From Pseudomonas sp. M30-35 (GTDB lineage: Bacteria; Pseudomonadota; Gammaproteobacteria; Pseudomonadales; Pseudomonadaceae), in contig NZ_CP020892.1 of assembly GCF_002163625.1 (NCBI RefSeq), forward strand, positions 2,418,001 through 2,482,000: 64,000 nucleotides of DNA, given 5' to 3'. The stretch's first letter is position 1; every line of letters starts with the position of its first letter. A program made the position numbers and the translations under genes. The notes under the pieces were generated by a model. It was not told where the DNA came from and did no database searches. It saw only the letters and a list, made by a program, of their open reading frames with translations. Shown here in pieces: positions 1 through 64,000 of this stretch.

Positions 1-720
1 CTGCTCATCAATACGCTTCACCGCTGTCTGTAGTGAAGTACCCAGAGCGGCTTCCGCACGCTCCAGTAGTGCCCGCAAAGGCAGCTCGATATGCCCCGGC
101 GCGAGTCGTACCGTTAACGTGGCCACACTGCGTTGGCTGTGCGGAGTTGCCACGATGCCGTGCGAGCTTCCCAGCCATTCGTATAGCTGCGCATGCTGCA
201 ACTCCTTGCCTGCAAAGTCTTCATTGAACTGTTTTTGTATCAACTGCCGTGCAAGAGCCGCTGAGCAAGGACATGTTGAGGAATAGCCGATCTCCAGCTT
301 CAGTGTCATGCAAGAGTCTTGAGCGTCGCGACTCGCATACACTTCGAAGGGGTAGGCTTTCCAGCCGCCCAGTTGGCTTAGCAATGCCGGACGCTTGAAC
401 AGCGCATCACCCTTTAATCGCAAGGAGGCGCTCTTTGACAAGTCGCAATGGCTATCGAGGAAATGGTCGAGCACCTCATCAAGCAGAGGTGCAGTCAGCT
501 CCTGCTGCTCAAGTCTTTCCAGTGCCAAGTACAGACGCGACATATGGATACCCCGAGCGTCCGGTGTGTCGAGACTGACGCCAGCATCTATGAAGGTGCG
601 AACTTGCTGTTCAGCGAGTCGAACCGGCAAGGCTATTCCCTGCATACCAACCCATTTCAGGGGGACACCTTGATCGGAGCGGGTCTGGCTTGCGATATCA
701 GGTAGTACGAGGGCATTCAT
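1..720 (-). CDS. folE2: GTP cyclohydrolase FolE2 (type IB), partial at window edge
   Basis: Reading leftward from the ATG at 718-720 gives an open frame of 240 codons that leaves the window without a stop. The protein begins MNALVLPDIASQ and carries VGMQGIALPVRL, DTPDARGIHMSRLY and STCPCSAALARQ, which are signatures of FolE2. This family makes 7,8-dihydroneopterin triphosphate from GTP, the first step of folate synthesis. Unlike zinc-dependent FolE it can use other metals, and it is commonly switched on in zinc starvation. About 240 of an expected 290-310 residues are visible, so the C-terminus is missing. A Zur-like palindrome lies 22 bp upstream of the start codon, which supports both the start and zinc-responsive control. 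Confidence 0.9.
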   Translation of the reverse strand, partial: MNALVLPDIASQTRSDQGVPLKWVGMQGIALPVRLAEQQVRTFIDAGVSLDTPDARGIHMSRLYLALERLEQQELTAPLLDEVLDHFLDSHCDLSKSASLRLKGDALFKRPALLSQLGGWKAYPFEVYASRDAQDSCMTLKLEIGYSSTCPCSAALARQLIQKQFNEDFAGKELQHAQLYEWLGSSHGIVATPHSQRSVATLTVRLAPGHIELPLRALLERAEAALGTSLQTAVKRIDEQ

Positions 721-741
721 GGAGAGTACAACCTTTCATAA

Positions 742-756
742 TGTTATAACGTAACA
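742..756. promoter_or_regulatory. Zur-like operator upstream of folE2
   Basis: TGTTATAACGTAACA matches the gammaproteobacterial Zur pattern TGTTATANTATAACA except at two central bases. It sits just upstream of folE2, a classic Zur target. The rest of the 721-1027 gap shows no gene, and no clear terminator was seen for the dsbD-like gene on its right. Confidence 0.6.
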
Positions 757-1027
757 ATATTACAAATCCTACCGACCTTTGGCAACCGCAACGGCATCAA
801 CAAACACAACTTACTGCGCCTGATAACGCTTTCGACTCACGCTAGGCGCTGCGCTTGGCACGTGTAGAAGTGTGCTAAACGGGAGATCAGCCAAGAGCAA
901 GCGATCCGGTCAATTTTTGAGTGATCGATCGCCTGCCTATCTGGATAGGTTTCGGCTGGTTCACTCGCATCCTGCCACCCAGCTTTGCAGATTTGTTCGT
1001 TATGGCGATGCCAGATAAGAGAGCGGG

Positions 1028-3121
1028 TTAACCAGACTTGCCCGCTAAGCTAGGTAAAACATTTGGCACAAGAATCTGTGAAAGGACTTCAGGCTCTTTT
1101 GCACCTGGCGCATACCACAAGTAGAGGGGTACCCCTGAGCGGCCATGCTGTTCCAAAAAAGCGGTGATGGCTGGGTCACCATTGGTCCAGTCGCCTTTCA
1201 TTGTGATCACACCGGCCTGCTCAAATGCCTGTTGAGTGCTGGGTGTATCGATTGCTCGCTGTTCGTTTATCTGACAAGTCACACACCAGTCTGCGGAAAA
1301 GTAGACGAAGATGGCTTGTTCTTGTTGCCGCAGCTCGGCCAAGTGCTCCGCGTCGAAGTCAAGTGTGCGTGTATGGCGTGAACTTGCGAGCGCATTAATC
1401 GGCGCCGCATGCTCCGCAAAAGAGCCAGGAATGACGACGCTTCCCGCCAATGCGAGCAGGGCAGCTAGCCCTGCTGGAAGCCAGCTCAACCGCTTGCCGT
1501 TGCGTTGGCGCAGGCCGGTGAACCAAAGTCCTATCGCCAGCAACATGACCAAAGCAAGACTCGCAATCATGCCGTTGTTACTGAGTTGGCGACCAAGCAC
1601 CCAGGCCAAGGCAAGGGCGGTCAGGAACATGGGGATGGCCATGATATGCCGGAAGCTTGCAAGCCATGGACCAGGACGCGGAAGGAGACGACGAAGCGCT
1701 GGCACGGAACCCAGCAGCAAAAAAGGCAGGGCAATGCCCAGACCCAGACCCGCAAAGACCATCAGCGCGGCAGCCGTAGGGAGTACCAGGGCTGCGCCAA
1801 GGGCTGTGGCCATAAAGGGGCCGGAGCAGGGGGTTGCAACGAAGGCTGCAAGCACGCCTGTCCAGAATGCCCCGGTCATACCATCTTGGTCAGCCAGTTT
1901 GGTACCGGCATTGATGGAGCCCAACTCAAAAAGGCCTGCCAAGTTAAAGCCGATGGCTGCAGTCAACAGTGTAAGCACCACAATGACCCGTGGATCTTGC
2001 AGCTGGAATGCCCAGCCAAGTTGAGTGCCTGCAGCGCGCAGAGCAATAATCGTCGCGCCCAGTATCAGGCAAACGATAACCACACCGGCGGTATAAGCTA
2101 ACGCCTCCCGCCGGGCTTCGCGTTGACCACCGGACAGACGCGTAAGGCTAAGTACTTTAAGGCTGAGGATCGGGAAAACGCAGGGCATGATATTGAGCAG
2201 AACTCCGCCCAGTATGGCGCCGAGAAATGCTGTCAGTAATATGGAAAAGTTTTGAGGTTCGTTTTCGTTTGCCGTTGGCGCATCAGCACTGTGACCCACC
2301 AATGCCAAGGCGGTACCGTTGCCCAGTGACAGTAGCGCCTCAAACTCGTCAGGGAGACCGTCTGCTTGCGAGGATTTAGCCAGTTGAGTTTCAACGATCA
2401 AGGTATCGTCTTGACGCCTAAAAATCTGCTCCGACGCAGGATCCACTACTTTGTCAGTCGCGACAAACAAGTGTGGATCGTTTAGTTCCACGCTTGCTGG
2501 CAAGGGAATACTTAGGCGTAGCCGAGTATCGTCGGTAATCACAAAACTGGCTTGCGAGCCAAGCGGTCTGGGTAGTTCACGCCGCCACTCATCGAAGCGC
2601 GCTTTGCGTTCAGATGTAATATGGGCGTCGCCTGCGACCAGAGTAATGGCAAGCGATGCTTTCTCCGGAATGCAGGCATCAGCGCGGCAAGCGAGATAGT
2701 TGAAATCAGCGGTGATCGGCAGGGAAGTTCCCAATGGTACCGAGGCATCTATTTCAACGGGTAGCAATAGCGCATAAGGATGCTCGTAAACATGATTCAT
2801 CAGATCGCCGATCATTAGCGTCTGCGGAACCGGATAGGCGGCCTTGCCCACGCTGACACCTTCCGGCAATTGCCAATTGAATTGCGGTGACAGGCCAATG
2901 CTGCCCGGCTGTTTCCAATACCCATGCCAACCAGACTGTGGTTCCATGAAAACGGCTAATGTGCTGGTTGTACCGGCTGCGGGTTGATCCGTTTCCGCGA
3001 TCAAGGTGCTCTTAATCAGTACCTCGCCTGAGGTGCCAGCAAACTCCTGGGCAGCGCCGACCTGGGGAGTCAATAAAGCCAGGCAAAAGAGGACGAAATA
3101 GCGGCAAGGCAATGGGGGCAT
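1028..3121 (-). CDS. DsbD/ScsB-type protein-disulfide reductase (697 aa)
   Basis: Membrane thiol transporter that takes electrons from cytoplasmic thioredoxin to periplasmic partners. A signal peptide (PPLPCRYFVLFCLALLTPQ) is followed by a periplasmic N-terminal domain with the Cys pair ACRADAC near residue 145. A central DsbD transmembrane domain of about eight helices carries paired cysteines in NIMPCVFPIL and ATPCSGPF. A C-terminal thioredoxin domain has DWCVTC near residue 610. All three Cys pairs needed for the relay are present. The long N-terminal region resembles ScsB-type DsbD more than E. coli DsbD. It starts 77 bp downstream of the TlpA-like gene on the same strand, so that protein is a likely periplasmic client or partner. 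Confidence 0.88.
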   Translation of the reverse strand: MPPLPCRYFVLFCLALLTPQVGAAQEFAGTSGEVLIKSTLIAETDQPAAGTTSTLAVFMEPQSGWHGYWKQPGSIGLSPQFNWQLPEGVSVGKAAYPVPQTLMIGDLMNHVYEHPYALLLPVEIDASVPLGTSLPITADFNYLACRADACIPEKASLAITLVAGDAHITSERKARFDEWRRELPRPLGSQASFVITDDTRLRLSIPLPASVELNDPHLFVATDKVVDPASEQIFRRQDDTLIVETQLAKSSQADGLPDEFEALLSLGNGTALALVGHSADAPTANENEPQNFSILLTAFLGAILGGVLLNIMPCVFPILSLKVLSLTRLSGGQREARREALAYTAGVVIVCLILGATIIALRAAGTQLGWAFQLQDPRVIVVLTLLTAAIGFNLAGLFELGSINAGTKLADQDGMTGAFWTGVLAAFVATPCSGPFMATALGAALVLPTAAALMVFAGLGLGIALPFLLLGSVPALRRLLPRPGPWLASFRHIMAIPMFLTALALAWVLGRQLSNNGMIASLALVMLLAIGLWFTGLRQRNGKRLSWLPAGLAALLALAGSVVIPGSFAEHAAPINALASSRHTRTLDFDAEHLAELRQQEQAIFVYFSADWCVTCQINEQRAIDTPSTQQAFEQAGVITMKGDWTNGDPAITAFLEQHGRSGVPLYLWYAPGAKEPEVLSQILVPNVLPSLAGKSG

Positions 3122-3198
3122 CGGCTATCAGCCCGCGTGAGGCAGGCTGCTCCATTAGAAGGTGTGCCGCGCCGTTGCTTGCGCGGAATGGCTATGGT

Positions 3199-4287
3199 TT
3201 ATTGGCTGATGCGTTCGACGGCTTCGGCTAATGCGGTATCTTGTGGCCCAAGTTTTTCGGCTACCTTGCCGTCAGCATCAATTAACACAACGCTTGGTAT
3301 CTGCCGGATACCGAAGGTACGGTGCAGGTCGCCCTCGGCGTCGAGCAATACGGGAATAGCTGTCTCGGTGGTATCAAGATAGCTTTCGACATCTGAGTCC
3401 TTGGTCCAAAGGCCAGAAATAATGCCTACCCACTGCACGTTTTGGTCATTACTCAGCTGGTTTACGGTTTCGCGCACGCGGCGGCATGCGGTGGAGGTGT
3501 CTGGTTGGCTCTCGGCAAGATATGACTCACACCAGGTGGCAAAAAACACCATACCCAGCGGCTTATCTGTAGTCGCTCGAGTCAGGTCGATGGTATTGCC
3601 GGCACGTGTAGTGACTGCAAGATCAGGAACCGCATCACCCACCGTTAAGGCGTTGGAATCAATATTCTCGACTGAGGCTCCTTCGGTCGTTGCTGAGCTT
3701 GGGGCAGCGGGCTTCAGCAATGCCTGTAACGCCTGTTCCAATGCTTGATCGTCACGATGACCAATGTGGGTAATATGGCCACTGCGATCAATCAGTACAT
3801 GCTGCGGGGTAACGCGTAGATTCAGTGCTTCGGCCAGTGTTCCGTCATCTACCGTTATAGGCATGGTCAGGCCCATTTCCTTGCGATACACACGTGCAGA
3901 CTCTTCGGTGTCAGCGTAACCGGTGTTCACGGCGATTACCTGAATATCATCACCATGCGCTTCTTGAAATGCCTGGAACCCCGGCATCTGCTGACGACAG
4001 GGTACACACCAGGTTGCCCAGAATTTTATGTACACCGGTTTGACGCCATACAGTGCGCTGAGATCAATGGTGTCACCATCCAGCGTAGTAATGCTCAGCT
4101 CGGGGCCAGGTTGACCAATTAGCGACTCGCCAGCCGCTTTGGCACGCTGCTCACCATCTGCGTCCTGATCATAGGCTTGATCGGCTTTTTGTTGATCGCT
4201 GGCCTCGGTCGCTTGTACCGAACCAATGTAGCCGGCCAAAACTGCGAGCAGTAACGTAACTGAAAGCCTCGTGTTTGTGATCCGCAT
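3199..4287 (-). CDS. Periplasmic tandem-thioredoxin (TlpA-like) protein (362 aa)
   Basis: Two thioredoxin folds in one exported protein. Residues 1-26 form a signal peptide. Domain 1 (about 55-190) has the TlpA/ResA active site WATWCVPC and the cis-Pro region RVTPQHVLID. Domain 2 (about 210-360) keeps FFATWCESY and IRQIPSVVLIDADG but lacks CXXC: only the first Cys is in place, with another Cys about 14 residues later (STACRR). Domain 1 probably does thiol-disulfide exchange, and domain 2 is a divergent or structural copy. It is the first gene of a leftward pair with the DsbD-like gene, which could keep it reduced. Divergent from the MocR-type regulator across 155 bp. Confidence 0.82.
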   Translation of the reverse strand: MRITNTRLSVTLLLAVLAGYIGSVQATEASDQQKADQAYDQDADGEQRAKAAGESLIGQPGPELSITTLDGDTIDLSALYGVKPVYIKFWATWCVPCRQQMPGFQAFQEAHGDDIQVIAVNTGYADTEESARVYRKEMGLTMPITVDDGTLAEALNLRVTPQHVLIDRSGHITHIGHRDDQALEQALQALLKPAAPSSATTEGASVENIDSNALTVGDAVPDLAVTTRAGNTIDLTRATTDKPLGMVFFATWCESYLAESQPDTSTACRRVRETVNQLSNDQNVQWVGIISGLWTKDSDVESYLDTTETAIPVLLDAEGDLHRTFGIRQIPSVVLIDADGKVAEKLGPQDTALAEAVERISQ

Positions 4288-4327
4288 TAACTTTATCCTT
4301 TGGGCAAATTGTTCTGGATTGGCACAA

Positions 4328-4353
4328 TAGTTCTGAGCTAACTCAAAGAACTA
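4328..4353. promoter_or_regulatory. Candidate operator between tlpA-like gene and mocR
   Basis: A perfect 7-bp inverted repeat, TAGTTCT-N12-AGAACTA, lies in the 155-bp divergent intergenic region. The position suits a site for the adjacent MocR-type regulator, but the binding protein is inferred only from proximity. Confidence 0.4.
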
Positions 4354-4442
4354 GCCAAAGATTTAGACCGAAAAAGTAGGGTATATAGTGATTGTGAAGG
4401 ACGCCATGGTCTAAAAAGAAGCACCAAGACTGGTAGGTTTCT

Positions 4443-5870
4443 ATGTACCATGGATCAATGAATACACTTCGTTTTTCACTTGATCGTCAAGGTGAGCAAT
4501 CTCTGTCAGAGCAGATACGTTCCAGCATCGCTGAGGCCATTCGCCAGGGACATTTGTATGAGGGCGCGCGACTGCCTTCATGGCGTGATCTTGCGGCACA
4601 GCTGGGCGTTTCGCGGGGCACTATTAAAACGGCTTATGATCGGCTGAGTGATGATCAGCTAGTCATTTCGAAAGGGGCTGCCGGCACCTTCGTTAGCTTC
4701 GTTCTACCAGCGGCACCCAAAGTGGTTGCCGGAGCCTCCCGCCTGCCATTGCCAGATATCTATCAGGATGTGGACAGTGCACCCAAACTTTTTCAAGTGG
4801 GCGTGCCTGCGCAAGAAGGTTTTCCATTTAAACATTGGTCACGCATCGTACTGCGCTGTTCGCGGCAGGCGGTGGCCGAGCCTCTGCGTTATCCAGACCC
4901 GCGCGGAGAGCTGGTATTGCGCAAAGAAATTGCTGCCTATTTGGCCGTGGCCCGTGGACTGCTTTGTTCTGCAGACCAAATTATAATCACTAATGGTTAT
5001 GCGGGAGCGTTGGGCCTGGCATTGCACATGCTGCGGTTAGATTCAGAGCAAGTGTGGATTGAGGATCCCGGTTATCCACTGACTCGGCACGCCTTGTCGC
5101 TGGCAGGATATACCCCGGTTCCTGTACAAGTGGATGACCAAGGAATTTGTGTGGAGCAGGGGATAGCGCTGGCAGCGGATGCTCGATTGGCGATTGTGAC
5201 ACCCAGCCAGCAAGCACCGTTGGGTGTACAACTATCGCTGGCTCGGCGCCAAGCACTACTCGCATGGGCTAAAGCAAATGCTGGCTGGATCATCGAAGAT
5301 GATTATCTAAGCGAGCTGCAGCTAAGCGGCCAGGCAACACCGGCGTTGGCCTCGCTGGATCGTGAGGGAAGGGTGATTCACATCGGCACTTTCAGTAAAA
5401 CCATCAGCCCACGATTGCGGCTCGGTTTTATGGTGGTACCTATGAGATTGTCGGAGCGTGCTGGGGATACGGCTGCCGCATTGTCGCCAGCGTCTGCTTT
5501 GTCTAGCCAGCTAGCCGTTGCGGAGTTTCTGCGCGATGGTCATTACTTGCGCCATATTCGGAGAATGAAACGCTTGTACATACAGCGCCGGGACGCGCTG
5601 CTTGCGCTCATGGGCACGTCGGTTTCATTGAATAATATGGCTGGCTTGTCACTGTTACTGACCTTGGCTGATGATGCTGACGACGTTCACCTTGCCGAGG
5701 CTGCCAAGGCGTTTGGCTTGGCACCGGCGCCGCTGTCGCCCTGGTACGCCACGCAAATCAATGCGCGAAAAGGATTACTTTTAGGCGTGACGAATCTATC
5801 GAGCCCTGAACTCGAAGAGGGTTATCAGCAGTTGGCAGCGCTTGTCGCTCCCCATCGCCAATATCAATGA
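4443..5870 (+). CDS. MocR-family GntR/aminotransferase-like regulator (475 aa)
   Basis: An N-terminal GntR winged helix (about residues 15-80; LPSWRDLAAQLGVSRGTIKT is the recognition segment) is joined to a PLP-dependent type I aminotransferase-like domain (about 110-470). The PLP-binding lysine is in the motif HIGTFSKTISPRLRLGF. MocR proteins use PLP or an aldimine as effector and often control a divergent neighbour, here the TlpA/DsbD pair. A second ATG at 4458 (MNTLRF) is preceded by a GGA and could be the true start. Many MocR proteins control vitamin B6 or amino-acid genes, so a link to thiol redox would be unusual and is only inferred from position. Confidence 0.88.
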   Translation: MYHGSMNTLRFSLDRQGEQSLSEQIRSSIAEAIRQGHLYEGARLPSWRDLAAQLGVSRGTIKTAYDRLSDDQLVISKGAAGTFVSFVLPAAPKVVAGASRLPLPDIYQDVDSAPKLFQVGVPAQEGFPFKHWSRIVLRCSRQAVAEPLRYPDPRGELVLRKEIAAYLAVARGLLCSADQIIITNGYAGALGLALHMLRLDSEQVWIEDPGYPLTRHALSLAGYTPVPVQVDDQGICVEQGIALAADARLAIVTPSQQAPLGVQLSLARRQALLAWAKANAGWIIEDDYLSELQLSGQATPALASLDREGRVIHIGTFSKTISPRLRLGFMVVPMRLSERAGDTAAALSPASALSSQLAVAEFLRDGHYLRHIRRMKRLYIQRRDALLALMGTSVSLNNMAGLSLLLTLADDADDVHLAEAAKAFGLAPAPLSPWYATQINARKGLLLGVTNLSSPELEEGYQQLAALVAPHRQYQ

Positions 5871-5923
5871 CAACGACTCAGAGCTGAAAACACGAAGGGC
5901 GTCAGGAGCGGGTTTGTCATTGT

Positions 5924-6175
5924 TTGTTCGTCTGCACTTTCGGGTTCGGTCTGAGTGCCTCGACAAATGACTATGGCAATCCGCTTGCGGTGGCCATTAT
6001 TGAGGCCAGGCAAGTGCGTGTCCTCAGCCGCTCTACTGGCGGCGCAGTGCTGACCTTACGCGACATCTTGCGACATCACTGAATTCAGTTCTGGGACGAC
6101 TTGGATATGGCTGGCATGCAGATAGTTTGCCGTCCTGCCTCCAAGGTGCTAGGCATGATTTTGTCGGCGCTCTAA
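5924..6175 (+). pseudogene. Gene relic with TOPRIM-like segment, one in-frame stop
   Basis: One reading frame runs from about 5924 to the TAA at 6173-6175, interrupted by a TGA at 6080-6082. It contains VRVLSRSTGGAVLTLRDIL and then FWDDLDMAGMQIV. The DxD segment after a TGG motif recalls the TOPRIM end of JetD/DUF2220-type proteins (compare YWGDID...GF), but the match is short and made by eye. No intact start is visible. The rest of the 5871-6369 gap shows no supported gene. Confidence 0.3.
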
Positions 6176-6369
6176 GAACCGATGATTGAAGCGATCCGGC
6201 ATGACGGTTCCAAGCATCATTAGAACGCAGTGTGTAAAAACTGATTGCTTGCATGAGTGTCGGAGCGACAACCAAGCTGCTAGCCTCATGCAGGCAAGTC
6301 AAACTATCCAGTTGATTTTAAAAAATAAAATGCGGGGCGCTTAGACTCTGTTGTCTATTTTATCCAGTC

Positions 6370-6400
6370 AAAAAAGCCCCAGTGAGTCTTCAACCGGGGC
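6370..6400 (-). terminator. Rho-independent terminator of katG
   Basis: On the minus strand GCCCCGGT pairs with ACTGGGGC (one mismatch), and a run of T follows. It begins about 23 bp after the katG stop codon. Confidence 0.7.
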
Positions 6401-6422
6401 GCTTGAGATTTAAGACTTAAGG

Positions 6423-8666
6423 TCAGTTGGATTTGACATCGAAACGGTCCAAGTTCATGACTTTGGTCCACGCTTTGGCGAAGTCCTTGACGAACTTTTC
6501 CTTGGCATCGTTCGCTGCGTAGAACTCTGATACAGCGCGCAATTCGGAGTTGGAACCGAATACCAAGTCAACTGGAGTTGCTGTCCACTCAACCTTGCCA
6601 GTCTTACGGTCTGCACCTTGGTAAATGCCGTCTTTTGATGTCTTCGACCAGACTGTTGACATGTCAATCAAGTTGACGAAGAAGTCGTTAGACAATGTCC
6701 CTGGATGAGCTGTGAGTACACCATTTTTACTGCCGTCTGCATTCGCCCCTAATACGCGCATGCCTCCAACCAATACTGTCATTTCTGGCACTGTTAGTGT
6801 TAGCAGATTGGCCTTGTCGACCAGCATTTCTGTTGGCGATAGGCGAGCATCTTTACGGTAGTAGTTACGGAAACCGTCAGCTTTCGGCTCAAGTGCCGTA
6901 AATGAATTTACGTCAGTTTTATCTTGGGTGGTGTCCATACGGCCTAGCGTTACTGGTACGTCAATGCTGTACCCGCCTTTTTTCGCCGCTGACTCAATGG
7001 CCGCAGACCCTGCAATCACGATAATGTCGGCGAGCGAAACCTGTTTGCCTCCTTTCAGGCTGGCGTTGAAGTCTTTTTGTACGGCTTCCAACGTGGTGAT
7101 GACTGTTGCTAACTCAACGGGGTTGTTAGCGCTCCAGTCTTTCTCTGGCGCAAGGCGTATGCGTGCACCGTTCGCACCGCCCCGCATGTCAGAGCCTCGG
7201 AATGAAGAGGCTGATGCCCAAGCAGTACGCACCAGTTCACCAGTGCTCAAGCCCGAGTCGAGCACTTTGGCTTTGAGGGTTTCGAGCTCTTGGGTGTTGA
7301 TTAACTTATGGTCGAGTTTAGGAATCGGGTCTTGCCAGATTAGATCTTCCTTCGGTACATCGGCGCCTAAGTAACGAGTGCGCGGACCGAGGTCACGGTG
7401 GGTCAGTTTGAACCAGGCTTTGGCAAAGGCCAGCTCGAACTCTTTCGGCTTCTCTAAGAACCTATGAGCGATCTTTTCGTAAATAGGGTCAAAGCGTAAA
7501 GCAAGATCTGTGGTGAACATAATAGGTGGATGGCGCTTATCTTTGATGTGGGCATCAGGCACCAGCGAGGCGGCCGATGGGTCGGAGGGTGTCCACTGGA
7601 TTGCACCTGCGGGACTCTTGGACTGAACCCAGGTCCAGCCGAAAAGGTTGACCAAATATTGGTTAGTGAATGTTGTCGGGTTTGAAGTCCATGCGCCTTC
7701 TAAGCCGCTGGTGATGGTGTCTTCAGCGTTACCTTTGCCACAGCTGTTTTTCCAACCCAAACCTTGTTGTTCGGTTGGCGCGCTGGTCGGGTCTGCACCT
7801 AGGCAGTCCTTGGGCTTGTGTGCTCCGTGAGCTTTACCGAAGGTGTGGCCGCCAGCAATCAGGGCAACGGTTTCTTCATCGTTCATGCCCATACGGCCAA
7901 AGGTGTCGCGAATATCACGGGCTGCGGCGAGCGGGTCGGGTTTACCGTTTGGGCCTTCTGGGTTTACGTAGATTAGGCCCATTTGTGTGGCCGCGAGTGG
8001 TTTTTCCAATTTGCGGTCGTCGTGGTAGCGCTTATCACCGAGCCACGTGTTTTCTGGCCCCCAATAAACCAAATCGGGCTCCCAGTCATCTGCACGACCG
8101 CCGCCGAAACCGTAGGTTTTCATACCCATCGACTCCATGGCTACTGTACCTGTCAGTACGATCAGATCCCCCCAAGAAATTTTGGCTCCGTACTTTTCCT
8201 TAATCGGCCACAACAGACGGCGTGCCTTGTCGAGACTAACGTTGTCCGGCCAGTTGTTTAACGGGTCAAAACGCTGCTGTGCGCCATCAGACCCGCCGCG
8301 TCCATCTAGCGCGCGATATGTACCAGCATTATGCCAGGCCATGCGGATAAAGAATGGGCCATAGTTGCCATAGTCAGCCGGCCACCAATCTTGTGACTGG
8401 GTCAGAGTTGCTGCGATATCTTTTTTTACTGTCTCTAGGTCAAGGCTGTTGAACGCCTTGGCATAGTTGAAGTCTGCACCTGCTGGATTGGAAGAGGCGT
8501 TGTGCGCCCGCAATAAGGACAGATCAAGACGGTTGGGCCACCAGTCAGTGTTGGACTTTTGTTCGTGCCTGCTCGCCAGGGAGGCGGCGCCAGTGTTATC
8601 AGCGTGTACGACCGGAGAAAAACTAACTATGAGTGCGATCGCCAAGGGCAGTTTTTTTATGCGCAT
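6423..8666 (-). CDS. katG: Catalase-peroxidase KatG with signal peptide (747 aa)
   Basis: Haem enzyme that removes H2O2 by catalase and peroxidase activity. Distal residues Arg108, Trp111 and His112 are in [11 protein letters not shown]. Tyr233 ([11 protein letters not shown]) and Met259 ([11 protein letters not shown]) have the right spacing for the Trp-Tyr-Met crosslink that gives catalase activity. Proximal His274 is in [11 protein letters not shown]. Length is normal for the two-domain family. The first 22 residues ([22 protein letters not shown]) form a Sec signal peptide ending at VHA|DN, so this is a periplasmic KatP-like form. The OxyR-type regulator lies 227 bp upstream on the same strand and is the likely controller. 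A terminator follows. Confidence 0.93.
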
Positions 8667-8893
8667 GGGGTGCTTCCTTACAAAGAGAAGTAGACGAGTT
8701 AGGCGACATCAAAACTTAAGCCTATCTAGAACTTTAAGTGCCCCCAAGTTTCCAGACAATTCAGGTTGTCAATGGCAGCGATTGAACATTTAATTTGGCG
8801 CTCGCCCTGATGGTCTCAGCGCCTGATATAACCCCCGTGCGTCTTAGGCATGGCATGTCAAGGGTGCCACATTGATGGCTTGATCTAATGCCT

Positions 8894-9880
8894 TCAAATT
8901 TGCCAAGGCTTGGTTCCTGCAGGGGCCGTGCGCTTTAGGGTGGCGGCTAGCAGTTCAAACTCCTGTGCTCGCGGATGTGAGTTGCGCCAGACCAGTCCAA
9001 TGCGGCGCTGCTCATCACCACGAAGAGGCTTTATGCTTAAATGATTGGTGTCAGCAAGATTGGCCGCCAATGCTGGCAGTAGGGTACAACCGCGTCCGGC
9101 AGCAACTAAATGTTGCAGCGTTTCGAGGCTGGTGGCGCGGCAGTCTGTAGAGTTGTCACTTTGAGCATCATTTTGGCCGCAAACGGCTAATGCTTGGCCG
9201 CGCAGACAGTGACCGTCAGTAAGTAACAGTAACTCAAGCTCACTTAATGCCTCAACTGCTACATCATTATGGCTGGCCAAGGCGTGCTCCTTCGGCAGCG
9301 CTACCCAGAACGGTTCATCAAACAACACACGCAGATCGTAAGCTTGCGGATCAAGCTGATGCGGTAAGCCTTGGACGACGGCTTCACAGCGCATGCAGCC
9401 TATAGACCCTGACATCGTTTGTTTCAGGGGACGTGGCAGTGCCAATAGAGCTGTGTCAATGGACTGATCGTTCAGGTGTTCGCATAAATCGGCAGTTAAC
9501 CTTTCCTGTATCACTAACTGCAGTTTCGGATGAGCAGACTCAATTGAGCGCAGTAAATGCGGCAGATAATAAGGGGCCAGCGTCGGGATCACACCCAATG
9601 TAATCACACCTTCTAATGGATTGCGGTGCGCCCGCGTTAGCCCAAGAATGATGTCTGCTTGCGTTACTATACGTCGTGCGCGTTCGACGATTTTCTCGCC
9701 GGTGGGGGTCAGCGAGAATTGTTTGCTATGACGGTCTACCAACACTTGCCCTAGATAGTCTTCCAATTTACGCAACTGAGTCGACATCGTAGATTGAGTG
9801 ACGTAGCAGGCTTCAGCAGCGCGTCCGAAGTGACGATGATCTGCCAGTGCGACGAGATAGCGTAGTTCGCGTAAAGTCAT
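8894..9880 (-). CDS. oxyR: OxyR-type LysR regulator with CxxC insertion (328 aa)
   Basis: Peroxide-sensing LysR regulator. The HTH is at residues 1-60 (MTLRELRYLVALADHRHFGR). The redox pair is Cys225 and Cys234 in TDGHCLRGQALAVC, matching Cys199/Cys208 of E. coli OxyR. I start at 9880 (MTLRELRY), where OxyR proteins begin; an in-frame extension of 74 residues upstream has no family similarity. Compared with E. coli OxyR there are about 25 extra residues around 151-182, between ALLALPR and LFDEPFWVALP, including GCMRC. That adds a second potential redox or metal site. It lies upstream of katG on the same strand, so katG control is likely. A second, housekeeping oxyR elsewhere in the genome is possible. 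Confidence 0.88.
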   Translation of the reverse strand: MTLRELRYLVALADHRHFGRAAEACYVTQSTMSTQLRKLEDYLGQVLVDRHSKQFSLTPTGEKIVERARRIVTQADIILGLTRAHRNPLEGVITLGVIPTLAPYYLPHLLRSIESAHPKLQLVIQERLTADLCEHLNDQSIDTALLALPRPLKQTMSGSIGCMRCEAVVQGLPHQLDPQAYDLRVLFDEPFWVALPKEHALASHNDVAVEALSELELLLLTDGHCLRGQALAVCGQNDAQSDNSTDCRATSLETLQHLVAAGRGCTLLPALAANLADTNHLSIKPLRGDEQRRIGLVWRNSHPRAQEFELLAATLKRTAPAGTKPWQI

Positions 9881-10102
9881 GAGTAGCTCTTTAGAGAGGA
9901 GTGAGTCTGTTGAGCACCAAGCAGTGGTCATTGATGCCTGCGGCTTTGTGGTCGATAAACAGACCCTCTCGATCCCGTGATTTAACAGGGGTAAACGAAC
10001 TTCGGCAAAGCACACTTTTGATTGGTTGTGGAATAGCCTGATCATAGGCTTTACACCTAAGCTCAGCATAAGTTCTGACGACGAGTTTGAAATGAATCTC
10101 AC

Positions 10103-10471
10103 AACCTCATATCCACATAGCTTATACGGCTTTGTGTAAGTAAGGCTCGAGTTGCGGGAATATGACGCAGTGATTGCAGCGGTAACTGGGGAGGGGATCG
10201 CTGACCACTACACACTCTTCAGGCATGTGATACAGAGAAGCGGGTGAGCCGGTACTGCAGCTCAGCTCAACGGACTTGCTAGCTACAGAGGTCACCGAGA
10301 CCCTGCCGCTGGGTGGACCATCGAACTCCTGAAACGCTCACATTGCAAAGCTATCAGCGCGTTTTTGAGTGTCGACTGAGCCAGATGAGGGGTTCCAAGC
10401 GGTCGATTGACTAGCCCAAGATCACGAATCATGTCTTAGGGGGCTCATGCACATCTATGACATGATTTGTC
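10103..10471. other. Non-coding flank left of dif
   Basis: No supported gene. One match to the FtsK-orienting KOPS pattern GGGNAGGG (GGGGAGGG at 10188-10195, plus strand) points toward dif, as expected left of the terminus. One match alone is weak. Confidence 0.4.
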
Positions 10472-10499
10472 ATTTAACATAATATACATTATGCGAAGC
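10472..10499. other. dif: Chromosomal dif site (XerC/XerD recombination site)
   Basis: Read on the plus strand it has XerD arm ATTTAACATAA (10472-10482), central region TATACA (10483-10488) and XerC arm TTATGCGAAGC (10489-10499). This is the reverse complement of the known Pseudomonas dif site apart from the outermost bases. It marks the replication terminus, where chromosome dimers are resolved. The phage repeat begins at 10487/10488, exactly at the XerC exchange side, so this site is the reconstituted left attachment site of the prophage array. Confidence 0.92.
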
Positions 10500-10500
10500 C

Positions 10501-10680
10501 TTAGCATTCATCATGTGGCCTGCCAAGGCCGTCAAATCCCTCAGACCACGACTGCTCAAAACGCTCTTTGCAGTCATCACACCAATCAGAGCCGTCTGAC
10601 TGGCTGTCACACTCACAGGAACGCCAACCATCTGCGGGAGCTTCAATAACAACACCGTCAGGCGCAATAAGCTCAGTCAT
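10501..10680 (-). CDS. Small Cys-rich protein, phage left end (59 aa, copy A)
   Basis: MTELIAPDGVVIEAPADG then CECDSQSDGSDWCDDCKERF: four cysteines in CxC and CxxC pairs suggest a small zinc or iron site. Function not recognised. It is the last gene of the leftward phage transcript, and its stop codon lies one base from the XerC arm of dif. Its ATG overlaps the end of the preceding 37-aa gene, implying translational coupling. A diverged copy with a nonsense mutation survives at 25227-25403, so the gene is a shared, non-structural trait of related elements. Confidence 0.6.
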   Translation of the reverse strand: MTELIAPDGVVIEAPADGWRSCECDSQSDGSDWCDDCKERFEQSWSEGFDGLGRPHDEC

Positions 10681-10786
10681 CGTGTGGCGCCTGAGGATCA
10701 ATGATCAGGAAAATAACGCCACCTACAAAAATAAAAACACCCAAGCAACTACCAATGACCTGCATAGCATCTAGGAACTCAATCAT
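10673..10786 (-). CDS. Tiny membrane protein (37 aa, copy A)
   Basis: MIEFLDAMQVIGSCLGVF followed by a continuous hydrophobic stretch to FLIID and a short charged tail. One predicted transmembrane helix. It overlaps the downstream 59-aa gene and starts 3 bp after the stop of the 45-aa gene. No known family recognised; a minor virion or membrane accessory protein is possible. Confidence 0.5.
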   Translation of the reverse strand: MIEFLDAMQVIGSCLGVFIFVGGVIFLIIDPQAPHDD

Positions 10787-10789
10787 TGC

Positions 10790-10927
10790 TCAAACCTCGC
10801 TAAGGGCATTAACAAGCTGCTCCTGCTCGCGCCATTTCCATACGACAACATGTGCCGTGTAATGCTGCAGGTTTTCTTTAAGCGGATTCATAGAAATTAT
10901 TTTGGCTTGTAGTTCTGTTTTAGTCAT
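10790..10927 (-). CDS. Small soluble protein (45 aa, copy A)
   Basis: MTKTELQAKIISMNPLKENL then a Trp- and Glu-rich C-terminus (VVVWKWREQEQLVNALSEV). Its ATG overlaps the stop of the 32-aa membrane gene in an ATGA junction. No family recognised. Supported mainly by tight packing within a run of overlapping small genes. Confidence 0.5.
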   Translation of the reverse strand: MTKTELQAKIISMNPLKENLQHYTAHVVVWKWREQEQLVNALSEV

Positions 10928-11022
10928 TTGCTGTAGATCCAAAAAGCTATGGCTAACGGAATTGCCGGTATCAGCATAGGAACCATCAAAACCTTGGCGA
11001 TTAGAGCAATGATCTCAATCAT
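10924..11022 (-). CDS. Tiny membrane protein downstream of zot (32 aa, copy A)
   Basis: MIEIIALIAKVLMVPMLIPA and further hydrophobic residues ending FWIYSK: a single transmembrane helix. It begins 4 bp after the zot stop codon and ends in an ATGA overlap with the next gene. Function unknown. Confidence 0.5.
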   Translation of the reverse strand: MIEIIALIAKVLMVPMLIPAIPLAIAFWIYSK

Positions 11023-11026
11023 TTGA

Positions 11027-12298
11027 TCACCATAAATGGCCGGGTTTGCCAGAGTTTACAACGGTTAGACGTGTTGCTGGTGGCACGTACTCAGCGGGCT
11101 TAAGGCTACGCGCTGGCGGCGCTGTTGCAACTGCCTCAGTCGATGGTTCTGGACTGCAAACGTTAGCGTAAACGCTCACCCAATCGCTAAGGTCAGTCGT
11201 TGAAACCAGCTTGACTTGACAGTTATCAATTGGAAAAACGTCCACGCCTTTGCGCCGAATATTGTCCACTGAAACGACTACGCCGTCTGGCGATCGCAGC
11301 AAATAAGCCTGTTTTTCACCTAAGCGAAAATGACCATCGATGCGCCAATCGGCATATCTGTCATGTACAGGCCGCTCAGGCTTGGCAGGCGCTTCGTCAG
11401 ACTGTGATTCATCCTGATCAGCATCAGGCAGCACCTCGACAGCAGCAGTCGCAACAGGCAAAGGCTCAGCCGGAATCACAACAGGATCGCGAAAGTAGAT
11501 CGCAGCAGCAATGCCCGCGGCGAAAAATGCGCCCGCAACTATTGGACGGCTAAATTGCTTCCAGTGGATTTTTGTCAGCCTCATGATTTTGTTCCAAGTG
11601 AGTGGCAAACGATAACGCCCGATCACGTACCAGGGCGCGAGCAGCTGGTAAGTCGAATGCGGATAAAAGTCAGAGAACGCCTGTTTGGTGTCGTAACAGT
11701 CGTACAGGTCAAAACCCCAGTACCACCAGCGATCAACAATCAAAGACGTAGGTAAATCACCGTAGCGAACAGAGGCAACATGCAGCTTGGGAAGCCGCAG
11801 AGGATCGCCAGTAATGATCTTCCAAATGATCGAAATCCCGGGTATCGACATCTTGTCCAGACGGCGGCAATAGACAACATGCTCAGCCAGTGCGAGCTTG
11901 GCTTGCTTGTCCACGATGGCGATATTTTGGACGATAAAAATAACGTCCCAGCCTTTTTTACGAGCATGCAAAAACCAGTTAATGACCTGCTGGCGTTCTT
12001 TATCAGCCCACTGGCGCGAGTTGAACCAAGTGCCGCATTCATCAAGAACAAGCAGACCATTTTTAGATTCATCGTAGGACGGATTACCGATGCCAATTGC
12101 ATCTAGGTCATCAATACCGGGCTTATCAGGAAGACGGTAAACAACCGCCCTCCTCGACTTCTCGCCAAACATCTTTTCAAGCCGAATATCAAGATTAGTT
12201 GCCACCTTACAGCCAGCGTGCAACTTGTCTTTAATACGGCCTACAGCTGCAAGTGTTTTGCCTGAGCCAAGCTTGCCAGTTACAAAGTAAACGGCCAT
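11027..12298 (-). CDS. zot: Zot-family assembly ATPase (pI), copy A (423 aa)
   Basis: Inner-membrane motor that drives extrusion and coating of phage ssDNA, the pI equivalent of Ff phages. The Walker A motif is GKLGSGKT near residue 8 and Walker B is GLLVLDECG near residue 105. The cytoplasmic ATPase domain covers about 1-200. A single membrane span near 260 (VAGAFFAAGIAAAIYF) is followed by a periplasmic tail of about 150 residues. Only the N-terminal domain shares the family with Vibrio zonula occludens toxin; no toxin role is implied. Its ATG overlaps the stop of the pVI-like gene. Confidence 0.9.
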   Translation of the reverse strand: MAVYFVTGKLGSGKTLAAVGRIKDKLHAGCKVATNLDIRLEKMFGEKSRRAVVYRLPDKPGIDDLDAIGIGNPSYDESKNGLLVLDECGTWFNSRQWADKERQQVINWFLHARKKGWDVIFIVQNIAIVDKQAKLALAEHVVYCRRLDKMSIPGISIIWKIITGDPLRLPKLHVASVRYGDLPTSLIVDRWWYWGFDLYDCYDTKQAFSDFYPHSTYQLLAPWYVIGRYRLPLTWNKIMRLTKIHWKQFSRPIVAGAFFAAGIAAAIYFRDPVVIPAEPLPVATAAVEVLPDADQDESQSDEAPAKPERPVHDRYADWRIDGHFRLGEKQAYLLRSPDGVVVSVDNIRRKGVDVFPIDNCQVKLVSTTDLSDWVSVYANVCSPEPSTEAVATAPPARSLKPAEYVPPATRLTVVNSGKPGHLW

Positions 12299-12642
12299 TA
12301 GAGATTCAACCTAAATTGAAGAACTCGCGTATTCCAATCGTAAACCCAACGCGCAATACGGGCAGTTAAATAAGCACCCATACAAGTGACAAAGTTATTA
12401 GGAACGATAATCCTAAAAGCCATACCAACTTCGGCAGGCGCAACATAATTAAGGCCTTGAAGAAGACCCCAAATTACAGAAAAGAATGTTCCAAAGAGAA
12501 CTAGAGAACCAGCGGCAAAAGCAGCCGTTAATGCAAACTTCTTCGTAAAAAAACGAACAAAGAAACTTAAGAGCGCTGCAAATAAACCACCTAAAACAGT
12601 AGCCAGCCAAGGAATACCAGCAACAACTAAAGGAATAGCCAT
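12298..12642 (-). CDS. pVI-like minor coat / membrane protein, copy A (114 aa)
   Basis: Very hydrophobic protein with about three membrane segments (PLVVAGIPWLATVLGGLFAA; ALTAAFAAGSLVLFGTFFSV; a C-terminal segment). Size, topology and position between the adhesin and zot match the inoviral pVI end-cap protein, which releases the virion from the membrane and helps hold pIII. It starts 2 bp after the adhesin stop codon and overlaps zot. Assignment rests on topology and gene order. Confidence 0.75.
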   Translation of the reverse strand: MAIPLVVAGIPWLATVLGGLFAALLSFFVRFFTKKFALTAAFAAGSLVLFGTFFSVIWGLLQGLNYVAPAEVGMAFRIIVPNNFVTCMGAYLTARIARWVYDWNTRVLQFRLNL

Positions 12643-12644
12643 AA

Positions 12645-14312
12645 TCAGTCCTCATTCTTACGAGTAAGTATATTAAAAATACCCATGCAAGTAGTTACAT
12701 AAACCAACCAACCAAGAATCCGCTTCATGCGCTCTAACTTGTCACAACTAGCAGATACAGTTTTACCAGTGCCATTCCAAAAAACAACATCACCACTACA
12801 GCCTGTCGAATAGCCAAACAGACCAAGCATGTAATCACCAGCGTCATCTAATTTAGACCGCTCAGTAAACATGCCATTAGGGTCACTAAAATCAGAAACA
12901 ACTTCGGCGGCAGCTGCGTCAAGCTTTTCAAGTTCTTTATCGCCGAAATCTACACTTTCTTTGTAATAAGTATTAGTTGGCTGATCTTGCAAAAGACCAT
13001 CAGGAAGTTTTAGTTCTATTTCAGATTGACCAGTAACATTACCGGCAGCATCTTTAGTGATAATTGAACCTTTAGCAGTACCGTCAGAAGAACCGCCTTT
13101 ACCCTGCCCGCTCTCACCACCATCATCACCGGGTTTAGAGCCGTCGCTAACCGTCACACAGGCAAAGCCGCCGGTTTCCTGATTGACCGAATAGCTGCCC
13201 GCTGGGCATGTTTCAGGCTTGTAATTAGCAGGTACACAAGTCGCATTCATCTCAGCGCCAGTACCAGCAAAGCCGGGGGTTTCGCCCTCTTTGCAGCCAC
13301 CAGAATCACCGGGCTTAGGCAGGCAAACGGTTTGCCCGCCAACAGTGCCGGATTGACCGCTTGGGCAACTGGGATCAGCACCGGGTTTAGGAATACAAAC
13401 CTGCTTGCCGTTAACAGCGCCAAACTGGCCGCCGGGACAGCTAGGGTCATCCTGACTAGGCTTAGGAAGGCAAACATATTCAAGGCTATCACCAGAACCA
13501 ACACCGCCTAGCTGAGTGCCGTCAGGGCAGCGTGCACGGCCATTACAGAACGGAGTTGTCTCGTTGTAATACCCAACAAAATCAGGACTATCCTTGGTGC
13601 ACTCACCGTCAGCAGGCGCAAAACACATACGAAAACCGGCGACGTTTGAGAGCACTCCGTCACCATCACAAACGCAGTCTTGAGTATCAGGATTCCAGTT
13701 ACTGGCGCTCGGGCAATTTTCGTCCTCAGGCCACTTGCAAGACTCGGTTTCGAAGTCATAAAACTGCCCTTCAGCACAGATGCTCTGACAAGTCATGGTT
13801 GCTGGATCAGGGGTTGATCCCGCTGGACACTCAAGCACGCATTCGCCAGTCACATCATCACGCACTGAATCACCAGGGCAAGCAACTGGAGCATCGCAGG
13901 CACCAGTTTGAGAGTTATAAATAGTCCCAACAGGACATGAGTCACCACCTCGATTTCCCGTATAACGATAACTGTCAATCCCTGCATTCTGATGGCCATA
14001 ACATCCATAACTGGTTTCGGAAACAGCTACATAGCCAAAAGCCCAAGGCTGACCACCGGGGTAAGTAGATGTTACATGTGCTAAATATTGAGTACAGGCA
14101 GCTTCAGGAGTAGAAGCCTGCCCCACCGGGAAACTACCAACAGATGGATAAGACCAATAATAATCAGCAGCAAAAGTGATAGAGGAAGTTAATGCGAATA
14201 CAAAAAAAAGAATTACTGATAAGGGCCGCTTAACAGTGCGGCTACAAATCGGCGCTTTGTGATATGCAAAAAATAGGAAGGATGTAACGAGTTTAACGAT
14301 GGAATAAATCAT
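12645..14312 (-). CDS. pIII-like adhesin, Cys-rich, copy A (555 aa)
   Basis: Receptor-binding tip protein. Order: signal segment (LSVILFFVFALTSSITFA|AD), a Cys-rich region of about 300 residues made of short CP-G-containing repeats (for example SCPGGQFGAVNGKQVCIPKPG-like units repeated near 280-330), a Gly/Ser/Asp-rich linker (KPGDDGGESGQGKGGSSDG), and a C-terminal membrane anchor (LGWLVYVTTCMGIFNI) with a basic tail. This follows the pIII plan. Start uncertain: the longer frame to 14348 runs through the terminator hairpin, so I use the ATG at 14312, but that puts about 35 residues before the clear signal peptide. Confidence 0.82.
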   Translation of the reverse strand: MIYSIVKLVTSFLFFAYHKAPICSRTVKRPLSVILFFVFALTSSITFAADYYWSYPSVGSFPVGQASTPEAACTQYLAHVTSTYPGGQPWAFGYVAVSETSYGCYGHQNAGIDSYRYTGNRGGDSCPVGTIYNSQTGACDAPVACPGDSVRDDVTGECVLECPAGSTPDPATMTCQSICAEGQFYDFETESCKWPEDENCPSASNWNPDTQDCVCDGDGVLSNVAGFRMCFAPADGECTKDSPDFVGYYNETTPFCNGRARCPDGTQLGGVGSGDSLEYVCLPKPSQDDPSCPGGQFGAVNGKQVCIPKPGADPSCPSGQSGTVGGQTVCLPKPGDSGGCKEGETPGFAGTGAEMNATCVPANYKPETCPAGSYSVNQETGGFACVTVSDGSKPGDDGGESGQGKGGSSDGTAKGSIITKDAAGNVTGQSEIELKLPDGLLQDQPTNTYYKESVDFGDKELEKLDAAAAEVVSDFSDPNGMFTERSKLDDAGDYMLGLFGYSTGCSGDVVFWNGTGKTVSASCDKLERMKRILGWLVYVTTCMGIFNILTRKNED

Positions 14313-14367
14313 AAGCGACCCTCGGCCAGTCCCGGGCTGCGCCCACAACTAGCCGAGGGGCGCTTAT
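14311..14367 (-). terminator. Strong hairpin after the major coat gene, copy A
   Basis: ATAAGCG-a-CCCTCGGC pairs with GCCGAGGG-g-CGCTTAT, 15 bp with one mismatch. It lies between the major coat and adhesin genes, where Ff phages place the terminator that keeps coat expression high and adhesin low. No T run follows, so it may also stabilise mRNA. Confidence 0.65.
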
Positions 14368-14380
14368 AACAGCACAAGCA

Positions 14381-14638
14381 TTAGGCCTGTCGAGCACCTT
14401 GCTTAACTTTGCGAATGACAAAGATACCGATAAGAACCGCACCGACAATCGGCCAAACGAGATCTTCAACTTGCGTCCAAGCCTCGCCCATATCAGTAAA
14501 CATTGTCGTAATTACAGTTGGCATGGTGTAAGCAGCATGCGCCGAAGCAGATGCAACAAGACCACCAATAACAACAGCACCCGAAGCCAACGCACGTTGT
14601 GCATTTTGAAACTTGAGGAACTCAAGACGTTTTTTCAT
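14381..14638 (-). CDS. Major coat protein (pVIII-like), copy A (85 aa)
   Basis: Precursor with a 35-residue leader ending SAHA|AYTMP and a mature protein of 50 residues, the same length as M13 pVIII. The mature part has an amphipathic acidic N-terminus (TDMGEAWTQVEDL), a membrane helix (VWPIVGAVLIGIFVI) and a basic DNA-facing tail (RKVKQGARQA). It would coat the filament in many copies. Its ATG overlaps the stop of the 40-aa gene, and a strong hairpin follows. Confidence 0.9.
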   Translation of the reverse strand: MKKRLEFLKFQNAQRALASGAVVIGGLVASASAHAAYTMPTVITTMFTDMGEAWTQVEDLVWPIVGAVLIGIFVIRKVKQGARQA

Positions 14639-14757
14639 ATGGAATCCACCGCTTTACGAACCATCAATAATTTAAGGCCCAGTGAATAACCTGTGACCCA
14701 TGAAACAAGGTAAGCACTAAAGAGATAAACCCAGTACGTAGTATCTTGATCAATCAT
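14635..14757 (-). CDS. Small membrane protein, pVII/pIX-like, copy A (40 aa)
   Basis: MIDQDTTYWVYLFSAYLVSW with one hydrophobic helix and a basic C-terminal end (KLLMVRKAVDSI). ATGA overlaps at both ends couple it to the neighbouring small genes. Position just before the major coat gene matches the pVII/pIX end-cap proteins of Ff phages; assignment is by size, topology and order. Confidence 0.6.
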   Translation of the reverse strand: MIDQDTTYWVYLFSAYLVSWVTGYSLGLKLLMVRKAVDSI

Positions 14758-14867
14758 CTTTGTTGCCCACCTATAAAACCCAGCCCGAAAGTAACAACCG
14801 AGCCGAGTGTTATGGCGACCCAAAAAAACAGGTCTGCCAAATCTTGCAAAGTAAGTTCGCCAGACAT
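14754..14867 (-). CDS. Small membrane protein, pVII/pIX-like, copy A (37 aa)
   Basis: MSGELTLQDLADLFFWVAIT then a hydrophobic helix and GGQQR. It precedes the 40-aa protein with an ATGA overlap, giving the usual pair of tiny end-cap proteins. Confidence 0.6.
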   Translation of the reverse strand: MSGELTLQDLADLFFWVAITLGSVVTFGLGFIGGQQR

Positions 14868-14891
14868 GGTTTAAATAACCTCTGGCAGAGA

Positions 14892-15230
14892 TTAACCAGC
14901 CGCCTGAATAGGCTTGGCAATCTGCATATTGACCGGCTTGCGGTCGCCAGACAGCCAGAAGTCAAAGCCAGCTTTGCCAGCGTTTGAAGCCCAAGCGCCA
15001 ACACGAACAGGCACAGTAATTGGCTTGCCTTTGAGTGCGTCGTAAGGGTGCTGAGCGCCCTTCTCAAGGTCAGATTTAGAGAGCTTGATGCTCACTGTTT
15101 TGGTTTCTGGAATGCCAAACTGATTGAGGTCTTCAACCTCGATCAAAATCAGGTGATCAGTGAACGAATTGCCGCTGTAAGTGCGTTCGTTTGCTTTGTA
15201 GCCATGGCACAGACCTGTAATTAACAACAT
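14892..15230 (-). CDS. ssDNA-binding protein (gpV-like), copy A (112 aa)
   Basis: Begins MLLITGLCHGYKANERTYSG and has a beta-rich, compact sequence with basic patches. Size and position directly after the replication gene match the OB-fold ssDNA-binding protein of filamentous phages, which coats plus strands before packaging and switches replication to strand accumulation. Its start overlaps the end of the 67-aa gene by 10 bp. The family is inferred from context more than from a diagnostic motif. Confidence 0.7.
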   Translation of the reverse strand: MLLITGLCHGYKANERTYSGNSFTDHLILIEVEDLNQFGIPETKTVSIKLSKSDLEKGAQHPYDALKGKPITVPVRVGAWASNAGKAGFDFWLSGDRKPVNMQIAKPIQAAG

Positions 15231-15424
15231 TTGATGTTCCTCTCTGACGTCAGTATCGGGCGGTCGCCCATTGGTTCTAGCGGTTCGGATGCGATGAAAC
15301 AGTCATCGCAAACACGAAATTCATAGGCCGGCAAAAGGTCTGGAGCGCATGCAGGTTCGTTCCAAATCTGGCCTAAGTACTCAGAGCAAAAGTCACAGAA
15401 ACAACGGCCTTGAACGATCATCAC
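15221..15424 (-). CDS. Small CxxC protein, copy A (67 aa)
   Basis: Two CxxC knuckles (CDFC and CDDC) about 30 residues apart look like a zinc ribbon. It lies between rep and the ssDNA-binding gene, overlapping rep in an ATGA junction. Function not recognised; similar small zinc-binding proteins occur at this place in several inoviruses. Confidence 0.6.
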   Translation of the reverse strand: MMIVQGRCFCDFCSEYLGQIWNEPACAPDLLPAYEFRVCDDCFIASEPLEPMGDRPILTSERNIKCC

Positions 15425-16812
15425 GCAGCCTCAACCGACGGCTCGACATACCAGTCCGGGCGCTGTGTGCTGAAATCGATCTGGAGCAGCTGGAGTACCG
15501 GCACAACGTTGCGAACGTTGTCGTGGTCTTTAAGGTTTTGCAGCATGGCTTTGGAAACCCCTACTGACTCGATGTCACGGACATGGTCGTAGAAGGTCCG
15601 GCGGGCCATTGATTTCATGGTTTCTTCCCAGCCGTAATCGCGAATGCTGCGAAAGGTACGAAAGAGGTTTCGAGCATATGCATCACTGGATTTACCAGGC
15701 GTAAACAGCCCCGGAATGATGCTACCTGTGGACTTATCGGCCCGGGCTTTAGTCCACTTGCCCTTCCCTACTTTGGTGAACTTTTCAATCAGTGCGGCCA
15801 GCACTTTTTCGTCATCTATACGTTTCATCGTCATACCCTCAAAGGCCGCGAACAATTCAGCAGTTACAGCGGTGTAACACTCTTGGATAAAGCACCTGCC
15901 CTCGCCTTGCAGATACTCTTGGTAGTCACACAACGCCCACAGATTGGTCGGAAGATTCCGGCGCTCTAGCCAGCGATGCATAACGGTTGCTTCGATGCGA
16001 AGCAAAAGGCGGGCGTACTCTTTGAGCCGCTCATCTTGGAGAACTTTCAAGGTGCGCGAGGCCGACAAAACCGACATAGGCACACGCTTGTTACGTCGAT
16101 AAATCTTGAACTCACGCACATGGGCGTTATCAAGGTCGTGACGGCGTTCCGGATCGCCCTTGGCACCTGCCGCAGACTTGAGAACCTTCTGAATTTCCAA
16201 AAGGAATTCAGGGCCTTTCAGATAGGCTTTGATCTTGCGCAAACGCCCGTCTTTAGCGCCCCAGTAAGCCGTTGTTTGGTAGTCGTCGCCCCGGTTGCGA
16301 GTCTGGCCATTGCTGACCCCACGCATGAACTGAATGACCTGTAACGCTGTCGGTTCATTCGGCATACGTGCCGAGTAAGTGCAATCGAGTCCGTAAACCT
16401 CAATGGCTTGCAGGTTTAGACGGCGGTAAAGCATTGGATAGGTGCCAGCCAACCACTTGAGCATCACCTCAGCACCAAGGCGAATGGATGTAGGCCCAAA
16501 AACGTTATGGCCTTGCAACAACTTGGCAGGACTGGCCTTTAATTCAACACCGGGCGCTAAGCGTTTACTGAAACTCTGGTGAAAAACCTTAAACGCCATT
16601 GGCGTATAGCTCGACGGTAAGGACTCCCATGCATGCGACAAGTCTTCACAGTCAAAACCCTGACCATCACACCGGCGAGAGATCCCGCCAGCAGCACGCA
16701 TCTGAACACCCAACGACTCCAGATCAACGACATGAAACGGCTTATCAGCCGTACCGATCTCATTGATCGACAGATCGTCAAAAGGGATGAACATATGGAT
16801 TCGATCAAGCAT
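15421..16812 (-). CDS. Phage replication initiator, gene II/X family, copy A (463 aa)
   Basis: Rolling-circle initiator that nicks the plus origin. Family marks: MLDRIHMFIPFDD at the start, SPAKLLQGHNVFG near residue 100, and TAYWGAKDGRLRKIKAYLKG near 205-225, which contains the candidate active tyrosines. The frame stays open to a GTG at 16890, but that stretch is the repeat-rich intergenic region facing the divergent regulator, so I start at 16812; an ATG at 16821 is an alternative. No strong ribosome site is visible for either. It overlaps the 67-aa gene downstream. Confidence 0.85.
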   Translation of the reverse strand: MLDRIHMFIPFDDLSINEIGTADKPFHVVDLESLGVQMRAAGGISRRCDGQGFDCEDLSHAWESLPSSYTPMAFKVFHQSFSKRLAPGVELKASPAKLLQGHNVFGPTSIRLGAEVMLKWLAGTYPMLYRRLNLQAIEVYGLDCTYSARMPNEPTALQVIQFMRGVSNGQTRNRGDDYQTTAYWGAKDGRLRKIKAYLKGPEFLLEIQKVLKSAAGAKGDPERRHDLDNAHVREFKIYRRNKRVPMSVLSASRTLKVLQDERLKEYARLLLRIEATVMHRWLERRNLPTNLWALCDYQEYLQGEGRCFIQECYTAVTAELFAAFEGMTMKRIDDEKVLAALIEKFTKVGKGKWTKARADKSTGSIIPGLFTPGKSSDAYARNLFRTFRSIRDYGWEETMKSMARRTFYDHVRDIESVGVSKAMLQNLKDHDNVRNVVPVLQLLQIDFSTQRPDWYVEPSVEAA

Positions 16813-16821
16813 AGGATGCAT

Positions 16822-16917
16822 GCACACACATAACATTTGAATCAAATGTAGACGTGCACATGCACACACGTCAACACTTATAACGTGCACACATGAATAT
16901 ATGTAGAGGTGTAATCA
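16822..16917. promoter_or_regulatory. Divergent promoter/operator of rep and regulator, copy A
   Basis: Contains a perfect palindrome ACATTTG-AAT-CAAATGT (16833-16849), an inverted repeat GACGTG-N10-CACGTC (16851-16872), and repeated GTGCACA / TGCACACA words. The density of symmetric elements between two divergent genes suggests operators for the small regulator. GAGGTG at 16906-16911 is the ribosome site of that gene. Confidence 0.6.
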
Positions 16918-17127
16918 ATGAGCAGAGACATGCCAACAAACATTCGACTGAGCCAATCAGAGCAAGAAACCCTGAGAAAAAAGGCTGTTGACATCAACAA
17001 AGAGCTGGTCAAAAGAGGCATGCAGCCACTTAAAGATTCAGAGCTTGTTCACGCCTTTTTAGAGAAGGCGATTAGCAATCTTGAAGTCACTGCATCAGGG
17101 GCGATAAGGGTTGTTTTCGATGATTGA
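16918..17127 (+). CDS. Small ribbon-helix-helix-like regulator, copy A (69 aa)
   Basis: The only rightward gene of the phage. MPTNIRLSQSEQETLRKKA, then a long helix and SELVHAFLEKAI, fits a beta-helix-helix DNA-binding fold. Transcribed divergently from rep across a repeat-rich operator, like the rstR/rstA pair of CTX-phi, so it probably represses phage replication. The match is by pattern, not by a named family. Good ribosome site GAGGTG. Confidence 0.65.
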   Translation: MSRDMPTNIRLSQSEQETLRKKAVDINKELVKRGMQPLKDSELVHAFLEKAISNLEVTASGAIRVVFDD

Positions 17128-17355
17128 AGCTGATCAAAAAATAGTCGATTAATGCGACTGTCGCACAAGAGTCCACCATTCGATACGGTGGACTCACACC
17201 CCAACCGGTGCCCGGTCGCGGCGCCCAAAAAAAAGCACGGCTGTCGCCCTTCGCCCCTCCGGGCCGATCGCAAATGTGCGGGTGTACCGAGTCGTTTGAG
17301 CCTATGGCCACGGAGAGCTAAAAGCGGGTTGGACAATGATGAGTGGATCTTTGCC
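17128..17355. other. Phage intergenic region with GTCCACC hairpin, copy A
   Basis: Holds a 7-bp perfect stem GTCCACC-N9-GGTGGAC at 17171-17193 and a GC-rich tract around an A8 run (about 17226-17233). No gene supported. Candidate part of the replication origin or terminator of the regulator gene. Confidence 0.4.
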
Positions 17356-17586
17356 CTAGAGGTCGAGGATCTGCCTGCAAAGGCTTTGTAGGGCTGCTAG
17401 GCGGCTATCAAGCTCGGACGACTCCCGGTCGATATCCGAGAGCCTAGAACGCATCTGGCGGGATTCTGCGACCACTCGCGGGTAGTCCTGCAGGACGTAA
17501 CAGACAGCATCCAGTTCATCGCGTGAAGGCGAATAAAGCTGGGCGTCTTTGACTAAGTAGGCGGGAATTTTGAGGGTAACGGTCAT
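17356..17586 (-). CDS. Small helical protein, first gene of leftward block, copy A (76 aa)
   Basis: MTVTLKIPAYLVKDAQLYSP followed by a heptad-like helix rich in Arg, Ser and Glu (RLSDIDRESSELDSRLAALQ), a probable coiled coil. Function unknown. Its start codon lies inside the left foot of the 104-nt stem-loop at 17585-17688, so its translation could depend on that structure. Confidence 0.55.
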   Translation of the reverse strand: MTVTLKIPAYLVKDAQLYSPSRDELDAVCYVLQDYPRVVAESRQMRSRLSDIDRESSELDSRLAALQSLCRQILDL

Positions 17587-17688
17587 TAGTCTGTGATCTC
17601 TAGGCGGTGCTGGAGGACAAGTCCAGTCCTTTACCGGGCCAGCAGCGCTACCGGCTACCGTACCTAGAAACGCAGATCACAGGCTAAT
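17585..17688. other. 104-nt multi-stem structure, candidate ori or packaging signal, copy A
   Basis: Outer arms ATTAGtCTGTGATCT and AGATCACAGgCTAAT pair at 14 of 15 positions. Inside them CTAGG/CCTAG and GCTGG/CCAGC pair again, giving a long nested hairpin. It lies next to the attP hairpin, in the non-coding block where inoviruses keep origins and packaging signals. Confidence 0.6.
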
Positions 17689-17704
17689 GATCGCTAGTGA
17701 GCAT

Positions 17705-17788
17705 CGCATAATCGAGATTATATGAAATTCGTCGCGGATCGAGAGATTTTCCGCACCAAATTTCACATCAATCTCAGTCCATTATGCG
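17705..17788. other. Folded attP hairpin at the copy A/copy B junction
   Basis: Three paired blocks: CGCATAAT (17705-17712) with ATTATGCG (17781-17788), GAGATT (17714-17719) with AATCTC (17770-17775), and GAAATT (17724-17729) with AATTTC (17759-17764). The unpaired bulge between the first two blocks is where the central region of a dif-like site would be. An inner hairpin GCGGA/TCCGC (17734-17754) caps it. This is the arrangement by which CTX-phi ssDNA forms a XerC/XerD substrate. Confidence 0.75.
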
Positions 17789-17793
17789 AAGCC

Positions 17794-17973
17794 TTAGCAT
17801 TCATCATGTGGCCTGCCAAGGCCGTCAAATCCCTCAGACCACGACTGCTCAAAACGCTCTTTGCAGTCATCACACCAATCAGAGCCGTCTGACTGGCTGT
17901 CACACTCACAGGAACGCCAACCATCTGCGGGAGCTTCAATAACAACACCGTCAGGCGCAATAAGCTCAGTCAT
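17794..17973 (-). CDS. Small Cys-rich protein, copy B (59 aa)
   Basis: Same sequence as 10501-10680. Here its stop codon lies beside the internal attP hairpin instead of a full dif site. Confidence 0.6.
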   Translation of the reverse strand: MTELIAPDGVVIEAPADGWRSCECDSQSDGSDWCDDCKERFEQSWSEGFDGLGRPHDEC

Positions 17974-18079
17974 CGTGTGGCGCCTGAGGATCAATGATCA
18001 GGAAAATAACGCCACCTACAAAAATAAAAACACCCAAGCAACTACCAATGACCTGCATAGCATCTAGGAACTCAATCAT
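17966..18079 (-). CDS. Tiny membrane protein, copy B (37 aa)
   Basis: Same sequence as 10673-10786; single transmembrane helix, coupled to the Cys-rich gene. Confidence 0.5.
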   Translation of the reverse strand: MIEFLDAMQVIGSCLGVFIFVGGVIFLIIDPQAPHDD

Positions 18080-18082
18080 TGC

Positions 18083-18220
18083 TCAAACCTCGCTAAGGGC
18101 ATTAACAAGCTGCTCCTGCTCGCGCCATTTCCATACGACAACATGTGCCGTGTAATGCTGCAGGTTTTCTTTAAGCGGATTCATAGAAATTATTTTGGCT
18201 TGTAGTTCTGTTTTAGTCAT
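18083..18220 (-). CDS. Small soluble protein, copy B (45 aa)
   Basis: Same sequence as 10790-10927; ATGA overlap with the preceding membrane protein gene. Confidence 0.5.
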   Translation of the reverse strand: MTKTELQAKIISMNPLKENLQHYTAHVVVWKWREQEQLVNALSEV

Positions 18221-18315
18221 TTGCTGTAGATCCAAAAAGCTATGGCTAACGGAATTGCCGGTATCAGCATAGGAACCATCAAAACCTTGGCGATTAGAGC
18301 AATGATCTCAATCAT
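18217..18315 (-). CDS. Tiny membrane protein downstream of zot, copy B (32 aa)
   Basis: Same sequence as 10924-11022; one transmembrane helix. Confidence 0.5.
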   Translation of the reverse strand: MIEIIALIAKVLMVPMLIPAIPLAIAFWIYSK

Positions 18316-18319
18316 TTGA

Positions 18320-19591
18320 TCACCATAAATGGCCGGGTTTGCCAGAGTTTACAACGGTTAGACGTGTTGCTGGTGGCACGTACTCAGCGGGCTTAAGGCT
18401 ACGCGCTGGCGGCGCTGTTGCAACTGCCTCAGTCGATGGTTCTGGACTGCAAACGTTAGCGTAAACGCTCACCCAATCGCTAAGGTCAGTCGTTGAAACC
18501 AGCTTGACTTGACAGTTATCAATTGGAAAAACGTCCACGCCTTTGCGCCGAATATTGTCCACTGAAACGACTACGCCGTCTGGCGATCGCAGCAAATAAG
18601 CCTGTTTTTCACCTAAGCGAAAATGACCATCGATGCGCCAATCGGCATATCTGTCATGTACAGGCCGCTCAGGCTTGGCAGGCGCTTCGTCAGACTGTGA
18701 TTCATCCTGATCAGCATCAGGCAGCACCTCGACAGCAGCAGTCGCAACAGGCAAAGGCTCAGCCGGAATCACAACAGGATCGCGAAAGTAGATCGCAGCA
18801 GCAATGCCCGCGGCGAAAAATGCGCCCGCAACTATTGGACGGCTAAATTGCTTCCAGTGGATTTTTGTCAGCCTCATGATTTTGTTCCAAGTGAGTGGCA
18901 AACGATAACGCCCGATCACGTACCAGGGCGCGAGCAGCTGGTAAGTCGAATGCGGATAAAAGTCAGAGAACGCCTGTTTGGTGTCGTAACAGTCGTACAG
19001 GTCAAAACCCCAGTACCACCAGCGATCAACAATCAAAGACGTAGGTAAATCACCGTAGCGAACAGAGGCAACATGCAGCTTGGGAAGCCGCAGAGGATCG
19101 CCAGTAATGATCTTCCAAATGATCGAAATCCCGGGTATCGACATCTTGTCCAGACGGCGGCAATAGACAACATGCTCAGCCAGTGCGAGCTTGGCTTGCT
19201 TGTCCACGATGGCGATATTTTGGACGATAAAAATAACGTCCCAGCCTTTTTTACGAGCATGCAAAAACCAGTTAATGACCTGCTGGCGTTCTTTATCAGC
19301 CCACTGGCGCGAGTTGAACCAAGTGCCGCATTCATCAAGAACAAGCAGACCATTTTTAGATTCATCGTAGGACGGATTACCGATGCCAATTGCATCTAGG
19401 TCATCAATACCGGGCTTATCAGGAAGACGGTAAACAACCGCCCTCCTCGACTTCTCGCCAAACATCTTTTCAAGCCGAATATCAAGATTAGTTGCCACCT
19501 TACAGCCAGCGTGCAACTTGTCTTTAATACGGCCTACAGCTGCAAGTGTTTTGCCTGAGCCAAGCTTGCCAGTTACAAAGTAAACGGCCAT
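18320..19591 (-). CDS. zot: Zot-family assembly ATPase (pI), copy B (423 aa)
   Basis: Same sequence as 11027-12298. Walker A GKLGSGKT, Walker B GLLVLDECG and the membrane span are intact, so this copy should also be functional. Confidence 0.9.
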   Translation of the reverse strand: MAVYFVTGKLGSGKTLAAVGRIKDKLHAGCKVATNLDIRLEKMFGEKSRRAVVYRLPDKPGIDDLDAIGIGNPSYDESKNGLLVLDECGTWFNSRQWADKERQQVINWFLHARKKGWDVIFIVQNIAIVDKQAKLALAEHVVYCRRLDKMSIPGISIIWKIITGDPLRLPKLHVASVRYGDLPTSLIVDRWWYWGFDLYDCYDTKQAFSDFYPHSTYQLLAPWYVIGRYRLPLTWNKIMRLTKIHWKQFSRPIVAGAFFAAGIAAAIYFRDPVVIPAEPLPVATAAVEVLPDADQDESQSDEAPAKPERPVHDRYADWRIDGHFRLGEKQAYLLRSPDGVVVSVDNIRRKGVDVFPIDNCQVKLVSTTDLSDWVSVYANVCSPEPSTEAVATAPPARSLKPAEYVPPATRLTVVNSGKPGHLW

Positions 19592-19935
19592 TAGAGATTC
19601 AACCTAAATTGAAGAACTCGCGTATTCCAATCGTAAACCCAACGCGCAATACGGGCAGTTAAATAAGCACCCATACAAGTGACAAAGTTATTAGGAACGA
19701 TAATCCTAAAAGCCATACCAACTTCGGCAGGCGCAACATAATTAAGGCCTTGAAGAAGACCCCAAATTACAGAAAAGAATGTTCCAAAGAGAACTAGAGA
19801 ACCAGCGGCAAAAGCAGCCGTTAATGCAAACTTCTTCGTAAAAAAACGAACAAAGAAACTTAAGAGCGCTGCAAATAAACCACCTAAAACAGTAGCCAGC
19901 CAAGGAATACCAGCAACAACTAAAGGAATAGCCAT
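19591..19935 (-). CDS. pVI-like minor coat protein, copy B (114 aa)
   Basis: Same sequence as 12298-12642; overlaps zot by one base at its end. Confidence 0.75.
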   Translation of the reverse strand: MAIPLVVAGIPWLATVLGGLFAALLSFFVRFFTKKFALTAAFAAGSLVLFGTFFSVIWGLLQGLNYVAPAEVGMAFRIIVPNNFVTCMGAYLTARIARWVYDWNTRVLQFRLNL

Positions 19936-19937
19936 AA

Positions 19938-21605
19938 TCAGTCCTCATTCTTACGAGTAAGTATATTAAAAATACCCATGCAAGTAGTTACATAAACCAA
20001 CCAACCAAGAATCCGCTTCATGCGCTCTAACTTGTCACAACTAGCAGATACAGTTTTACCAGTGCCATTCCAAAAAACAACATCACCACTACAGCCTGTC
20101 GAATAGCCAAACAGACCAAGCATGTAATCACCAGCGTCATCTAATTTAGACCGCTCAGTAAACATGCCATTAGGGTCACTAAAATCAGAAACAACTTCGG
20201 CGGCAGCTGCGTCAAGCTTTTCAAGTTCTTTATCGCCGAAATCTACACTTTCTTTGTAATAAGTATTAGTTGGCTGATCTTGCAAAAGACCATCAGGAAG
20301 TTTTAGTTCTATTTCAGATTGACCAGTAACATTACCGGCAGCATCTTTAGTGATAATTGAACCTTTAGCAGTACCGTCAGAAGAACCGCCTTTACCCTGC
20401 CCGCTCTCACCACCATCATCACCGGGTTTAGAGCCGTCGCTAACCGTCACACAGGCAAAGCCGCCGGTTTCCTGATTGACCGAATAGCTGCCCGCTGGGC
20501 ATGTTTCAGGCTTGTAATTAGCAGGTACACAAGTCGCATTCATCTCAGCGCCAGTACCAGCAAAGCCGGGGGTTTCGCCCTCTTTGCAGCCACCAGAATC
20601 ACCGGGCTTAGGCAGGCAAACGGTTTGCCCGCCAACAGTGCCGGATTGACCGCTTGGGCAACTGGGATCAGCACCGGGTTTAGGAATACAAACCTGCTTG
20701 CCGTTAACAGCGCCAAACTGGCCGCCGGGACAGCTAGGGTCATCCTGACTAGGCTTAGGAAGGCAAACATATTCAAGGCTATCACCAGAACCAACACCGC
20801 CTAGCTGAGTGCCGTCAGGGCAGCGTGCACGGCCATTACAGAACGGAGTTGTCTCGTTGTAATACCCAACAAAATCAGGACTATCCTTGGTGCACTCACC
20901 GTCAGCAGGCGCAAAACACATACGAAAACCGGCGACGTTTGAGAGCACTCCGTCACCATCACAAACGCAGTCTTGAGTATCAGGATTCCAGTTACTGGCG
21001 CTCGGGCAATTTTCGTCCTCAGGCCACTTGCAAGACTCGGTTTCGAAGTCATAAAACTGCCCTTCAGCACAGATGCTCTGACAAGTCATGGTTGCTGGAT
21101 CAGGGGTTGATCCCGCTGGACACTCAAGCACGCATTCGCCAGTCACATCATCACGCACTGAATCACCAGGGCAAGCAACTGGAGCATCGCAGGCACCAGT
21201 TTGAGAGTTATAAATAGTCCCAACAGGACATGAGTCACCACCTCGATTTCCCGTATAACGATAACTGTCAATCCCTGCATTCTGATGGCCATAACATCCA
21301 TAACTGGTTTCGGAAACAGCTACATAGCCAAAAGCCCAAGGCTGACCACCGGGGTAAGTAGATGTTACATGTGCTAAATATTGAGTACAGGCAGCTTCAG
21401 GAGTAGAAGCCTGCCCCACCGGGAAACTACCAACAGATGGATAAGACCAATAATAATCAGCAGCAAAAGTGATAGAGGAAGTTAATGCGAATACAAAAAA
21501 AAGAATTACTGATAAGGGCCGCTTAACAGTGCGGCTACAAATCGGCGCTTTGTGATATGCAAAAAATAGGAAGGATGTAACGAGTTTAACGATGGAATAA
21601 ATCAT
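19938..21605 (-). CDS. pIII-like adhesin, copy B (555 aa)
   Basis: Same sequence as 12645-14312. An adhesin is the gene expected to vary between co-resident phages, so the lack of any difference argues for recent duplication. Confidence 0.82.
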   Translation of the reverse strand: MIYSIVKLVTSFLFFAYHKAPICSRTVKRPLSVILFFVFALTSSITFAADYYWSYPSVGSFPVGQASTPEAACTQYLAHVTSTYPGGQPWAFGYVAVSETSYGCYGHQNAGIDSYRYTGNRGGDSCPVGTIYNSQTGACDAPVACPGDSVRDDVTGECVLECPAGSTPDPATMTCQSICAEGQFYDFETESCKWPEDENCPSASNWNPDTQDCVCDGDGVLSNVAGFRMCFAPADGECTKDSPDFVGYYNETTPFCNGRARCPDGTQLGGVGSGDSLEYVCLPKPSQDDPSCPGGQFGAVNGKQVCIPKPGADPSCPSGQSGTVGGQTVCLPKPGDSGGCKEGETPGFAGTGAEMNATCVPANYKPETCPAGSYSVNQETGGFACVTVSDGSKPGDDGGESGQGKGGSSDGTAKGSIITKDAAGNVTGQSEIELKLPDGLLQDQPTNTYYKESVDFGDKELEKLDAAAAEVVSDFSDPNGMFTERSKLDDAGDYMLGLFGYSTGCSGDVVFWNGTGKTVSASCDKLERMKRILGWLVYVTTCMGIFNILTRKNED

Positions 21606-21660
21606 AAGCGACCCTCGGCCAGTCCCGGGCTGCGCCCACAACTAGCCGAGGGGCGCTTAT
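21604..21660 (-). terminator. Strong hairpin after major coat gene, copy B
   Basis: Same 15-bp stem as at 14311-14367. Confidence 0.65.
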
Positions 21661-21673
21661 AACAGCACAAGCA

Positions 21674-21931
21674 TTAGGCCTGTCGAGCACCTTGCTTAAC
21701 TTTGCGAATGACAAAGATACCGATAAGAACCGCACCGACAATCGGCCAAACGAGATCTTCAACTTGCGTCCAAGCCTCGCCCATATCAGTAAACATTGTC
21801 GTAATTACAGTTGGCATGGTGTAAGCAGCATGCGCCGAAGCAGATGCAACAAGACCACCAATAACAACAGCACCCGAAGCCAACGCACGTTGTGCATTTT
21901 GAAACTTGAGGAACTCAAGACGTTTTTTCAT
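21674..21931 (-). CDS. Major coat protein, copy B (85 aa)
   Basis: Same sequence as 14381-14638; leader of 35 and mature coat of 50 residues. Confidence 0.9.
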   Translation of the reverse strand: MKKRLEFLKFQNAQRALASGAVVIGGLVASASAHAAYTMPTVITTMFTDMGEAWTQVEDLVWPIVGAVLIGIFVIRKVKQGARQA

Positions 21932-22050
21932 ATGGAATCCACCGCTTTACGAACCATCAATAATTTAAGGCCCAGTGAATAACCTGTGACCCATGAAACA
22001 AGGTAAGCACTAAAGAGATAAACCCAGTACGTAGTATCTTGATCAATCAT
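21928..22050 (-). CDS. pVII/pIX-like protein, copy B (40 aa)
   Basis: Same sequence as 14635-14757. Confidence 0.6.
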   Translation of the reverse strand: MIDQDTTYWVYLFSAYLVSWVTGYSLGLKLLMVRKAVDSI

Positions 22051-22160
22051 CTTTGTTGCCCACCTATAAAACCCAGCCCGAAAGTAACAACCGAGCCGAG
22101 TGTTATGGCGACCCAAAAAAACAGGTCTGCCAAATCTTGCAAAGTAAGTTCGCCAGACAT
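22047..22160 (-). CDS. pVII/pIX-like protein, copy B (37 aa)
   Basis: Same sequence as 14754-14867. Confidence 0.6.
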   Translation of the reverse strand: MSGELTLQDLADLFFWVAITLGSVVTFGLGFIGGQQR

Positions 22161-22184
22161 GGTTTAAATAACCTCTGGCAGAGA

Positions 22185-22523
22185 TTAACCAGCCGCCTGA
22201 ATAGGCTTGGCAATCTGCATATTGACCGGCTTGCGGTCGCCAGACAGCCAGAAGTCAAAGCCAGCTTTGCCAGCGTTTGAAGCCCAAGCGCCAACACGAA
22301 CAGGCACAGTAATTGGCTTGCCTTTGAGTGCGTCGTAAGGGTGCTGAGCGCCCTTCTCAAGGTCAGATTTAGAGAGCTTGATGCTCACTGTTTTGGTTTC
22401 TGGAATGCCAAACTGATTGAGGTCTTCAACCTCGATCAAAATCAGGTGATCAGTGAACGAATTGCCGCTGTAAGTGCGTTCGTTTGCTTTGTAGCCATGG
22501 CACAGACCTGTAATTAACAACAT
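22185..22523 (-). CDS. ssDNA-binding protein, copy B (112 aa)
   Basis: Same sequence as 14892-15230. Confidence 0.7.
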   Translation of the reverse strand: MLLITGLCHGYKANERTYSGNSFTDHLILIEVEDLNQFGIPETKTVSIKLSKSDLEKGAQHPYDALKGKPITVPVRVGAWASNAGKAGFDFWLSGDRKPVNMQIAKPIQAAG

Positions 22524-22717
22524 TTGATGTTCCTCTCTGACGTCAGTATCGGGCGGTCGCCCATTGGTTCTAGCGGTTCGGATGCGATGAAACAGTCATC
22601 GCAAACACGAAATTCATAGGCCGGCAAAAGGTCTGGAGCGCATGCAGGTTCGTTCCAAATCTGGCCTAAGTACTCAGAGCAAAAGTCACAGAAACAACGG
22701 CCTTGAACGATCATCAC
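22514..22717 (-). CDS. Small CxxC protein, copy B (67 aa)
   Basis: Same sequence as 15221-15424; two CxxC knuckles. Confidence 0.6.
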   Translation of the reverse strand: MMIVQGRCFCDFCSEYLGQIWNEPACAPDLLPAYEFRVCDDCFIASEPLEPMGDRPILTSERNIKCC

Positions 22718-24105
22718 GCAGCCTCAACCGACGGCTCGACATACCAGTCCGGGCGCTGTGTGCTGAAATCGATCTGGAGCAGCTGGAGTACCGGCACAAC
22801 GTTGCGAACGTTGTCGTGGTCTTTAAGGTTTTGCAGCATGGCTTTGGAAACCCCTACTGACTCGATGTCACGGACATGGTCGTAGAAGGTCCGGCGGGCC
22901 ATTGATTTCATGGTTTCTTCCCAGCCGTAATCGCGAATGCTGCGAAAGGTACGAAAGAGGTTTCGAGCATATGCATCACTGGATTTACCAGGCGTAAACA
23001 GCCCCGGAATGATGCTACCTGTGGACTTATCGGCCCGGGCTTTAGTCCACTTGCCCTTCCCTACTTTGGTGAACTTTTCAATCAGTGCGGCCAGCACTTT
23101 TTCGTCATCTATACGTTTCATCGTCATACCCTCAAAGGCCGCGAACAATTCAGCAGTTACAGCGGTGTAACACTCTTGGATAAAGCACCTGCCCTCGCCT
23201 TGCAGATACTCTTGGTAGTCACACAACGCCCACAGATTGGTCGGAAGATTCCGGCGCTCTAGCCAGCGATGCATAACGGTTGCTTCGATGCGAAGCAAAA
23301 GGCGGGCGTACTCTTTGAGCCGCTCATCTTGGAGAACTTTCAAGGTGCGCGAGGCCGACAAAACCGACATAGGCACACGCTTGTTACGTCGATAAATCTT
23401 GAACTCACGCACATGGGCGTTATCAAGGTCGTGACGGCGTTCCGGATCGCCCTTGGCACCTGCCGCAGACTTGAGAACCTTCTGAATTTCCAAAAGGAAT
23501 TCAGGGCCTTTCAGATAGGCTTTGATCTTGCGCAAACGCCCGTCTTTAGCGCCCCAGTAAGCCGTTGTTTGGTAGTCGTCGCCCCGGTTGCGAGTCTGGC
23601 CATTGCTGACCCCACGCATGAACTGAATGACCTGTAACGCTGTCGGTTCATTCGGCATACGTGCCGAGTAAGTGCAATCGAGTCCGTAAACCTCAATGGC
23701 TTGCAGGTTTAGACGGCGGTAAAGCATTGGATAGGTGCCAGCCAACCACTTGAGCATCACCTCAGCACCAAGGCGAATGGATGTAGGCCCAAAAACGTTA
23801 TGGCCTTGCAACAACTTGGCAGGACTGGCCTTTAATTCAACACCGGGCGCTAAGCGTTTACTGAAACTCTGGTGAAAAACCTTAAACGCCATTGGCGTAT
23901 AGCTCGACGGTAAGGACTCCCATGCATGCGACAAGTCTTCACAGTCAAAACCCTGACCATCACACCGGCGAGAGATCCCGCCAGCAGCACGCATCTGAAC
24001 ACCCAACGACTCCAGATCAACGACATGAAACGGCTTATCAGCCGTACCGATCTCATTGATCGACAGATCGTCAAAAGGGATGAACATATGGATTCGATCA
24101 AGCAT
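22714..24105 (-). CDS. Phage replication initiator, copy B (463 aa)
   Basis: Same sequence as 15421-16812, with the same start uncertainty (GTG at 24183, ATG at 24114 or 24105). Confidence 0.85.
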   Translation of the reverse strand: MLDRIHMFIPFDDLSINEIGTADKPFHVVDLESLGVQMRAAGGISRRCDGQGFDCEDLSHAWESLPSSYTPMAFKVFHQSFSKRLAPGVELKASPAKLLQGHNVFGPTSIRLGAEVMLKWLAGTYPMLYRRLNLQAIEVYGLDCTYSARMPNEPTALQVIQFMRGVSNGQTRNRGDDYQTTAYWGAKDGRLRKIKAYLKGPEFLLEIQKVLKSAAGAKGDPERRHDLDNAHVREFKIYRRNKRVPMSVLSASRTLKVLQDERLKEYARLLLRIEATVMHRWLERRNLPTNLWALCDYQEYLQGEGRCFIQECYTAVTAELFAAFEGMTMKRIDDEKVLAALIEKFTKVGKGKWTKARADKSTGSIIPGLFTPGKSSDAYARNLFRTFRSIRDYGWEETMKSMARRTFYDHVRDIESVGVSKAMLQNLKDHDNVRNVVPVLQLLQIDFSTQRPDWYVEPSVEAA

Positions 24106-24114
24106 AGGATGCAT

Positions 24115-24210
24115 GCACACACATAACATTTGAATCAAATGTAGACGTGCACATGCACACACGTCAACACTTATAACGTGCACACATGAATATATGTAGA
24201 GGTGTAATCA
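24115..24210. promoter_or_regulatory. Divergent promoter/operator, copy B
   Basis: Same palindromes as at 16822-16917. Two identical operator sets would share the repressor made by either copy. Confidence 0.6.
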
Positions 24211-24420
24211 ATGAGCAGAGACATGCCAACAAACATTCGACTGAGCCAATCAGAGCAAGAAACCCTGAGAAAAAAGGCTGTTGACATCAACAAAGAGCTG
24301 GTCAAAAGAGGCATGCAGCCACTTAAAGATTCAGAGCTTGTTCACGCCTTTTTAGAGAAGGCGATTAGCAATCTTGAAGTCACTGCATCAGGGGCGATAA
24401 GGGTTGTTTTCGATGATTGA
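24211..24420 (+). CDS. Small RHH-like regulator, copy B (69 aa)
   Basis: Same sequence as 16918-17127. Confidence 0.65.
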   Translation: MSRDMPTNIRLSQSEQETLRKKAVDINKELVKRGMQPLKDSELVHAFLEKAISNLEVTASGAIRVVFDD

Positions 24421-24648
24421 AGCTGATCAAAAAATAGTCGATTAATGCGACTGTCGCACAAGAGTCCACCATTCGATACGGTGGACTCACACCCCAACCG
24501 GTGCCCGGTCGCGGCGCCCAAAAAAAAGCACGGCTGTCGCCCTTCGCCCCTCCGGGCCGATCGCAAATGTGCGGGTGTACCGAGTCGTTTGAGCCTATGG
24601 CCACGGAGAGCTAAAAGCGGGTTGGACAATGATGAGTGGATCTTTGCC

Positions 24649-24879
24649 CTAGAGGTCGAGGATCTGCCTGCAAAGGCTTTGTAGGGCTGCTAGGCGGCTA
24701 TCAAGCTCGGACGACTCCCGGTCGATATCCGAGAGCCTAGAACGCATCTGGCGGGATTCTGCGACCACTCGCGGGTAGTCCTGCAGGACGTAACAGACAG
24801 CATCCAGTTCATCGCGTGAAGGCGAATAAAGCTGGGCGTCTTTGACTAAGTAGGCGGGAATTTTGAGGGTAACGGTCAT
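24649..24879 (-). CDS. Small helical protein, copy B (76 aa)
   Basis: Same sequence as 17356-17586. Confidence 0.55.
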   Translation of the reverse strand: MTVTLKIPAYLVKDAQLYSPSRDELDAVCYVLQDYPRVVAESRQMRSRLSDIDRESSELDSRLAALQSLCRQILDL

Positions 24880-24981
24880 TAGTCTGTGATCTCTAGGCGG
24901 TGCTGGAGGACAAGTCCAGTCCTTTACCGGGCCAGCAGCGCTACCGGCTACCGTACCTAGAAACGCAGATCACAGGCTAAT
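24878..24981. other. 104-nt multi-stem structure, copy B
   Basis: Same nested stem-loop as at 17585-17688. Confidence 0.6.
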
Positions 24982-24997
24982 GATCGCTAGTGAGCAT

Positions 24998-25081
24998 CGC
25001 ATAATCGAGATTATATGAAATTCGTCGCGGATCGAGAGATTTTCCGCACCAAATTTCACATCAATCTCAGTCCATTACGCG
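24998..25081. other. attP-derived hairpin at the right end of the array
   Basis: Same three paired blocks as the internal junction, but the right foot reads ATTACGCG, so one base of the XerC arm is changed (T to C at 25078). This is the boundary between copy B and the older remnant. Confidence 0.7.
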
Positions 25082-25105
25082 AAGTCTTTGGTATTTGCCA
25101 CAAGG

Positions 25106-25234
25106 TCAATGCTCGTATTCAATCACTAGCGCTATCTCTGCACAGCAATCACACATCCAATTAGCCACACCGAGCAGCTCTTCAATGCTGTTGAGCTGCT
25201 TGCAGCATGATGGACAAATGTAAAGGTCAGTCAT
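25106..25234 (-). CDS. Small Cys-rich protein of the remnant element (42 aa)
   Basis: MTDLYICPSCCKQLNSIEEL then WMCDCCAEIALVIEYEH: CxxC and CDCC clusters suggest a zinc-binding miniprotein. It has no counterpart in copies A and B. Its ATG overlaps the stop of the upstream gene relic. Function unknown. Confidence 0.5.
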   Translation of the reverse strand: MTDLYICPSCCKQLNSIEELLGVANWMCDCCAEIALVIEYEH

Positions 25235-25403
25235 CGTGTGGCCTACCGAGGTCGTAAAAGCCCTCAGACCACGACCGCTCAAAACGCTCTTTTCAGTCAT
25301 CACACCAATCAGAGCCATTGGATTGACTGTCACACTCACAAGAACGCCAACCATCTGCGGGAGCTTCAATAACAACACCATCAGGCACGATAAGCTCAGT
25401 CAT
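25227..25403 (-). pseudogene. Diverged 59-aa Cys-rich gene with nonsense codon
   Basis: Starts MTELIVPDGVVIEAPADG like the intact gene at 10501-10680, but the codon for the last cysteine of SDWCDDC is TGA instead of TGC, so translation stops after 36 residues. The rest of the frame is still readable as KERFERSWSEGFYDLGRPHDD. Confidence 0.7.
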
Positions 25404-25566
25404 TGCGTCACCTGCACTAAAAAACAGATAGCAAAGAACATCCAGATGCAAACGCTAATGACAAAAAATTCTGGTGGCCAATCGCGATGAATCTTTATAC
25501 AGAAAGCACCTTGTAGAGCAAATAAGAAAGACAACAAGCGATTTGCTTGAGCTTCAATATCTTTAA
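25400..25566 (-). other. Remnant frame for a small membrane protein
   Basis: Open frame without ATG reading ...FKDIEAQANRLLSFLFALQ...EFFVISVCIWMFFAICFLVQ. It occupies the place of the 37-aa membrane gene and ends in an ATGA overlap with the next relic. Probably the truncated edge of the third element. Confidence 0.4.
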
Positions 25567-25660
25567 AGTGCGCTTCTGCGGGTGGACAGCGCCTGAGAAA
25601 TCATCTTGCAGTCATTCATATCCATAGCAACTTGACCTTTGGCAGCAGGAAACAGCGGCA

Positions 25661-26605
25661 TCATGCCTCGGACGCCAGGCGGGACGTCACCCCTGCTCGG
25701 CGTAGGGTCAGCACCTCCAAGACGCTGACGCCCAGGATCCCAATCAGTACCAGCAGTGCTCCGCACACGAACCACAGGTCCAGCGCATCATTGAGCACCA
25801 CCACACCCAGGGCGACGCCTGCCACAGGCGTCAACAGCTGCAGCACAGACAGCCGTGACGCAAGGTATTTGGTCAACAGCCAGTACCAGCCCAAGAACGT
25901 CCCCAGCACTAGGACCAAGGTCTGGAAGGTTAGGTTTGCGACCACCGCGCCATCGATTTCAAACGTTGAGTGCCCCATGAAAAAGGTCAGCGGAAATATC
26001 AGCAGCGTCGCGATACTCACCTGGTAGAAAAGAGTTTTCTCCGGCCGCGCACCGGCCAGCGTCGACGTACGTACCGCGATAGTGGTGGCTCCCCAGGCTG
26101 CTCCAGACAGCAGCCCAAGCCCGTCCCCCAGTAACGTGTTGCCTTGAGCACCTTCGCCCCGGCCCATGAAAGTAATGACGATGCCTAGGAACGCCAGCAC
26201 CACGAAACACCACTGGCTACCACTGAGTTGCTCCTCCTCGTGCAGAAAATGCAGACCGAAACTCGCAAACAACGGGCCGGTATACAGAAACACGGTGATA
26301 TGGCTGGCGCTGCTGTACCGCAGGCCCTCAGCAATGAAGATCGATTCCAGCGCTACCAGGATTCCGACCACGACGCCTGCTCCGACTGTCTTGTCACGGA
26401 ACAGCCCGGCGCCCTCGCGGTACCACAGGTAGCCGCCCAGGATCAGCGCAGAAATGGCATATCGAATGGTCAGTTGCATCAATGGGTCGAGCTGCGGTGC
26501 GGCAAGCTTGATCAAGACCTGCTGCCCACCCCATAACAGGCACAGGACCATCATCGTGGACACGGAAAAAACATCGAGGGGTTTACGTGCGTCGAGCATA
26601 GTCAT
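25661..26605 (-). CDS. EamA/DMT-family exporter (314 aa)
   Basis: Ten hydrophobic segments in two EamA repeats (first begins VSTMMVLCLLWGGQQVLIKL; second around LGLLSGAAWGATTIAVRTS). Members export amino acids or other metabolites; substrate unknown. I use the ATG at 26605 (MTMLDARKP) because the 20 residues upstream in the same frame lie in the divergent promoter region and are not membrane-like. Faces the LysR gene at 26694, its likely regulator. Confidence 0.85.
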   Translation of the reverse strand: MTMLDARKPLDVFSVSTMMVLCLLWGGQQVLIKLAAPQLDPLMQLTIRYAISALILGGYLWYREGAGLFRDKTVGAGVVVGILVALESIFIAEGLRYSSASHITVFLYTGPLFASFGLHFLHEEEQLSGSQWCFVVLAFLGIVITFMGRGEGAQGNTLLGDGLGLLSGAAWGATTIAVRTSTLAGARPEKTLFYQVSIATLLIFPLTFFMGHSTFEIDGAVVANLTFQTLVLVLGTFLGWYWLLTKYLASRLSVLQLLTPVAGVALGVVVLNDALDLWFVCGALLVLIGILGVSVLEVLTLRRAGVTSRLASEA

Positions 26606-26693
26606 TGACCCTGAGCCACAGTATTGAAAACTTGGGTTCAAGGCTATGCGCATCGCTTCTGGCAAGTAATCGATCTTTTGCTAAGGTGCTTGC

Positions 26694-27656
26694 ATGAAAC
26701 TCAACCTGGAAAAACCTCGCCGCCTCCCCTCCCTCAGCGCCTTGCGTGCTTTTGAAGCAGCGTCTCGCTGTCGCACGCTCACCGAAGCCGCACAGGAGTT
26801 GTGCGTGACAGTGGGCGCGGTGAGCCGGCAGATCCGCCAATTGGAGGACAACCTGGGGCTCAGCCTGTTTCATCGCACCGCCAACGGCGTGACACTCAAT
26901 GAGCCGGGGCAACTCCTGGCCCGTGACGTGTCCAAGGCGTTTTCGCTGTTACTCAAGGCCACTCAGGACGTGCGCCCGCAAGCGGGCACCAGTATCGTAT
27001 TGACCTGCACGGTTTCCATCACCAGTCACTGGCTGAGCAAGCGCCTGCCGGACATCACTGCCGGTGGCGCTATTGCGTTGACGATCGACCCAAGTTCCGA
27101 AGTGCGCAACCTCGACCATGGCGATGCCGACCTGGCGATTCGTTATAGCCCTCGCGAGCTTGCGTTGACGAACTCGGCGTTACTGCTGCAGGACTGCTAT
27201 TTTCCAGTCTGCAGCCCGGCCTACCTGAGCAGCCTGGGCGCTATCGACGAACCGATAGACCTAGTGGGCGCACGGTTGGTCCAGTCGCCCTGGTACTACC
27301 AAGAGCGCTTGGGCAACGCCACCTGGGACGACTGGTTCACGGCGGTTGCCAAGCGCCACACTCAGACCACTGCGGCGTTATCGTTCAGCGGAGTGGGCTA
27401 CGCCATGCATGAAGTAACGCAGAATGGCGGAGTGATGATCGGCAGCTCTGCGCTGCTGCAGGACGAATTGGCCAGCGGGCGCCTGACGGCAGTGTTCGGC
27501 GACCGCCATCAACTCACCTCGCCCTACGAATACAGGCTGGTCTGGACGCAATCGGCGCACCAATCGCGCGACCAGCAGCACCTGATCAATGGCTTGCTGC
27601 GCGCCGCCGGGCAACCGCCGGCATTCCCACCCGTGGCAGCTTACGCACCAGGGTAG
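26694..27656 (+). CDS. LysR regulator, GcvA type (320 aa)
   Basis: N-terminal winged helix (RLPSLSALRAFEAASRCRTL; SRQIRQLEDNLGLSLFHR) and a periplasmic-binding-like effector domain from about 95. The LPSL-ALRAFE start is typical of GcvA-like regulators. Divergent from the EamA exporter across 88 bp, which suggests it controls export of its own ligand. Converges with the next LysR gene. Confidence 0.87.
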   Translation: MKLNLEKPRRLPSLSALRAFEAASRCRTLTEAAQELCVTVGAVSRQIRQLEDNLGLSLFHRTANGVTLNEPGQLLARDVSKAFSLLLKATQDVRPQAGTSIVLTCTVSITSHWLSKRLPDITAGGAIALTIDPSSEVRNLDHGDADLAIRYSPRELALTNSALLLQDCYFPVCSPAYLSSLGAIDEPIDLVGARLVQSPWYYQERLGNATWDDWFTAVAKRHTQTTAALSFSGVGYAMHEVTQNGGVMIGSSALLQDELASGRLTAVFGDRHQLTSPYEYRLVWTQSAHQSRDQQHLINGLLRAAGQPPAFPPVAAYAPG

Positions 27657-27760
27657 GCACCACTGCGCCATAACCTGCTTCAGGCTTTCGCCGCTGCGCT
27701 GAGCCATACGCTCCAGGGTCGCCTGGGTGCGTGGCGTCAGGGATTCGGGCAAGGCCTCCT

Positions 27761-28660
27761 TCAGGCGTTTCTTTTCAGTTGGGCAAGGTAACGGTCCACT
27801 TCCCCGGACAACCAATGGGAGAACTCGCGCTGCTTGTCTTCCGAACTTTCTCTGGGCGGCCACACCAGCCAATAGGGATAGGTATACGGCGCACTGATGT
27901 CGCACAACTGAACCAGCTCTCCCCGCTCGACGGCGTCATGCACTAGGCTTCGCCGTTCTAGCGTGATGCCCTGCCCCAGGCGGACCGCCTCCAATACCAG
28001 GTTGGAGTCATTGCTGCACAACCCCTTGCGTTCGTTGCCCATCTCGACGCCCGCCGCGTCGCACCAGGGTAACCAGGATTCGGTGTTGTAGATGATCTTG
28101 CTTTCAATGACCTGTTGCGGGGTCTGCGGCAAGCGTCCGCCATTGAAGTGAGGGGCAGCGACGACGACGATTTCATCATGGAACAACAGCTTCTGTTCTA
28201 CGCCCTCCCAATCGCCCTTGCCCATGCGGATGCCGATATCCACCGATTCCTGGTGCAGGTTGGAGATCGTCAGACTGGCTTGCAGCCGAATGCTGATATG
28301 GGGGTAAAGCTGCTGAAAACCCGGTAGGCGCGGTAACAGCCAGGACCGGCCGAACGACGGCAATACCGCCACCACCAGCTCGCCCATCTTGGGCTGTGCC
28401 TGGATCAATCGCGTGGCCTCGGCGATATCTCCCAGGGCTTTGCGGATCTGTAGCGCATACAGTCGCCCATCCTCACTCACACGCAAGCCACGCCCTTCCC
28501 GGACGAACAGGGTCAACCCCACAATTTCCTCCAACACCTTGATCTGCTGGCTGATCGCTGAATGAGTTACGTGCAATTCCTTGGCCGCCAGGGTGACGCT
28601 TCCCAGCCTGGAGGTGGCCTCGAAACTGCGCAGGCAGGTCAATGGAGGAAATGCACTCAT
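27761..28660 (-). CDS. LysR regulator, GcvA type (299 aa)
   Basis: HTH in FPPLTCLRSFEATSRLGSVT and ISQQIKVLEEIVGLTLFVR, effector domain after about 90. Divergent from a small unknown gene and, farther on, a GST gene, either of which could be its target. It is not a close duplicate of the neighbouring LysR protein. Confidence 0.87.
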   Translation of the reverse strand: MSAFPPLTCLRSFEATSRLGSVTLAAKELHVTHSAISQQIKVLEEIVGLTLFVREGRGLRVSEDGRLYALQIRKALGDIAEATRLIQAQPKMGELVVAVLPSFGRSWLLPRLPGFQQLYPHISIRLQASLTISNLHQESVDIGIRMGKGDWEGVEQKLLFHDEIVVVAAPHFNGGRLPQTPQQVIESKIIYNTESWLPWCDAAGVEMGNERKGLCSNDSNLVLEAVRLGQGITLERRSLVHDAVERGELVQLCDISAPYTYPYWLVWPPRESSEDKQREFSHWLSGEVDRYLAQLKRNA

Positions 28661-28804
28661 GTAAGTTTAACTAACCGGTTCTGGTAAAAATTATCGATAT
28701 TGTAAGGGTTTCCCTCGCTATAAAGTAACCTCTATTTAACAATCCTATCAGCCGCAGGGGGTTTCCCATTACACCGTCAACTCGCGAACCGCGGAGCGTC
28801 TCCG

Positions 28805-28999
28805 ATGAAAACCACGATCATGGAACAGAACGTCTCGACTGCCCGCATCAACCAGGCACTACAGGCATTGCTGACGCAAATGGCCTTGGACCGACATTCG
28901 CTGAAATGGCTGGTGACCAAGGATCAACTACTCTCTTTCTGGCTGGAGCAGCAGGCCTATGTCGTCGCGCTGAAGAGGCGCCATTGGATTACCTCCTAA
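28805..28999 (+). CDS. Small hypothetical protein (64 aa)
   Basis: MKTTIMEQNVSTARINQALQ and a mostly helical, Gln/Leu-rich sequence ending KRRHWITS. A GGAG lies about 8 bp upstream of the ATG. No family recognised. Its position beside a divergent LysR gene makes it a possible target. Confidence 0.5.
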   Translation: MKTTIMEQNVSTARINQALQALLTQMALDRHSLKWLVTKDQLLSFWLEQQAYVVALKRRHWITS

Positions 29000-29207
29000 G
29001 GATCTGACGTGCGCCTGGAACAGGGGTGTTTCACCTGCCTTGCCCCGAGCCTGATCCTATTTGGAGGGTGAGGGAGAAATAGAGCTGTTCGTGGCCCCCC
29101 GTGACAGAGGCCGAAACCGGCTCCCCCGGGTTGCTGTTGAATCTGCGTAAGTACCTCAAACACCCTCACTGCACTTTGAAAATTACCCTGACGTAAATGG
29201 AGGCTTC

Positions 29208-29810
29208 ATGAAACTGATCGGCATGCTGGACTCGCCCTACGTGCGCCGCGTAGCAATTTCCCTGGATCTGTACGGAGTCGACTTTGAGCATCAGTCGCTC
29301 TCGGTATTCAGCACCTACGACGAATTTGCCAGGATCAATCCGGTCGTGAAGGCCCCCAGTCTGGTGCTGGATGACTCAGCCGTGCTGATGGACTCAAGCC
29401 TGATCCTCGATTACTTCGAAGCGTTGGCGCCAGTCGACAAGAAGTTGTTACCACAGCAGGCCAGCGCGCGCGCCCAGGACTTGCAATTGATCGGCCTCGC
29501 CCTGGCCGCCTGTGAAAAAACCGTACAGATTGTCTACGAGCATAATCTGCGCCCCGCAGAAAAACTCCACGAACCCTGGCTCGACCGGGTTACCGGCCAA
29601 TTACTGGCGGCCTACTCCGCCCTGGAAAAGTGCCTAGCCCACGGCGCTGACGAAGCGCTGACCCAAGGTGCCATAACCACCGCAGTGGCCTGGTCCTTCA
29701 GCCAGTTCACCGTTGCTTCAGTGGTCAACGCCGAGACCTTCCCGCATCTGCAGCGCCATGCCAAGCGACTTGAAGAACACCCGGCCTTCAAGCGATACCC
29801 CATCGAATAA
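29208..29810 (+). CDS. Glutathione S-transferase family protein (200 aa)
   Basis: N-terminal thioredoxin-like domain with MLDSPYVRRVAISLDLYGV, where Ser11 is the likely catalytic residue, and the glutathione-binding motif VVKAPSLVLDDSAVLMDSS. The C-terminal all-helical domain covers about 85-200. Likely a bacterial detoxification GST; substrate unknown. AATGGAGG precedes the ATG. Confidence 0.85.
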   Translation: MKLIGMLDSPYVRRVAISLDLYGVDFEHQSLSVFSTYDEFARINPVVKAPSLVLDDSAVLMDSSLILDYFEALAPVDKKLLPQQASARAQDLQLIGLALAACEKTVQIVYEHNLRPAEKLHEPWLDRVTGQLLAAYSALEKCLAHGADEALTQGAITTAVAWSFSQFTVASVVNAETFPHLQRHAKRLEEHPAFKRYPIE

Positions 29811-30348
29811 GTCGCCTGCCACGTACGGCGAGCCGGCACCCACCGGCTCTTCGCTCTGCGCCCAAGTGATAGTCAATCCAATGGTCCGGCTCGGAGTCCT
29901 GCAGAAAGAGATGCTTACACAAAAGACTGTAGTATTCGCGTGGCGCGGTGCCTAGGATATTGATGGCGGCATTGGATCGCGCCGAGTCTCCCCAAACCTC
30001 ATACCTCCGCAAAGGGCCGTTTTGGTTCGATAGCCTGCGTATTGTTGCCGTCGACCAATGCCCCCGTGCTTGCTGTCGCTGGCCCCGGACACGGCCAGCG
30101 GCAGCGACGAACGATTAGCGAGACTGACCAAGCACATCGGCAGCACCACAACGGCCGCGCCATGTAGCCCCCAGTGCTTCCACTGCTAGGAATGCCACGC
30201 CTCCAAGCACGAAGCACATGATTCCGGCAGAAAGGATGCGGTCGTAGGGCCAACGATCAAGCAACCGCTTCAGGCCTGACTTACGCACTGTGAGTTGGAC
30301 GGACGCTTAGCCGATTTAGCCTAAAGACGTTACTTGCAACGCTAACGA
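29811..30348. other. Gap with gene debris, no intact gene
   Basis: A minus-strand frame (about 29788-30012) reads ...ARSNAAINILGTAPREYYSL then ...HWIDYHLGAE, and another (about 30117-30275) reads RILSAGIMCFVLGGVAFLAV. Both look protein-like but have no clear starts and different frames, so I read them as remnants of one or more deleted genes of unknown kind. Confidence 0.35.
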
Positions 30349-30807
30349 TTACTCAGGCGCTTCTGGATCTACTGGAATCGAGGCGGGGATTTGCCATGAA
30401 GTTTTTTTGCCATCCTGACTGTCGAAAACGCGACGGGCCTTTCGGAAGGCCTCGACATTTTCGACTACCCAAGTCCAGATAGGGGACATACGGATCAACA
30501 GTTCCATGCCCAGCGGCGTCAGCTCGTACTCAACACGGGGCGGAATTTCATCGAACTCCCGCCGAACCACTAGACCATCCCGCTCTAGGCCGCGTAGCGT
30601 CTTAGTCAACATTCGCTGAGTCACACCAGCCATCTGCCTTTTTATCTCGGCGTGGCGCATTTTTCCGTACACACCTAAGGCATGCAGGATGCCCAATGAC
30701 CAGCGGCTACCTGCGTGGGCGAGGACTTCCCGCCTAACCCCATCATCATCTTCTCTAAGCGTTTGGCAGATAGCTTCTGCTTGGCTAAGAGCTTCATGAT
30801 CGGTCAT
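30349..30807 (-). CDS. HxlR-family winged-helix regulator (152 aa)
   Basis: HxlR core around SRWSLGILHALGVYGKMRHA, VTQRMLTKTLRGLERDGLVV and PPRVEYELTPLGMELL. These proteins sense small electrophiles or redox state and usually control a divergent oxidoreductase gene. I start at 30807 because AGGGGGT lies just upstream of that ATG; the longer frame to 30825 runs through this ribosome site. The divergent gene encodes an NmrA-like reductase, its probable target. Confidence 0.87.
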   Translation of the reverse strand: MTDHEALSQAEAICQTLREDDDGVRREVLAHAGSRWSLGILHALGVYGKMRHAEIKRQMAGVTQRMLTKTLRGLERDGLVVRREFDEIPPRVEYELTPLGMELLIRMSPIWTWVVENVEAFRKARRVFDSQDGKKTSWQIPASIPVDPEAPE

Positions 30808-30903
30808 TTCACCCCCTAGTATCACACATGTGCCTTCTTACGAGCGCTGCTGAATTGTGCAAGCATTCGCTCATCTTACAGACAACAGGTCTCAGGAGAA
30901 ATC

Positions 30904-31845
30904 ATGACCGAAGTGACCCAGCTTTCCCCCCAATCAATTCTAGTTCTAGGCGCCGGTGAACTTGGTCTTCCGGTTTTGCGCAATCTTACGCGGGTGGCAA
31001 AGCGTACGCCCGGCTCCAAAATCAGCGTTCTGCTCAGGGATTCGACCATCAACACTCAGGTGCCTGAGAAAAAGGTAGAAATCGATGAGCTTCGTAGTCT
31101 GGGCATCCAAATGGTCGCCGCAGACCTAGTGAATGACTCAATCGATCAGCTTGCTGAAGTGTTCGCACGGTTTGATACCGTAATAGGTTGCGCAGGCATG
31201 GTCGCGGGTAGAGAAACCCCTATGAAGTTGGCTACAGCCGCTCTCAAGTCCGGCGTGAAGCGCTACTTCCCATGGCAATTTGGCGTCGATTTTGAGGTGA
31301 TCGGTCGGGGCAGTCCCCAGGATCTATTCGATGCTCAGCTCGATGTGCGCGAGTTGCTTCGTTCCCAAGACAAAACTGAATGGGTAATCATCTCGACGGG
31401 TATGTTCACCAGCTTTCTTTTCGAGCCTGTATTTGAGGTAGTCGACTTCGAAAACGACACAGTGAACGCCCTAGGCAGTCTTGAGAACAGCGTGACGCTC
31501 ACGACACCAGACGACATTGGTACTCTGACAGCGGAAATCGTTTTCTTTGAACCTCGCTTCCGCAATCAAATCGTCTACCTTTCTGGCGACACTGTGACGT
31601 ATGGGCAGGTTGCGAGCATCCTTGAACGGGTTCTGGGACGCCCATTCAAACGTAACGTGTGGGCTGTTCCCTACCTAATCCAGGAATTGGAAAAAGACCC
31701 CACTCATCACATCAAAAAGTACCGCGCTGTGTTCGCACAAGGTAGAGGAGTGGCGTGGCCTAAAGCTGCCACTTTCAACGAGCAGCAGTCGATTCAGGTC
31801 ACCACCGCCGAGCAATGGGCTCGGGAAAATCTTGCAGACAATTGA
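30904..31845 (+). CDS. NmrA-like NAD(P)-binding reductase (313 aa)
   Basis: Rossmann domain with the dinucleotide motif VLGAGELGLPVL at residues 14-25; the family features RYFPWQFGVDF and the substrate-side C-terminal domain follow. Similar to isoflavone-reductase/NmrA atypical short-chain dehydrogenases that act as redox sensors or quinone reductases. Exact substrate unknown. AGGAGAAATC precedes the ATG. Divergent from the HxlR gene across 96 bp, a common regulator-target arrangement. Confidence 0.82.
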   Translation: MTEVTQLSPQSILVLGAGELGLPVLRNLTRVAKRTPGSKISVLLRDSTINTQVPEKKVEIDELRSLGIQMVAADLVNDSIDQLAEVFARFDTVIGCAGMVAGRETPMKLATAALKSGVKRYFPWQFGVDFEVIGRGSPQDLFDAQLDVRELLRSQDKTEWVIISTGMFTSFLFEPVFEVVDFENDTVNALGSLENSVTLTTPDDIGTLTAEIVFFEPRFRNQIVYLSGDTVTYGQVASILERVLGRPFKRNVWAVPYLIQELEKDPTHHIKKYRAVFAQGRGVAWPKAATFNEQQSIQVTTAEQWARENLADN

Positions 31846-32040
31846 ACGCAGAAGCGCGTAGCTGAATGATCCTGCGCCTGGGAATTACCTGCTGAGAAGC
31901 TCCTTGACCTGATGGTGGACGTTGATGACCAAGGCTGAAAGGTGGAGCGCGGAATTCATAATCCGATGCAAAGCCGTTTATTTATCGTACTCGTACGATC
32001 TGCCGACGTTTGAGGCGCTCTGAAACGACGAGCTGATGGA

Positions 32041-32319
32041 TCGTTTTTCCGCGGACTTAATCACTCAAAAGTACTTGCGCTGGTGCGGGAACGCTTCGAC
32101 AGCCACTACGGTTCTCTGGATGCGTTCGACTATCCAGTGACCCACACCGATGCCCAGGCGTTGTGGGAATACTTTCTGAATTTTGGCCTGGCCGGGTTCG
32201 GCGATTATCAGGATGCGATGGCCAGCGGCGAACCGTTTCTGTTTGCGGAAGTGCAGTGCTCTGCTGTTAGGCTAGCGGCCCACACGATTTTGATGGATGT
32301 AGGCTGGAGCGACACATGA
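32041..32319 (+). pseudogene. Fragment of a cryptochrome/photolyase-related gene
   Basis: The frame reads NHSKVLALVRERFDSHYGSL, FDYPVTHTDAQALWEYFLNF and GFGDYQDAMASGEPFLF, which resemble the FAD-domain entrance region of the bacterial photolyase-related family (compare FGRYQDAMWTGEPFLYHS). Only about 75 of some 500 residues remain; homology ends near 32250 and the frame runs into the soxR start. A GTG at 32083 could start translation, but a functional product is unlikely. Confidence 0.6.
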
Positions 32320-32765
32320 CGGTGAAAAGCTTGAAAATGCTCTCGGTCGGCGAGGTTGCCCGGCGTGCCGGGGTGGCTGTTTCTGCGCTGCACTTTTACG
32401 AAAAGAAAGGTCTGATAGCCAGCGTCCGCACCAGTGGAAATCAGCGCCAGTTTCCGGCGCACGTGCTCAGATACGTCGCCGTGATCAAGGTCGCGCAGCG
32501 AGCAGGCATCCCACTGAAAGAGATCAAGCAGGTGCTCGATGCTTACCCGTCGGACAGCAAACTAGCGGCCGGCCAATGGCGCGATATTTCGTCGCGCTGG
32601 CGAGACAACCTCAATGACCGCATCGTCATTCTCACGCGCCTTCGCGACGAGCTGGATGGCTGCATCGGCTGCGGTTGTCTGTCGCTGGAAGACTGTCCGC
32701 TGCGAAATCCTGGCGACAAGTTTGGCGAGTACGGCCCGGGGGCTGGGCTGCTGGAACGTGATTAA
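32316..32765 (+). CDS. soxR: SoxR redox-sensing MerR regulator (149 aa)
   Basis: MerR-type HTH ([23 protein letters not shown]) and dimer helix, then the [2Fe-2S] ligand motif [12 protein letters not shown] (C-x2-C-x-C-x5-C) near residue 117. SoxR is activated by oxidation of the cluster, in Pseudomonas mainly by redox-cycling compounds such as phenazines. GGAG is well placed before the ATG. The next gene carries a SoxR box, so it is a direct candidate target. Confidence 0.93.
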
Positions 32766-32795
32766 GCGGCAGGCACTGTTTCGACAAAAAAAGGC

Positions 32796-32818
32796 TTGAC
32801 CTCAATATAAGTTGAGGT
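32796..32818 (+). promoter_or_regulatory. SoxR box in the ridA promoter
   Basis: CCTCAATATAAGTTGAGG (32800-32817) is a perfect 6-bp inverted repeat CCTCAA/TTGAGG, matching the SoxR operator. It overlaps a -35 TTGACC at 32796-32801, and a plausible -10 (GAAGAT, 32821-32826) follows at the overlong 19-bp spacing typical of SoxR-activated promoters. Confidence 0.8.
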
Positions 32819-32854
32819 CTGAAGATGCGACTTCATTCAATTGGAGAGTCCGTT

Positions 32855-33280
32855 ATGCCTTCCGACATGTCTTCGTCCGTGTTCACCCTATCCAACCCTG
32901 CCGGCCTTTACGATCCGACGGATAACGCCTATTCGCACGTAGCTCAAGTGCCCCTTAACGCGCGGATCGTGCACCTCGCCGGCCAGGGTGGACAGGACCG
33001 GGAGGGCTATCTTGCGCCTGGCTTTACGGAGCAGGTTCGGCAAACAATCGCCAATATAGAGATCGGCCTTGTGTCGGCCGGCGCTACGCTCGATGACGTG
33101 TATAAACTCACCCTACTGGTGGTCGATCACTCTGAGTCGCGCCTCGCCGAATGGGCTGCCGAGGCCAAGCGAGCCTGGGGCCCGCACCTGCCCACCTGCA
33201 CACTGATCGCAGTTCCGCGGTTGGCGCTGGACGGCATGCTGGTGGAGGTTGAGGCGATTGCCGCACTGCCGGCGGCATAG
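32855..33280 (+). CDS. RidA/YjgF-family protein (141 aa)
   Basis: Chorismate-mutase-like fold with VHLAGQGGQDREG, VRQTIANIEIGLVSAGATLD and CTLIAVPRLALDGMLVEVEA, where the Arg of VPRLALDG is the deaminase arginine of RidA. These proteins hydrolyse reactive enamine/imine intermediates. I choose the ATG at 32855 because GGAGAG sits 8 bp upstream; the frame could start 10 codons earlier, but that lies close to the SoxR promoter. Expected to be induced by SoxR. Confidence 0.85.
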   Translation: MPSDMSSSVFTLSNPAGLYDPTDNAYSHVAQVPLNARIVHLAGQGGQDREGYLAPGFTEQVRQTIANIEIGLVSAGATLDDVYKLTLLVVDHSESRLAEWAAEAKRAWGPHLPTCTLIAVPRLALDGMLVEVEAIAALPAA

Positions 33281-33309
33281 CAGCCCTTACGAGCTGCCGT
33301 TCATAAACA

Positions 33310-34737
33310 CTAAGCGATATGCAGAGTCTTGCTTGTGGTCGTTTCCAGCGCCTGGTCCAAAGCCTGCTGGAAACGTTCCACCAACAAATCGATTTCCGCA
33401 GCCTGAATCAGTAACGGCGGCAAGAAACGCACCACAGCACCATGGCGTCCACCCAGTTCCAGAATGATCCCCAGACGCAAGCACTGTTGCTGTATGGCTG
33501 CGGCCAGTGCCGAGTCCGCTGGCGGTACACGATTGCCATCGGTAGCGCCGACTATTTCCACACCCACCATTAAGCCGCGGCCACGCACATCACCGATGCA
33601 TGGATAGTCAGTCTGCAATTGTCGAAGCTGGTTCATCAGACGTTCACCCATGGCGGCAGCATGGGCTGGCAGATTCTCGTTGATAATGTGGCGCAAGGTT
33701 GCTGTGCCAGCAGCCATAGCCATTTGATTGCCACGGAATGTGCCTGCATGGGCACCCGGTTTCCAGCTATCCAGTTCCTCGCGGTAAACCAGCACGGATA
33801 ACGGCAATCCACCGCCAAGCGCCTTGGACAGCACCAGAATATCGGGCTCGATATTGGCCTGTTCGAAAGCAAACAGGCTGCCGGTGCGCCCCAGGCCTGT
33901 CTGCACCTCATCGATGATCAACGTCACCCCGTACTTGCGGGTCAGATTGCGTAACCCCTGTAGCCAGCGTACCGGAGCAGGGATTACCCCGCCCTCCCCC
34001 TGAACCACCTCTACCACTACGGCGGCAGGTGGCAGCACACCGGATTCCGGGTCACTCAGCAGCTGCTCTATATAATGCAACCCTGCGTCTATCCCGGCTT
34101 CACCGCCCAAGCCAAAGGGGCAGCGATAATCATAGGGATAAGGCAAAAACTGAACTTCCGCCATCGCCGCACCCAAGGCCAGCTTAGGCCCGAGATTACC
34201 CATCAGGCTCAGCGCGCCATGGGTCATGCCGTGATAACCGCCGGAGAAGGACAATATTGGGTTGCGTCCGGTGGCGGTGCGAGCCAACTTGAGCGCCGCC
34301 TCTATGCCATCGGCCCCGGTCGGACCGCAGAACTGGATGCGTGCGTGTCGGGCAAAACTGGCAGGCAGTGCAGCGAATAACTCTTCGACGAAGCTATCCT
34401 TGACCGGCGTAGTCAGGTCCAGCGTATGCAGAGGCAAGCCAGAATCCAGAGTCTGGCGCATGGCAGCTATGGCCTTTGGATGATTGTGCCCGAGCGCCAG
34501 GGTCCCGGCACCGGCCAAGCAATCCATAAACAACTGCCCTTGGGTGTCTTGTACATAGAGCCCATGAGCTTCCTTTAACGCCAGAGGGATTCGTCGCGGG
34601 TATGAGCGCGCGTTGGATTCGCGGGCAGTTTGACGCTGCAAATAGGCGTTGGTGTTTAGCTCACGCGGGCCTTGTTGACGAAAGTGCTCAAGGTTAAAAG
34701 TAGCGCTGGACGGGGGCAGGTTCTGAATAGATTCCAC
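33310..34737 (-). CDS. Diaminobutyrate-2-oxoglutarate aminotransferase (475 aa)
   Basis: Class III PLP aminotransferase. The PLP-binding lysine is in ILVLSKALGGGLPLSV, with the cofactor Asp in TLIIDEVQTGLGRTG. The sequence resembles PvdH and DAT enzymes, which make L-2,4-diaminobutyrate from aspartate semialdehyde. The NRPS at 47184 has a Dab-type pocket, so this enzyme supplies its substrate. Start is GTG at 34737 with AAGGGA upstream. It is preceded on the same strand by the thioesterase gene (51 bp). Confidence 0.88.
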   Translation of the reverse strand: MESIQNLPPSSATFNLEHFRQQGPRELNTNAYLQRQTARESNARSYPRRIPLALKEAHGLYVQDTQGQLFMDCLAGAGTLALGHNHPKAIAAMRQTLDSGLPLHTLDLTTPVKDSFVEELFAALPASFARHARIQFCGPTGADGIEAALKLARTATGRNPILSFSGGYHGMTHGALSLMGNLGPKLALGAAMAEVQFLPYPYDYRCPFGLGGEAGIDAGLHYIEQLLSDPESGVLPPAAVVVEVVQGEGGVIPAPVRWLQGLRNLTRKYGVTLIIDEVQTGLGRTGSLFAFEQANIEPDILVLSKALGGGLPLSVLVYREELDSWKPGAHAGTFRGNQMAMAAGTATLRHIINENLPAHAAAMGERLMNQLRQLQTDYPCIGDVRGRGLMVGVEIVGATDGNRVPPADSALAAAIQQQCLRLGIILELGGRHGAVVRFLPPLLIQAAEIDLLVERFQQALDQALETTTSKTLHIA

Positions 34738-34788
34738 GATAAGTTTCCCTTGGGAGTGACAAATGTCTGGGTAATAGGGTTCTTGGCC

Positions 34789-35568
34789 TCACACAGCCGC
34801 ATGCCGGGACCTGTGTGGTGGGCAGAGTTGGCGCTGAATCAGGTCCAGCAGTTCAGCCTCACGCTCGAATAGATAGAAGTGCCCGCCCGCAAACAGTTGG
34901 GTCTGACAGTCCGCCCGGGTTTCGTGAGCCCAAGCATCGAGCAGTGGCAAGGGCACGTTGGCATCGTCGCGGCCGGCCAGCACGTTGATTGGGCATGCTA
35001 GCGGTGGCCCGGGGCGATAGCTGTAGTTCTCGCAGAGGGCGAAATCGGCGCGAATGATCGGCAGGAATAACTCAAGCCATTCAGGGCTTTCGCACAGTTC
35101 TTGAGGTATGCCATTCATGTTACGGATATGCTCAAGAAAGGCCGCATCCGGTAGATCGGACAGACGCTCGCGCCAGCCTTGGGTCGAGGGTGCGGTGCGC
35201 GCGGAAACCAGCAATGCGCTGGGTGACAAGCCGCGTTTTTGCAGGATTCGTGCGGTTTCGAAGGCCAACAGAGCGCCCATGCTGTGGCCGAAGAAGGCAA
35301 AATGCTCAGGCCCCTCCTCTGCATTCTCTATCGCTTGCGCCAACATGCCGACCATTGCGTCTAGCGAAGCGGCCTGAGGCTCGCCGAAACGTGCCCCGCG
35401 GCCCGGCAACTTGATCAGGGCCAGCTCAATGTCCGTCGGCAACTGAGCCCGCCAATGCTGAAACACCGTATGTCCGGCCCCGGCATAGGGGAAACAATAC
35501 AGCCGCAGTGTGGCCGCAGTTTTGCCGCGCAGAAGAGAAAACCAAGGACTAGGTGAAGTTGACATCAA
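34789..35568 (-). CDS. Type II thioesterase of the NRPS cluster (259 aa)
   Basis: Alpha/beta hydrolase that removes wrongly loaded groups from carrier domains. Catalytic Ser in FGHSMGALLAFE near residue 99, Asp in LAGRDDANVP and His in GGHFYLFE. Opening residues LYCFPYAGAGHTVFQHW and the length are typical of the type II family (PvdG-like). Probably cotranscribed with the Dab aminotransferase, under the Fur-like box about 200 bp upstream. Confidence 0.9.
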   Translation of the reverse strand: MMSTSPSPWFSLLRGKTAATLRLYCFPYAGAGHTVFQHWRAQLPTDIELALIKLPGRGARFGEPQAASLDAMVGMLAQAIENAEEGPEHFAFFGHSMGALLAFETARILQKRGLSPSALLVSARTAPSTQGWRERLSDLPDAAFLEHIRNMNGIPQELCESPEWLELFLPIIRADFALCENYSYRPGPPLACPINVLAGRDDANVPLPLLDAWAHETRADCQTQLFAGGHFYLFEREAELLDLIQRQLCPPHRSRHAAV

Positions 35569-35764
35569 TTCTGCCCTTGCTTCTGCCGAGCCTTACTGTC
35601 CAACTTGGGCAACTCTTTGCAATACGCCCGGATGGAGTACTGCTCGTGGCTAACCCATACCAGAATAGGATTGCAGAAACTGTTGCAAAGCATTTTGCGT
35701 CCTTAATCTGGCAGGCAGTTGAGAGTTAGCCAGAGCGTGTTTCTAATCTAAACATAATTTAATG

Positions 35765-35787
35765 CGAATGATAATACCTATCATTCG
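35765..35787. promoter_or_regulatory. Fur-like box upstream of thioesterase/Dab genes
   Basis: CGAATGATA-N5-TATCATTCG is a perfect 9-bp inverted repeat, AT-rich and close to the Fur consensus (GATAAT-type half sites). It is about 200 bp upstream of the leftward thioesterase gene. Iron repression is expected for a siderophore locus. Confidence 0.65.
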
Positions 35788-36117
35788 TTTTGAGTGGCAA
35801 TTTCCACCCGCTCCACTTGGCGAATCGCGTTAGAAGCAAGCTTGGTACGCAGGCAACGAGTATTACTAAGGGCGGGCAATTCAGTGGAATTGACCACTAA
35901 CCTGCCGACAGATTGGTTACAGCCTGTGATGGGATCGAATGATCTACAACTGAGGAAGCAACTGCCATGGCAGCACGGTGCTGAGACACTGGTCCGGGAG
36001 CGGATCAAGCGCGAAGTCATGTGCTCTGCTACATCGAGATGACTACTGCGGGGAAGTTGGTTTGATTGAGCTTGAAGGCTGTCTGAATAACCCAGAGGTT
36101 CAGACCTGCGTGAAGCA
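35788..36117. other. Gap without a supported gene
   Basis: Overlapping short frames on both strands (about 80 codons each) show no recognisable family and no good ribosome sites. Might contain a small RNA or gene debris; nothing can be supported. Confidence 0.3.
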
Positions 36118-36146
36118 GGACGCGGGGAAGTTGCTTCCCCGCGTCC
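36118..36146 (-). terminator. Perfect 13-bp hairpin after the TonB receptor gene
   Basis: GGACGCGGGGAAG-ttg-CTTCCCCGCGTCC starts 7 bp beyond the receptor stop codon. The stem is very stable but the T run after it is poor. Confidence 0.65.
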
Positions 36147-36152
36147 ATGATT

Positions 36153-38216
36153 TTACATGTCGTAACGCAGAATCAGCCCCAGCGTTCGCGGTGCGCCGGC
36201 ATCAAGGATGTCGCCACTGCGATTATTGGTGATGTATTCCTTGTCGAAGACGTTCTTCACGTAGCCCGATACTGCGACGTTCTTGGTGACTTTGTACTCG
36301 GCGTTGAAATTGGCCAGCCAATAGTTGTCGCTCTTGCGTTCACCCGTGACCTCACCCGCGTCGTTGAACTCGTACTCCGACGGAGCTGTACTCTGATAGA
36401 CGACATCGGTGTTCAGGGTCACGCGATCATTCCAGCGATAGGTAGCGCCCATTGTCATCTTGTACTTAGGCGAAAACAGGAAGTCCTCGCCGCTCATGTC
36501 GCGGCCGTCGCTGGTGACAAAGTCCTTGTATTCGCCATCGGTGACAGAGGCACCGGCGTTCAGGGTCAACTGTTCGCCAAAGTCTTTTTCGACAGAGACT
36601 TCCAGGCCCTTGATATCACTGCGACCAGCGTTAAATACGTCGAGATACTCAGTTTGTGGATTGAGCACGCTGACCTGCTGATCTTTCCACTCGGTGTAGT
36701 ACATGTTGGCCCGGGTACGCAGGGTTTGATTCATGAACGAACCCCGGTAGGACAACTCGTAGTTGGTGGTGTATTCCGGGTCGTAGGCTTCGTGACCGCT
36801 ACCGGCGCGAACGTTGACGCCACCGCCACGATAGCCCCGCTGTACCATGAACCCCAGGTACTGATGGGCAGCTAACTCATAATCAAGTCCGAGTTTTGGC
36901 AGCACGGCATCAGCTGTTTGTTTGTCTTTGCCAGGCTCGGAGAAGTCATCTTGCTTGACGTTAGTGTCGTTGGTCTCGTGGTCGTAGCGCAGGCCGGTGA
37001 TCAAGGTCCAGCGCGGAACAAAGGTCCAGTTAACTTCACCGAACACAGCCTTGTTTTCGATCGTGGTATCGCCCTTGACGACGCCGAACAATCTTTCACC
37101 AAAGTACAAGCGATCATGGAAATCGTTGGTGTTGTGGCCGTAATAGATACCAGCAAAGCTCTTCACCGTGTCGCCGTCGTAGTTCAGACGCAGTTCCTGA
37201 CTGAACAGGTTGCCATCCTGTTGGCGCAATACGAACTGGTTGGCGTCGGACGACTGGTCGAAGTCGAGGCGGGCGTCGTAGTCTGAATCGGTATTGGCCG
37301 TGAGGCTGGTAATGGACCAGCTATTATCAAGGCGATAATCAACCTTGGCGCTGAAGGTGTCCTGCTTGAGTTTGTCGTAAGCCTCAGTGTCTGAGTCGAT
37401 TTTGTAATAACGGACCCTGTCACCCTGGCGAATGACCGAATTGTCGCCCTTGCGGCTTTCACCGTGAGCGTAGGTCAGCAGCACGTCGGTATCATCGTTC
37501 GGCAGGATCAACAACTTGCCACGGGTGTTTGCGGCACGAGTCTTGTTGGCATCATCGCCATTAAACAGGTTCTCGATGTAACCATCGCCTTCCTGGTAAT
37601 CGATGGCGATACGGCCAGCGATCTTGCCGTCAACGATCGAGCCGCCACCGGCAACCGCCCCGCCGCGTTCATTGTAATTCCCGGCGTTGGCTTGCGCGGA
37701 AAAGCTTGGCTCAAAGGTTGGATTCTTGGTCTGGATAACCACCGCGCCCGCCAAGGAGTTACGGCCTTGGGTGGTGGACTGCGGGCCGAGGAAAACTTCG
37801 ACTTGCTCGACATCCCACAGCGGTACGGGGCTGAGGGTCAGGGTACGGTTTGGCTGAACGGCGCCGTCGACGAACACCGAAACCGCACCGTTTAGAGCAG
37901 CCGGGCCCTGGTCGTCGAAACCAGACACAGGTACGCCACGGATACCCCAGTTTTCATTACCAGACTGGTTGTAGACGCCCGGTGTGCGAGCGAACACATC
38001 GACCAAGTCATGGTCTTGCTTCTCGCGCAGTTGTTGTTCGGTAAAAACCGCAACGCTCGACTGGGTTTGCTCCAGAGTGCGGTTGATTTTTTCACCTGTC
38101 ACGGTGATTGGGGCAAGCTCCACTGAGCTCGCCTGCTCGGCCGCCCACACGCTGCTATTAGCCAGACACACTGCCGACCCCACGGCCAGTGCGATTGTAT
38201 TTTTCTTGAAGTTCAC
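36153..38216 (-). CDS. TonB-dependent siderophore receptor (687 aa)
   Basis: Outer-membrane gated channel. Signal peptide ends near SSVWA|AEQ, the TonB box is PITVTG, the plug domain covers about 45-165 (FARTPGVYNQSG, LGPQSTTQGRNSLAGAVVI), and the 22-strand barrel ends YVKNVFDKEYI...LGLILRYDM. There is no N-terminal signalling (STN) extension, so it is not a sigma-factor transducer like FpvA. Start is GTG at 38216 with AGGAGA upstream. Divergent from the biosynthetic genes with a Fur-like box between, so it is the probable receptor for the product made here. Confidence 0.9.
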   Translation of the reverse strand: MNFKKNTIALAVGSAVCLANSSVWAAEQASSVELAPITVTGEKINRTLEQTQSSVAVFTEQQLREKQDHDLVDVFARTPGVYNQSGNENWGIRGVPVSGFDDQGPAALNGAVSVFVDGAVQPNRTLTLSPVPLWDVEQVEVFLGPQSTTQGRNSLAGAVVIQTKNPTFEPSFSAQANAGNYNERGGAVAGGGSIVDGKIAGRIAIDYQEGDGYIENLFNGDDANKTRAANTRGKLLILPNDDTDVLLTYAHGESRKGDNSVIRQGDRVRYYKIDSDTEAYDKLKQDTFSAKVDYRLDNSWSITSLTANTDSDYDARLDFDQSSDANQFVLRQQDGNLFSQELRLNYDGDTVKSFAGIYYGHNTNDFHDRLYFGERLFGVVKGDTTIENKAVFGEVNWTFVPRWTLITGLRYDHETNDTNVKQDDFSEPGKDKQTADAVLPKLGLDYELAAHQYLGFMVQRGYRGGGVNVRAGSGHEAYDPEYTTNYELSYRGSFMNQTLRTRANMYYTEWKDQQVSVLNPQTEYLDVFNAGRSDIKGLEVSVEKDFGEQLTLNAGASVTDGEYKDFVTSDGRDMSGEDFLFSPKYKMTMGATYRWNDRVTLNTDVVYQSTAPSEYEFNDAGEVTGERKSDNYWLANFNAEYKVTKNVAVSGYVKNVFDKEYITNNRSGDILDAGAPRTLGLILRYDM

Positions 38217-38322
38217 GCCCCGCTCTCCTTTGGCAAATATTAGTGTTTTTTTCTATTGTCCCGAACAACGCCGCTGTCCCCAGCCTGCGGGAGTGTATTC
38301 CGAAAACAAAAAGCGAACAATA

Positions 38323-38341
38323 TTGATAATTAATCTCATTT
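38323..38341. promoter_or_regulatory. Fur-like box between receptor and biosynthetic genes
   Basis: Minus strand AAATGAGATTAATTATCAA fits the Fur pattern ATGAGAATNATTNTCAT with few mismatches. Centred in the 257-bp gap between the divergent receptor and oxygenase genes, it could serve both. Confidence 0.6.
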
Positions 38342-38473
38342 GTAATAAATATGCTGCCGTAGTTAAGCGAGAATACATATCAGTCGTAATTATCGTAGCG
38401 ACCTCTGCCAGATTTTCCAGGTTTGCCAACGCCACAGCGTCTGGCTGCAGTAAGACCAAAAGGATGCACTAGG

Positions 38474-39451
38474 ATGACTTCAACTGAACACCTGAACGGG
38501 CTTTCCGAACCCTTACCCAATACGCTAGGGACTGGCCACGAGCTGACGCTGCCGGTGCTGATACAGGCAACTCCGGGACAGTCTGTTCAGGATATAGATG
38601 TGTCGATTCGCAGCACCTTAGACCAGGCACTGGCCACCGTTGGCGGTGTGTTGTTTCGCGGCTTTAACGTCCCAACCCCCATCGACTTCAAACGTTTTGC
38701 TGCCAGCTTCGGCGCCCCGCTGGCCAGCTATGAATTTGGCTCCACGCCTCGCAGCAAAGTCTTCGCCGGGGTGTACAGCTCCACCGAATACCCGGCCCAT
38801 CAATTCATCCCCTTACACAACGAGCAGGCCTATACCCGGCCCTGGCCGTCGCGCATCTGGTTCCACTGCATCAAGGCCAGTGAAACCGGCGGCGAAACGC
38901 CGATTGCCGACAGCCGCTTGATCTATCAACGCATGCCCAGCGACATACGCGAATTGTTCGCCAGCCGCGAGTTGCTCTATGTACGCAACTACAGCGGCGC
39001 GCTGGATCTGCCTTGGCAGAAAGTGTTCAACACCGAAGACCGTGCTCAGGTCGAACGTTACTGCCGGGATAACGACATCGAGTGGCAATGGAAAGATGAC
39101 GGTGAGCTGCGCACCCGTCAGCGCTGTGCCGCCGTATTGCAGCACCCTGAAACGGGTGAATGGGTCTGGTTCAACCAGGCGCATCTGTTCCACGTATCAG
39201 CTATCGAGCCCAGTGTGCGCGCCAGTCTGCTGGCGGCCGTAGGTGAAGAAAATCTGCCGCGTCACGTGTATTTCGGCGATGGCTCGCCCATCCCTGATGA
39301 GGTCCTCGACAGCGTGCGCGAAGTGTATCGCCAGACCGCCATCAGTTTTCCCTGGCAGCCCGGCGACATCCTGATGCTCGACAATCGACTGGTCGCACAC
39401 GGCCGTAATCCTTACACCGGTGACCGTAAAGTCATCGTTGCCATGGCGTGA
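38474..39451 (+). CDS. TauD/SyrP-like non-haem iron oxygenase 1 (325 aa)
   Basis: Fe(II)/2-oxoglutarate oxygenase of the clavaminate synthase-like group. Iron ligands: His and Glu of HNEQAY near residue 115 and the distal His in RLVAHGRNPYTGDRK, whose Arg binds 2-oxoglutarate. SyrP-like enzymes add a beta-hydroxyl to a PCP-bound amino acid. The NRPS modules here have His and Asp pockets, both known to be beta-hydroxylated in siderophores; which one this enzyme serves is open. I start at 38474, where AAGGA is 9 bp upstream. The FAAL gene starts 7 bp after its stop codon. Confidence 0.87.
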   Translation: MTSTEHLNGLSEPLPNTLGTGHELTLPVLIQATPGQSVQDIDVSIRSTLDQALATVGGVLFRGFNVPTPIDFKRFAASFGAPLASYEFGSTPRSKVFAGVYSSTEYPAHQFIPLHNEQAYTRPWPSRIWFHCIKASETGGETPIADSRLIYQRMPSDIRELFASRELLYVRNYSGALDLPWQKVFNTEDRAQVERYCRDNDIEWQWKDDGELRTRQRCAAVLQHPETGEWVWFNQAHLFHVSAIEPSVRASLLAAVGEENLPRHVYFGDGSPIPDEVLDSVREVYRQTAISFPWQPGDILMLDNRLVAHGRNPYTGDRKVIVAMA

Positions 39452-39458
39452 ATTGCAA

Positions 39459-42400
39459 ATGTTCTCTTTTAAACATTGGATCGAAGTGCTGGAAAGCAAT
39501 GCCCGAAATTTTGGGCAGCGCCCTGCCCTGCATTTTTTGCCTGACGGCGTCGAGATTGGCCAGTCACTTACCTTTGCCCAGCTGCACGAGCAGAGCCAAT
39601 CCCTGGCGGCAGCGCTGCAAGCACGCTACGCACCGGGCGATCGCGTGCTGTTGATGCTGCCCAGTAGCCTCGACTACGCCCGCGCCTTCTGCGCTTGTTT
39701 GTATGCCGGGCTGATCGCTGTGCCGCTGTTTCCACCGCCATCGCGTAAACCGCGTCACCTTGATCGTGTGCGCAAGGTTGTGGTCGACGCCGAGCCGGCA
39801 CTGATCCTTGCTCCGTCCGATCACTGCCAGAACTTGCTGGAACTGGTCGAACACCAGGTTGAAGTGTTGACGGTCGAAGGTCTCGGCACACCGCCGGCCA
39901 GTGCCTGGGTGCGGCCGAATGTCGACGCCGCGACAGTCGCTTTCCTGCAATACACCTCTGGCTCCACCGGCACTCCCAAGGGTGTCGAAGTGCGGCAACG
40001 CAACCTGATCGCAAATGTCGAATTGATGCGCCAGGCCTATGGATTTGACGAACATGGCGGCATGGTCAACTGGCTGCCGCTGTACCACGACATGGGCCTG
40101 ATCGGTGGTTTGCTGGCACCGCTGTATAGCGGAATGCCTTGCTACCTGATGGCCTCGCAGACCTTTGTCAACGCGCCATCCACCTGGCTGCAGGCCTTGA
40201 GCCGTTACCGCGCCACCGCCAGTTTCGCCCCCAATTTCGCCTACGCCCTGTGCAATCGAGTAGTCAGCGATAACCTGATCGCCCAACTTGACCTCAGCGC
40301 CTGGCAGCATGCGATCAACGGCGCCGAACCTATTCACCCCGGCACCCTGGAAACCTTCGCCCAGCGCTTTGCCGCCTGCGGCCTCAATCCGTTGGCGATC
40401 AGCCCCGGTTATGGCCAGGCCGAAGCCACCTTGTGTGTCAGCGCCACGCCCGCCGACGCCGTGCCCGTGGTGCTGCGCTTGGACAAGGCTGTACTCGAAA
40501 CCGGCCGCGTCGCCTTGGCGACACGCGAAGCCCCGGCAGTGGAGTTTGTTGCCTGCGGTTATCCGCAAGCCCTGCACGACATCGCCATCGTCAACCCCGA
40601 CACTCATGAGCGTTGCGCTGCTGACTGCATCGGCGAAGTCTGGTTAAACGGGCCGAGCAACGCTGAAGCCTACTGGAAAAACCCGGAAGCCAGTCGCGAG
40701 GCATTTGAAGCGCGCATTGTTGGTGAGCCCGGACATTACCTGCGTTCCGGCGACTTGGGCTTCATGCACGAGGGGCAGGTGGTTATTTGTGGTCGGCTCA
40801 AGGACCTGCTGATCCTTAATGGGCGCAACCTCTACCCGCACGACATTGAATTCGCCATTACCGATGCCGAGCCAGGTATCCGTACCGGGCGCATCGCCGC
40901 TTTCTCAGAGATGGACCCGCTACTGGGCCGCGAAAAGCTGGTGATTGTCGCCGAACCCCAACGTAAATTCGTCGATTCGGCGCGTCATCCGGCGCTGTTT
41001 GCCTCGATGCAAAATGCCGTTCGAGAAGCAGCCGAGTGTGGCATCGATCAGATTGTGTTAGTGGAAGCTGGCACCATTCCGATGACCACCAGCGGCAAGA
41101 TCGCCCGCCAGGGCGCCCGCAAGCAGTTGGCCGCCGGCACCTTGTCTATCATTGCCCAGCACGGCGGCCAAACCTCGGACATCGGCGAGAATCTCAACCA
41201 TACGCAGCTTTTCGAGTCTGTTGCCGATGCTTCTATTTCCGCCCTGCCCGCTTGCCGCCAATGGCTGGAGCAGACTCTGCGCGTGGTCAATCCGTATCTG
41301 GCGGTCGACTTCAACCAGAGTCTGATCGGCATGGGCCTGGACTCCATCAGCATCGCCGACTTCGCCGCGCGCTTGTACAAGGATCTGGGCTGGAACCTGA
41401 ACAGCCAACGTCTGTTCGGCGAGCAAACTCTGGCGGTCTGGGCGCAGGACCTGCTGGACTTCCTCAGTGAGCACGCGTCGAGCGCTGAGACCAGCCTTGC
41501 GGAACGTTGCCATACCAGCCAAGCGCAAGGCCGTCAGTCATTTGCTCAAAGCCGCCTGTGGTTCCTGCGCCAACTAAACCCCGACGACACCCAGCACAAC
41601 CTGGTGTTGCACCTCAGCCTGCAAGGCACGCTGAATACCGAAACCCTTGCGTTGCGCCTGAATTCGCTGGTAAATCGTCATAGCGCACTGCGCACCGTCT
41701 ACAACGACAGTGTTGACGGCCCGCAACAACGGATTTTGCCGACGGATGCTGTGGCGCTGAACTGGCACGACCTGCGCGATCAACCCGCAGCGCTGCAACA
41801 ACAGACGCTCACTGATTGTCTGGCCCACGAACACGCAACACCGATTGATCTGAAGCACGGGCCGCTGCTGCGCGCGCAATTGCTCAGCCGCGACGGTGAA
41901 CAGCACGATCTGCTCCTCAGTCTGCATCACATCGCCTTCGACGGGCGTTCGGCACAACTGCTGCTGGCGGAACTGGCCGGTACATCCACTGCCGAGTTGC
42001 CGGTGCAATACTTGGACTTCGCCCTTTGGGAAGCCGAACACTGGAGCGACGAACGCATCGCTGCGGAACAAGACTTCTGGTGCGAACATCTGGCGACAGT
42101 GCCACAAAGCCTCGAACTGGGTGGCCGTGGGCTGGGTCATGGCGAGCACAGCCTGAACTTCACGCTGCCCCAGACCAACTGCGAATCTCTGGCGGCACTG
42201 GCCCGTGAGCAAGGCATGACCTTGTTTATGCTGTTGCTGGCCTGTTATCAACTGGTGCTCAAGCAATTGGGCGGGCAGCAACAGTTTCTGCTGGGCACCG
42301 ATGTCAGCGGTCGTCCATTGGCCGAGCACAACGACGTCATTGGTTTCTTCGTCAACCAATTAACCTTGCCCTGCGACCTGCGCGGCGATCCGACTTTGGC

Positions 42401-42896
42401 TGGTTTCCTCAAGCAAGTCCGCGATCAGGCGCGTCTGGCCTACGCCCACCAAGACTTGCCGTTCGATCTGGTGGTTTCAGCATTGGCGCCGCAACGACGC
42501 CCCGGTCACTCGCCACTGTTTCAGGTCAAGCTCAATTACCAGCCTTCCCGAGTAACGCCGACCGCTATCGCCGGTGCACGCATGAGCACTTTGAAAGTGG
42601 CGCAGGCGCCGGGTGATTTCCATTTGGTGCTTGATCTGGTTCACGGCAGTGAAGGCATCGACGCGACACTCAAGTTCCGCGCTGAGTACTTCGATCAGGA
42701 CCGTGCCCTGCGCCTGCAACATCTGTGGTCACGCCTGTTGGACGAGAGCCACAACCTGCTGGACCAGTCGTTATCAGCACTGGCTGAGCGGCTCGATACC
42801 TGGGACCAGAGCTTCCAGCGTGAACACCAGCAGTCCCGGGCTGTGGCCGGTCGCAGTCAGATGCTGCAGACCAAACGCCGCTCCTTGAGCCTTTAA
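39459..42896 (+). CDS. Chain-starting NRPS protein: FAAL-ACP-C (1145 aa)
   Basis: Residues about 5-565 are a fatty acyl-AMP ligase (YTSGSTGTPKGVEV near 165; NWLPLYHDMGLIGG; LRSGDLGF; LNGRNLYPHDIE), which activates a fatty acid. An acyl carrier domain follows with GMGLDSISIADF near 626. A condensation domain covers about 685-1120 with LSLHHIAFDGRSA near 823, so its HHxxxDG motif is intact. The protein loads an acyl chain and joins it to the amino acid on the next protein. In the corrugatin family the chain is octanoyl; chain length here cannot be read from sequence. Start at 39459 (MFSFKHW); the frame extends 13 codons into the previous gene. Confidence 0.9.
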   Translation: MFSFKHWIEVLESNARNFGQRPALHFLPDGVEIGQSLTFAQLHEQSQSLAAALQARYAPGDRVLLMLPSSLDYARAFCACLYAGLIAVPLFPPPSRKPRHLDRVRKVVVDAEPALILAPSDHCQNLLELVEHQVEVLTVEGLGTPPASAWVRPNVDAATVAFLQYTSGSTGTPKGVEVRQRNLIANVELMRQAYGFDEHGGMVNWLPLYHDMGLIGGLLAPLYSGMPCYLMASQTFVNAPSTWLQALSRYRATASFAPNFAYALCNRVVSDNLIAQLDLSAWQHAINGAEPIHPGTLETFAQRFAACGLNPLAISPGYGQAEATLCVSATPADAVPVVLRLDKAVLETGRVALATREAPAVEFVACGYPQALHDIAIVNPDTHERCAADCIGEVWLNGPSNAEAYWKNPEASREAFEARIVGEPGHYLRSGDLGFMHEGQVVICGRLKDLLILNGRNLYPHDIEFAITDAEPGIRTGRIAAFSEMDPLLGREKLVIVAEPQRKFVDSARHPALFASMQNAVREAAECGIDQIVLVEAGTIPMTTSGKIARQGARKQLAAGTLSIIAQHGGQTSDIGENLNHTQLFESVADASISALPACRQWLEQTLRVVNPYLAVDFNQSLIGMGLDSISIADFAARLYKDLGWNLNSQRLFGEQTLAVWAQDLLDFLSEHASSAETSLAERCHTSQAQGRQSFAQSRLWFLRQLNPDDTQHNLVLHLSLQGTLNTETLALRLNSLVNRHSALRTVYNDSVDGPQQRILPTDAVALNWHDLRDQPAALQQQTLTDCLAHEHATPIDLKHGPLLRAQLLSRDGEQHDLLLSLHHIAFDGRSAQLLLAELAGTSTAELPVQYLDFALWEAEHWSDERIAAEQDFWCEHLATVPQSLELGGRGLGHGEHSLNFTLPQTNCESLAALAREQGMTLFMLLLACYQLVLKQLGGQQQFLLGTDVSGRPLAEHNDVIGFFVNQLTLPCDLRGDPTLAGFLKQVRDQARLAYAHQDLPFDLVVSALAPQRRPGHSPLFQVKLNYQPSRVTPTAIAGARMSTLKVAQAPGDFHLVLDLVHGSEGIDATLKFRAEYFDQDRALRLQHLWSRLLDESHNLLDQSLSALAERLDTWDQSFQREHQQSRAVAGRSQMLQTKRRSLSL

Positions 42897-42913
42897 CCAA
42901 GTTGGATACCTTT

Positions 42914-43957
42914 ATGTCTATCGTGCCCCCAACTTCTCGCGCTCTCGGCGGCGTGCGTCGTAAAGCCATGAACGTCTCACAACAGTTGGTCAGCGAGCGG
43001 CTGCTCAGTCCGGACCATGCTCTGCCGTTAGTGATCGAACCCGCCGTCAGCGGTGTCGATCTGGCGGCTTGGGCGGCCGGAGAGCGGGAAAACCTGGAGA
43101 GCAAATTACTGCAATACGGCGCCTTGCTGTTTCGCGGGTTCTCGGTGCAGTCGGTCGAACAGTTCGACCAGGTGATCGCCGCACTCTCCCCCGGCGCACT
43201 GGAATATATGTTTCGTGCCTCCCCGCGCACCCGTGTCGGCGGCAACATCTACACCTCGACCGATTACCCGGCCGATCAGATGATTTTTCCGCACAACGAA
43301 CATTCGTACTCACCACGCTTTCCATTGCGGTTGTTCTTCTACTGCCAGACTCCATCCGAGACCGGTGGCGAAACCCCGATCGGTTCGACCCGCACCGTCA
43401 AGGCAAGGATCAGCCCGGAAATCGAAGCCCGTTTCCGTGAAAAAGGCGTGCTGTACGTACGCAACTACGGCGACGGTTTTGGCTTGCCGTGGCAGAGCGT
43501 GTTCCAGTCCGAAGACCGTGACGAAGTACAAGACTACTGCGCCAGTGTCGGCATCGAAGTGGAATGGAAAGCAAACAACCGCCTGCGAACCCGCCAACGC
43601 GGGCCCGCCGTGGTACGCCATCCGCGTACTGGCGAAGAAGTCTGGTTCAACCATGCCACCTTCTTCCACATCAGCACCCTGCCACCCGCCATCCGCGACT
43701 CCTTGCAAAGCAACTTCAGCAATCTTGACCTGCCCACCAACACTTTCTATGGCGACGGCGAAGAGATCGAGCCGCAAGTGTTGGAGTCGTTACGGGCCGC
43801 TTACCTCGACTCGCTGGTGCGGTTTAGCTGGCAACAGGGCGATGTGCTGTTTATCGACAATATGCTCGCGGTGCACGGCCGTGAACCCTTCACCGGCAAG
43901 CGCGCCATCCTCACCGGCATGGCTGAAGCCCTGCTGCAGGGTGACGTTGCTGTTTGA
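42914..43957 (+). CDS. TauD/SyrP-like non-haem iron oxygenase 2 (347 aa)
   Basis: Paralogue of the enzyme at 38474, clearly diverged. Iron ligands are in HNEHSYSPRFP and MLAVHGREPFTGKR; RTRQRGPAVVRHPRTGEEVWF is shared with the first enzyme. It sits between the FAAL gene and the His-type module with the degenerate condensation domain. In beta-hydroxylated siderophore clusters a stand-alone hydroxylase docks on such a domain, so this enzyme is a good candidate to hydroxylate His on that module. The ATG at 42914 is used; the frame opens with a TTG four codons earlier. Confidence 0.87.
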   Translation: MSIVPPTSRALGGVRRKAMNVSQQLVSERLLSPDHALPLVIEPAVSGVDLAAWAAGERENLESKLLQYGALLFRGFSVQSVEQFDQVIAALSPGALEYMFRASPRTRVGGNIYTSTDYPADQMIFPHNEHSYSPRFPLRLFFYCQTPSETGGETPIGSTRTVKARISPEIEARFREKGVLYVRNYGDGFGLPWQSVFQSEDRDEVQDYCASVGIEVEWKANNRLRTRQRGPAVVRHPRTGEEVWFNHATFFHISTLPPAIRDSLQSNFSNLDLPTNTFYGDGEEIEPQVLESLRAAYLDSLVRFSWQQGDVLFIDNMLAVHGREPFTGKRAILTGMAEALLQGDVAV

Positions 43958-44068
43958 TCTTTCGATGGGTGCCTCCAGCCAGACAGCCAAGGCCCGACTG
44001 ATTCCAGTCAGTGGATTCGTGTCTCTGGTCACACCCAGGTTTACTCACAATTTGCAGTCGAGTTGAAA

Positions 44069-47000
44069 ATGAACGGACTCCAAGGTTTTCGTATTTCGCC
44101 GCAACAGGCGTCGGTATATCAGCACATCAGCGGTAGTACCGCGCATCCATTGAGCTGCCGTTTGCAGTGGTCGTGTTCCAAGCTCGTGTCGGCCGATGTC
44201 CTCAGCCAACGCCTGTCCGACCTGAGCGCTGCCAGTGAAATCCTGCGCACCCGGCTGGTGCCCGTACCGGGGCTGCGCTTTCCGGTGCAGGTAATCGACG
44301 AATCCGTTGATCTGCCCATCGTCATGCTCGACTTGCGCTCCCTTGACCCTACCGAGCAGGCCGCTGAGCTGACCCGCCTTGGCGAACAGCCCCGTGACTG
44401 GACACTGCCGCTGACTGTGACGCTGGTACAGCTGTCTGACGAGCAGTCGGTGCTGGATCTGGCCGGTGCCAGCAGTCACTTCGACCTGAATAGCCTGAAA
44501 CTGCTGGCCCGGGCATTGTTGCAGGACAGCTGCCCTGAGCTGACCGAGGCGTTGCAATACGCCGACTACGCCGAGTGGCGCTGGAACCTGACAGAAGACG
44601 AACCCAACCATCCGGGCGTGACGTTCTGGAAGCCGCTGGCGGAGAGCGAACAACCGATCTTGCAGTTGTCGCTGGAGTCCGTCTCGGGCAACGGGTTTGT
44701 TCCTGAGCGTGTGGATCTGACCCTTCCCGCTCACCTCGCGCGTCACCCGGCTCTGACCTCAGACCTGATGCTGACGGCCTGGGCAGCCTTGCTTGCGCGC
44801 CTCGCTGGTCAACAGCAGGTTGCTCTGACGGTGATTGACGAAAATCGTGGCCCGGAACTGGAAAACGCACTGGGTCTGTTTGAACAGTGCCTGCCGGTTC
44901 GTTTTGACCTGGATACGCAAGCGACGCTGCTGGAGCAAAGCAAAGCTGTCGCCGCCAGCCTCGAGCGCAGCGTAGGTTGGCAGGATTACTACACCCATGA
45001 TCTCAATGGCGGCTATGCATTCGCCTGGCGTCAGCTTGATGCTCAGGAACGTTATGCCAGCGCCGTGTTGAATCCGCTGAAAGCCTGCCTGAATGTGCAG
45101 CAGGCAGCGGATGGCGTTCGGGCCCATGTGATTTATGACAGTCATACCTTGAGCAGCAATGCCGCAGCCTGTCTCGGCGAACAATGGCTACAACTGCTGC
45201 AAGGCGCATTGAGCGAGCCGCAACACAGCTGGGCACAACTGCCTTTGGCCGGTCCGCTTCAATTGCAAAGCATCGAAGCCGAAGCGGCGATGCCCGTCAC
45301 CGAACCCGTGACCTTGGTTGAACTGATCGACCGTCAGGTACGACAACAGCCGGATGCCATCGCCCTGAGCGACAAGGATAGCGACCTGAGCTATGCGGGG
45401 ATTGATGCCTGTTCCAGCCGTCTGGCCCATCAATTGGTGGCTGCCGGTATCGGTCCCGGTGTGCCGGTGGGCATACTATTTGCCCGTGGCAACGCCGCCG
45501 TGGTCGCCATGCTCGCGGTATTGAAAGCCGGTGGCGCATACGTTCCGGTTGATCCGAGCTATCCAGCGGAGCGTCGTGCCTACATGTTGGCCGACAGCGC
45601 TATCGCACACATTGTGGTCAGCGCCGAACTGGCCGACAGCGTTCCCGCCAGCCTGAAACGCTTCGTCCTTGACGACCTGAGCGCGACCGATACCCACGAC
45701 CTGCCACCTTTGGCATGGCCGAGTGCAGATGATCTGGCCTATTTGATCTACACCTCAGGTTCTACCGGCGCACCGAAAGCCGTGGAAATCAGCCACGCTG
45801 CCCTGAGTTTTTCGACCCAGGTGCGCATGGCCTCCTACGCCACGCCAGTACAGGCTTATCTGCTGCTGTCGTCATTTGCCTTTGACAGCTCGGTAGCGGG
45901 GATTTTCTGGACCTTGGCCCAAGGTGGACGCCTGGTATTACCGGCCCCAGGTGAAGAACTGGAAATGCCAAGATTGGCCCAACTGATCGTCCAGCACCGG
46001 GTCAGCCATGGCCTGTCGTTGCCCTCCTTGTATCAAGCCCTGCTCGACCCACTGCAACGCACCGCCGGTGCCGACAGCCTTGAATGCTGGATCGTTGCCG
46101 GTGAAGCCTGTCCGCCGTCGTTGATCGCCCAGCACAGCCAGACCTTGCCTAACGTGCGATTAGTCAATGAATACGGTCCGACCGAGGCCACCGTCTGGGC
46201 TACTTATGAAGTGCTCGAGCCGAATCGCACCCTGAGCATTGGTCGGCCGATTGCTGGTATGGACTTGCGGGTATTGAACGAGCACGCGGTAACCTGCGGT
46301 GTCGGTGAGCCGGGAGAAATCGTTCTCGCTGGCCCAACCCTGGCCCGTGGCTATCGCAACAAACCCGAAGAAACCGCCAACGCTTTTGTCACCCTCGCTG
46401 ATGGCACCCGCGCCTACCGCACCGGCGACCTCGCCTGCTGGCTGGCGGACGGCCGCCTGGCGTTCCTTGGCCGCAAGGATCATCAGGTCAAACTACGCGG
46501 CTACCGCATCGAACTCGGCGAAATCGAGCGACAACTGTGCAGCCACAGCGACGTGCGTGAAGCCGCGGTGATCGTTCAGGAACACGCCGCTGGCAAGCGC
46601 TTGTTGGCTTACGTTCTGGCGGCCCACGGCTACGCGCCGAACTCGGAAGCGATCAAACGTTTCCTCGGCGAGCGCCTGCCGTCATACATGGTGCCAACTC
46701 AGGTGCTGACTCTGGCGAGCTTTCCACGTACGCCCAACGGCAAGCTCGACCTGAACCAGTTGCCTGACCCGGACCAGCTCGACGCAAGCGCTCATGTGGT
46801 TCCACGCAACGCCATGGAAAGCACCCTGCAGTCGATTGTCGCCAAAGTCCTGAAACTGCCTTCTGTAAGCGTCACCGAGAGTTTCTTTGCCATCGGTGGC
46901 GACTCGATTCTAAGCCTGCAAGTGGTCGCCCAGGCTCACGAGCAAGGCATCGCGCTGTCCGCCAAACATGTATTCGAACGCCAGACCATTGCAGGCATGG

Positions 47001-47131
47001 CCGAGGTTGCGCAGCCCCTGATCGCCGACACCGCACAGCCAGAGGTCCAGAGCAGCGAATTCAGCGCCTCGGGCCTGTCCGAAGATGAAATGCAGGCGCT
47101 GCTGGCGGAACTCGATGAGTCCGAATTTTGA
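44069..47131 (+). CDS. NRPS module: degenerate C/interface-like, A (His-type), PCP (1020 aa)
   Basis: Residues 1-405 resemble a condensation domain but lack the catalytic HHxxxDG; the site reads GASSHFDLNSL near 133. A domain: about 410-905 (LIYTSGSTGAPKAVEI near 557). The pocket code read by alignment to GrsA is DSALIAEVWK, close to the bacitracin His code DSELTAEVCK, so His is likely. PCP near 943 has FFAIGGDSILSL. A tail of about 50 acidic residues follows. The upstream protein already ends in an active C domain, so the degenerate domain is probably a docking platform for a hydroxylase. ATG at 44069; a TTG lies two codons earlier. Confidence 0.85.
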   Translation: MNGLQGFRISPQQASVYQHISGSTAHPLSCRLQWSCSKLVSADVLSQRLSDLSAASEILRTRLVPVPGLRFPVQVIDESVDLPIVMLDLRSLDPTEQAAELTRLGEQPRDWTLPLTVTLVQLSDEQSVLDLAGASSHFDLNSLKLLARALLQDSCPELTEALQYADYAEWRWNLTEDEPNHPGVTFWKPLAESEQPILQLSLESVSGNGFVPERVDLTLPAHLARHPALTSDLMLTAWAALLARLAGQQQVALTVIDENRGPELENALGLFEQCLPVRFDLDTQATLLEQSKAVAASLERSVGWQDYYTHDLNGGYAFAWRQLDAQERYASAVLNPLKACLNVQQAADGVRAHVIYDSHTLSSNAAACLGEQWLQLLQGALSEPQHSWAQLPLAGPLQLQSIEAEAAMPVTEPVTLVELIDRQVRQQPDAIALSDKDSDLSYAGIDACSSRLAHQLVAAGIGPGVPVGILFARGNAAVVAMLAVLKAGGAYVPVDPSYPAERRAYMLADSAIAHIVVSAELADSVPASLKRFVLDDLSATDTHDLPPLAWPSADDLAYLIYTSGSTGAPKAVEISHAALSFSTQVRMASYATPVQAYLLLSSFAFDSSVAGIFWTLAQGGRLVLPAPGEELEMPRLAQLIVQHRVSHGLSLPSLYQALLDPLQRTAGADSLECWIVAGEACPPSLIAQHSQTLPNVRLVNEYGPTEATVWATYEVLEPNRTLSIGRPIAGMDLRVLNEHAVTCGVGEPGEIVLAGPTLARGYRNKPEETANAFVTLADGTRAYRTGDLACWLADGRLAFLGRKDHQVKLRGYRIELGEIERQLCSHSDVREAAVIVQEHAAGKRLLAYVLAAHGYAPNSEAIKRFLGERLPSYMVPTQVLTLASFPRTPNGKLDLNQLPDPDQLDASAHVVPRNAMESTLQSIVAKVLKLPSVSVTESFFAIGGDSILSLQVVAQAHEQGIALSAKHVFERQTIAGMAEVAQPLIADTAQPEVQSSEFSASGLSEDEMQALLAELDESEF

Positions 47132-47183
47132 CCGCACTCCCAACTCGCCGCGCCGTCGCCCCTTTTTTTGCAGGACGCTTTAA

Positions 47184-50100
47184 ATGACTCACGACAAAAC
47201 CAGCAGCAACCCGATCGAAGACGTTTACCCGCTGTCACCGTTGCAGCAAGGGATGCTGTTCCATTCCCTGCTGCATGAAGATTCCGGCGTGTACCTGATG
47301 CAGGATCGCTACCGCATTGGGGGCGCTATCGACGAAGTTGCGTTCCTTGAGTCCTGGCGCCAGGTGGTGGCGCTGCACCCTTCCCTGCGCGCCAGTTTTC
47401 AGTGGAAAACCCAGAAGCAGCCGGTGCAAGTGATCCACCGCGAGGTCAAGGTGCCGCTGGACACCCTTGATTTGCGCGGCCTCGCTCCAGACCAACAGGA
47501 GGCGCGGATCCGCACCTTGCTGGCCGATGAGCAAAAAGTCGGTTTCAACCTGTCCAAACCTCCACTGATTCGCTTCCGGCTGGTGCGCTTGGCCGATGAG
47601 TCTTACGAGTTCATCCGCAGCTTCCATCACATACTGATGGACGCCTGGTGCATCTCGCTGGTGACCGTGGACTTCCTCAAAGTTTATGAAGCGCTATGCA
47701 ACGACCGCACCCCGCAGCTCAAGAGCCCGCGCCCGTTCCGTGATTACATTCAGTGGCTGCAACGTCAGGATGCGAACAAGGCTGAACAGTTCTGGCGCGC
47801 TCAGTTACAGGGGCTCAATGCGCCTACGCCGTTGACAGTGGACAACGGCGTAACCCGCGACCGTTATACCGACGCCGTGCTGGTGGACGACCGACTGATT
47901 CACCTGAGTGAACAGGAAACCCAAGCGCTAGCTGCATTCTGCCGTAGCAAGCGAATCACACCGAATACCTTCTTCCAAGGCGCTTGGTCGCTGCTGTTGT
48001 CGCGTTACAGCGGTCAACGGGACGTGCTGTTCGGTGTCACCGTGGCCGGTCGCCCGGCGGAACTGACCGGGGTGGCGGAGATGATCGGCTTGTTCATCAA
48101 TACCCTGCCGTTGCGGGTGACGGTCGATCCCGAGGCGACGCTTGGCCAATGGCTAAATGCCCTGCAAGGGCTGAACCTCGACATGCGTGATTATGAACAC
48201 ACGCCGCTGACCGACATTCAGGGCTGGAGCGATTTCCCCCGCGGCGAAACCCTGTTCGACAGCATCCTGGTATTCGAAAACGCACCCATCGACGAACAGA
48301 TTCTCGAGGGCGGTTTCCAGTTCAGCCTTGATGGCATGGATCATAGCGTGCACACCCACTACGGTCTGACTGTGGTGATCCTGCCCGGCGAACAACTGGG
48401 CATTCGCGTGTCTTACGACCGCGAACGCTTCGACGCTGCGACCGTGCAACGCCTGCTCGGTCACCTCGCCAGTCTGGTGCGCGACATGCTCGCCGCGCCG
48501 GACGCCACGTTGGGCAGTTTCGAACTGCTGACAGGCGACGAGCGTCAACAACTGCTGGGCGATTGGGCCGTCAACTCGCAGGCATTTCCACTGGAGCAAA
48601 GCTACGCGCAGCTGTTTGCCGCACAGGTGGCTCAACGCGGCGATCAACAGGTCGCGATCTGCAATGCTGAGTCGCTGACGTACGCCGAACTGGATCGCCG
48701 CGCCACGCGTCTGGCCCATGCTCTGCGCGAGGCCGGAGCCGGTGAAGATCAGTTGGTCGCGCTGTTGGCGCCTCGAGGTCTGGCGCTGCTGACCATGATG
48801 ATCGCCGTGTTCAAGACTGGCGCTGCGATGCTGCCGCTGGAAGTCAACCACCCACCGGAACGTCTGCGGGAAATCCTTAAACTGTCCCGCGCACCGCTGC
48901 TGGTGGCCAGTGAAGATTGCAGCGCCCTGCTCGATCAACTGTTGAGCGACCTCGACCATGCACCTGACGCCCTGTTCGCCGAAGCCTGCTGGCAAACCAG
49001 CAATGACGCGCCGCTGCCGTTGCTCGGTGGTCCGGATAGCCTGGCCTATGTGCTGTTCACCTCGGGTTCGACCGGTACGCCCAAGGGTGTGATGATCGAA
49101 CAACGCGGCATGCTCAATAATATCTTCGGCAAGGTACCTGCTCTGGGTCTGAACGCCGACAGCCGGATTGCACAAACTGCGTCGGTGGCCTTCGATATTT
49201 CAGTGTGGCAGTTTCTCGCAGCGCCGATCCTCGGTGCTACCGTGCAGATCCTGCCGGACGAGATAGCCCACGATCCACAACGCCTGCTGCAGGTGCTGGT
49301 CAGCGAGCGCCTGAGCGTGCTGGAAATTGTCCCGAGCCTGATGCGCACGCTGCTCGCGCTGTGCCCGTGCGACTTACAACTGCCTGACCTGCGCTGGGTG
49401 ATGCCTACCGGTGAAGCCCTGCCACCGACCGTGGCCCGTGACTGGTTTGCGCGCTTCCCCGACATCCCCCTGATGAACGCCTACGGCCCCGCCGAATGTG
49501 CCGACGACGTAGCGTTCCAGCCAATTTTTGCTGCGCCGGATACCGACGTCAGCCACATGCCCATCGGCCAGCCGACAGCCAATAATCGCCTGTATGTGCT
49601 GGACGAAGCCTTGCGCCCACTGCCGATCGGTGTGGCCGGGGAAATCTGTGTCGGAGGTGTCGGTGTCGGCCGTGGCTACCTGCACGACCCACAGCGCAGC
49701 GCCGACGCCTTCATCGATCATCCGCAACTCGACGGTCGTATCTACCGTACTGGCGACTTGGGCCGTTGGCGCGCCGATGGCGTGATCGAATACCTCGGTC
49801 GCCGCGATCAGCAGGTCAAGCTACGCGGCCACCGCATCGAACTGACCGAAATCGAACATCGACTGGCGCAGCACCCAAGCGTGCGCGAGGCGGCGGTGTT
49901 GCTGCGGGAAAACCACGTCGGCGAAGCCTGGCTGGTGGCTTACTGCTCGGCTTACGACGAAAGCCTGAGCCACGACGACCTGAGCGGCCAACTGCGTGAG
50001 CATCTGCGCGGGCAATTGCCGCCGTACATGGTCCCAGCGGCGTTCGTTTGCCTGGAGCGCTTGCCACTGAATGCCAACGGCAAGGTCGACCGCAAGGCCC

Positions 50101-53100
50101 TGGCTGCCCAGAAACTCAACTGGCAAGCTGAGACACAGCAAAGCATCGCCCCGCGCACTGAACTGGAAGCGGTTGTGGCTAAAGTCTGGGCCGATGTTCT
50201 GGGCCGCGACAGCGTCGGTGTGGAAGACAACTTCTTTACCCTGGGCGGTCACTCGCTGCTGGCCACGCAAATTGTGGCGCGGCTACGGACACACTTCAAA
50301 CTCGACTTGCCGTTGCGGGTGCTCTTCGAACAACCGACCGTGGCGTTACTGGCGCTGGCGATTGCCTCACGTCAGGCACAAGCCGCTGCGCCGCAATCCG
50401 ACAAGGTTCTGGCCCTCAAAGCCCAGTCGCGTCCAGCACAGTTACCGCTGTCGTTCTCGCAACAACGCTTGTGGTTCATCGAGCAGCTGACACCGGGCAC
50501 CACGCTGTTCAACATCCCGTTCGCCTTGCGTTTGAAAGGCGATCTCAATGTTCAGGCGCTACACGCCAGCCTCAACGACCTGCTGGCGCGCCATGAAATC
50601 CTCCGCACCGGGATCCGTGACGCAGAGGGTGTGCCTTGCCAGCACATCAGCGACTCGCTGAGCATTGATTTGCCGTTCGATGACTTGTCAGGCCTGGCAA
50701 CCACCGCCCGCGAAGGTGCGCAGTTCAGTGTCTTGCAAGACACCTTCACGCAACCCTTCGATCTCAGCACGCCACCGTTATTACGAGCGCGCTTGCTGCG
50801 TCTGGCGCCAGACGAGCACGTGCTAGGCATCGCCCTGCATCACCTGGTCTCAGACGCTTGGTCGGCGACTATCGCCCTGCGCGAACTGGCGCAGGGTTAT
50901 GAAGCCCGATGCACAGGTGCAGCGGCCAAACTGCCGGCCTTGCCGGTGCAATACGCTGACTTCGCCCTGTGGCAGCGCGAACACCTGCAAGGTGTTGAGC
51001 TCAAGCGCCAACTCGACTACTGGACCCAAACGCTGGATCGCAGCAACAGTGACAGCAGCCCCTTGCTCGCGCTGCCCACCGACCTTGCGCGGCCTTCGGT
51101 GCAAAGCTATCGCGCCGGGATCGTGCAGCGCGAACTGAGCCCCGAACTCAGCGCCCGGGTGCAAGCTTTTGCCAGTCGTCTGGGCACCACGCCATTTACG
51201 GTGTTGTTCGCTGGCTTCGCCGTGCTTATGCACCGTTTGAGCGGCGACGCCACTGTTTTGATCGGCACCCCGGTCACTCATCGTGAACAACCGGGTACCG
51301 AAGGCTTGCTCGGCATTTTGCTGAATAACCTGGCGATCCGCGCCGACTTCGAACCGCAAGCTGATTTCACCGCGCTTGTGGGTCAGGTGGCAAAGCGTCT
51401 GCGTGAAGGCCTGCAACATCAGGATCTGCCATTCGAACAATTGGTCGACAGCCTGCAACTGCCGCGCAGCCTCAGCCACGCGCCGCTGTATCAGGTGATG
51501 GTCGCCCAGCAGTTGGCGATGGAGTCGCGTTTGCGCTTCCCGGGCCTGGAATTTGAAGCCCTCGACACGCCACTCAAACAATCCGAATGCGACCTGGACT
51601 TGCACGTGCTGTGTCCCGCCAATGCGCCGATTCAACTGGAGCTGATGTACGCGCTCGACCTGTTTGTTGCTGACAGCGCGCAGCAAACTCTGGCTCGCCT
51701 TGAGCACTTGCTGGAATACATGCTCGCCGAGCCGCAGCGTCCGGTAGCGACCTTGCCGTTGCTGATGGCGGCGGAATGGCAACGCACCGTGGTCGAGTGG
51801 AATCGCACCGAGATGGAGGTGCCGCAACACCTGACCTTCGCCCAATTGTTTGAACAGCAGGCCGAGCGCACCCCGGACCGTGACGCGTTGTGCTTCGAAG
51901 GTCGCAGCCTGAGCTATGGAGAATTGAATCGCCGGGCCAACCAGGTCGCACATTACCTGCGCAGTCGCGGGGTGGTGGCCAATAGTCCAGTGGCCCTTTG
52001 TGTTGAACGCTCGCTGGAATTACTGGTGGGTTTGCTGGGCATCCTCAAATCCGGCGGAGCCTATGTGCCGCTGGACCCGACTTACCCGGTGGATCGTCTG
52101 GCGTACATGCTCGAAGATGCGCAACCAGCGCTGTTCCTTGGCCAGCGAGGCTTGCTGGAGGAGCTTGGCATCCATTTGCCACGCCTGCGTCTGGACAGCG
52201 ATGCCGCGCTGTTTGCCGATCAGCCGGACAACAACCTTGCACCACTGGCCGGGCCGGATGATCTGGCCTACATCATGTACACCTCAGGCTCTACCGGTAA
52301 ACCCAAAGGCACACTGGTAACCAACGGGTCGGTGGTTAACCTGGCCTGGGCGCGCATTCATGGCCTGTACCGGCACTATACCGACCAGCCAATGCGCGCC
52401 AGTTTCAACTACTCGTTCGCCTTCGACAGCTCGGTGGCGGAACTCATCCTGCTGCTCGACGGCCACAGTCTGTACCTGACGCCGGAAGCGGTGCGCTACG
52501 ACCCCGAGGCCCTGGCGCAATTCTTCAGCGACACCCAGCTGGATGCGTTCGAATGTACCCCGGCGCAGCTCAAGGCCCTGCTTGAAAGTGACGGCGTGTG
52601 CAATGGCGAAACGTATCTGCCGCGTTTTGTACTGTTCGGTGGCGATGCCGTGGACGCACAGCTCTGGCAGCGGCTGCCGTCGATTGCTGGCAGCCGCTTC
52701 TTTAACACTTACGGGCCGACCGAGTGCACGGTCGATGCAACAGGTTGTGCGGTAGATGATTTCCCTGCGCGGCCGATCATTGGCCGCCCCATCGCCAACG
52801 TGCGTACCTACGTTCTGGATCCGTTCCTCAACCCGCTGCCGGTTGGCGTTCCGGGGGAACTGCACATTGGCGGCGCTGGCGTGACCTTGGGTTATCTAAA
52901 CCGTGCCGAACAGACCGCGAAGGTGTTTATCGAAGACCCGTTCTCGCCGCTGCAAGGTGCGCGGATGTATAAGTCCGGCGATCTGGTGCGCTGGTTGCCC
53001 GACGGCCAGCTCGAATACCTCGGGCGTATGGATCATCAGGTGAAAATCCGTGGTTTCCGGGTCGAGTTGGGCGAAATAGAAGCGCTGATCGGCGCTCAGC

Positions 53101-56100
53101 CCGGCGTTCGCCAAGCGGTAGTGCTGGCCCGTGAAGACGTTCCCGGCGACAAGCGCTTGGTGGCTTACGTCACCTGCGACGCCAAAGCCGATATTGACGC
53201 CTGGCGCAAGGCAATCGGCGCCGCCCTGCCCGACTACATGGTGCCGTCGGCGTTTGTGCTGCTCGATGAGCTGCCGCTGACGGATAACGGCAAACTCAAT
53301 CGCAAGACCTTGCCCGCACCGGACATTCAAAGCGCACCCGATGCCCAGAACCCGCCGCGTACAGGCGCCGAACAGCAGCTCGCCGCACTCTGGTCCGAGC
53401 TGCTCAAGGTGCCACTGGCGCAAATCGGTCGCGACAGCCACTTTTTCTACCTCGGCGGTCACTCGCTGCTGGCTGCGGTGTTGTTTGCCCGTTTGCGTCA
53501 ACAGTTCGCAACCGTGCCAGCATTGCGGACGGTGTTCGAACAGCCGACGCTGGAAGCCCTGGCCGCGCTGCTCGGTAATCCCCTGCAGACAGCCGTTGCG
53601 ACATTCGTCCCGGCGGATCGCCCAGCACGGCTGCCGCTGTCGTTCGAACAGCAACGTCTGTGGTTTCTTGAACAACTGAGTGCCGGTGGCGGCGAATACA
53701 ACGTGGTCAGCGCCGTGCAACTGGACGGTGAACTCAACCCCCAAGCCCTGAAGACGGCCCTGAACAATGTAGTTCAACGCCACGAAATTCTGCGCAGCCG
53801 CATCCAGCGCGATGCCGACGGAGAATTGGTGTTGATGATTGAACCCCAGGTCGATATCAATCTGCCGGTGACAGTCCTGCAGGCGACCAGCGACGGGCAC
53901 TGGCAGCAACTGACCGACCAGGCGATTCACCAAGAAACCGGACGCCGTTTCGATCTCACCGGCCAGGTACCCGTTCGGGCCGGGCTGATACAACGCAGCG
54001 GCAGCGCGCAATCGCTACTGCTGCTCACCGTGCATCACAGTGCCACTGATGATGCCTCCAGCCAGAACCTGCTCGATGAGCTGCGACAGCTCTATACCGC
54101 CCAGCTCCAGGGCACCCCAGCAACGCTGCCTGAGCTGGCCCTGCAATATCCCGACTACGCCCTTTGGCAGCGCGAGCCCAGCCAACAAACGGCGTTCAGC
54201 AGCCAGTTGGAATACTGGCGCAACCAACTCGAAGACGGCGACTACCTGCTCGATCTGCCGACTGCACAGGGTCGTCTGAACCCGCTCGACCCGGCTGCAG
54301 GCTCGGTGCAACTGCAACTGCCGCCCGCGCTGGTGGAACGCCTACGGCAATTTGCCCAGCAACGCGGTGCAAGCCTGTACATGCTGATGCTCGGTGCGGC
54401 GCAGTTACTCCTGGGGCGCTACGCCAATCAACGCGATGTGCGGATTGGCAGCCCGGTGGCCCAGCGTCCATTTGCTGAGCTGCAACCGCTGATCGGTTGC
54501 TTCGTCAATACTCTGGTCATCCGTGCCGACCTTGATCCAGCGCTGGATTTCGAAGGCTTGCTGAACCAGGTGCGCAATCGCGTGCTGGATGCCCAGCAGC
54601 ATCAGGATGTGCCATTCGATCAGGTCGTGGAGCACCTTAAGCCTTCGCGCAGCCTCGGTCAGACTCCACTGTTCCAAGTGTTGTTCGCCATGCAGAACGC
54701 CGATACGTCGAGCCAGCACTGGCCGCAGTTGCAGGTCAGCGAGCGGGCAGTAACCGCCCAATCAACCAAGTACGACCTTAACTGGGAAGTACATGATGGC
54801 GAGGTGCTGTCGGTGTTGCTGGAATACCGCGCCGCGCTGTTCAGTGAAACCACTGCACGGCTCTGGTTAGAACAATGGCAGCAACTGCTCGAAGCTTTAC
54901 TCGACGCGCCCCAGACCCGCCTCGGGGATTGGACACCGTTACCCGCTGCAGAGCGTCAACTCCAACTGGTCCAGTGGAATGCTACCGAGCACCACTACCC
55001 CGGCCCGACCAACCTGCATACGGCCCTGAACCAGCAAGCGGCTTTAAGCCCTGACTCCACGGCGCTGGTGTTTGAAGACCAACGCCTGAGTTACGCCGAG
55101 CTGGATCAACGTGCGCAACAGCTGGCCCGCGCCCTACGCGGTGCAGGTATCGGTCGCGAGTCGATCGTGCCGCTGTGCATGGAGCGCTCGGTAGAGATGG
55201 TCGTCGCCCTGCTCGGTATTGTGCATGCCGGTGCGGCCTGGTTACCGTTGGACCCTGAGTTGCCTGCCGCGCGTTTGGCATTTTTGATCGAAGATGCCGA
55301 TGCACAAGTCACCCTGACCCAAGCGCAGTGGCTGGCGAAGCTGCCAGCCGGACACACCACCTGGACGCTTGATTCATTACCTGAAGCGTCAGCAGCTGAA
55401 CCGCTGAGTGTCGCGGCTAATGACTTGGCCTATGTGCTTTACACGTCCGGTTCCACCGGCCAGCCAAAAGGCGTGATGAACGAGCACGGCGCCTTGATGA
55501 ATCGTCTGCACTGGATGCAGGACGCTTTCCCGATTGGTCCGAACGACCGCGTCCTGCAAAAGACGCCGTACAGCTTCGACGTTTCGGTGTGGGAATTCTT
55601 CTGGCCGCTGATCACCGGTGCAACGCTGGTGGTCGCTCGTCCCGATGGTCATCGCGACCCAGCTTATCTCAGCCAGTTGATCCAGCAGGAACAGGTCACC
55701 ACCCTGCATTTTGTGCCCTCGATGCTGCGCGCCTTTGTCGAAGAACCGAGCCTCAGCGACTGCCACAGTCTGCGTCAGGTATTCGCCAGCGGCGAAGCGC
55801 TGCCGGTTGATCTGGTGAAGCGTTTTATGGGCCAACACCCGGCGGCGCTGATCAATCTCTACGGCCCGACCGAAGCGGCCATTGATGTATCGGTGTGGCG
55901 CTGCTCGAAAGACGATCTAAGCGTGCCGATCGGTAAACCAATCGCTAACCTGCGTCTGTACATTCTTGATGAAAGCATGCAGCCATTGCCAATCGGTAGC
56001 ATCGGCGAGCTGTATATCGGCGGTGTCGGCGTGGCCCGTGGCTACCTGAATCGGCCTGAGTTGACCGAAGAACGCTTTGTTGCCAGCCCATTTGTTGAGG

Positions 56101-59100
56101 GTGATCGCCTGTACCGCACCGGCGACCGTTGCCGCTTCCTCGCTGATGGCAATATCGAATATCTGGGGCGTCTTGATCATCAGGTCAAGCTGCGTGGCCA
56201 GCGCATTGAGCTGGGCGAAATCGACGCAGCACTGCTGGCACAGGCGGGTGTTCGCGAGGCTGCAACCTTGTTGCTCGATCAGCGTCTGGTCTGTTTCTGG
56301 TGCGGTGAAGCTGATGAAGCCGTCATTCGCACAAAACTGAACGACAGTTTGCCTTCCCACATGCACCCCAACTTCTTGGTACAGCTCGACAGCCTGCCGC
56401 TCAATAGCAACGGCAAGCTCGACCGCAAAGCCCTGGCCGCCACACCGCTGCCAGAAAGCCAAGGCACTCAGTCGCACATTGCACCGCGCAATGCCACGGA
56501 AACGCTGCTCTGTGAGTTGTTCAGCGAACTGCTTGAATGCTCATCCGTGGGTATTGAAGATCACTTCTTTGAGCTTGGTGGCCACTCCTTGCTGGCGACT
56601 CGACTGGTCGCACGAGTGCGTGAACGTCTAGGCGCAACGCTGCCTTTGTCACTGGTCTTCGCCCAACCAACAGTGAAGGCGCTGGCCGGTCATCTGCAAT
56701 CGGCAACTCCGGGTGAGTCGATCACCCCGCAACCGCGTCCGGCGCAATTGCCGCTGGGGCTGGCTCAGCGTCGGTTCTGGATGCTCAGCCGTTTGGTGCC
56801 GGAGTCCCGCGAGTACCACATGCCGTTCGCACTGACCTTGCGTGGCGAGCTGCAGGTTGAGGTCTTGCGTGAAGCGTTTGCACAGGTCAGCCAGCGGCAT
56901 CTGGTGCTACGCAGCCGTATTGTCGAAGTCGCGGGCGAGCCGCAGTTGTTGATCGACGACAATGGGCCGGAACTGGTGCTCACTTCAGTGGCGACACAGG
57001 ACTGGACAACAGCTTGCGCCGAAGCCCGAAGCAACTTGATGGCGCCGTTCGATCTGGCCGCCGCCGCGCCTTGGCGGGCGCACTTGCTGCAACGCCAGAA
57101 CAGCGACGAAAACCTGTTGCTGATATGCCTGCACCACAGCGCCACTGACGGTTGGGCCATGCAGTTGCTTATCGACGAGCTGACTCAGGCCTACACCGCC
57201 GGTTTGCACGGGCAATTGCCCGCCTGGACGCCGCTGCAGATTGACTACGTCGATTTCGCTCTGTGGCAACAACAGCCGGATACCCAGGCGCGACGTAACG
57301 ACAGCCTGGATTACTGGAAAAGCCATCTGGGTCAGGACAACTACCAACTTGACCTACCCCTCGACCGTCCTCGCGGCGCCGAGGCCGATCGTAGCGCCGG
57401 GCAGTTGACCCTGCAGCTTGGCACCCAACGCGCTGAAGCCATCCGCCAGTTCGCCCGGCAGCGCGGCACCACCGCCTACGTGGTACTGGCCACGGCGCTG
57501 AGTGCGCTGTTGGCCCGATACAGCGGTCAGCGGGAGATTCGCTTCGGTACCCCGGCGGACCAGCGTGACCAAGCGCAATCGCAGACGCTGTTGGCCTGCC
57601 TGGTCAATACCCTGGTGATTCGCAGCGATGTCGACCAACAGGCTCCTGCGCAACAGTTGCTCGCCAGCCTTGAGGCCGACCTGCGCGCGGCCCAGGCCCA
57701 CGCCGATCTACCGTTCGCGACCCTGGTCAGCGCAGTCGCACAGCAGCGCGACCTGAACCGTACGCCGCTGTTCCAAGTGCTGTTTTCCCTCAACTATGGC
57801 CGCATGGAAAGTAGCCAATGGCCGGGGCTGAAACTCGAAGAGCAGATGCTGCCGGTTATCGACGCCAAGTTCGAACAGAGCTGGGAAGTTCAGGACGACG
57901 GCAGCGACATGACGCTGGTTCTGGAGTACCAATCGGCGCTGTACGAGCCACACACCATGCAGCGCTGGAGCAGCCAATGGTGCTCCTTGCTGGATGCATT
58001 GGTGGCCACGCCACAGCGCAAACTGGTCGAGCTGTTCCCGCAACAACAGGATCAGCAGCAACTGGCTCACTGGAACTCAACCGAACGCCAGTACCCCGGC
58101 CCGACCAACCTGCATACGGCCCTGAACCAGCAAGCGGCTTTAAGCCCTAACTCTCCGGCTCTGGTGTTTGAAGACCAACGCCTGAGTTACGCCGAGCTGG
58201 ATCAACGCGCGCAACAGGTTGCCCGTGCCCTACGCGGCGCAGGTATCGGTCGCGAGTCGATCGTGCCGCTGTGCATGGAGCGCTCGGTAGAGATGGTCGT
58301 CGCCCTGCTCGGCATCGTCCATGCTGGTGCAGCCTGGTTACCGTTGGACCCTGAGTTGCCTGCCGCGCGTTTGGCATTTTTGATCGAAGACGCCGATGCA
58401 AAAGTCACCCTGACCCAAGCGCAGTGGCTGGTGAAGCTGCCAGCCGGACACACCACCTGGACGCTTGATTCATTACCAGAGGCGGAGGTCGGTGAACCTC
58501 TAAGTGTTGCGGCCAATGACTTGGCCTATGTGCTTTATACCTCCGGTTCCACCGGCCAGCCAAAAGGCGTGATGAACGAGCACGGCGCCTTGATGAATCG
58601 TCTGCATTGGATGCAGGACGCTTTCCCGATTGGTCCGAACGACCGCGTCCTGCAAAAGACGCCGTACAGTTTCGATGTCTCGGTGTGGGAATTCTTCTGG
58701 CCGTTGATCACCGGTGCAACTCTGGTGATGGCACGTCCCGACGGGCATCGCGACCCGGCTTACCTCAGCCAGTTGATCCAGCAGGAACAGGTCACCACCC
58801 TGCACTTCGTGCCCTCGATGCTGCGCGCCTTTGTCGAGGAACCGAGCCTTGCCGACTGCCACAGTCTGCGTCAGGTGTTTGCCAGCGGTGAAGCGCTGCC
58901 AGTTGATCTGGTGAAGCGTTTTATGGGCCAACATCCGGCGGCGCTGATCAATCTCTACGGCCCGACCGAAGCGGCCATCGACGTTTCAGTGTGGCGCTGC
59001 TCGAAAGACGATCTAAGCGTGCCAATCGGCAAGCCAATCGCCAACCTGCGCCTGTACATCCTTGATGAGAGCATGCAGCCGCTGCCAATCGGCAGCATCG

Positions 59101-61142
59101 GTGAGCTGTATATCGGCGGTGTCGGCGTGGCTCGTGGCTACCTGAAACGTCCGGAGCTGACCCAAGAACGTTTCCTTGCCAGTTCCTTTATTGAGGGTGA
59201 TCGCCTGTACCGCACCGGCGACCGTTGCCGCTTCCTTGCTGATGGCAATATCGAATATCTGGGACGTCTTGATCATCAGGTGAAACTACGCGGTCAGCGT
59301 ATTGAGCTTGGGGAAATCGACGCAGCGCTGCTCAACTTACCGGCAATCACCGGGGCTTGCACATTGGTCATCGATAACCGGTTAGTGGCGTTCTACAGCA
59401 GCAGTACGCCGCAGCCGGAGTTAGGCGCATTGCTTACCGCCCAGTTGCCCGCGTACATGGTGCCAGCGGTGTGGGTCGAAGTACCGGCCTTGCCTCTGAC
59501 CACCAACGGCAAGATAGACCGCAAAGCCTTGGCGAGCCTGCCATTGCCGCAAACCCAGAATGACTATGCTGCACCGCGCAATACTCTGGAAAGCCTGCTT
59601 TGCCAGTTGTTTGGCGAACTGCTCGGCGAAGCCTTGACCGGTGGCCGCGAGGTCGGCACCTCGGACAGTTTCTTCGCCTTGGGCGGCGATTCTATTCTCG
59701 GTCTGAAGCTGATCTCCCGCCTGCGCGAACAGGGTTATTCGCTCACCCCAAGAGACCTGTTCCGTTCGCCGACTCCGGCGGCACTGGCGCAGCTAGCCAG
59801 TCCGTTGTTGTCCCTTGCCGAACAGGGTGAAGTCAGCGGTGCGATGCCGCTGATGCCGTTGCATCAGTGGTTCTTCGACCAACAACAACCGCAGGCCGCG
59901 TACTGGAACCAGTCGGTGCTGGCCGACAGCAATCATCCTTTGCAACCTGCCTTGGTGCAGGCCACGCTGGATCGGTTGATCGCCCACCACGACGCCTTGC
60001 GCCTGCGTTTCACCGAGGTCGATGGGCAATGGCAAGCGCACATCGCGCAAGTATCGCCAGCGCAATTGACCTGTTGCGACCACCCCAAGCAGTTGCTGCA
60101 GGTCGCGCAAAGTCTGGATATTCAACAGGGCCCGCTGTTTGCAGCCGCGCTGCTTGAAGGCCAACCGCAACGTCTGTACCTGGTGGCGCATCACTTGGTG
60201 ATCGACGCGGTGTCCTGGACACCATTGCTGGAAGATTTCCAGCAGCTTTATCAAGGCCTGGAGCGTGGTGAGAACCCTAGCCTACCCGCCAAGACCACCT
60301 CTTACCGCCAATGGGCCGAGCATATGCATGCGCACGCCGACAAGGTCAGAGCCGAACAGCGCTATTGGGCGGACCAAACGCCAGTTAACCCTGCATCGCT
60401 GGCCACAGTCGCCGAGCGCCAGACGCTGCCCGCCCGTTGGGATGCAACACGCACCCATCAGTGGCTGACTGAGTCGCACGCGGCCTATCGCACGCAACCG
60501 GAAGAACTGCTGATCGCAGCCCTCGCCGCCACCCTGGCTGAAGCTGAAAGCCGCGTCGACATCGTGGTGGATCTGGAGCGCCATGGTCGCGATGCGCCGT
60601 TCGACGGGCTGGACGTCAGCCGCACCGTTGGCTGGTTCACCACTCTGTATCCGTTACGCGTGAACTCCAGCGGCGACCTCGGCGATAAGGTGCGCAATGC
60701 CAAACAAGCCTTGCGCGCCGTACCGGGCCTAGGCCTTGGTCACGGGTTGTTGCGCCAACGTGGTGATTTACCCGCGGGTCGTGGAGATGTGCTGTTCAAC
60801 TATCTGGGGCATGAACAAACGCCTGAGGGCTGGTTGCGTGCAAGCAGTCTGACCCCTCCGCCAGATGCAGCCCAGGTCAACCGGGTAACCCATGGCCGTG
60901 AAGTGGTGGCGTGGCTGGAGGACGGCGCGTTGCATGTCGAATGGCACAGCGTGACCCCAAACGCCGACAGCTGCTTACCCGGCCGTCTGCTGGAGCACTT
61001 GCAGGCACTGGTCGAGCATTGCCTCGATCCACAGGCGGGAGCGCTGATGCCAGCTGATTTCCCTCTGGCCAAGGCGCTGAATCAGAAGTCCCTGGACAAA
61101 CTGTTGAGCAAGCTCAAGACCAAACCGAATTCGCAAAGCTAG
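47184..61142 (+). CDS. Four-module NRPS with terminal epimerase (4652 aa)
   Basis: Domain order (C-A-PCP) x4 then E. C motifs: HHILMDA (about 148), HHLVSDA (1218), HHSATDD (2283), HHSATDG (3315). A-domain cores near 622, 1695, 2749 and 3781. Pocket codes read by alignment: A1 DIWEMTADDK (Dab-like, compare DIWELTADDK), A2 DSAELGTVDK (unassigned), A3 and A4 both DVWHFSLIDK (Ser). PCPs are GGHSL in modules 1-3 and GGDSI in module 4, the form that precedes epimerases. The E domain (about 4230-4600) has HHLVIDAVSW and RTVGWFT. Predicted segment Dab-X-Ser-D-Ser. AGGA lies 11 bp before the ATG. Confidence 0.93.
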   Translation: MTHDKTSSNPIEDVYPLSPLQQGMLFHSLLHEDSGVYLMQDRYRIGGAIDEVAFLESWRQVVALHPSLRASFQWKTQKQPVQVIHREVKVPLDTLDLRGLAPDQQEARIRTLLADEQKVGFNLSKPPLIRFRLVRLADESYEFIRSFHHILMDAWCISLVTVDFLKVYEALCNDRTPQLKSPRPFRDYIQWLQRQDANKAEQFWRAQLQGLNAPTPLTVDNGVTRDRYTDAVLVDDRLIHLSEQETQALAAFCRSKRITPNTFFQGAWSLLLSRYSGQRDVLFGVTVAGRPAELTGVAEMIGLFINTLPLRVTVDPEATLGQWLNALQGLNLDMRDYEHTPLTDIQGWSDFPRGETLFDSILVFENAPIDEQILEGGFQFSLDGMDHSVHTHYGLTVVILPGEQLGIRVSYDRERFDAATVQRLLGHLASLVRDMLAAPDATLGSFELLTGDERQQLLGDWAVNSQAFPLEQSYAQLFAAQVAQRGDQQVAICNAESLTYAELDRRATRLAHALREAGAGEDQLVALLAPRGLALLTMMIAVFKTGAAMLPLEVNHPPERLREILKLSRAPLLVASEDCSALLDQLLSDLDHAPDALFAEACWQTSNDAPLPLLGGPDSLAYVLFTSGSTGTPKGVMIEQRGMLNNIFGKVPALGLNADSRIAQTASVAFDISVWQFLAAPILGATVQILPDEIAHDPQRLLQVLVSERLSVLEIVPSLMRTLLALCPCDLQLPDLRWVMPTGEALPPTVARDWFARFPDIPLMNAYGPAECADDVAFQPIFAAPDTDVSHMPIGQPTANNRLYVLDEALRPLPIGVAGEICVGGVGVGRGYLHDPQRSADAFIDHPQLDGRIYRTGDLGRWRADGVIEYLGRRDQQVKLRGHRIELTEIEHRLAQHPSVREAAVLLRENHVGEAWLVAYCSAYDESLSHDDLSGQLREHLRGQLPPYMVPAAFVCLERLPLNANGKVDRKALAAQKLNWQAETQQSIAPRTELEAVVAKVWADVLGRDSVGVEDNFFTLGGHSLLATQIVARLRTHFKLDLPLRVLFEQPTVALLALAIASRQAQAAAPQSDKVLALKAQSRPAQLPLSFSQQRLWFIEQLTPGTTLFNIPFALRLKGDLNVQALHASLNDLLARHEILRTGIRDAEGVPCQHISDSLSIDLPFDDLSGLATTAREGAQFSVLQDTFTQPFDLSTPPLLRARLLRLAPDEHVLGIALHHLVSDAWSATIALRELAQGYEARCTGAAAKLPALPVQYADFALWQREHLQGVELKRQLDYWTQTLDRSNSDSSPLLALPTDLARPSVQSYRAGIVQRELSPELSARVQAFASRLGTTPFTVLFAGFAVLMHRLSGDATVLIGTPVTHREQPGTEGLLGILLNNLAIRADFEPQADFTALVGQVAKRLREGLQHQDLPFEQLVDSLQLPRSLSHAPLYQVMVAQQLAMESRLRFPGLEFEALDTPLKQSECDLDLHVLCPANAPIQLELMYALDLFVADSAQQTLARLEHLLEYMLAEPQRPVATLPLLMAAEWQRTVVEWNRTEMEVPQHLTFAQLFEQQAERTPDRDALCFEGRSLSYGELNRRANQVAHYLRSRGVVANSPVALCVERSLELLVGLLGILKSGGAYVPLDPTYPVDRLAYMLEDAQPALFLGQRGLLEELGIHLPRLRLDSDAALFADQPDNNLAPLAGPDDLAYIMYTSGSTGKPKGTLVTNGSVVNLAWARIHGLYRHYTDQPMRASFNYSFAFDSSVAELILLLDGHSLYLTPEAVRYDPEALAQFFSDTQLDAFECTPAQLKALLESDGVCNGETYLPRFVLFGGDAVDAQLWQRLPSIAGSRFFNTYGPTECTVDATGCAVDDFPARPIIGRPIANVRTYVLDPFLNPLPVGVPGELHIGGAGVTLGYLNRAEQTAKVFIEDPFSPLQGARMYKSGDLVRWLPDGQLEYLGRMDHQVKIRGFRVELGEIEALIGAQPGVRQAVVLAREDVPGDKRLVAYVTCDAKADIDAWRKAIGAALPDYMVPSAFVLLDELPLTDNGKLNRKTLPAPDIQSAPDAQNPPRTGAEQQLAALWSELLKVPLAQIGRDSHFFYLGGHSLLAAVLFARLRQQFATVPALRTVFEQPTLEALAALLGNPLQTAVATFVPADRPARLPLSFEQQRLWFLEQLSAGGGEYNVVSAVQLDGELNPQALKTALNNVVQRHEILRSRIQRDADGELVLMIEPQVDINLPVTVLQATSDGHWQQLTDQAIHQETGRRFDLTGQVPVRAGLIQRSGSAQSLLLLTVHHSATDDASSQNLLDELRQLYTAQLQGTPATLPELALQYPDYALWQREPSQQTAFSSQLEYWRNQLEDGDYLLDLPTAQGRLNPLDPAAGSVQLQLPPALVERLRQFAQQRGASLYMLMLGAAQLLLGRYANQRDVRIGSPVAQRPFAELQPLIGCFVNTLVIRADLDPALDFEGLLNQVRNRVLDAQQHQDVPFDQVVEHLKPSRSLGQTPLFQVLFAMQNADTSSQHWPQLQVSERAVTAQSTKYDLNWEVHDGEVLSVLLEYRAALFSETTARLWLEQWQQLLEALLDAPQTRLGDWTPLPAAERQLQLVQWNATEHHYPGPTNLHTALNQQAALSPDSTALVFEDQRLSYAELDQRAQQLARALRGAGIGRESIVPLCMERSVEMVVALLGIVHAGAAWLPLDPELPAARLAFLIEDADAQVTLTQAQWLAKLPAGHTTWTLDSLPEASAAEPLSVAANDLAYVLYTSGSTGQPKGVMNEHGALMNRLHWMQDAFPIGPNDRVLQKTPYSFDVSVWEFFWPLITGATLVVARPDGHRDPAYLSQLIQQEQVTTLHFVPSMLRAFVEEPSLSDCHSLRQVFASGEALPVDLVKRFMGQHPAALINLYGPTEAAIDVSVWRCSKDDLSVPIGKPIANLRLYILDESMQPLPIGSIGELYIGGVGVARGYLNRPELTEERFVASPFVEGDRLYRTGDRCRFLADGNIEYLGRLDHQVKLRGQRIELGEIDAALLAQAGVREAATLLLDQRLVCFWCGEADEAVIRTKLNDSLPSHMHPNFLVQLDSLPLNSNGKLDRKALAATPLPESQGTQSHIAPRNATETLLCELFSELLECSSVGIEDHFFELGGHSLLATRLVARVRERLGATLPLSLVFAQPTVKALAGHLQSATPGESITPQPRPAQLPLGLAQRRFWMLSRLVPESREYHMPFALTLRGELQVEVLREAFAQVSQRHLVLRSRIVEVAGEPQLLIDDNGPELVLTSVATQDWTTACAEARSNLMAPFDLAAAAPWRAHLLQRQNSDENLLLICLHHSATDGWAMQLLIDELTQAYTAGLHGQLPAWTPLQIDYVDFALWQQQPDTQARRNDSLDYWKSHLGQDNYQLDLPLDRPRGAEADRSAGQLTLQLGTQRAEAIRQFARQRGTTAYVVLATALSALLARYSGQREIRFGTPADQRDQAQSQTLLACLVNTLVIRSDVDQQAPAQQLLASLEADLRAAQAHADLPFATLVSAVAQQRDLNRTPLFQVLFSLNYGRMESSQWPGLKLEEQMLPVIDAKFEQSWEVQDDGSDMTLVLEYQSALYEPHTMQRWSSQWCSLLDALVATPQRKLVELFPQQQDQQQLAHWNSTERQYPGPTNLHTALNQQAALSPNSPALVFEDQRLSYAELDQRAQQVARALRGAGIGRESIVPLCMERSVEMVVALLGIVHAGAAWLPLDPELPAARLAFLIEDADAKVTLTQAQWLVKLPAGHTTWTLDSLPEAEVGEPLSVAANDLAYVLYTSGSTGQPKGVMNEHGALMNRLHWMQDAFPIGPNDRVLQKTPYSFDVSVWEFFWPLITGATLVMARPDGHRDPAYLSQLIQQEQVTTLHFVPSMLRAFVEEPSLADCHSLRQVFASGEALPVDLVKRFMGQHPAALINLYGPTEAAIDVSVWRCSKDDLSVPIGKPIANLRLYILDESMQPLPIGSIGELYIGGVGVARGYLKRPELTQERFLASSFIEGDRLYRTGDRCRFLADGNIEYLGRLDHQVKLRGQRIELGEIDAALLNLPAITGACTLVIDNRLVAFYSSSTPQPELGALLTAQLPAYMVPAVWVEVPALPLTTNGKIDRKALASLPLPQTQNDYAAPRNTLESLLCQLFGELLGEALTGGREVGTSDSFFALGGDSILGLKLISRLREQGYSLTPRDLFRSPTPAALAQLASPLLSLAEQGEVSGAMPLMPLHQWFFDQQQPQAAYWNQSVLADSNHPLQPALVQATLDRLIAHHDALRLRFTEVDGQWQAHIAQVSPAQLTCCDHPKQLLQVAQSLDIQQGPLFAAALLEGQPQRLYLVAHHLVIDAVSWTPLLEDFQQLYQGLERGENPSLPAKTTSYRQWAEHMHAHADKVRAEQRYWADQTPVNPASLATVAERQTLPARWDATRTHQWLTESHAAYRTQPEELLIAALAATLAEAESRVDIVVDLERHGRDAPFDGLDVSRTVGWFTTLYPLRVNSSGDLGDKVRNAKQALRAVPGLGLGHGLLRQRGDLPAGRGDVLFNYLGHEQTPEGWLRASSLTPPPDAAQVNRVTHGREVVAWLEDGALHVEWHSVTPNADSCLPGRLLEHLQALVEHCLDPQAGALMPADFPLAKALNQKSLDKLLSKLKTKPNSQS
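54996..56236 (+). repeat. Duplicated A-domain DNA tract, copy 1 (module 3)
   Basis: About 1.24 kb nearly identical to 58092-59332 at offset 3096 bp. It spans the A domain from just before its start to motif IELGEIDAALL. Flanking C, A C-terminal and PCP sequences are clearly different. Confidence 0.85.
58092..59332 (+). repeat. Duplicated A-domain DNA tract, copy 2 (module 4)
   Basis: Counterpart of 54996-56236; differs at scattered third positions and a short stretch around 58480-58510 (PEAEVGEP versus PEASAAEP). Confidence 0.85.
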
Positions 61143-61224
61143 CGAGCGACGAGCACCTGCATGGTCAGTGTCTGGCCATCGCGGTGCCCTGAATCGCGCT
61201 CACTACGTTTTCCAAGCCTTTGAA

Positions 61225-64000
61225 ATGGATCCGCAAAAAATGAACAACATCGAAGACATCTACTCGCTTTCGCCCACCCAGCATGGCCTGCTGTTCCACA
61301 GCGTGGTTGAGCCCGATTCGCGGGTGTATTACCAGCAGTTGAGCCTGGAAATGAATGGTCCTCTGCACTTGAGCGCGTTTCGCGGCGCCTGGCAGGCATT
61401 GATCCAGCGCCACGCTGTATTGCGCAGCGCCTTTCTCTGGGAAGACCTGGACGACGCCTATCAGGTGGTACAACAAGAAGTGGCATTGCCCCTGACCGAA
61501 CTGGACTGGCAAGACCGCGCCGAGCCGCAGGCCGCGCTCGAACAGTTGGCGCTGGAGCAACGGGCGCAACCCCTTGAGTTGAATGAATCACCGCTAATGC
61601 GCGTCTGCCTAGTGCGTTTGGCCCCCGAACGCTGGCACCTGGTCTGGACCTTCCATCACATACTTATGGACGGCTGGAGCGTAAGCATCGCCGTTCAGGA
61701 ATGGCTGGCTCTGTACTACGAACAAGCCCATTCACGCCCCGCCAACCTGCCAACGACCCGCCCTTACCGGGACTACATCGCCTGGCTGGCGGAACAGGAC
61801 ATGACTGCCACCGAAGGCTTCTGGCGCGATCAGTTGCAAGAGGTCAGCGAGCCGACCCCGCTGCCCAACTTTGCCGTACGCCAAGCAGCACCGGCCGGGG
61901 CGCCCTTCGCCGAACGTGAAAGCCTGCTGACGGCCAGCGAAACCGAGCAGTTATCTCACTTCGCCCGCCAAAACGACCTGACCATCAACACGCTGATCCA
62001 AGGCGCCTGGGCACTGCTGCTCGGCCAACATGCCGGGCGTGACGATGTGGTCTATGGCGTCACTGTCGCCGGTCGTCCCGAGAATCTGGCGGCGGTGGAT
62101 AACACCGTGGGGCTGTTCATCAATACCCTGCCGTTGCGCGTGCAATGGGCTGACGGACCAACGCTGGTGAACTGGTTGCAACAGTTGCAGCAAACCAACA
62201 GCGACTTGCGTCATCACGCTTACCTGCCGCTGGGCAAACTCAAGTCGATGACAAGCATTGCCGCTGAACAGGCGCTGTTCGACTCGATTCTGGTGTTCGA
62301 GAACTTCCCGGTCACTGACGCGCTCAACCAGGACACTGGCGGCCTTAGCTTCAAGGCACCGAGCAGCGACCAGCAGGCCGATGGCATCACCCTCACCCAA
62401 GGCCGCAACCATTTCCCGCTGTCGTTGATCGTGGTGCCGGACAAGCAGTTGCACTACCTGATCAGCTACAACCGCGCACGCTTCAGCGATGCCGAGATCG
62501 CGGTATTGTCAGCACAGTTGCGCGACATCCTGTTGGCGATGACGGCGCAAGCACAATGCCCGGTTGGTGAGTTGCAGTGGCTCAGTCCTGAGGAGCATCA
62601 ACGCCTGCTCATACAAGGGCGCGGAACGCAGTTGCCGGTGCCTCAGGTCTGCCTGCATCAGCGTTTCGAGCAACACGCTGCGGCTAATCCCGAACACCTG
62701 GCGATCCGTGATTGCAAAGTGGCGCTCACCTACGGGGAACTGGACCAGCAGGCTAACCGCCTCAGCCAATACCTGCGCGCCCAAGGCATCGGCCATGACA
62801 GCGTGGTGGCCCTTGCCCTGGAACGCAGCACTGAGTTTGTGATTGCCCTACTGGCGACCTTAAAGGCCGGCGCGGCCTATCTACCGCTGGATATCAAACA
62901 GCCCGCCGGGCGTTTGGCCGATGTCCTGGATGACAGTCGCGCCGCGCTGCTGATCGGTGCCGCGCCATCGCCACTGCTCAAGGGCCTGGCCGAACACACG
63001 TCTGCACTCTGGCTGACGGAACAGGCGCAGGTCATCGCCACGCAGCCAGACACCCCGCCCGCGGTGGCGCACAGCCCAAGCGATGCCGCCTATGTGATCT
63101 ACACCTCGGGCTCAACCGGCACCCCCAAAGGCGTGGTGGTCGAGCATCAATCCATCGTTGATTACCTGACAGCGGTGCAGACCGTCCTCAATCCGCCGTC
63201 GACAGCTCGTTATGGCTTGCTGTCCAGCGTCGCGGCAGACCTGGGTCACACCCAACTGTTCGGTGCCCTGTGCAGCGGCGCGAGCCTATTGTTGGTGGAT
63301 GAAGAAGTCGGTTTCAGCCCGCTGGCACTGGCCGACCTCTTCGACCAGCACCCGCTGGATGTGCTGAAAATAACCCCAAGCCATCTGGCCGGGTTACTGC
63401 AGGCACTTCCCGATGCACGCCTGTTGCCTCGTGCCCTGCTGGTCTTTGGTGGCGACGCCCTTAGCCCGGCGTTGCTGGAACAGGTCAACCGCCTTGCGCC
63501 GGGGCTCAGGGTGCTCAACCACTACGGGCCGAGCGAAGCGACGGTTGGTGCGATTGCCAGCGAACTGAGCGCAGGCCTGCGCAGCATTGCCCTTGGTCGA
63601 CCGCTGCCCAACCGGCAACTGCGGGTGGTCGACGTTAATGGTCATCCGGTGCCAACCGGAGTATCAGGCGAACTGTTGATCGAGGGTGCTCTGGCCCGGG
63701 GCTACCTGCACCGGCCTGATCTGACTGCCGAACGCTTCCAGCTTGATGATAACCAGCAACGCTGGTACCGAACCGGTGACCGCGTGCGCTGGCAGGTGGA
63801 CGGCCAGCTGGCGTTTATCGGCCGGGTCGACAGTCAGGTCAAGATCCGTGGCAATCGCCTGGAACTGGGCGAAGTCGAAGCCCAGATCAAGCGCCTGTCG
63901 CCGCTGATTGAACAGGCTCTGGTACGCGCCGTGGAACTGGATGGCAACCTGCGATTGGTGGCCTATCTGGTCGCCAGCCAGTCGCTTTCGGCCACCAAAC
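61225..64000 (+). CDS. NRPS, C-A (Asp-type)..., continues past window edge
   Basis: Open to the end of the window (925 codons). The C domain at about 1-450 has WTFHHILMDGWSVS, an intact HHxxxDG; it follows an epimerase module, so it should accept a D-residue. The A domain starts near 475 with YVIYTSGSTGTPKGVVVE. Pocket code read from 63220-63550 is DLTKVGHVGK, matching the Asp code DLTKVGHIGK. Asp here is a likely site of beta-hydroxylation, giving a bidentate iron ligand. ATG at 61225 is used; a second ATG at 61240 (MNNIEDIYSLSP) has a GGAT upstream and is an equal choice. Confidence 0.9.
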   Translation, partial: MDPQKMNNIEDIYSLSPTQHGLLFHSVVEPDSRVYYQQLSLEMNGPLHLSAFRGAWQALIQRHAVLRSAFLWEDLDDAYQVVQQEVALPLTELDWQDRAEPQAALEQLALEQRAQPLELNESPLMRVCLVRLAPERWHLVWTFHHILMDGWSVSIAVQEWLALYYEQAHSRPANLPTTRPYRDYIAWLAEQDMTATEGFWRDQLQEVSEPTPLPNFAVRQAAPAGAPFAERESLLTASETEQLSHFARQNDLTINTLIQGAWALLLGQHAGRDDVVYGVTVAGRPENLAAVDNTVGLFINTLPLRVQWADGPTLVNWLQQLQQTNSDLRHHAYLPLGKLKSMTSIAAEQALFDSILVFENFPVTDALNQDTGGLSFKAPSSDQQADGITLTQGRNHFPLSLIVVPDKQLHYLISYNRARFSDAEIAVLSAQLRDILLAMTAQAQCPVGELQWLSPEEHQRLLIQGRGTQLPVPQVCLHQRFEQHAAANPEHLAIRDCKVALTYGELDQQANRLSQYLRAQGIGHDSVVALALERSTEFVIALLATLKAGAAYLPLDIKQPAGRLADVLDDSRAALLIGAAPSPLLKGLAEHTSALWLTEQAQVIATQPDTPPAVAHSPSDAAYVIYTSGSTGTPKGVVVEHQSIVDYLTAVQTVLNPPSTARYGLLSSVAADLGHTQLFGALCSGASLLLVDEEVGFSPLALADLFDQHPLDVLKITPSHLAGLLQALPDARLLPRALLVFGGDALSPALLEQVNRLAPGLRVLNHYGPSEATVGAIASELSAGLRSIALGRPLPNRQLRVVDVNGHPVPTGVSGELLIEGALARGYLHRPDLTAERFQLDDNQQRWYRTGDRVRWQVDGQLAFIGRVDSQVKIRGNRLELGEVEAQIKRLSPLIEQALVRAVELDGNLRLVAYLVASQSLSATK

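What the first reader, a model, noticed from the sequence alone, without database searches (positions are those of the whole stretch)
17705..17788. CTX-phi-like folded attP in a Pseudomonas phage
Three separated blocks pair to make a hairpin whose outer stem is the XerC arm of dif, with a bulge at the central region and an inner capping hairpin. This is the form expected if single-stranded phage DNA is the integration substrate.
Basis: partly seen in the sequence, partly recalled or inferred. Interest (0 to 1): 0.7.

Follow-up and report, generated by a model that had tools for sequence, protein, structure and literature searches.

The report
Folded integration site of Pseudomonas filamentous prophage
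This is the place where a thread-like bacterial virus, carried as two identical copies in a Pseudomonas chromosome, appears to fold its own single-stranded DNA into a hairpin that imitates the chromosome's dif site, so that the cell's own enzymes can join it in; the mechanism is known from the cholera phage, while its use by a whole group of Pseudomonas phages was not found described.

Summary
Confirmed. Window 17701-17792 lies between two identical 7,293-bp tandem copies of an integrase-less inovirus at the chromosomal dif (10472-10499). Two inverted dif-like sites, with 10-11-nt and 6-nt centres, fold into one hairpin: XerC-arm stem, central bulge, XerD-arm stem, cap (-25.7 kcal/mol, z -7.1 on the phage coding strand; -20.6, z -5.8 on the other). 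Prophage ends match the published CTX-phi outcome: one rebuilt dif, attP1/attP2 left behind. The window and relatives carry 69 distinct hairpins with this fold; in 31 aligned, 16 of 29 pairs show two-sided compensatory change and the surplus central bases lie on the coding strand in 31 of 31. A covariance model finds it in 28 of 398 Pseudomonas-genus genomes; dif lies downstream on the same strand in 29 of 29 loci holding both. It also sits at the ends of integrase-less P. aeruginosa phages 36-2, 42-1 and 97-1, whose integration route was left open in print. Best reading: CTX-type ssDNA integration by host XerCD, a new Pseudomonas clade of a known kind. Against: the bases next to the XerC cut match dif at 2 of 3 here, and nothing was tested at the bench.

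The parts
17701..17792 (-). Folded attP at the phage-phage junction; minus strand = phage coding strand
   Evidence: folds -25.7 kcal/mol, z -7.07; covariance-model hit 81.8 bits on -, 32.8 bits on +
17782..17792 (-). attP1 XerC arm GCTTCGCATAA
   Evidence: sequence; identical to the arm of the regenerated dif
17772..17781 (-). attP1 central region TGGACTGAGA (10 nt; 11 as aligned); GGAC bulges out in the fold
17761..17771 (-). attP1 XerD-like arm TTGATGTGAAA
   Evidence: sequence; pairs with the attP2 XerD arm
17729..17760 (-). capping hairpin
17718..17728 (+). attP2 XerD-like arm TTATATGAAAT
17712..17717 (+). attP2 central region TCGAGA (6 nt)
17701..17711 (+). attP2 XerC arm GCATCGCATAA
10472..10499 (-). 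Chromosomal dif rebuilt by insertion: phage XerC arm + host centre TGTATA + host XerD arm TTATGTTAAAT
   Evidence: no mismatch, 0 expected by chance; only match at up to 3 mismatches to the intact 25-base dif core in the 4.93-Mb genome; GC skew changes sign nearby
24994..25085 (-). Outer copy of the hairpin, with XerC arm ACTTCGCGTAA from the integration target instead of the phage
   Evidence: fold -21.7 vs -25.7 for the inner copy
10489..17781 (-). Prophage copy 1 (7,293 bp)
   Evidence: 7293 of 7293 compared positions identical to copy 2
17782..25074 (-). Prophage copy 2 (7,293 bp)
22714..24183 (-). Replication protein G2P (PF05144, PF05155); also 15421-16890
22185..22523 (-). ssDNA-binding G5P-like; also 14892-15230
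21674..21931 (-). major coat protein Gp8; also 14381-14638
19938..21641 (-). 567-aa protein in the position of the adsorption protein; also 12645-14348
   Evidence: weak family matches; role inferred
19591..19935 (-). minor coat protein (DUF5455); also 12298-12642
18320..19591 (-). assembly protein pI (Zot family); also 11027-12298
24211..24420 (+). 69-aa ORF on the opposite strand (phrog_5642, function unknown), repressor position; also 16918-17127
   Evidence: role inferred
24649..24879 (-). 76-aa ORF, first gene after the hairpin (phrog_13909); also 17356-17586
25087..25560 (-). relic of an earlier related phage that probably supplied the outer XerC arm (inferred)
   Evidence: 25210-25509 repeats the phage end at 65%; ORF resemblance by eye

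Best explanation
The hairpin is the attachment site attP(+) of a filamentous ssDNA phage that integrates like CTX-phi. In the packaged, coding (+) strand, two inverted dif-like sites pair with each other and create one XerC/XerD-type site with surplus bases in the centre of one strand. Host XerC and XerD bind this folded site and the double-stranded dif. XerC cuts at the border of the XerC arm and exchanges one pair of strands; replication or repair finishes the join. The product is host XerC arm - phage - phage XerC arm + host centre + host XerD arm, so a working dif is rebuilt at one end and further copies or phages can stack, while the double-stranded prophage no longer shows the folded site. 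Shown by sequence: fold, conserved pairing, strand bias, position at dif, junctions, no integrase found, presence of host XerC and XerD. Inferred from CTX-phi: XerC-first chemistry, the ssDNA substrate, replicative resolution, irreversibility.
For: Fold on both strands, better on the coding strand; coding strand more stable in 33 of 34 clusters and 67 of 69 distinct hairpins. Covariation: 29 pairs, 93.9% of cells paired (79.1% in shuffles, 32-41% when slid), 16 pairs with two-sided change, score 0.450 vs 0.192. Top centre 8-12 nt, bottom 5-7 nt as aligned, top longer in 31 of 31; CTX-phi has 12 and 5-7 (PMC4246890 passages). Junctions as published for CTX-phi: one dif rebuilt, attP1/attP2 left (PMC3089051); the arm next to dif equals the inner phage-phage arm, not the outer one, in 4 of 5 arrays with dif in view (the fifth, L180, matches neither). 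dif on the hairpin's coding strand and downstream in 29 of 29 loci holding both. No recombinase among the 10 ORFs scanned; host XerC and XerD over cut-off, and none of the 6 places matched lies in the prophage. Model R1: 28 of 398 genus genomes at E <= 0.001, the window's own among them. It hits 4 of 4 fetched P. aeruginosa phage records without an annotated integrase and 0 of 4 with one, nor If1 or fd (the last two identified).
Against: Of the three bases next to the XerC cut only two (TG) match dif (TGT) here; over 29 loci position 1 matches in 29, position 2 in 20, position 3 in 11, and 5 match all three. On the other exchanged strand the window's phage pairs with dif at 1 of 3. The plus strand also folds well. 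attP2 here is itself dif-like (2 mismatches to the core with open centre, 6-nt centre), so double-stranded use is not excluded by sequence alone. The hairpins were picked by folding with paired XerC arms, which favours paired cells and the coding strand, though not compensatory change. 17 of 78 Rep-scan loci lacked the hairpin by that filter. No empty site with matching flanks was found in 57 genomes. No experiment was done.
Confidence: 0.88

Rival explanations
1. Double-stranded, VGJ-phi-like integration: XerC recombines dif with attP1 (or attP2) in the replicative form, and the hairpin is a by-product of carrying two inverted sites.
For: The end product of XerC-only exchange would be the same (inference from PMC4246890); attP2 is dif-like with a 6-nt centre.
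Against: The junctions use attP1, whose centre is 10-11 nt; for CTX-phi neither site works as duplex (PMC4246890 passages). attP2 use would give different junctions. A duplex site needs no compensatory changes in the XerD arm and cap, nor surplus central bases on one strand in 31 of 31.
Confidence: 0.07
2. The conserved hairpin serves mainly another ssDNA task (complementary-strand origin, packaging signal), and its XerC arms are there only for integration.
For: Filamentous phages have such hairpins in non-coding regions (established knowledge, recalled); the cap is conserved in shape.
Against: The conserved stem is made of the XerC and XerD arms themselves and ends at the integration point; R1 does not find it in If1, fd, Pf1 or three integrase-bearing P. 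aeruginosa phages (193 and 538 end bases of two of them not examined). Short elements in which no coat or Zot gene was seen also carry it.
Confidence: 0.04
3. Chance inverted repeat or relic; the tandem array arose by homologous recombination.
For: Tandem copies are identical, which unequal crossing-over could also give.
Against: z -7.07, covariation, 69 distinct hairpins with the same fold. How the second copy arose is a separate question from what the site is.
Confidence: 0.01

Closest known systems
CTX-phi attP(+) (CTX-type IMEX), Vibrio cholerae
   Same: Inverted attP1/attP2, attP1 with long centre, attP2 with 5-7-nt centre, folded (+) strand, host XerCD, dif rebuilt on one side (PMC3089051, first third of the text read; PMC4246890 and PMC5357621 passages)
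   Different: Host genus; here the whole span, 88 nt from arm to arm, is one hairpin, where CTX-phi has a forked ~150-nt hairpin with ~90 nt between the sites; third base next to the XerC cut free; If1/M13-like pI and G2P-type Rep
CUS-1-phi and Ypf-phi
   Same: PMC3089051 says their attP sites have features for direct ssDNA integration
   Different: Enterobacterial hosts; not compared here by name
P. aeruginosa prophages 36-2, 42-1, 97-1 (PMC10675462)
   Same: No integrase; 11-12-nt terminal repeats; R1 finds the folded site from position 1 of each record; the repeat begins TTCGCATAATG, the XerC arm core plus TG
   Different: That paper, in the passages read, says only that host-encoded integrases may be used; the whole word dif does not occur in its main text
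VGJ-phi-type IMEX
   Same: Host XerCD at dif, XerC exchange
   Different: Single dif-like attP used as duplex (PMC4246890 passages)
Pf1/Pf4/Pf5-like phages
   Same: Pseudomonas filamentous phages
   Different: The prophages of that group carry their own integrase and use tRNA or other sites (PMC7549136 passages)
UP-phi901 phages of Enterobacterales
   Same: Tandem arrays at dif (PMC7307601 passages)
   Different: Folded attP not mentioned: hairpin, attP and folded occur 0 times in its main text

Membership tests
CTX-type IMEX | Filamentous ssDNA phage without own integrase | tested here: met
   Families of Rep, coat, G5P, pI; no recombinase among 10 ORFs scanned; no XerC/XerD-family match in the prophage
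CTX-type IMEX | Inserted at dif | tested here: met
   dif 10472-10499 at the prophage end
CTX-type IMEX | Two inverted dif-like sites close together, long centre in attP1, 5-7 nt in attP2 | tested here: met
   10-11 nt and 6 nt; 88 nt from outer arm to outer arm
CTX-type IMEX | (+) strand folds into a hairpin joining both sites | tested here: met
   (prediction; that the coding strand is the packaged one is established knowledge)
CTX-type IMEX | Prophage leaves one dif plus attP1/attP2 | tested here: met
CTX-type IMEX | Bases next to the XerC cut pair between attP and dif | tested here: inconclusive
   2 of 3 in the window; 29, 20 and 11 of 29 loci at positions 1-3
CTX-type IMEX | Integration from ssDNA by XerC catalysis alone, XerD only structural | not testable with these tools
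   needs biochemistry
CTX-type IMEX | No excision of the prophage | not testable with these tools
   needs cultures or reads
VGJ-type IMEX | Single dif-like attP, usable as duplex | tested here: not met
   two inverted sites; the one used has a 10-11-nt centre; duplex activity itself not testable
Pf1-like phages | Phage-encoded integrase | tested here: not met

The most novel reading that the evidence does not exclude
Single-stranded, XerC-driven integration is the standard lysogeny route of a large clade of Pseudomonas inoviruses, including the integrase-less phages of P. aeruginosa, and also of capsid-less satellites that carry the same folded site; its specificity needs only one or two bases at the XerC cut instead of three, with the second base tuned to the dif type of the host, which would let these phages use most dif sites.
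Probability: 0.5. Interest if true: 0.65.

Novelty: new member of a known kind. Interest (0 to 1): 0.5.

Why it matters
In the papers seen here, folded-ssDNA integration is documented for one cholera phage and predicted for two enterobacterial ones (PMC3089051). A diverged clade gives evolutionary evidence, by compensatory base changes, that the folded form is what selection sees; it offers a model outside V. cholerae, and suggests how integrase-less P. aeruginosa prophages get into the chromosome, a point left open in PMC10675462. The relaxed third base makes the published pairing rule directly testable.

Tried and rejected
Duplex (VGJ-type) use of attP2: rejected because the junctions fall at attP1. 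Empty-site search with the left flank in 57 genomes: matches were mostly the dif sequence itself; one gene-level match (G015) lay elsewhere; no occupied/empty pair. Close DNA relatives among 50,697 phage records: none by megablast; 53 records with partial matches by blastn. A simple rule of three paired bases at the XerC cut: met in 5 of 29 loci. An early arm-pair scan gave chance pairs, for example in L003, L017 and L018; filtered by energy and an arm motif, after which one hit, L181 at 2563, was dropped by hand. L181 has another, model-detected hairpin, kept in the dif comparison. Of the 78 Rep-scan loci 61 pass the hairpin filter; among the 17 others R1 finds a cut-off copy in L100 and weak ones in L166 and L155. 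Of 80 Zot-scan loci 5 pass. For alignment A1, 27 of the 34 cluster representatives were used, 7 with long caps were left out and 4 further cluster members were added, so some rows are near relatives. In the class sample 3 of 368 genomes other than the window's own have a match.

Full report
What is there. The window holds two head-to-tail copies of a 7,293-bp filamentous phage, identical at 7293 of 7293 compared positions, genes mostly on the minus strand: G2P-type replication protein, a 67-aa ORF, G5P-like protein, Gp8 coat protein, a 567-aa protein in the adsorption position, a DUF5455 minor coat protein and a Zot-family assembly protein. None of the ten ORFs scanned is a recombinase. The prophage ends at a perfect dif, 10472-10499 on the minus strand, the only match at up to three mismatches to the intact dif core in the 4.93-Mb genome, near a change of GC skew. 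The host has XerC and XerD genes over the curated cut-offs elsewhere. A genus-mate's contig with the same length and hairpin as a named Pseudomonas record indicates that the genus is Pseudomonas.

The hairpin. At 17701-17792 two dif-like sites face each other. On the minus strand attP1 reads GCTTCGCATAA-TGGACTGAGA-TTGATGTGAAA; on the plus strand attP2 reads GCATCGCATAA-TCGAGA-TTATATGAAAT. As ssDNA the minus strand folds at -25.7 kcal/mol (z -7.07) and the plus strand at -20.6 (z -5.78), no shuffle of 200 doing as well in either case. In the minus-strand fold the XerC arms form the outer stem, GGAC of the attP1 centre bulges out, the XerD arms and the rest of the centre pair, and a cap closes the loop. 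After correction for GC none of 5,326 window segments is as stable. The minus strand is the coding strand; that this is the packaged strand of filamentous phages is established knowledge, not tested here.

Junctions. The inner copy of the hairpin has the phage's own XerC arm; the outer copy (24994-25085) has the arm ACTTCGCGTAA of the integration target, which probably came from an earlier related phage whose relic lies at 25087-25560 (inference). The arm that now completes dif is the phage's. This is the product described for CTX-phi: one new dif and two dif-like sequences left behind (PMC3089051, part 1 of 3 read). In four of the five arrays with dif in view (window, L243, L245, L246) the sequence before dif equals the inner phage-phage junction and not the outer one; in L180 it equals neither. 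In 7 of the 9 arrays folded the inner hairpins are more stable than the first one, and in two (L245, L217) equal, as expected if the full stem belongs to the circular phage genome.

Relatives. Scans with Rep and Zot proteins in viral contigs and genomes, and genus genomes, gave 88 hairpins in 75 loci, window included, 69 distinct, in 34 clusters at 90% identity. The aligned set of 31 keeps 29 pairs in 93.9% of cells, against 79.1% in shuffles and 32-41% with the partner strand slid; 16 pairs show changes on both sides, in 130 cells against 38.6 in shuffles. The XerC stem hardly varies and was a search criterion, so the covariation comes from the XerD arm, the paired part of the centre and the cap. 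The top centre has 8-12 nt and the bottom 5-7 as aligned, the top longer in 31 of 31; the coding strand folds better in 33 of 34 clusters and 67 of 69 distinct hairpins. For CTX-phi 12 and 5-7 are reported (PMC4246890 passages).

Spread. The covariance model R1 (rough E-values) finds the site in 28 of 398 Pseudomonas-genus genomes at E <= 0.001, the window's own included, and in 3 of 368 other genomes of the class sample. Where hairpin and dif (up to 2 mismatches) lie in one locus, dif is on the coding strand and downstream in 29 of 29; some of these loci are close relatives. R1 also finds it in four P. aeruginosa phage records without an annotated integrase (36-2, 42-1, 97-1, 5a-DAzarov) and in none of four with one (54-4, 99-2, 62-2, Pf1), nor in If1 or fd; for 54-4 and 99-2 the last 193 and 538 bases were not read. 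PMC10675462 (passages) lists 11-12-nt terminal repeats for the integrase-less groups and leaves the integration route open; in the three records read those repeats begin with the XerC arm core. Its fourth integrase-less group (17897) was not found and not examined (one search was a guess at its accession).

How it works. Best reading: host XerC and XerD take the folded (+) strand as a dif partner, XerC exchanges one strand pair, replication completes the join. The steps are inferred from CTX-phi. The main departure is the homology next to the XerC cut: over 29 loci the first base matches in 29, the second in 20, the third in 11, all three in 5; in the window two of three match. On the bottom strand of the folded site the second base goes with the dif type (G in 5 of 6 loci with a TC.. 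centre, in 4 of 22 with a TG.. centre; Fisher p 0.007, uncorrected, relatedness ignored). The window's phage has G there although its dif is of the TG type, so it may have come from a host with the other dif type, or the rule is looser here.

Literature. Six full-text searches of an open-access library listed no title or abstract opening that reports a folded attP or dif integration for Pseudomonas filamentous phages; passages were read in seven papers, the other listed papers were not opened. PMC7549136 contrasts Pf phages with dif users; PMC6053426 mentions dif only for chromosome architecture. Subscription papers are largely not held, so this is absence from that listing only.

Noticed in passing
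L240 8818-11153; L247 10011-12442; L248 8329-9874: Short elements (1.5-2.4 kb) between a folded attP and dif in three genomes share a piece resembling the C-terminal part of Rep (48-53% identity) and a ~115-aa protein of no PHROGs family (30-38%; the L240-L247 pair did not match), with no coat or Zot gene seen: candidate satellites, or deletion relics.
   Followed up: partly
window 25087-25560: Relic of an earlier related phage beside the array; suggests stacked insertions at a dif that is rebuilt each time.
   Followed up: partly
window 17169-17195 and 24462-24488: Palindrome GAGTCCACC-ATTCGATAC-GGTGGACTC between the repressor-position ORF and the 76-aa ORF: candidate rolling-circle origin or packaging hairpin.
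   Followed up: no
window 18320-19591 and 22714-24183: Among phage records the assembly protein scores best with If1 (48.5% over 86%) while the Rep DNA scores best with P. aeruginosa phage 97-1: mosaic genome.
   Followed up: partly
L245 1594-5477; L180 4584-7676: Arrays in which one phage copy is cut down and holds ORFs that look like an IS3-type transposase pair (by eye).
   Followed up: no
L241 9757-11483: A hairpin-to-dif element of 1.7 kb that keeps the first small ORF and a piece that looks like the end of Zot (by eye): deletion derivative.
   Followed up: no
L184 (PQ758391): Record labelled Caudoviricetes that looks like a filamentous phage by its size, G2P gene and matches.
   Followed up: no
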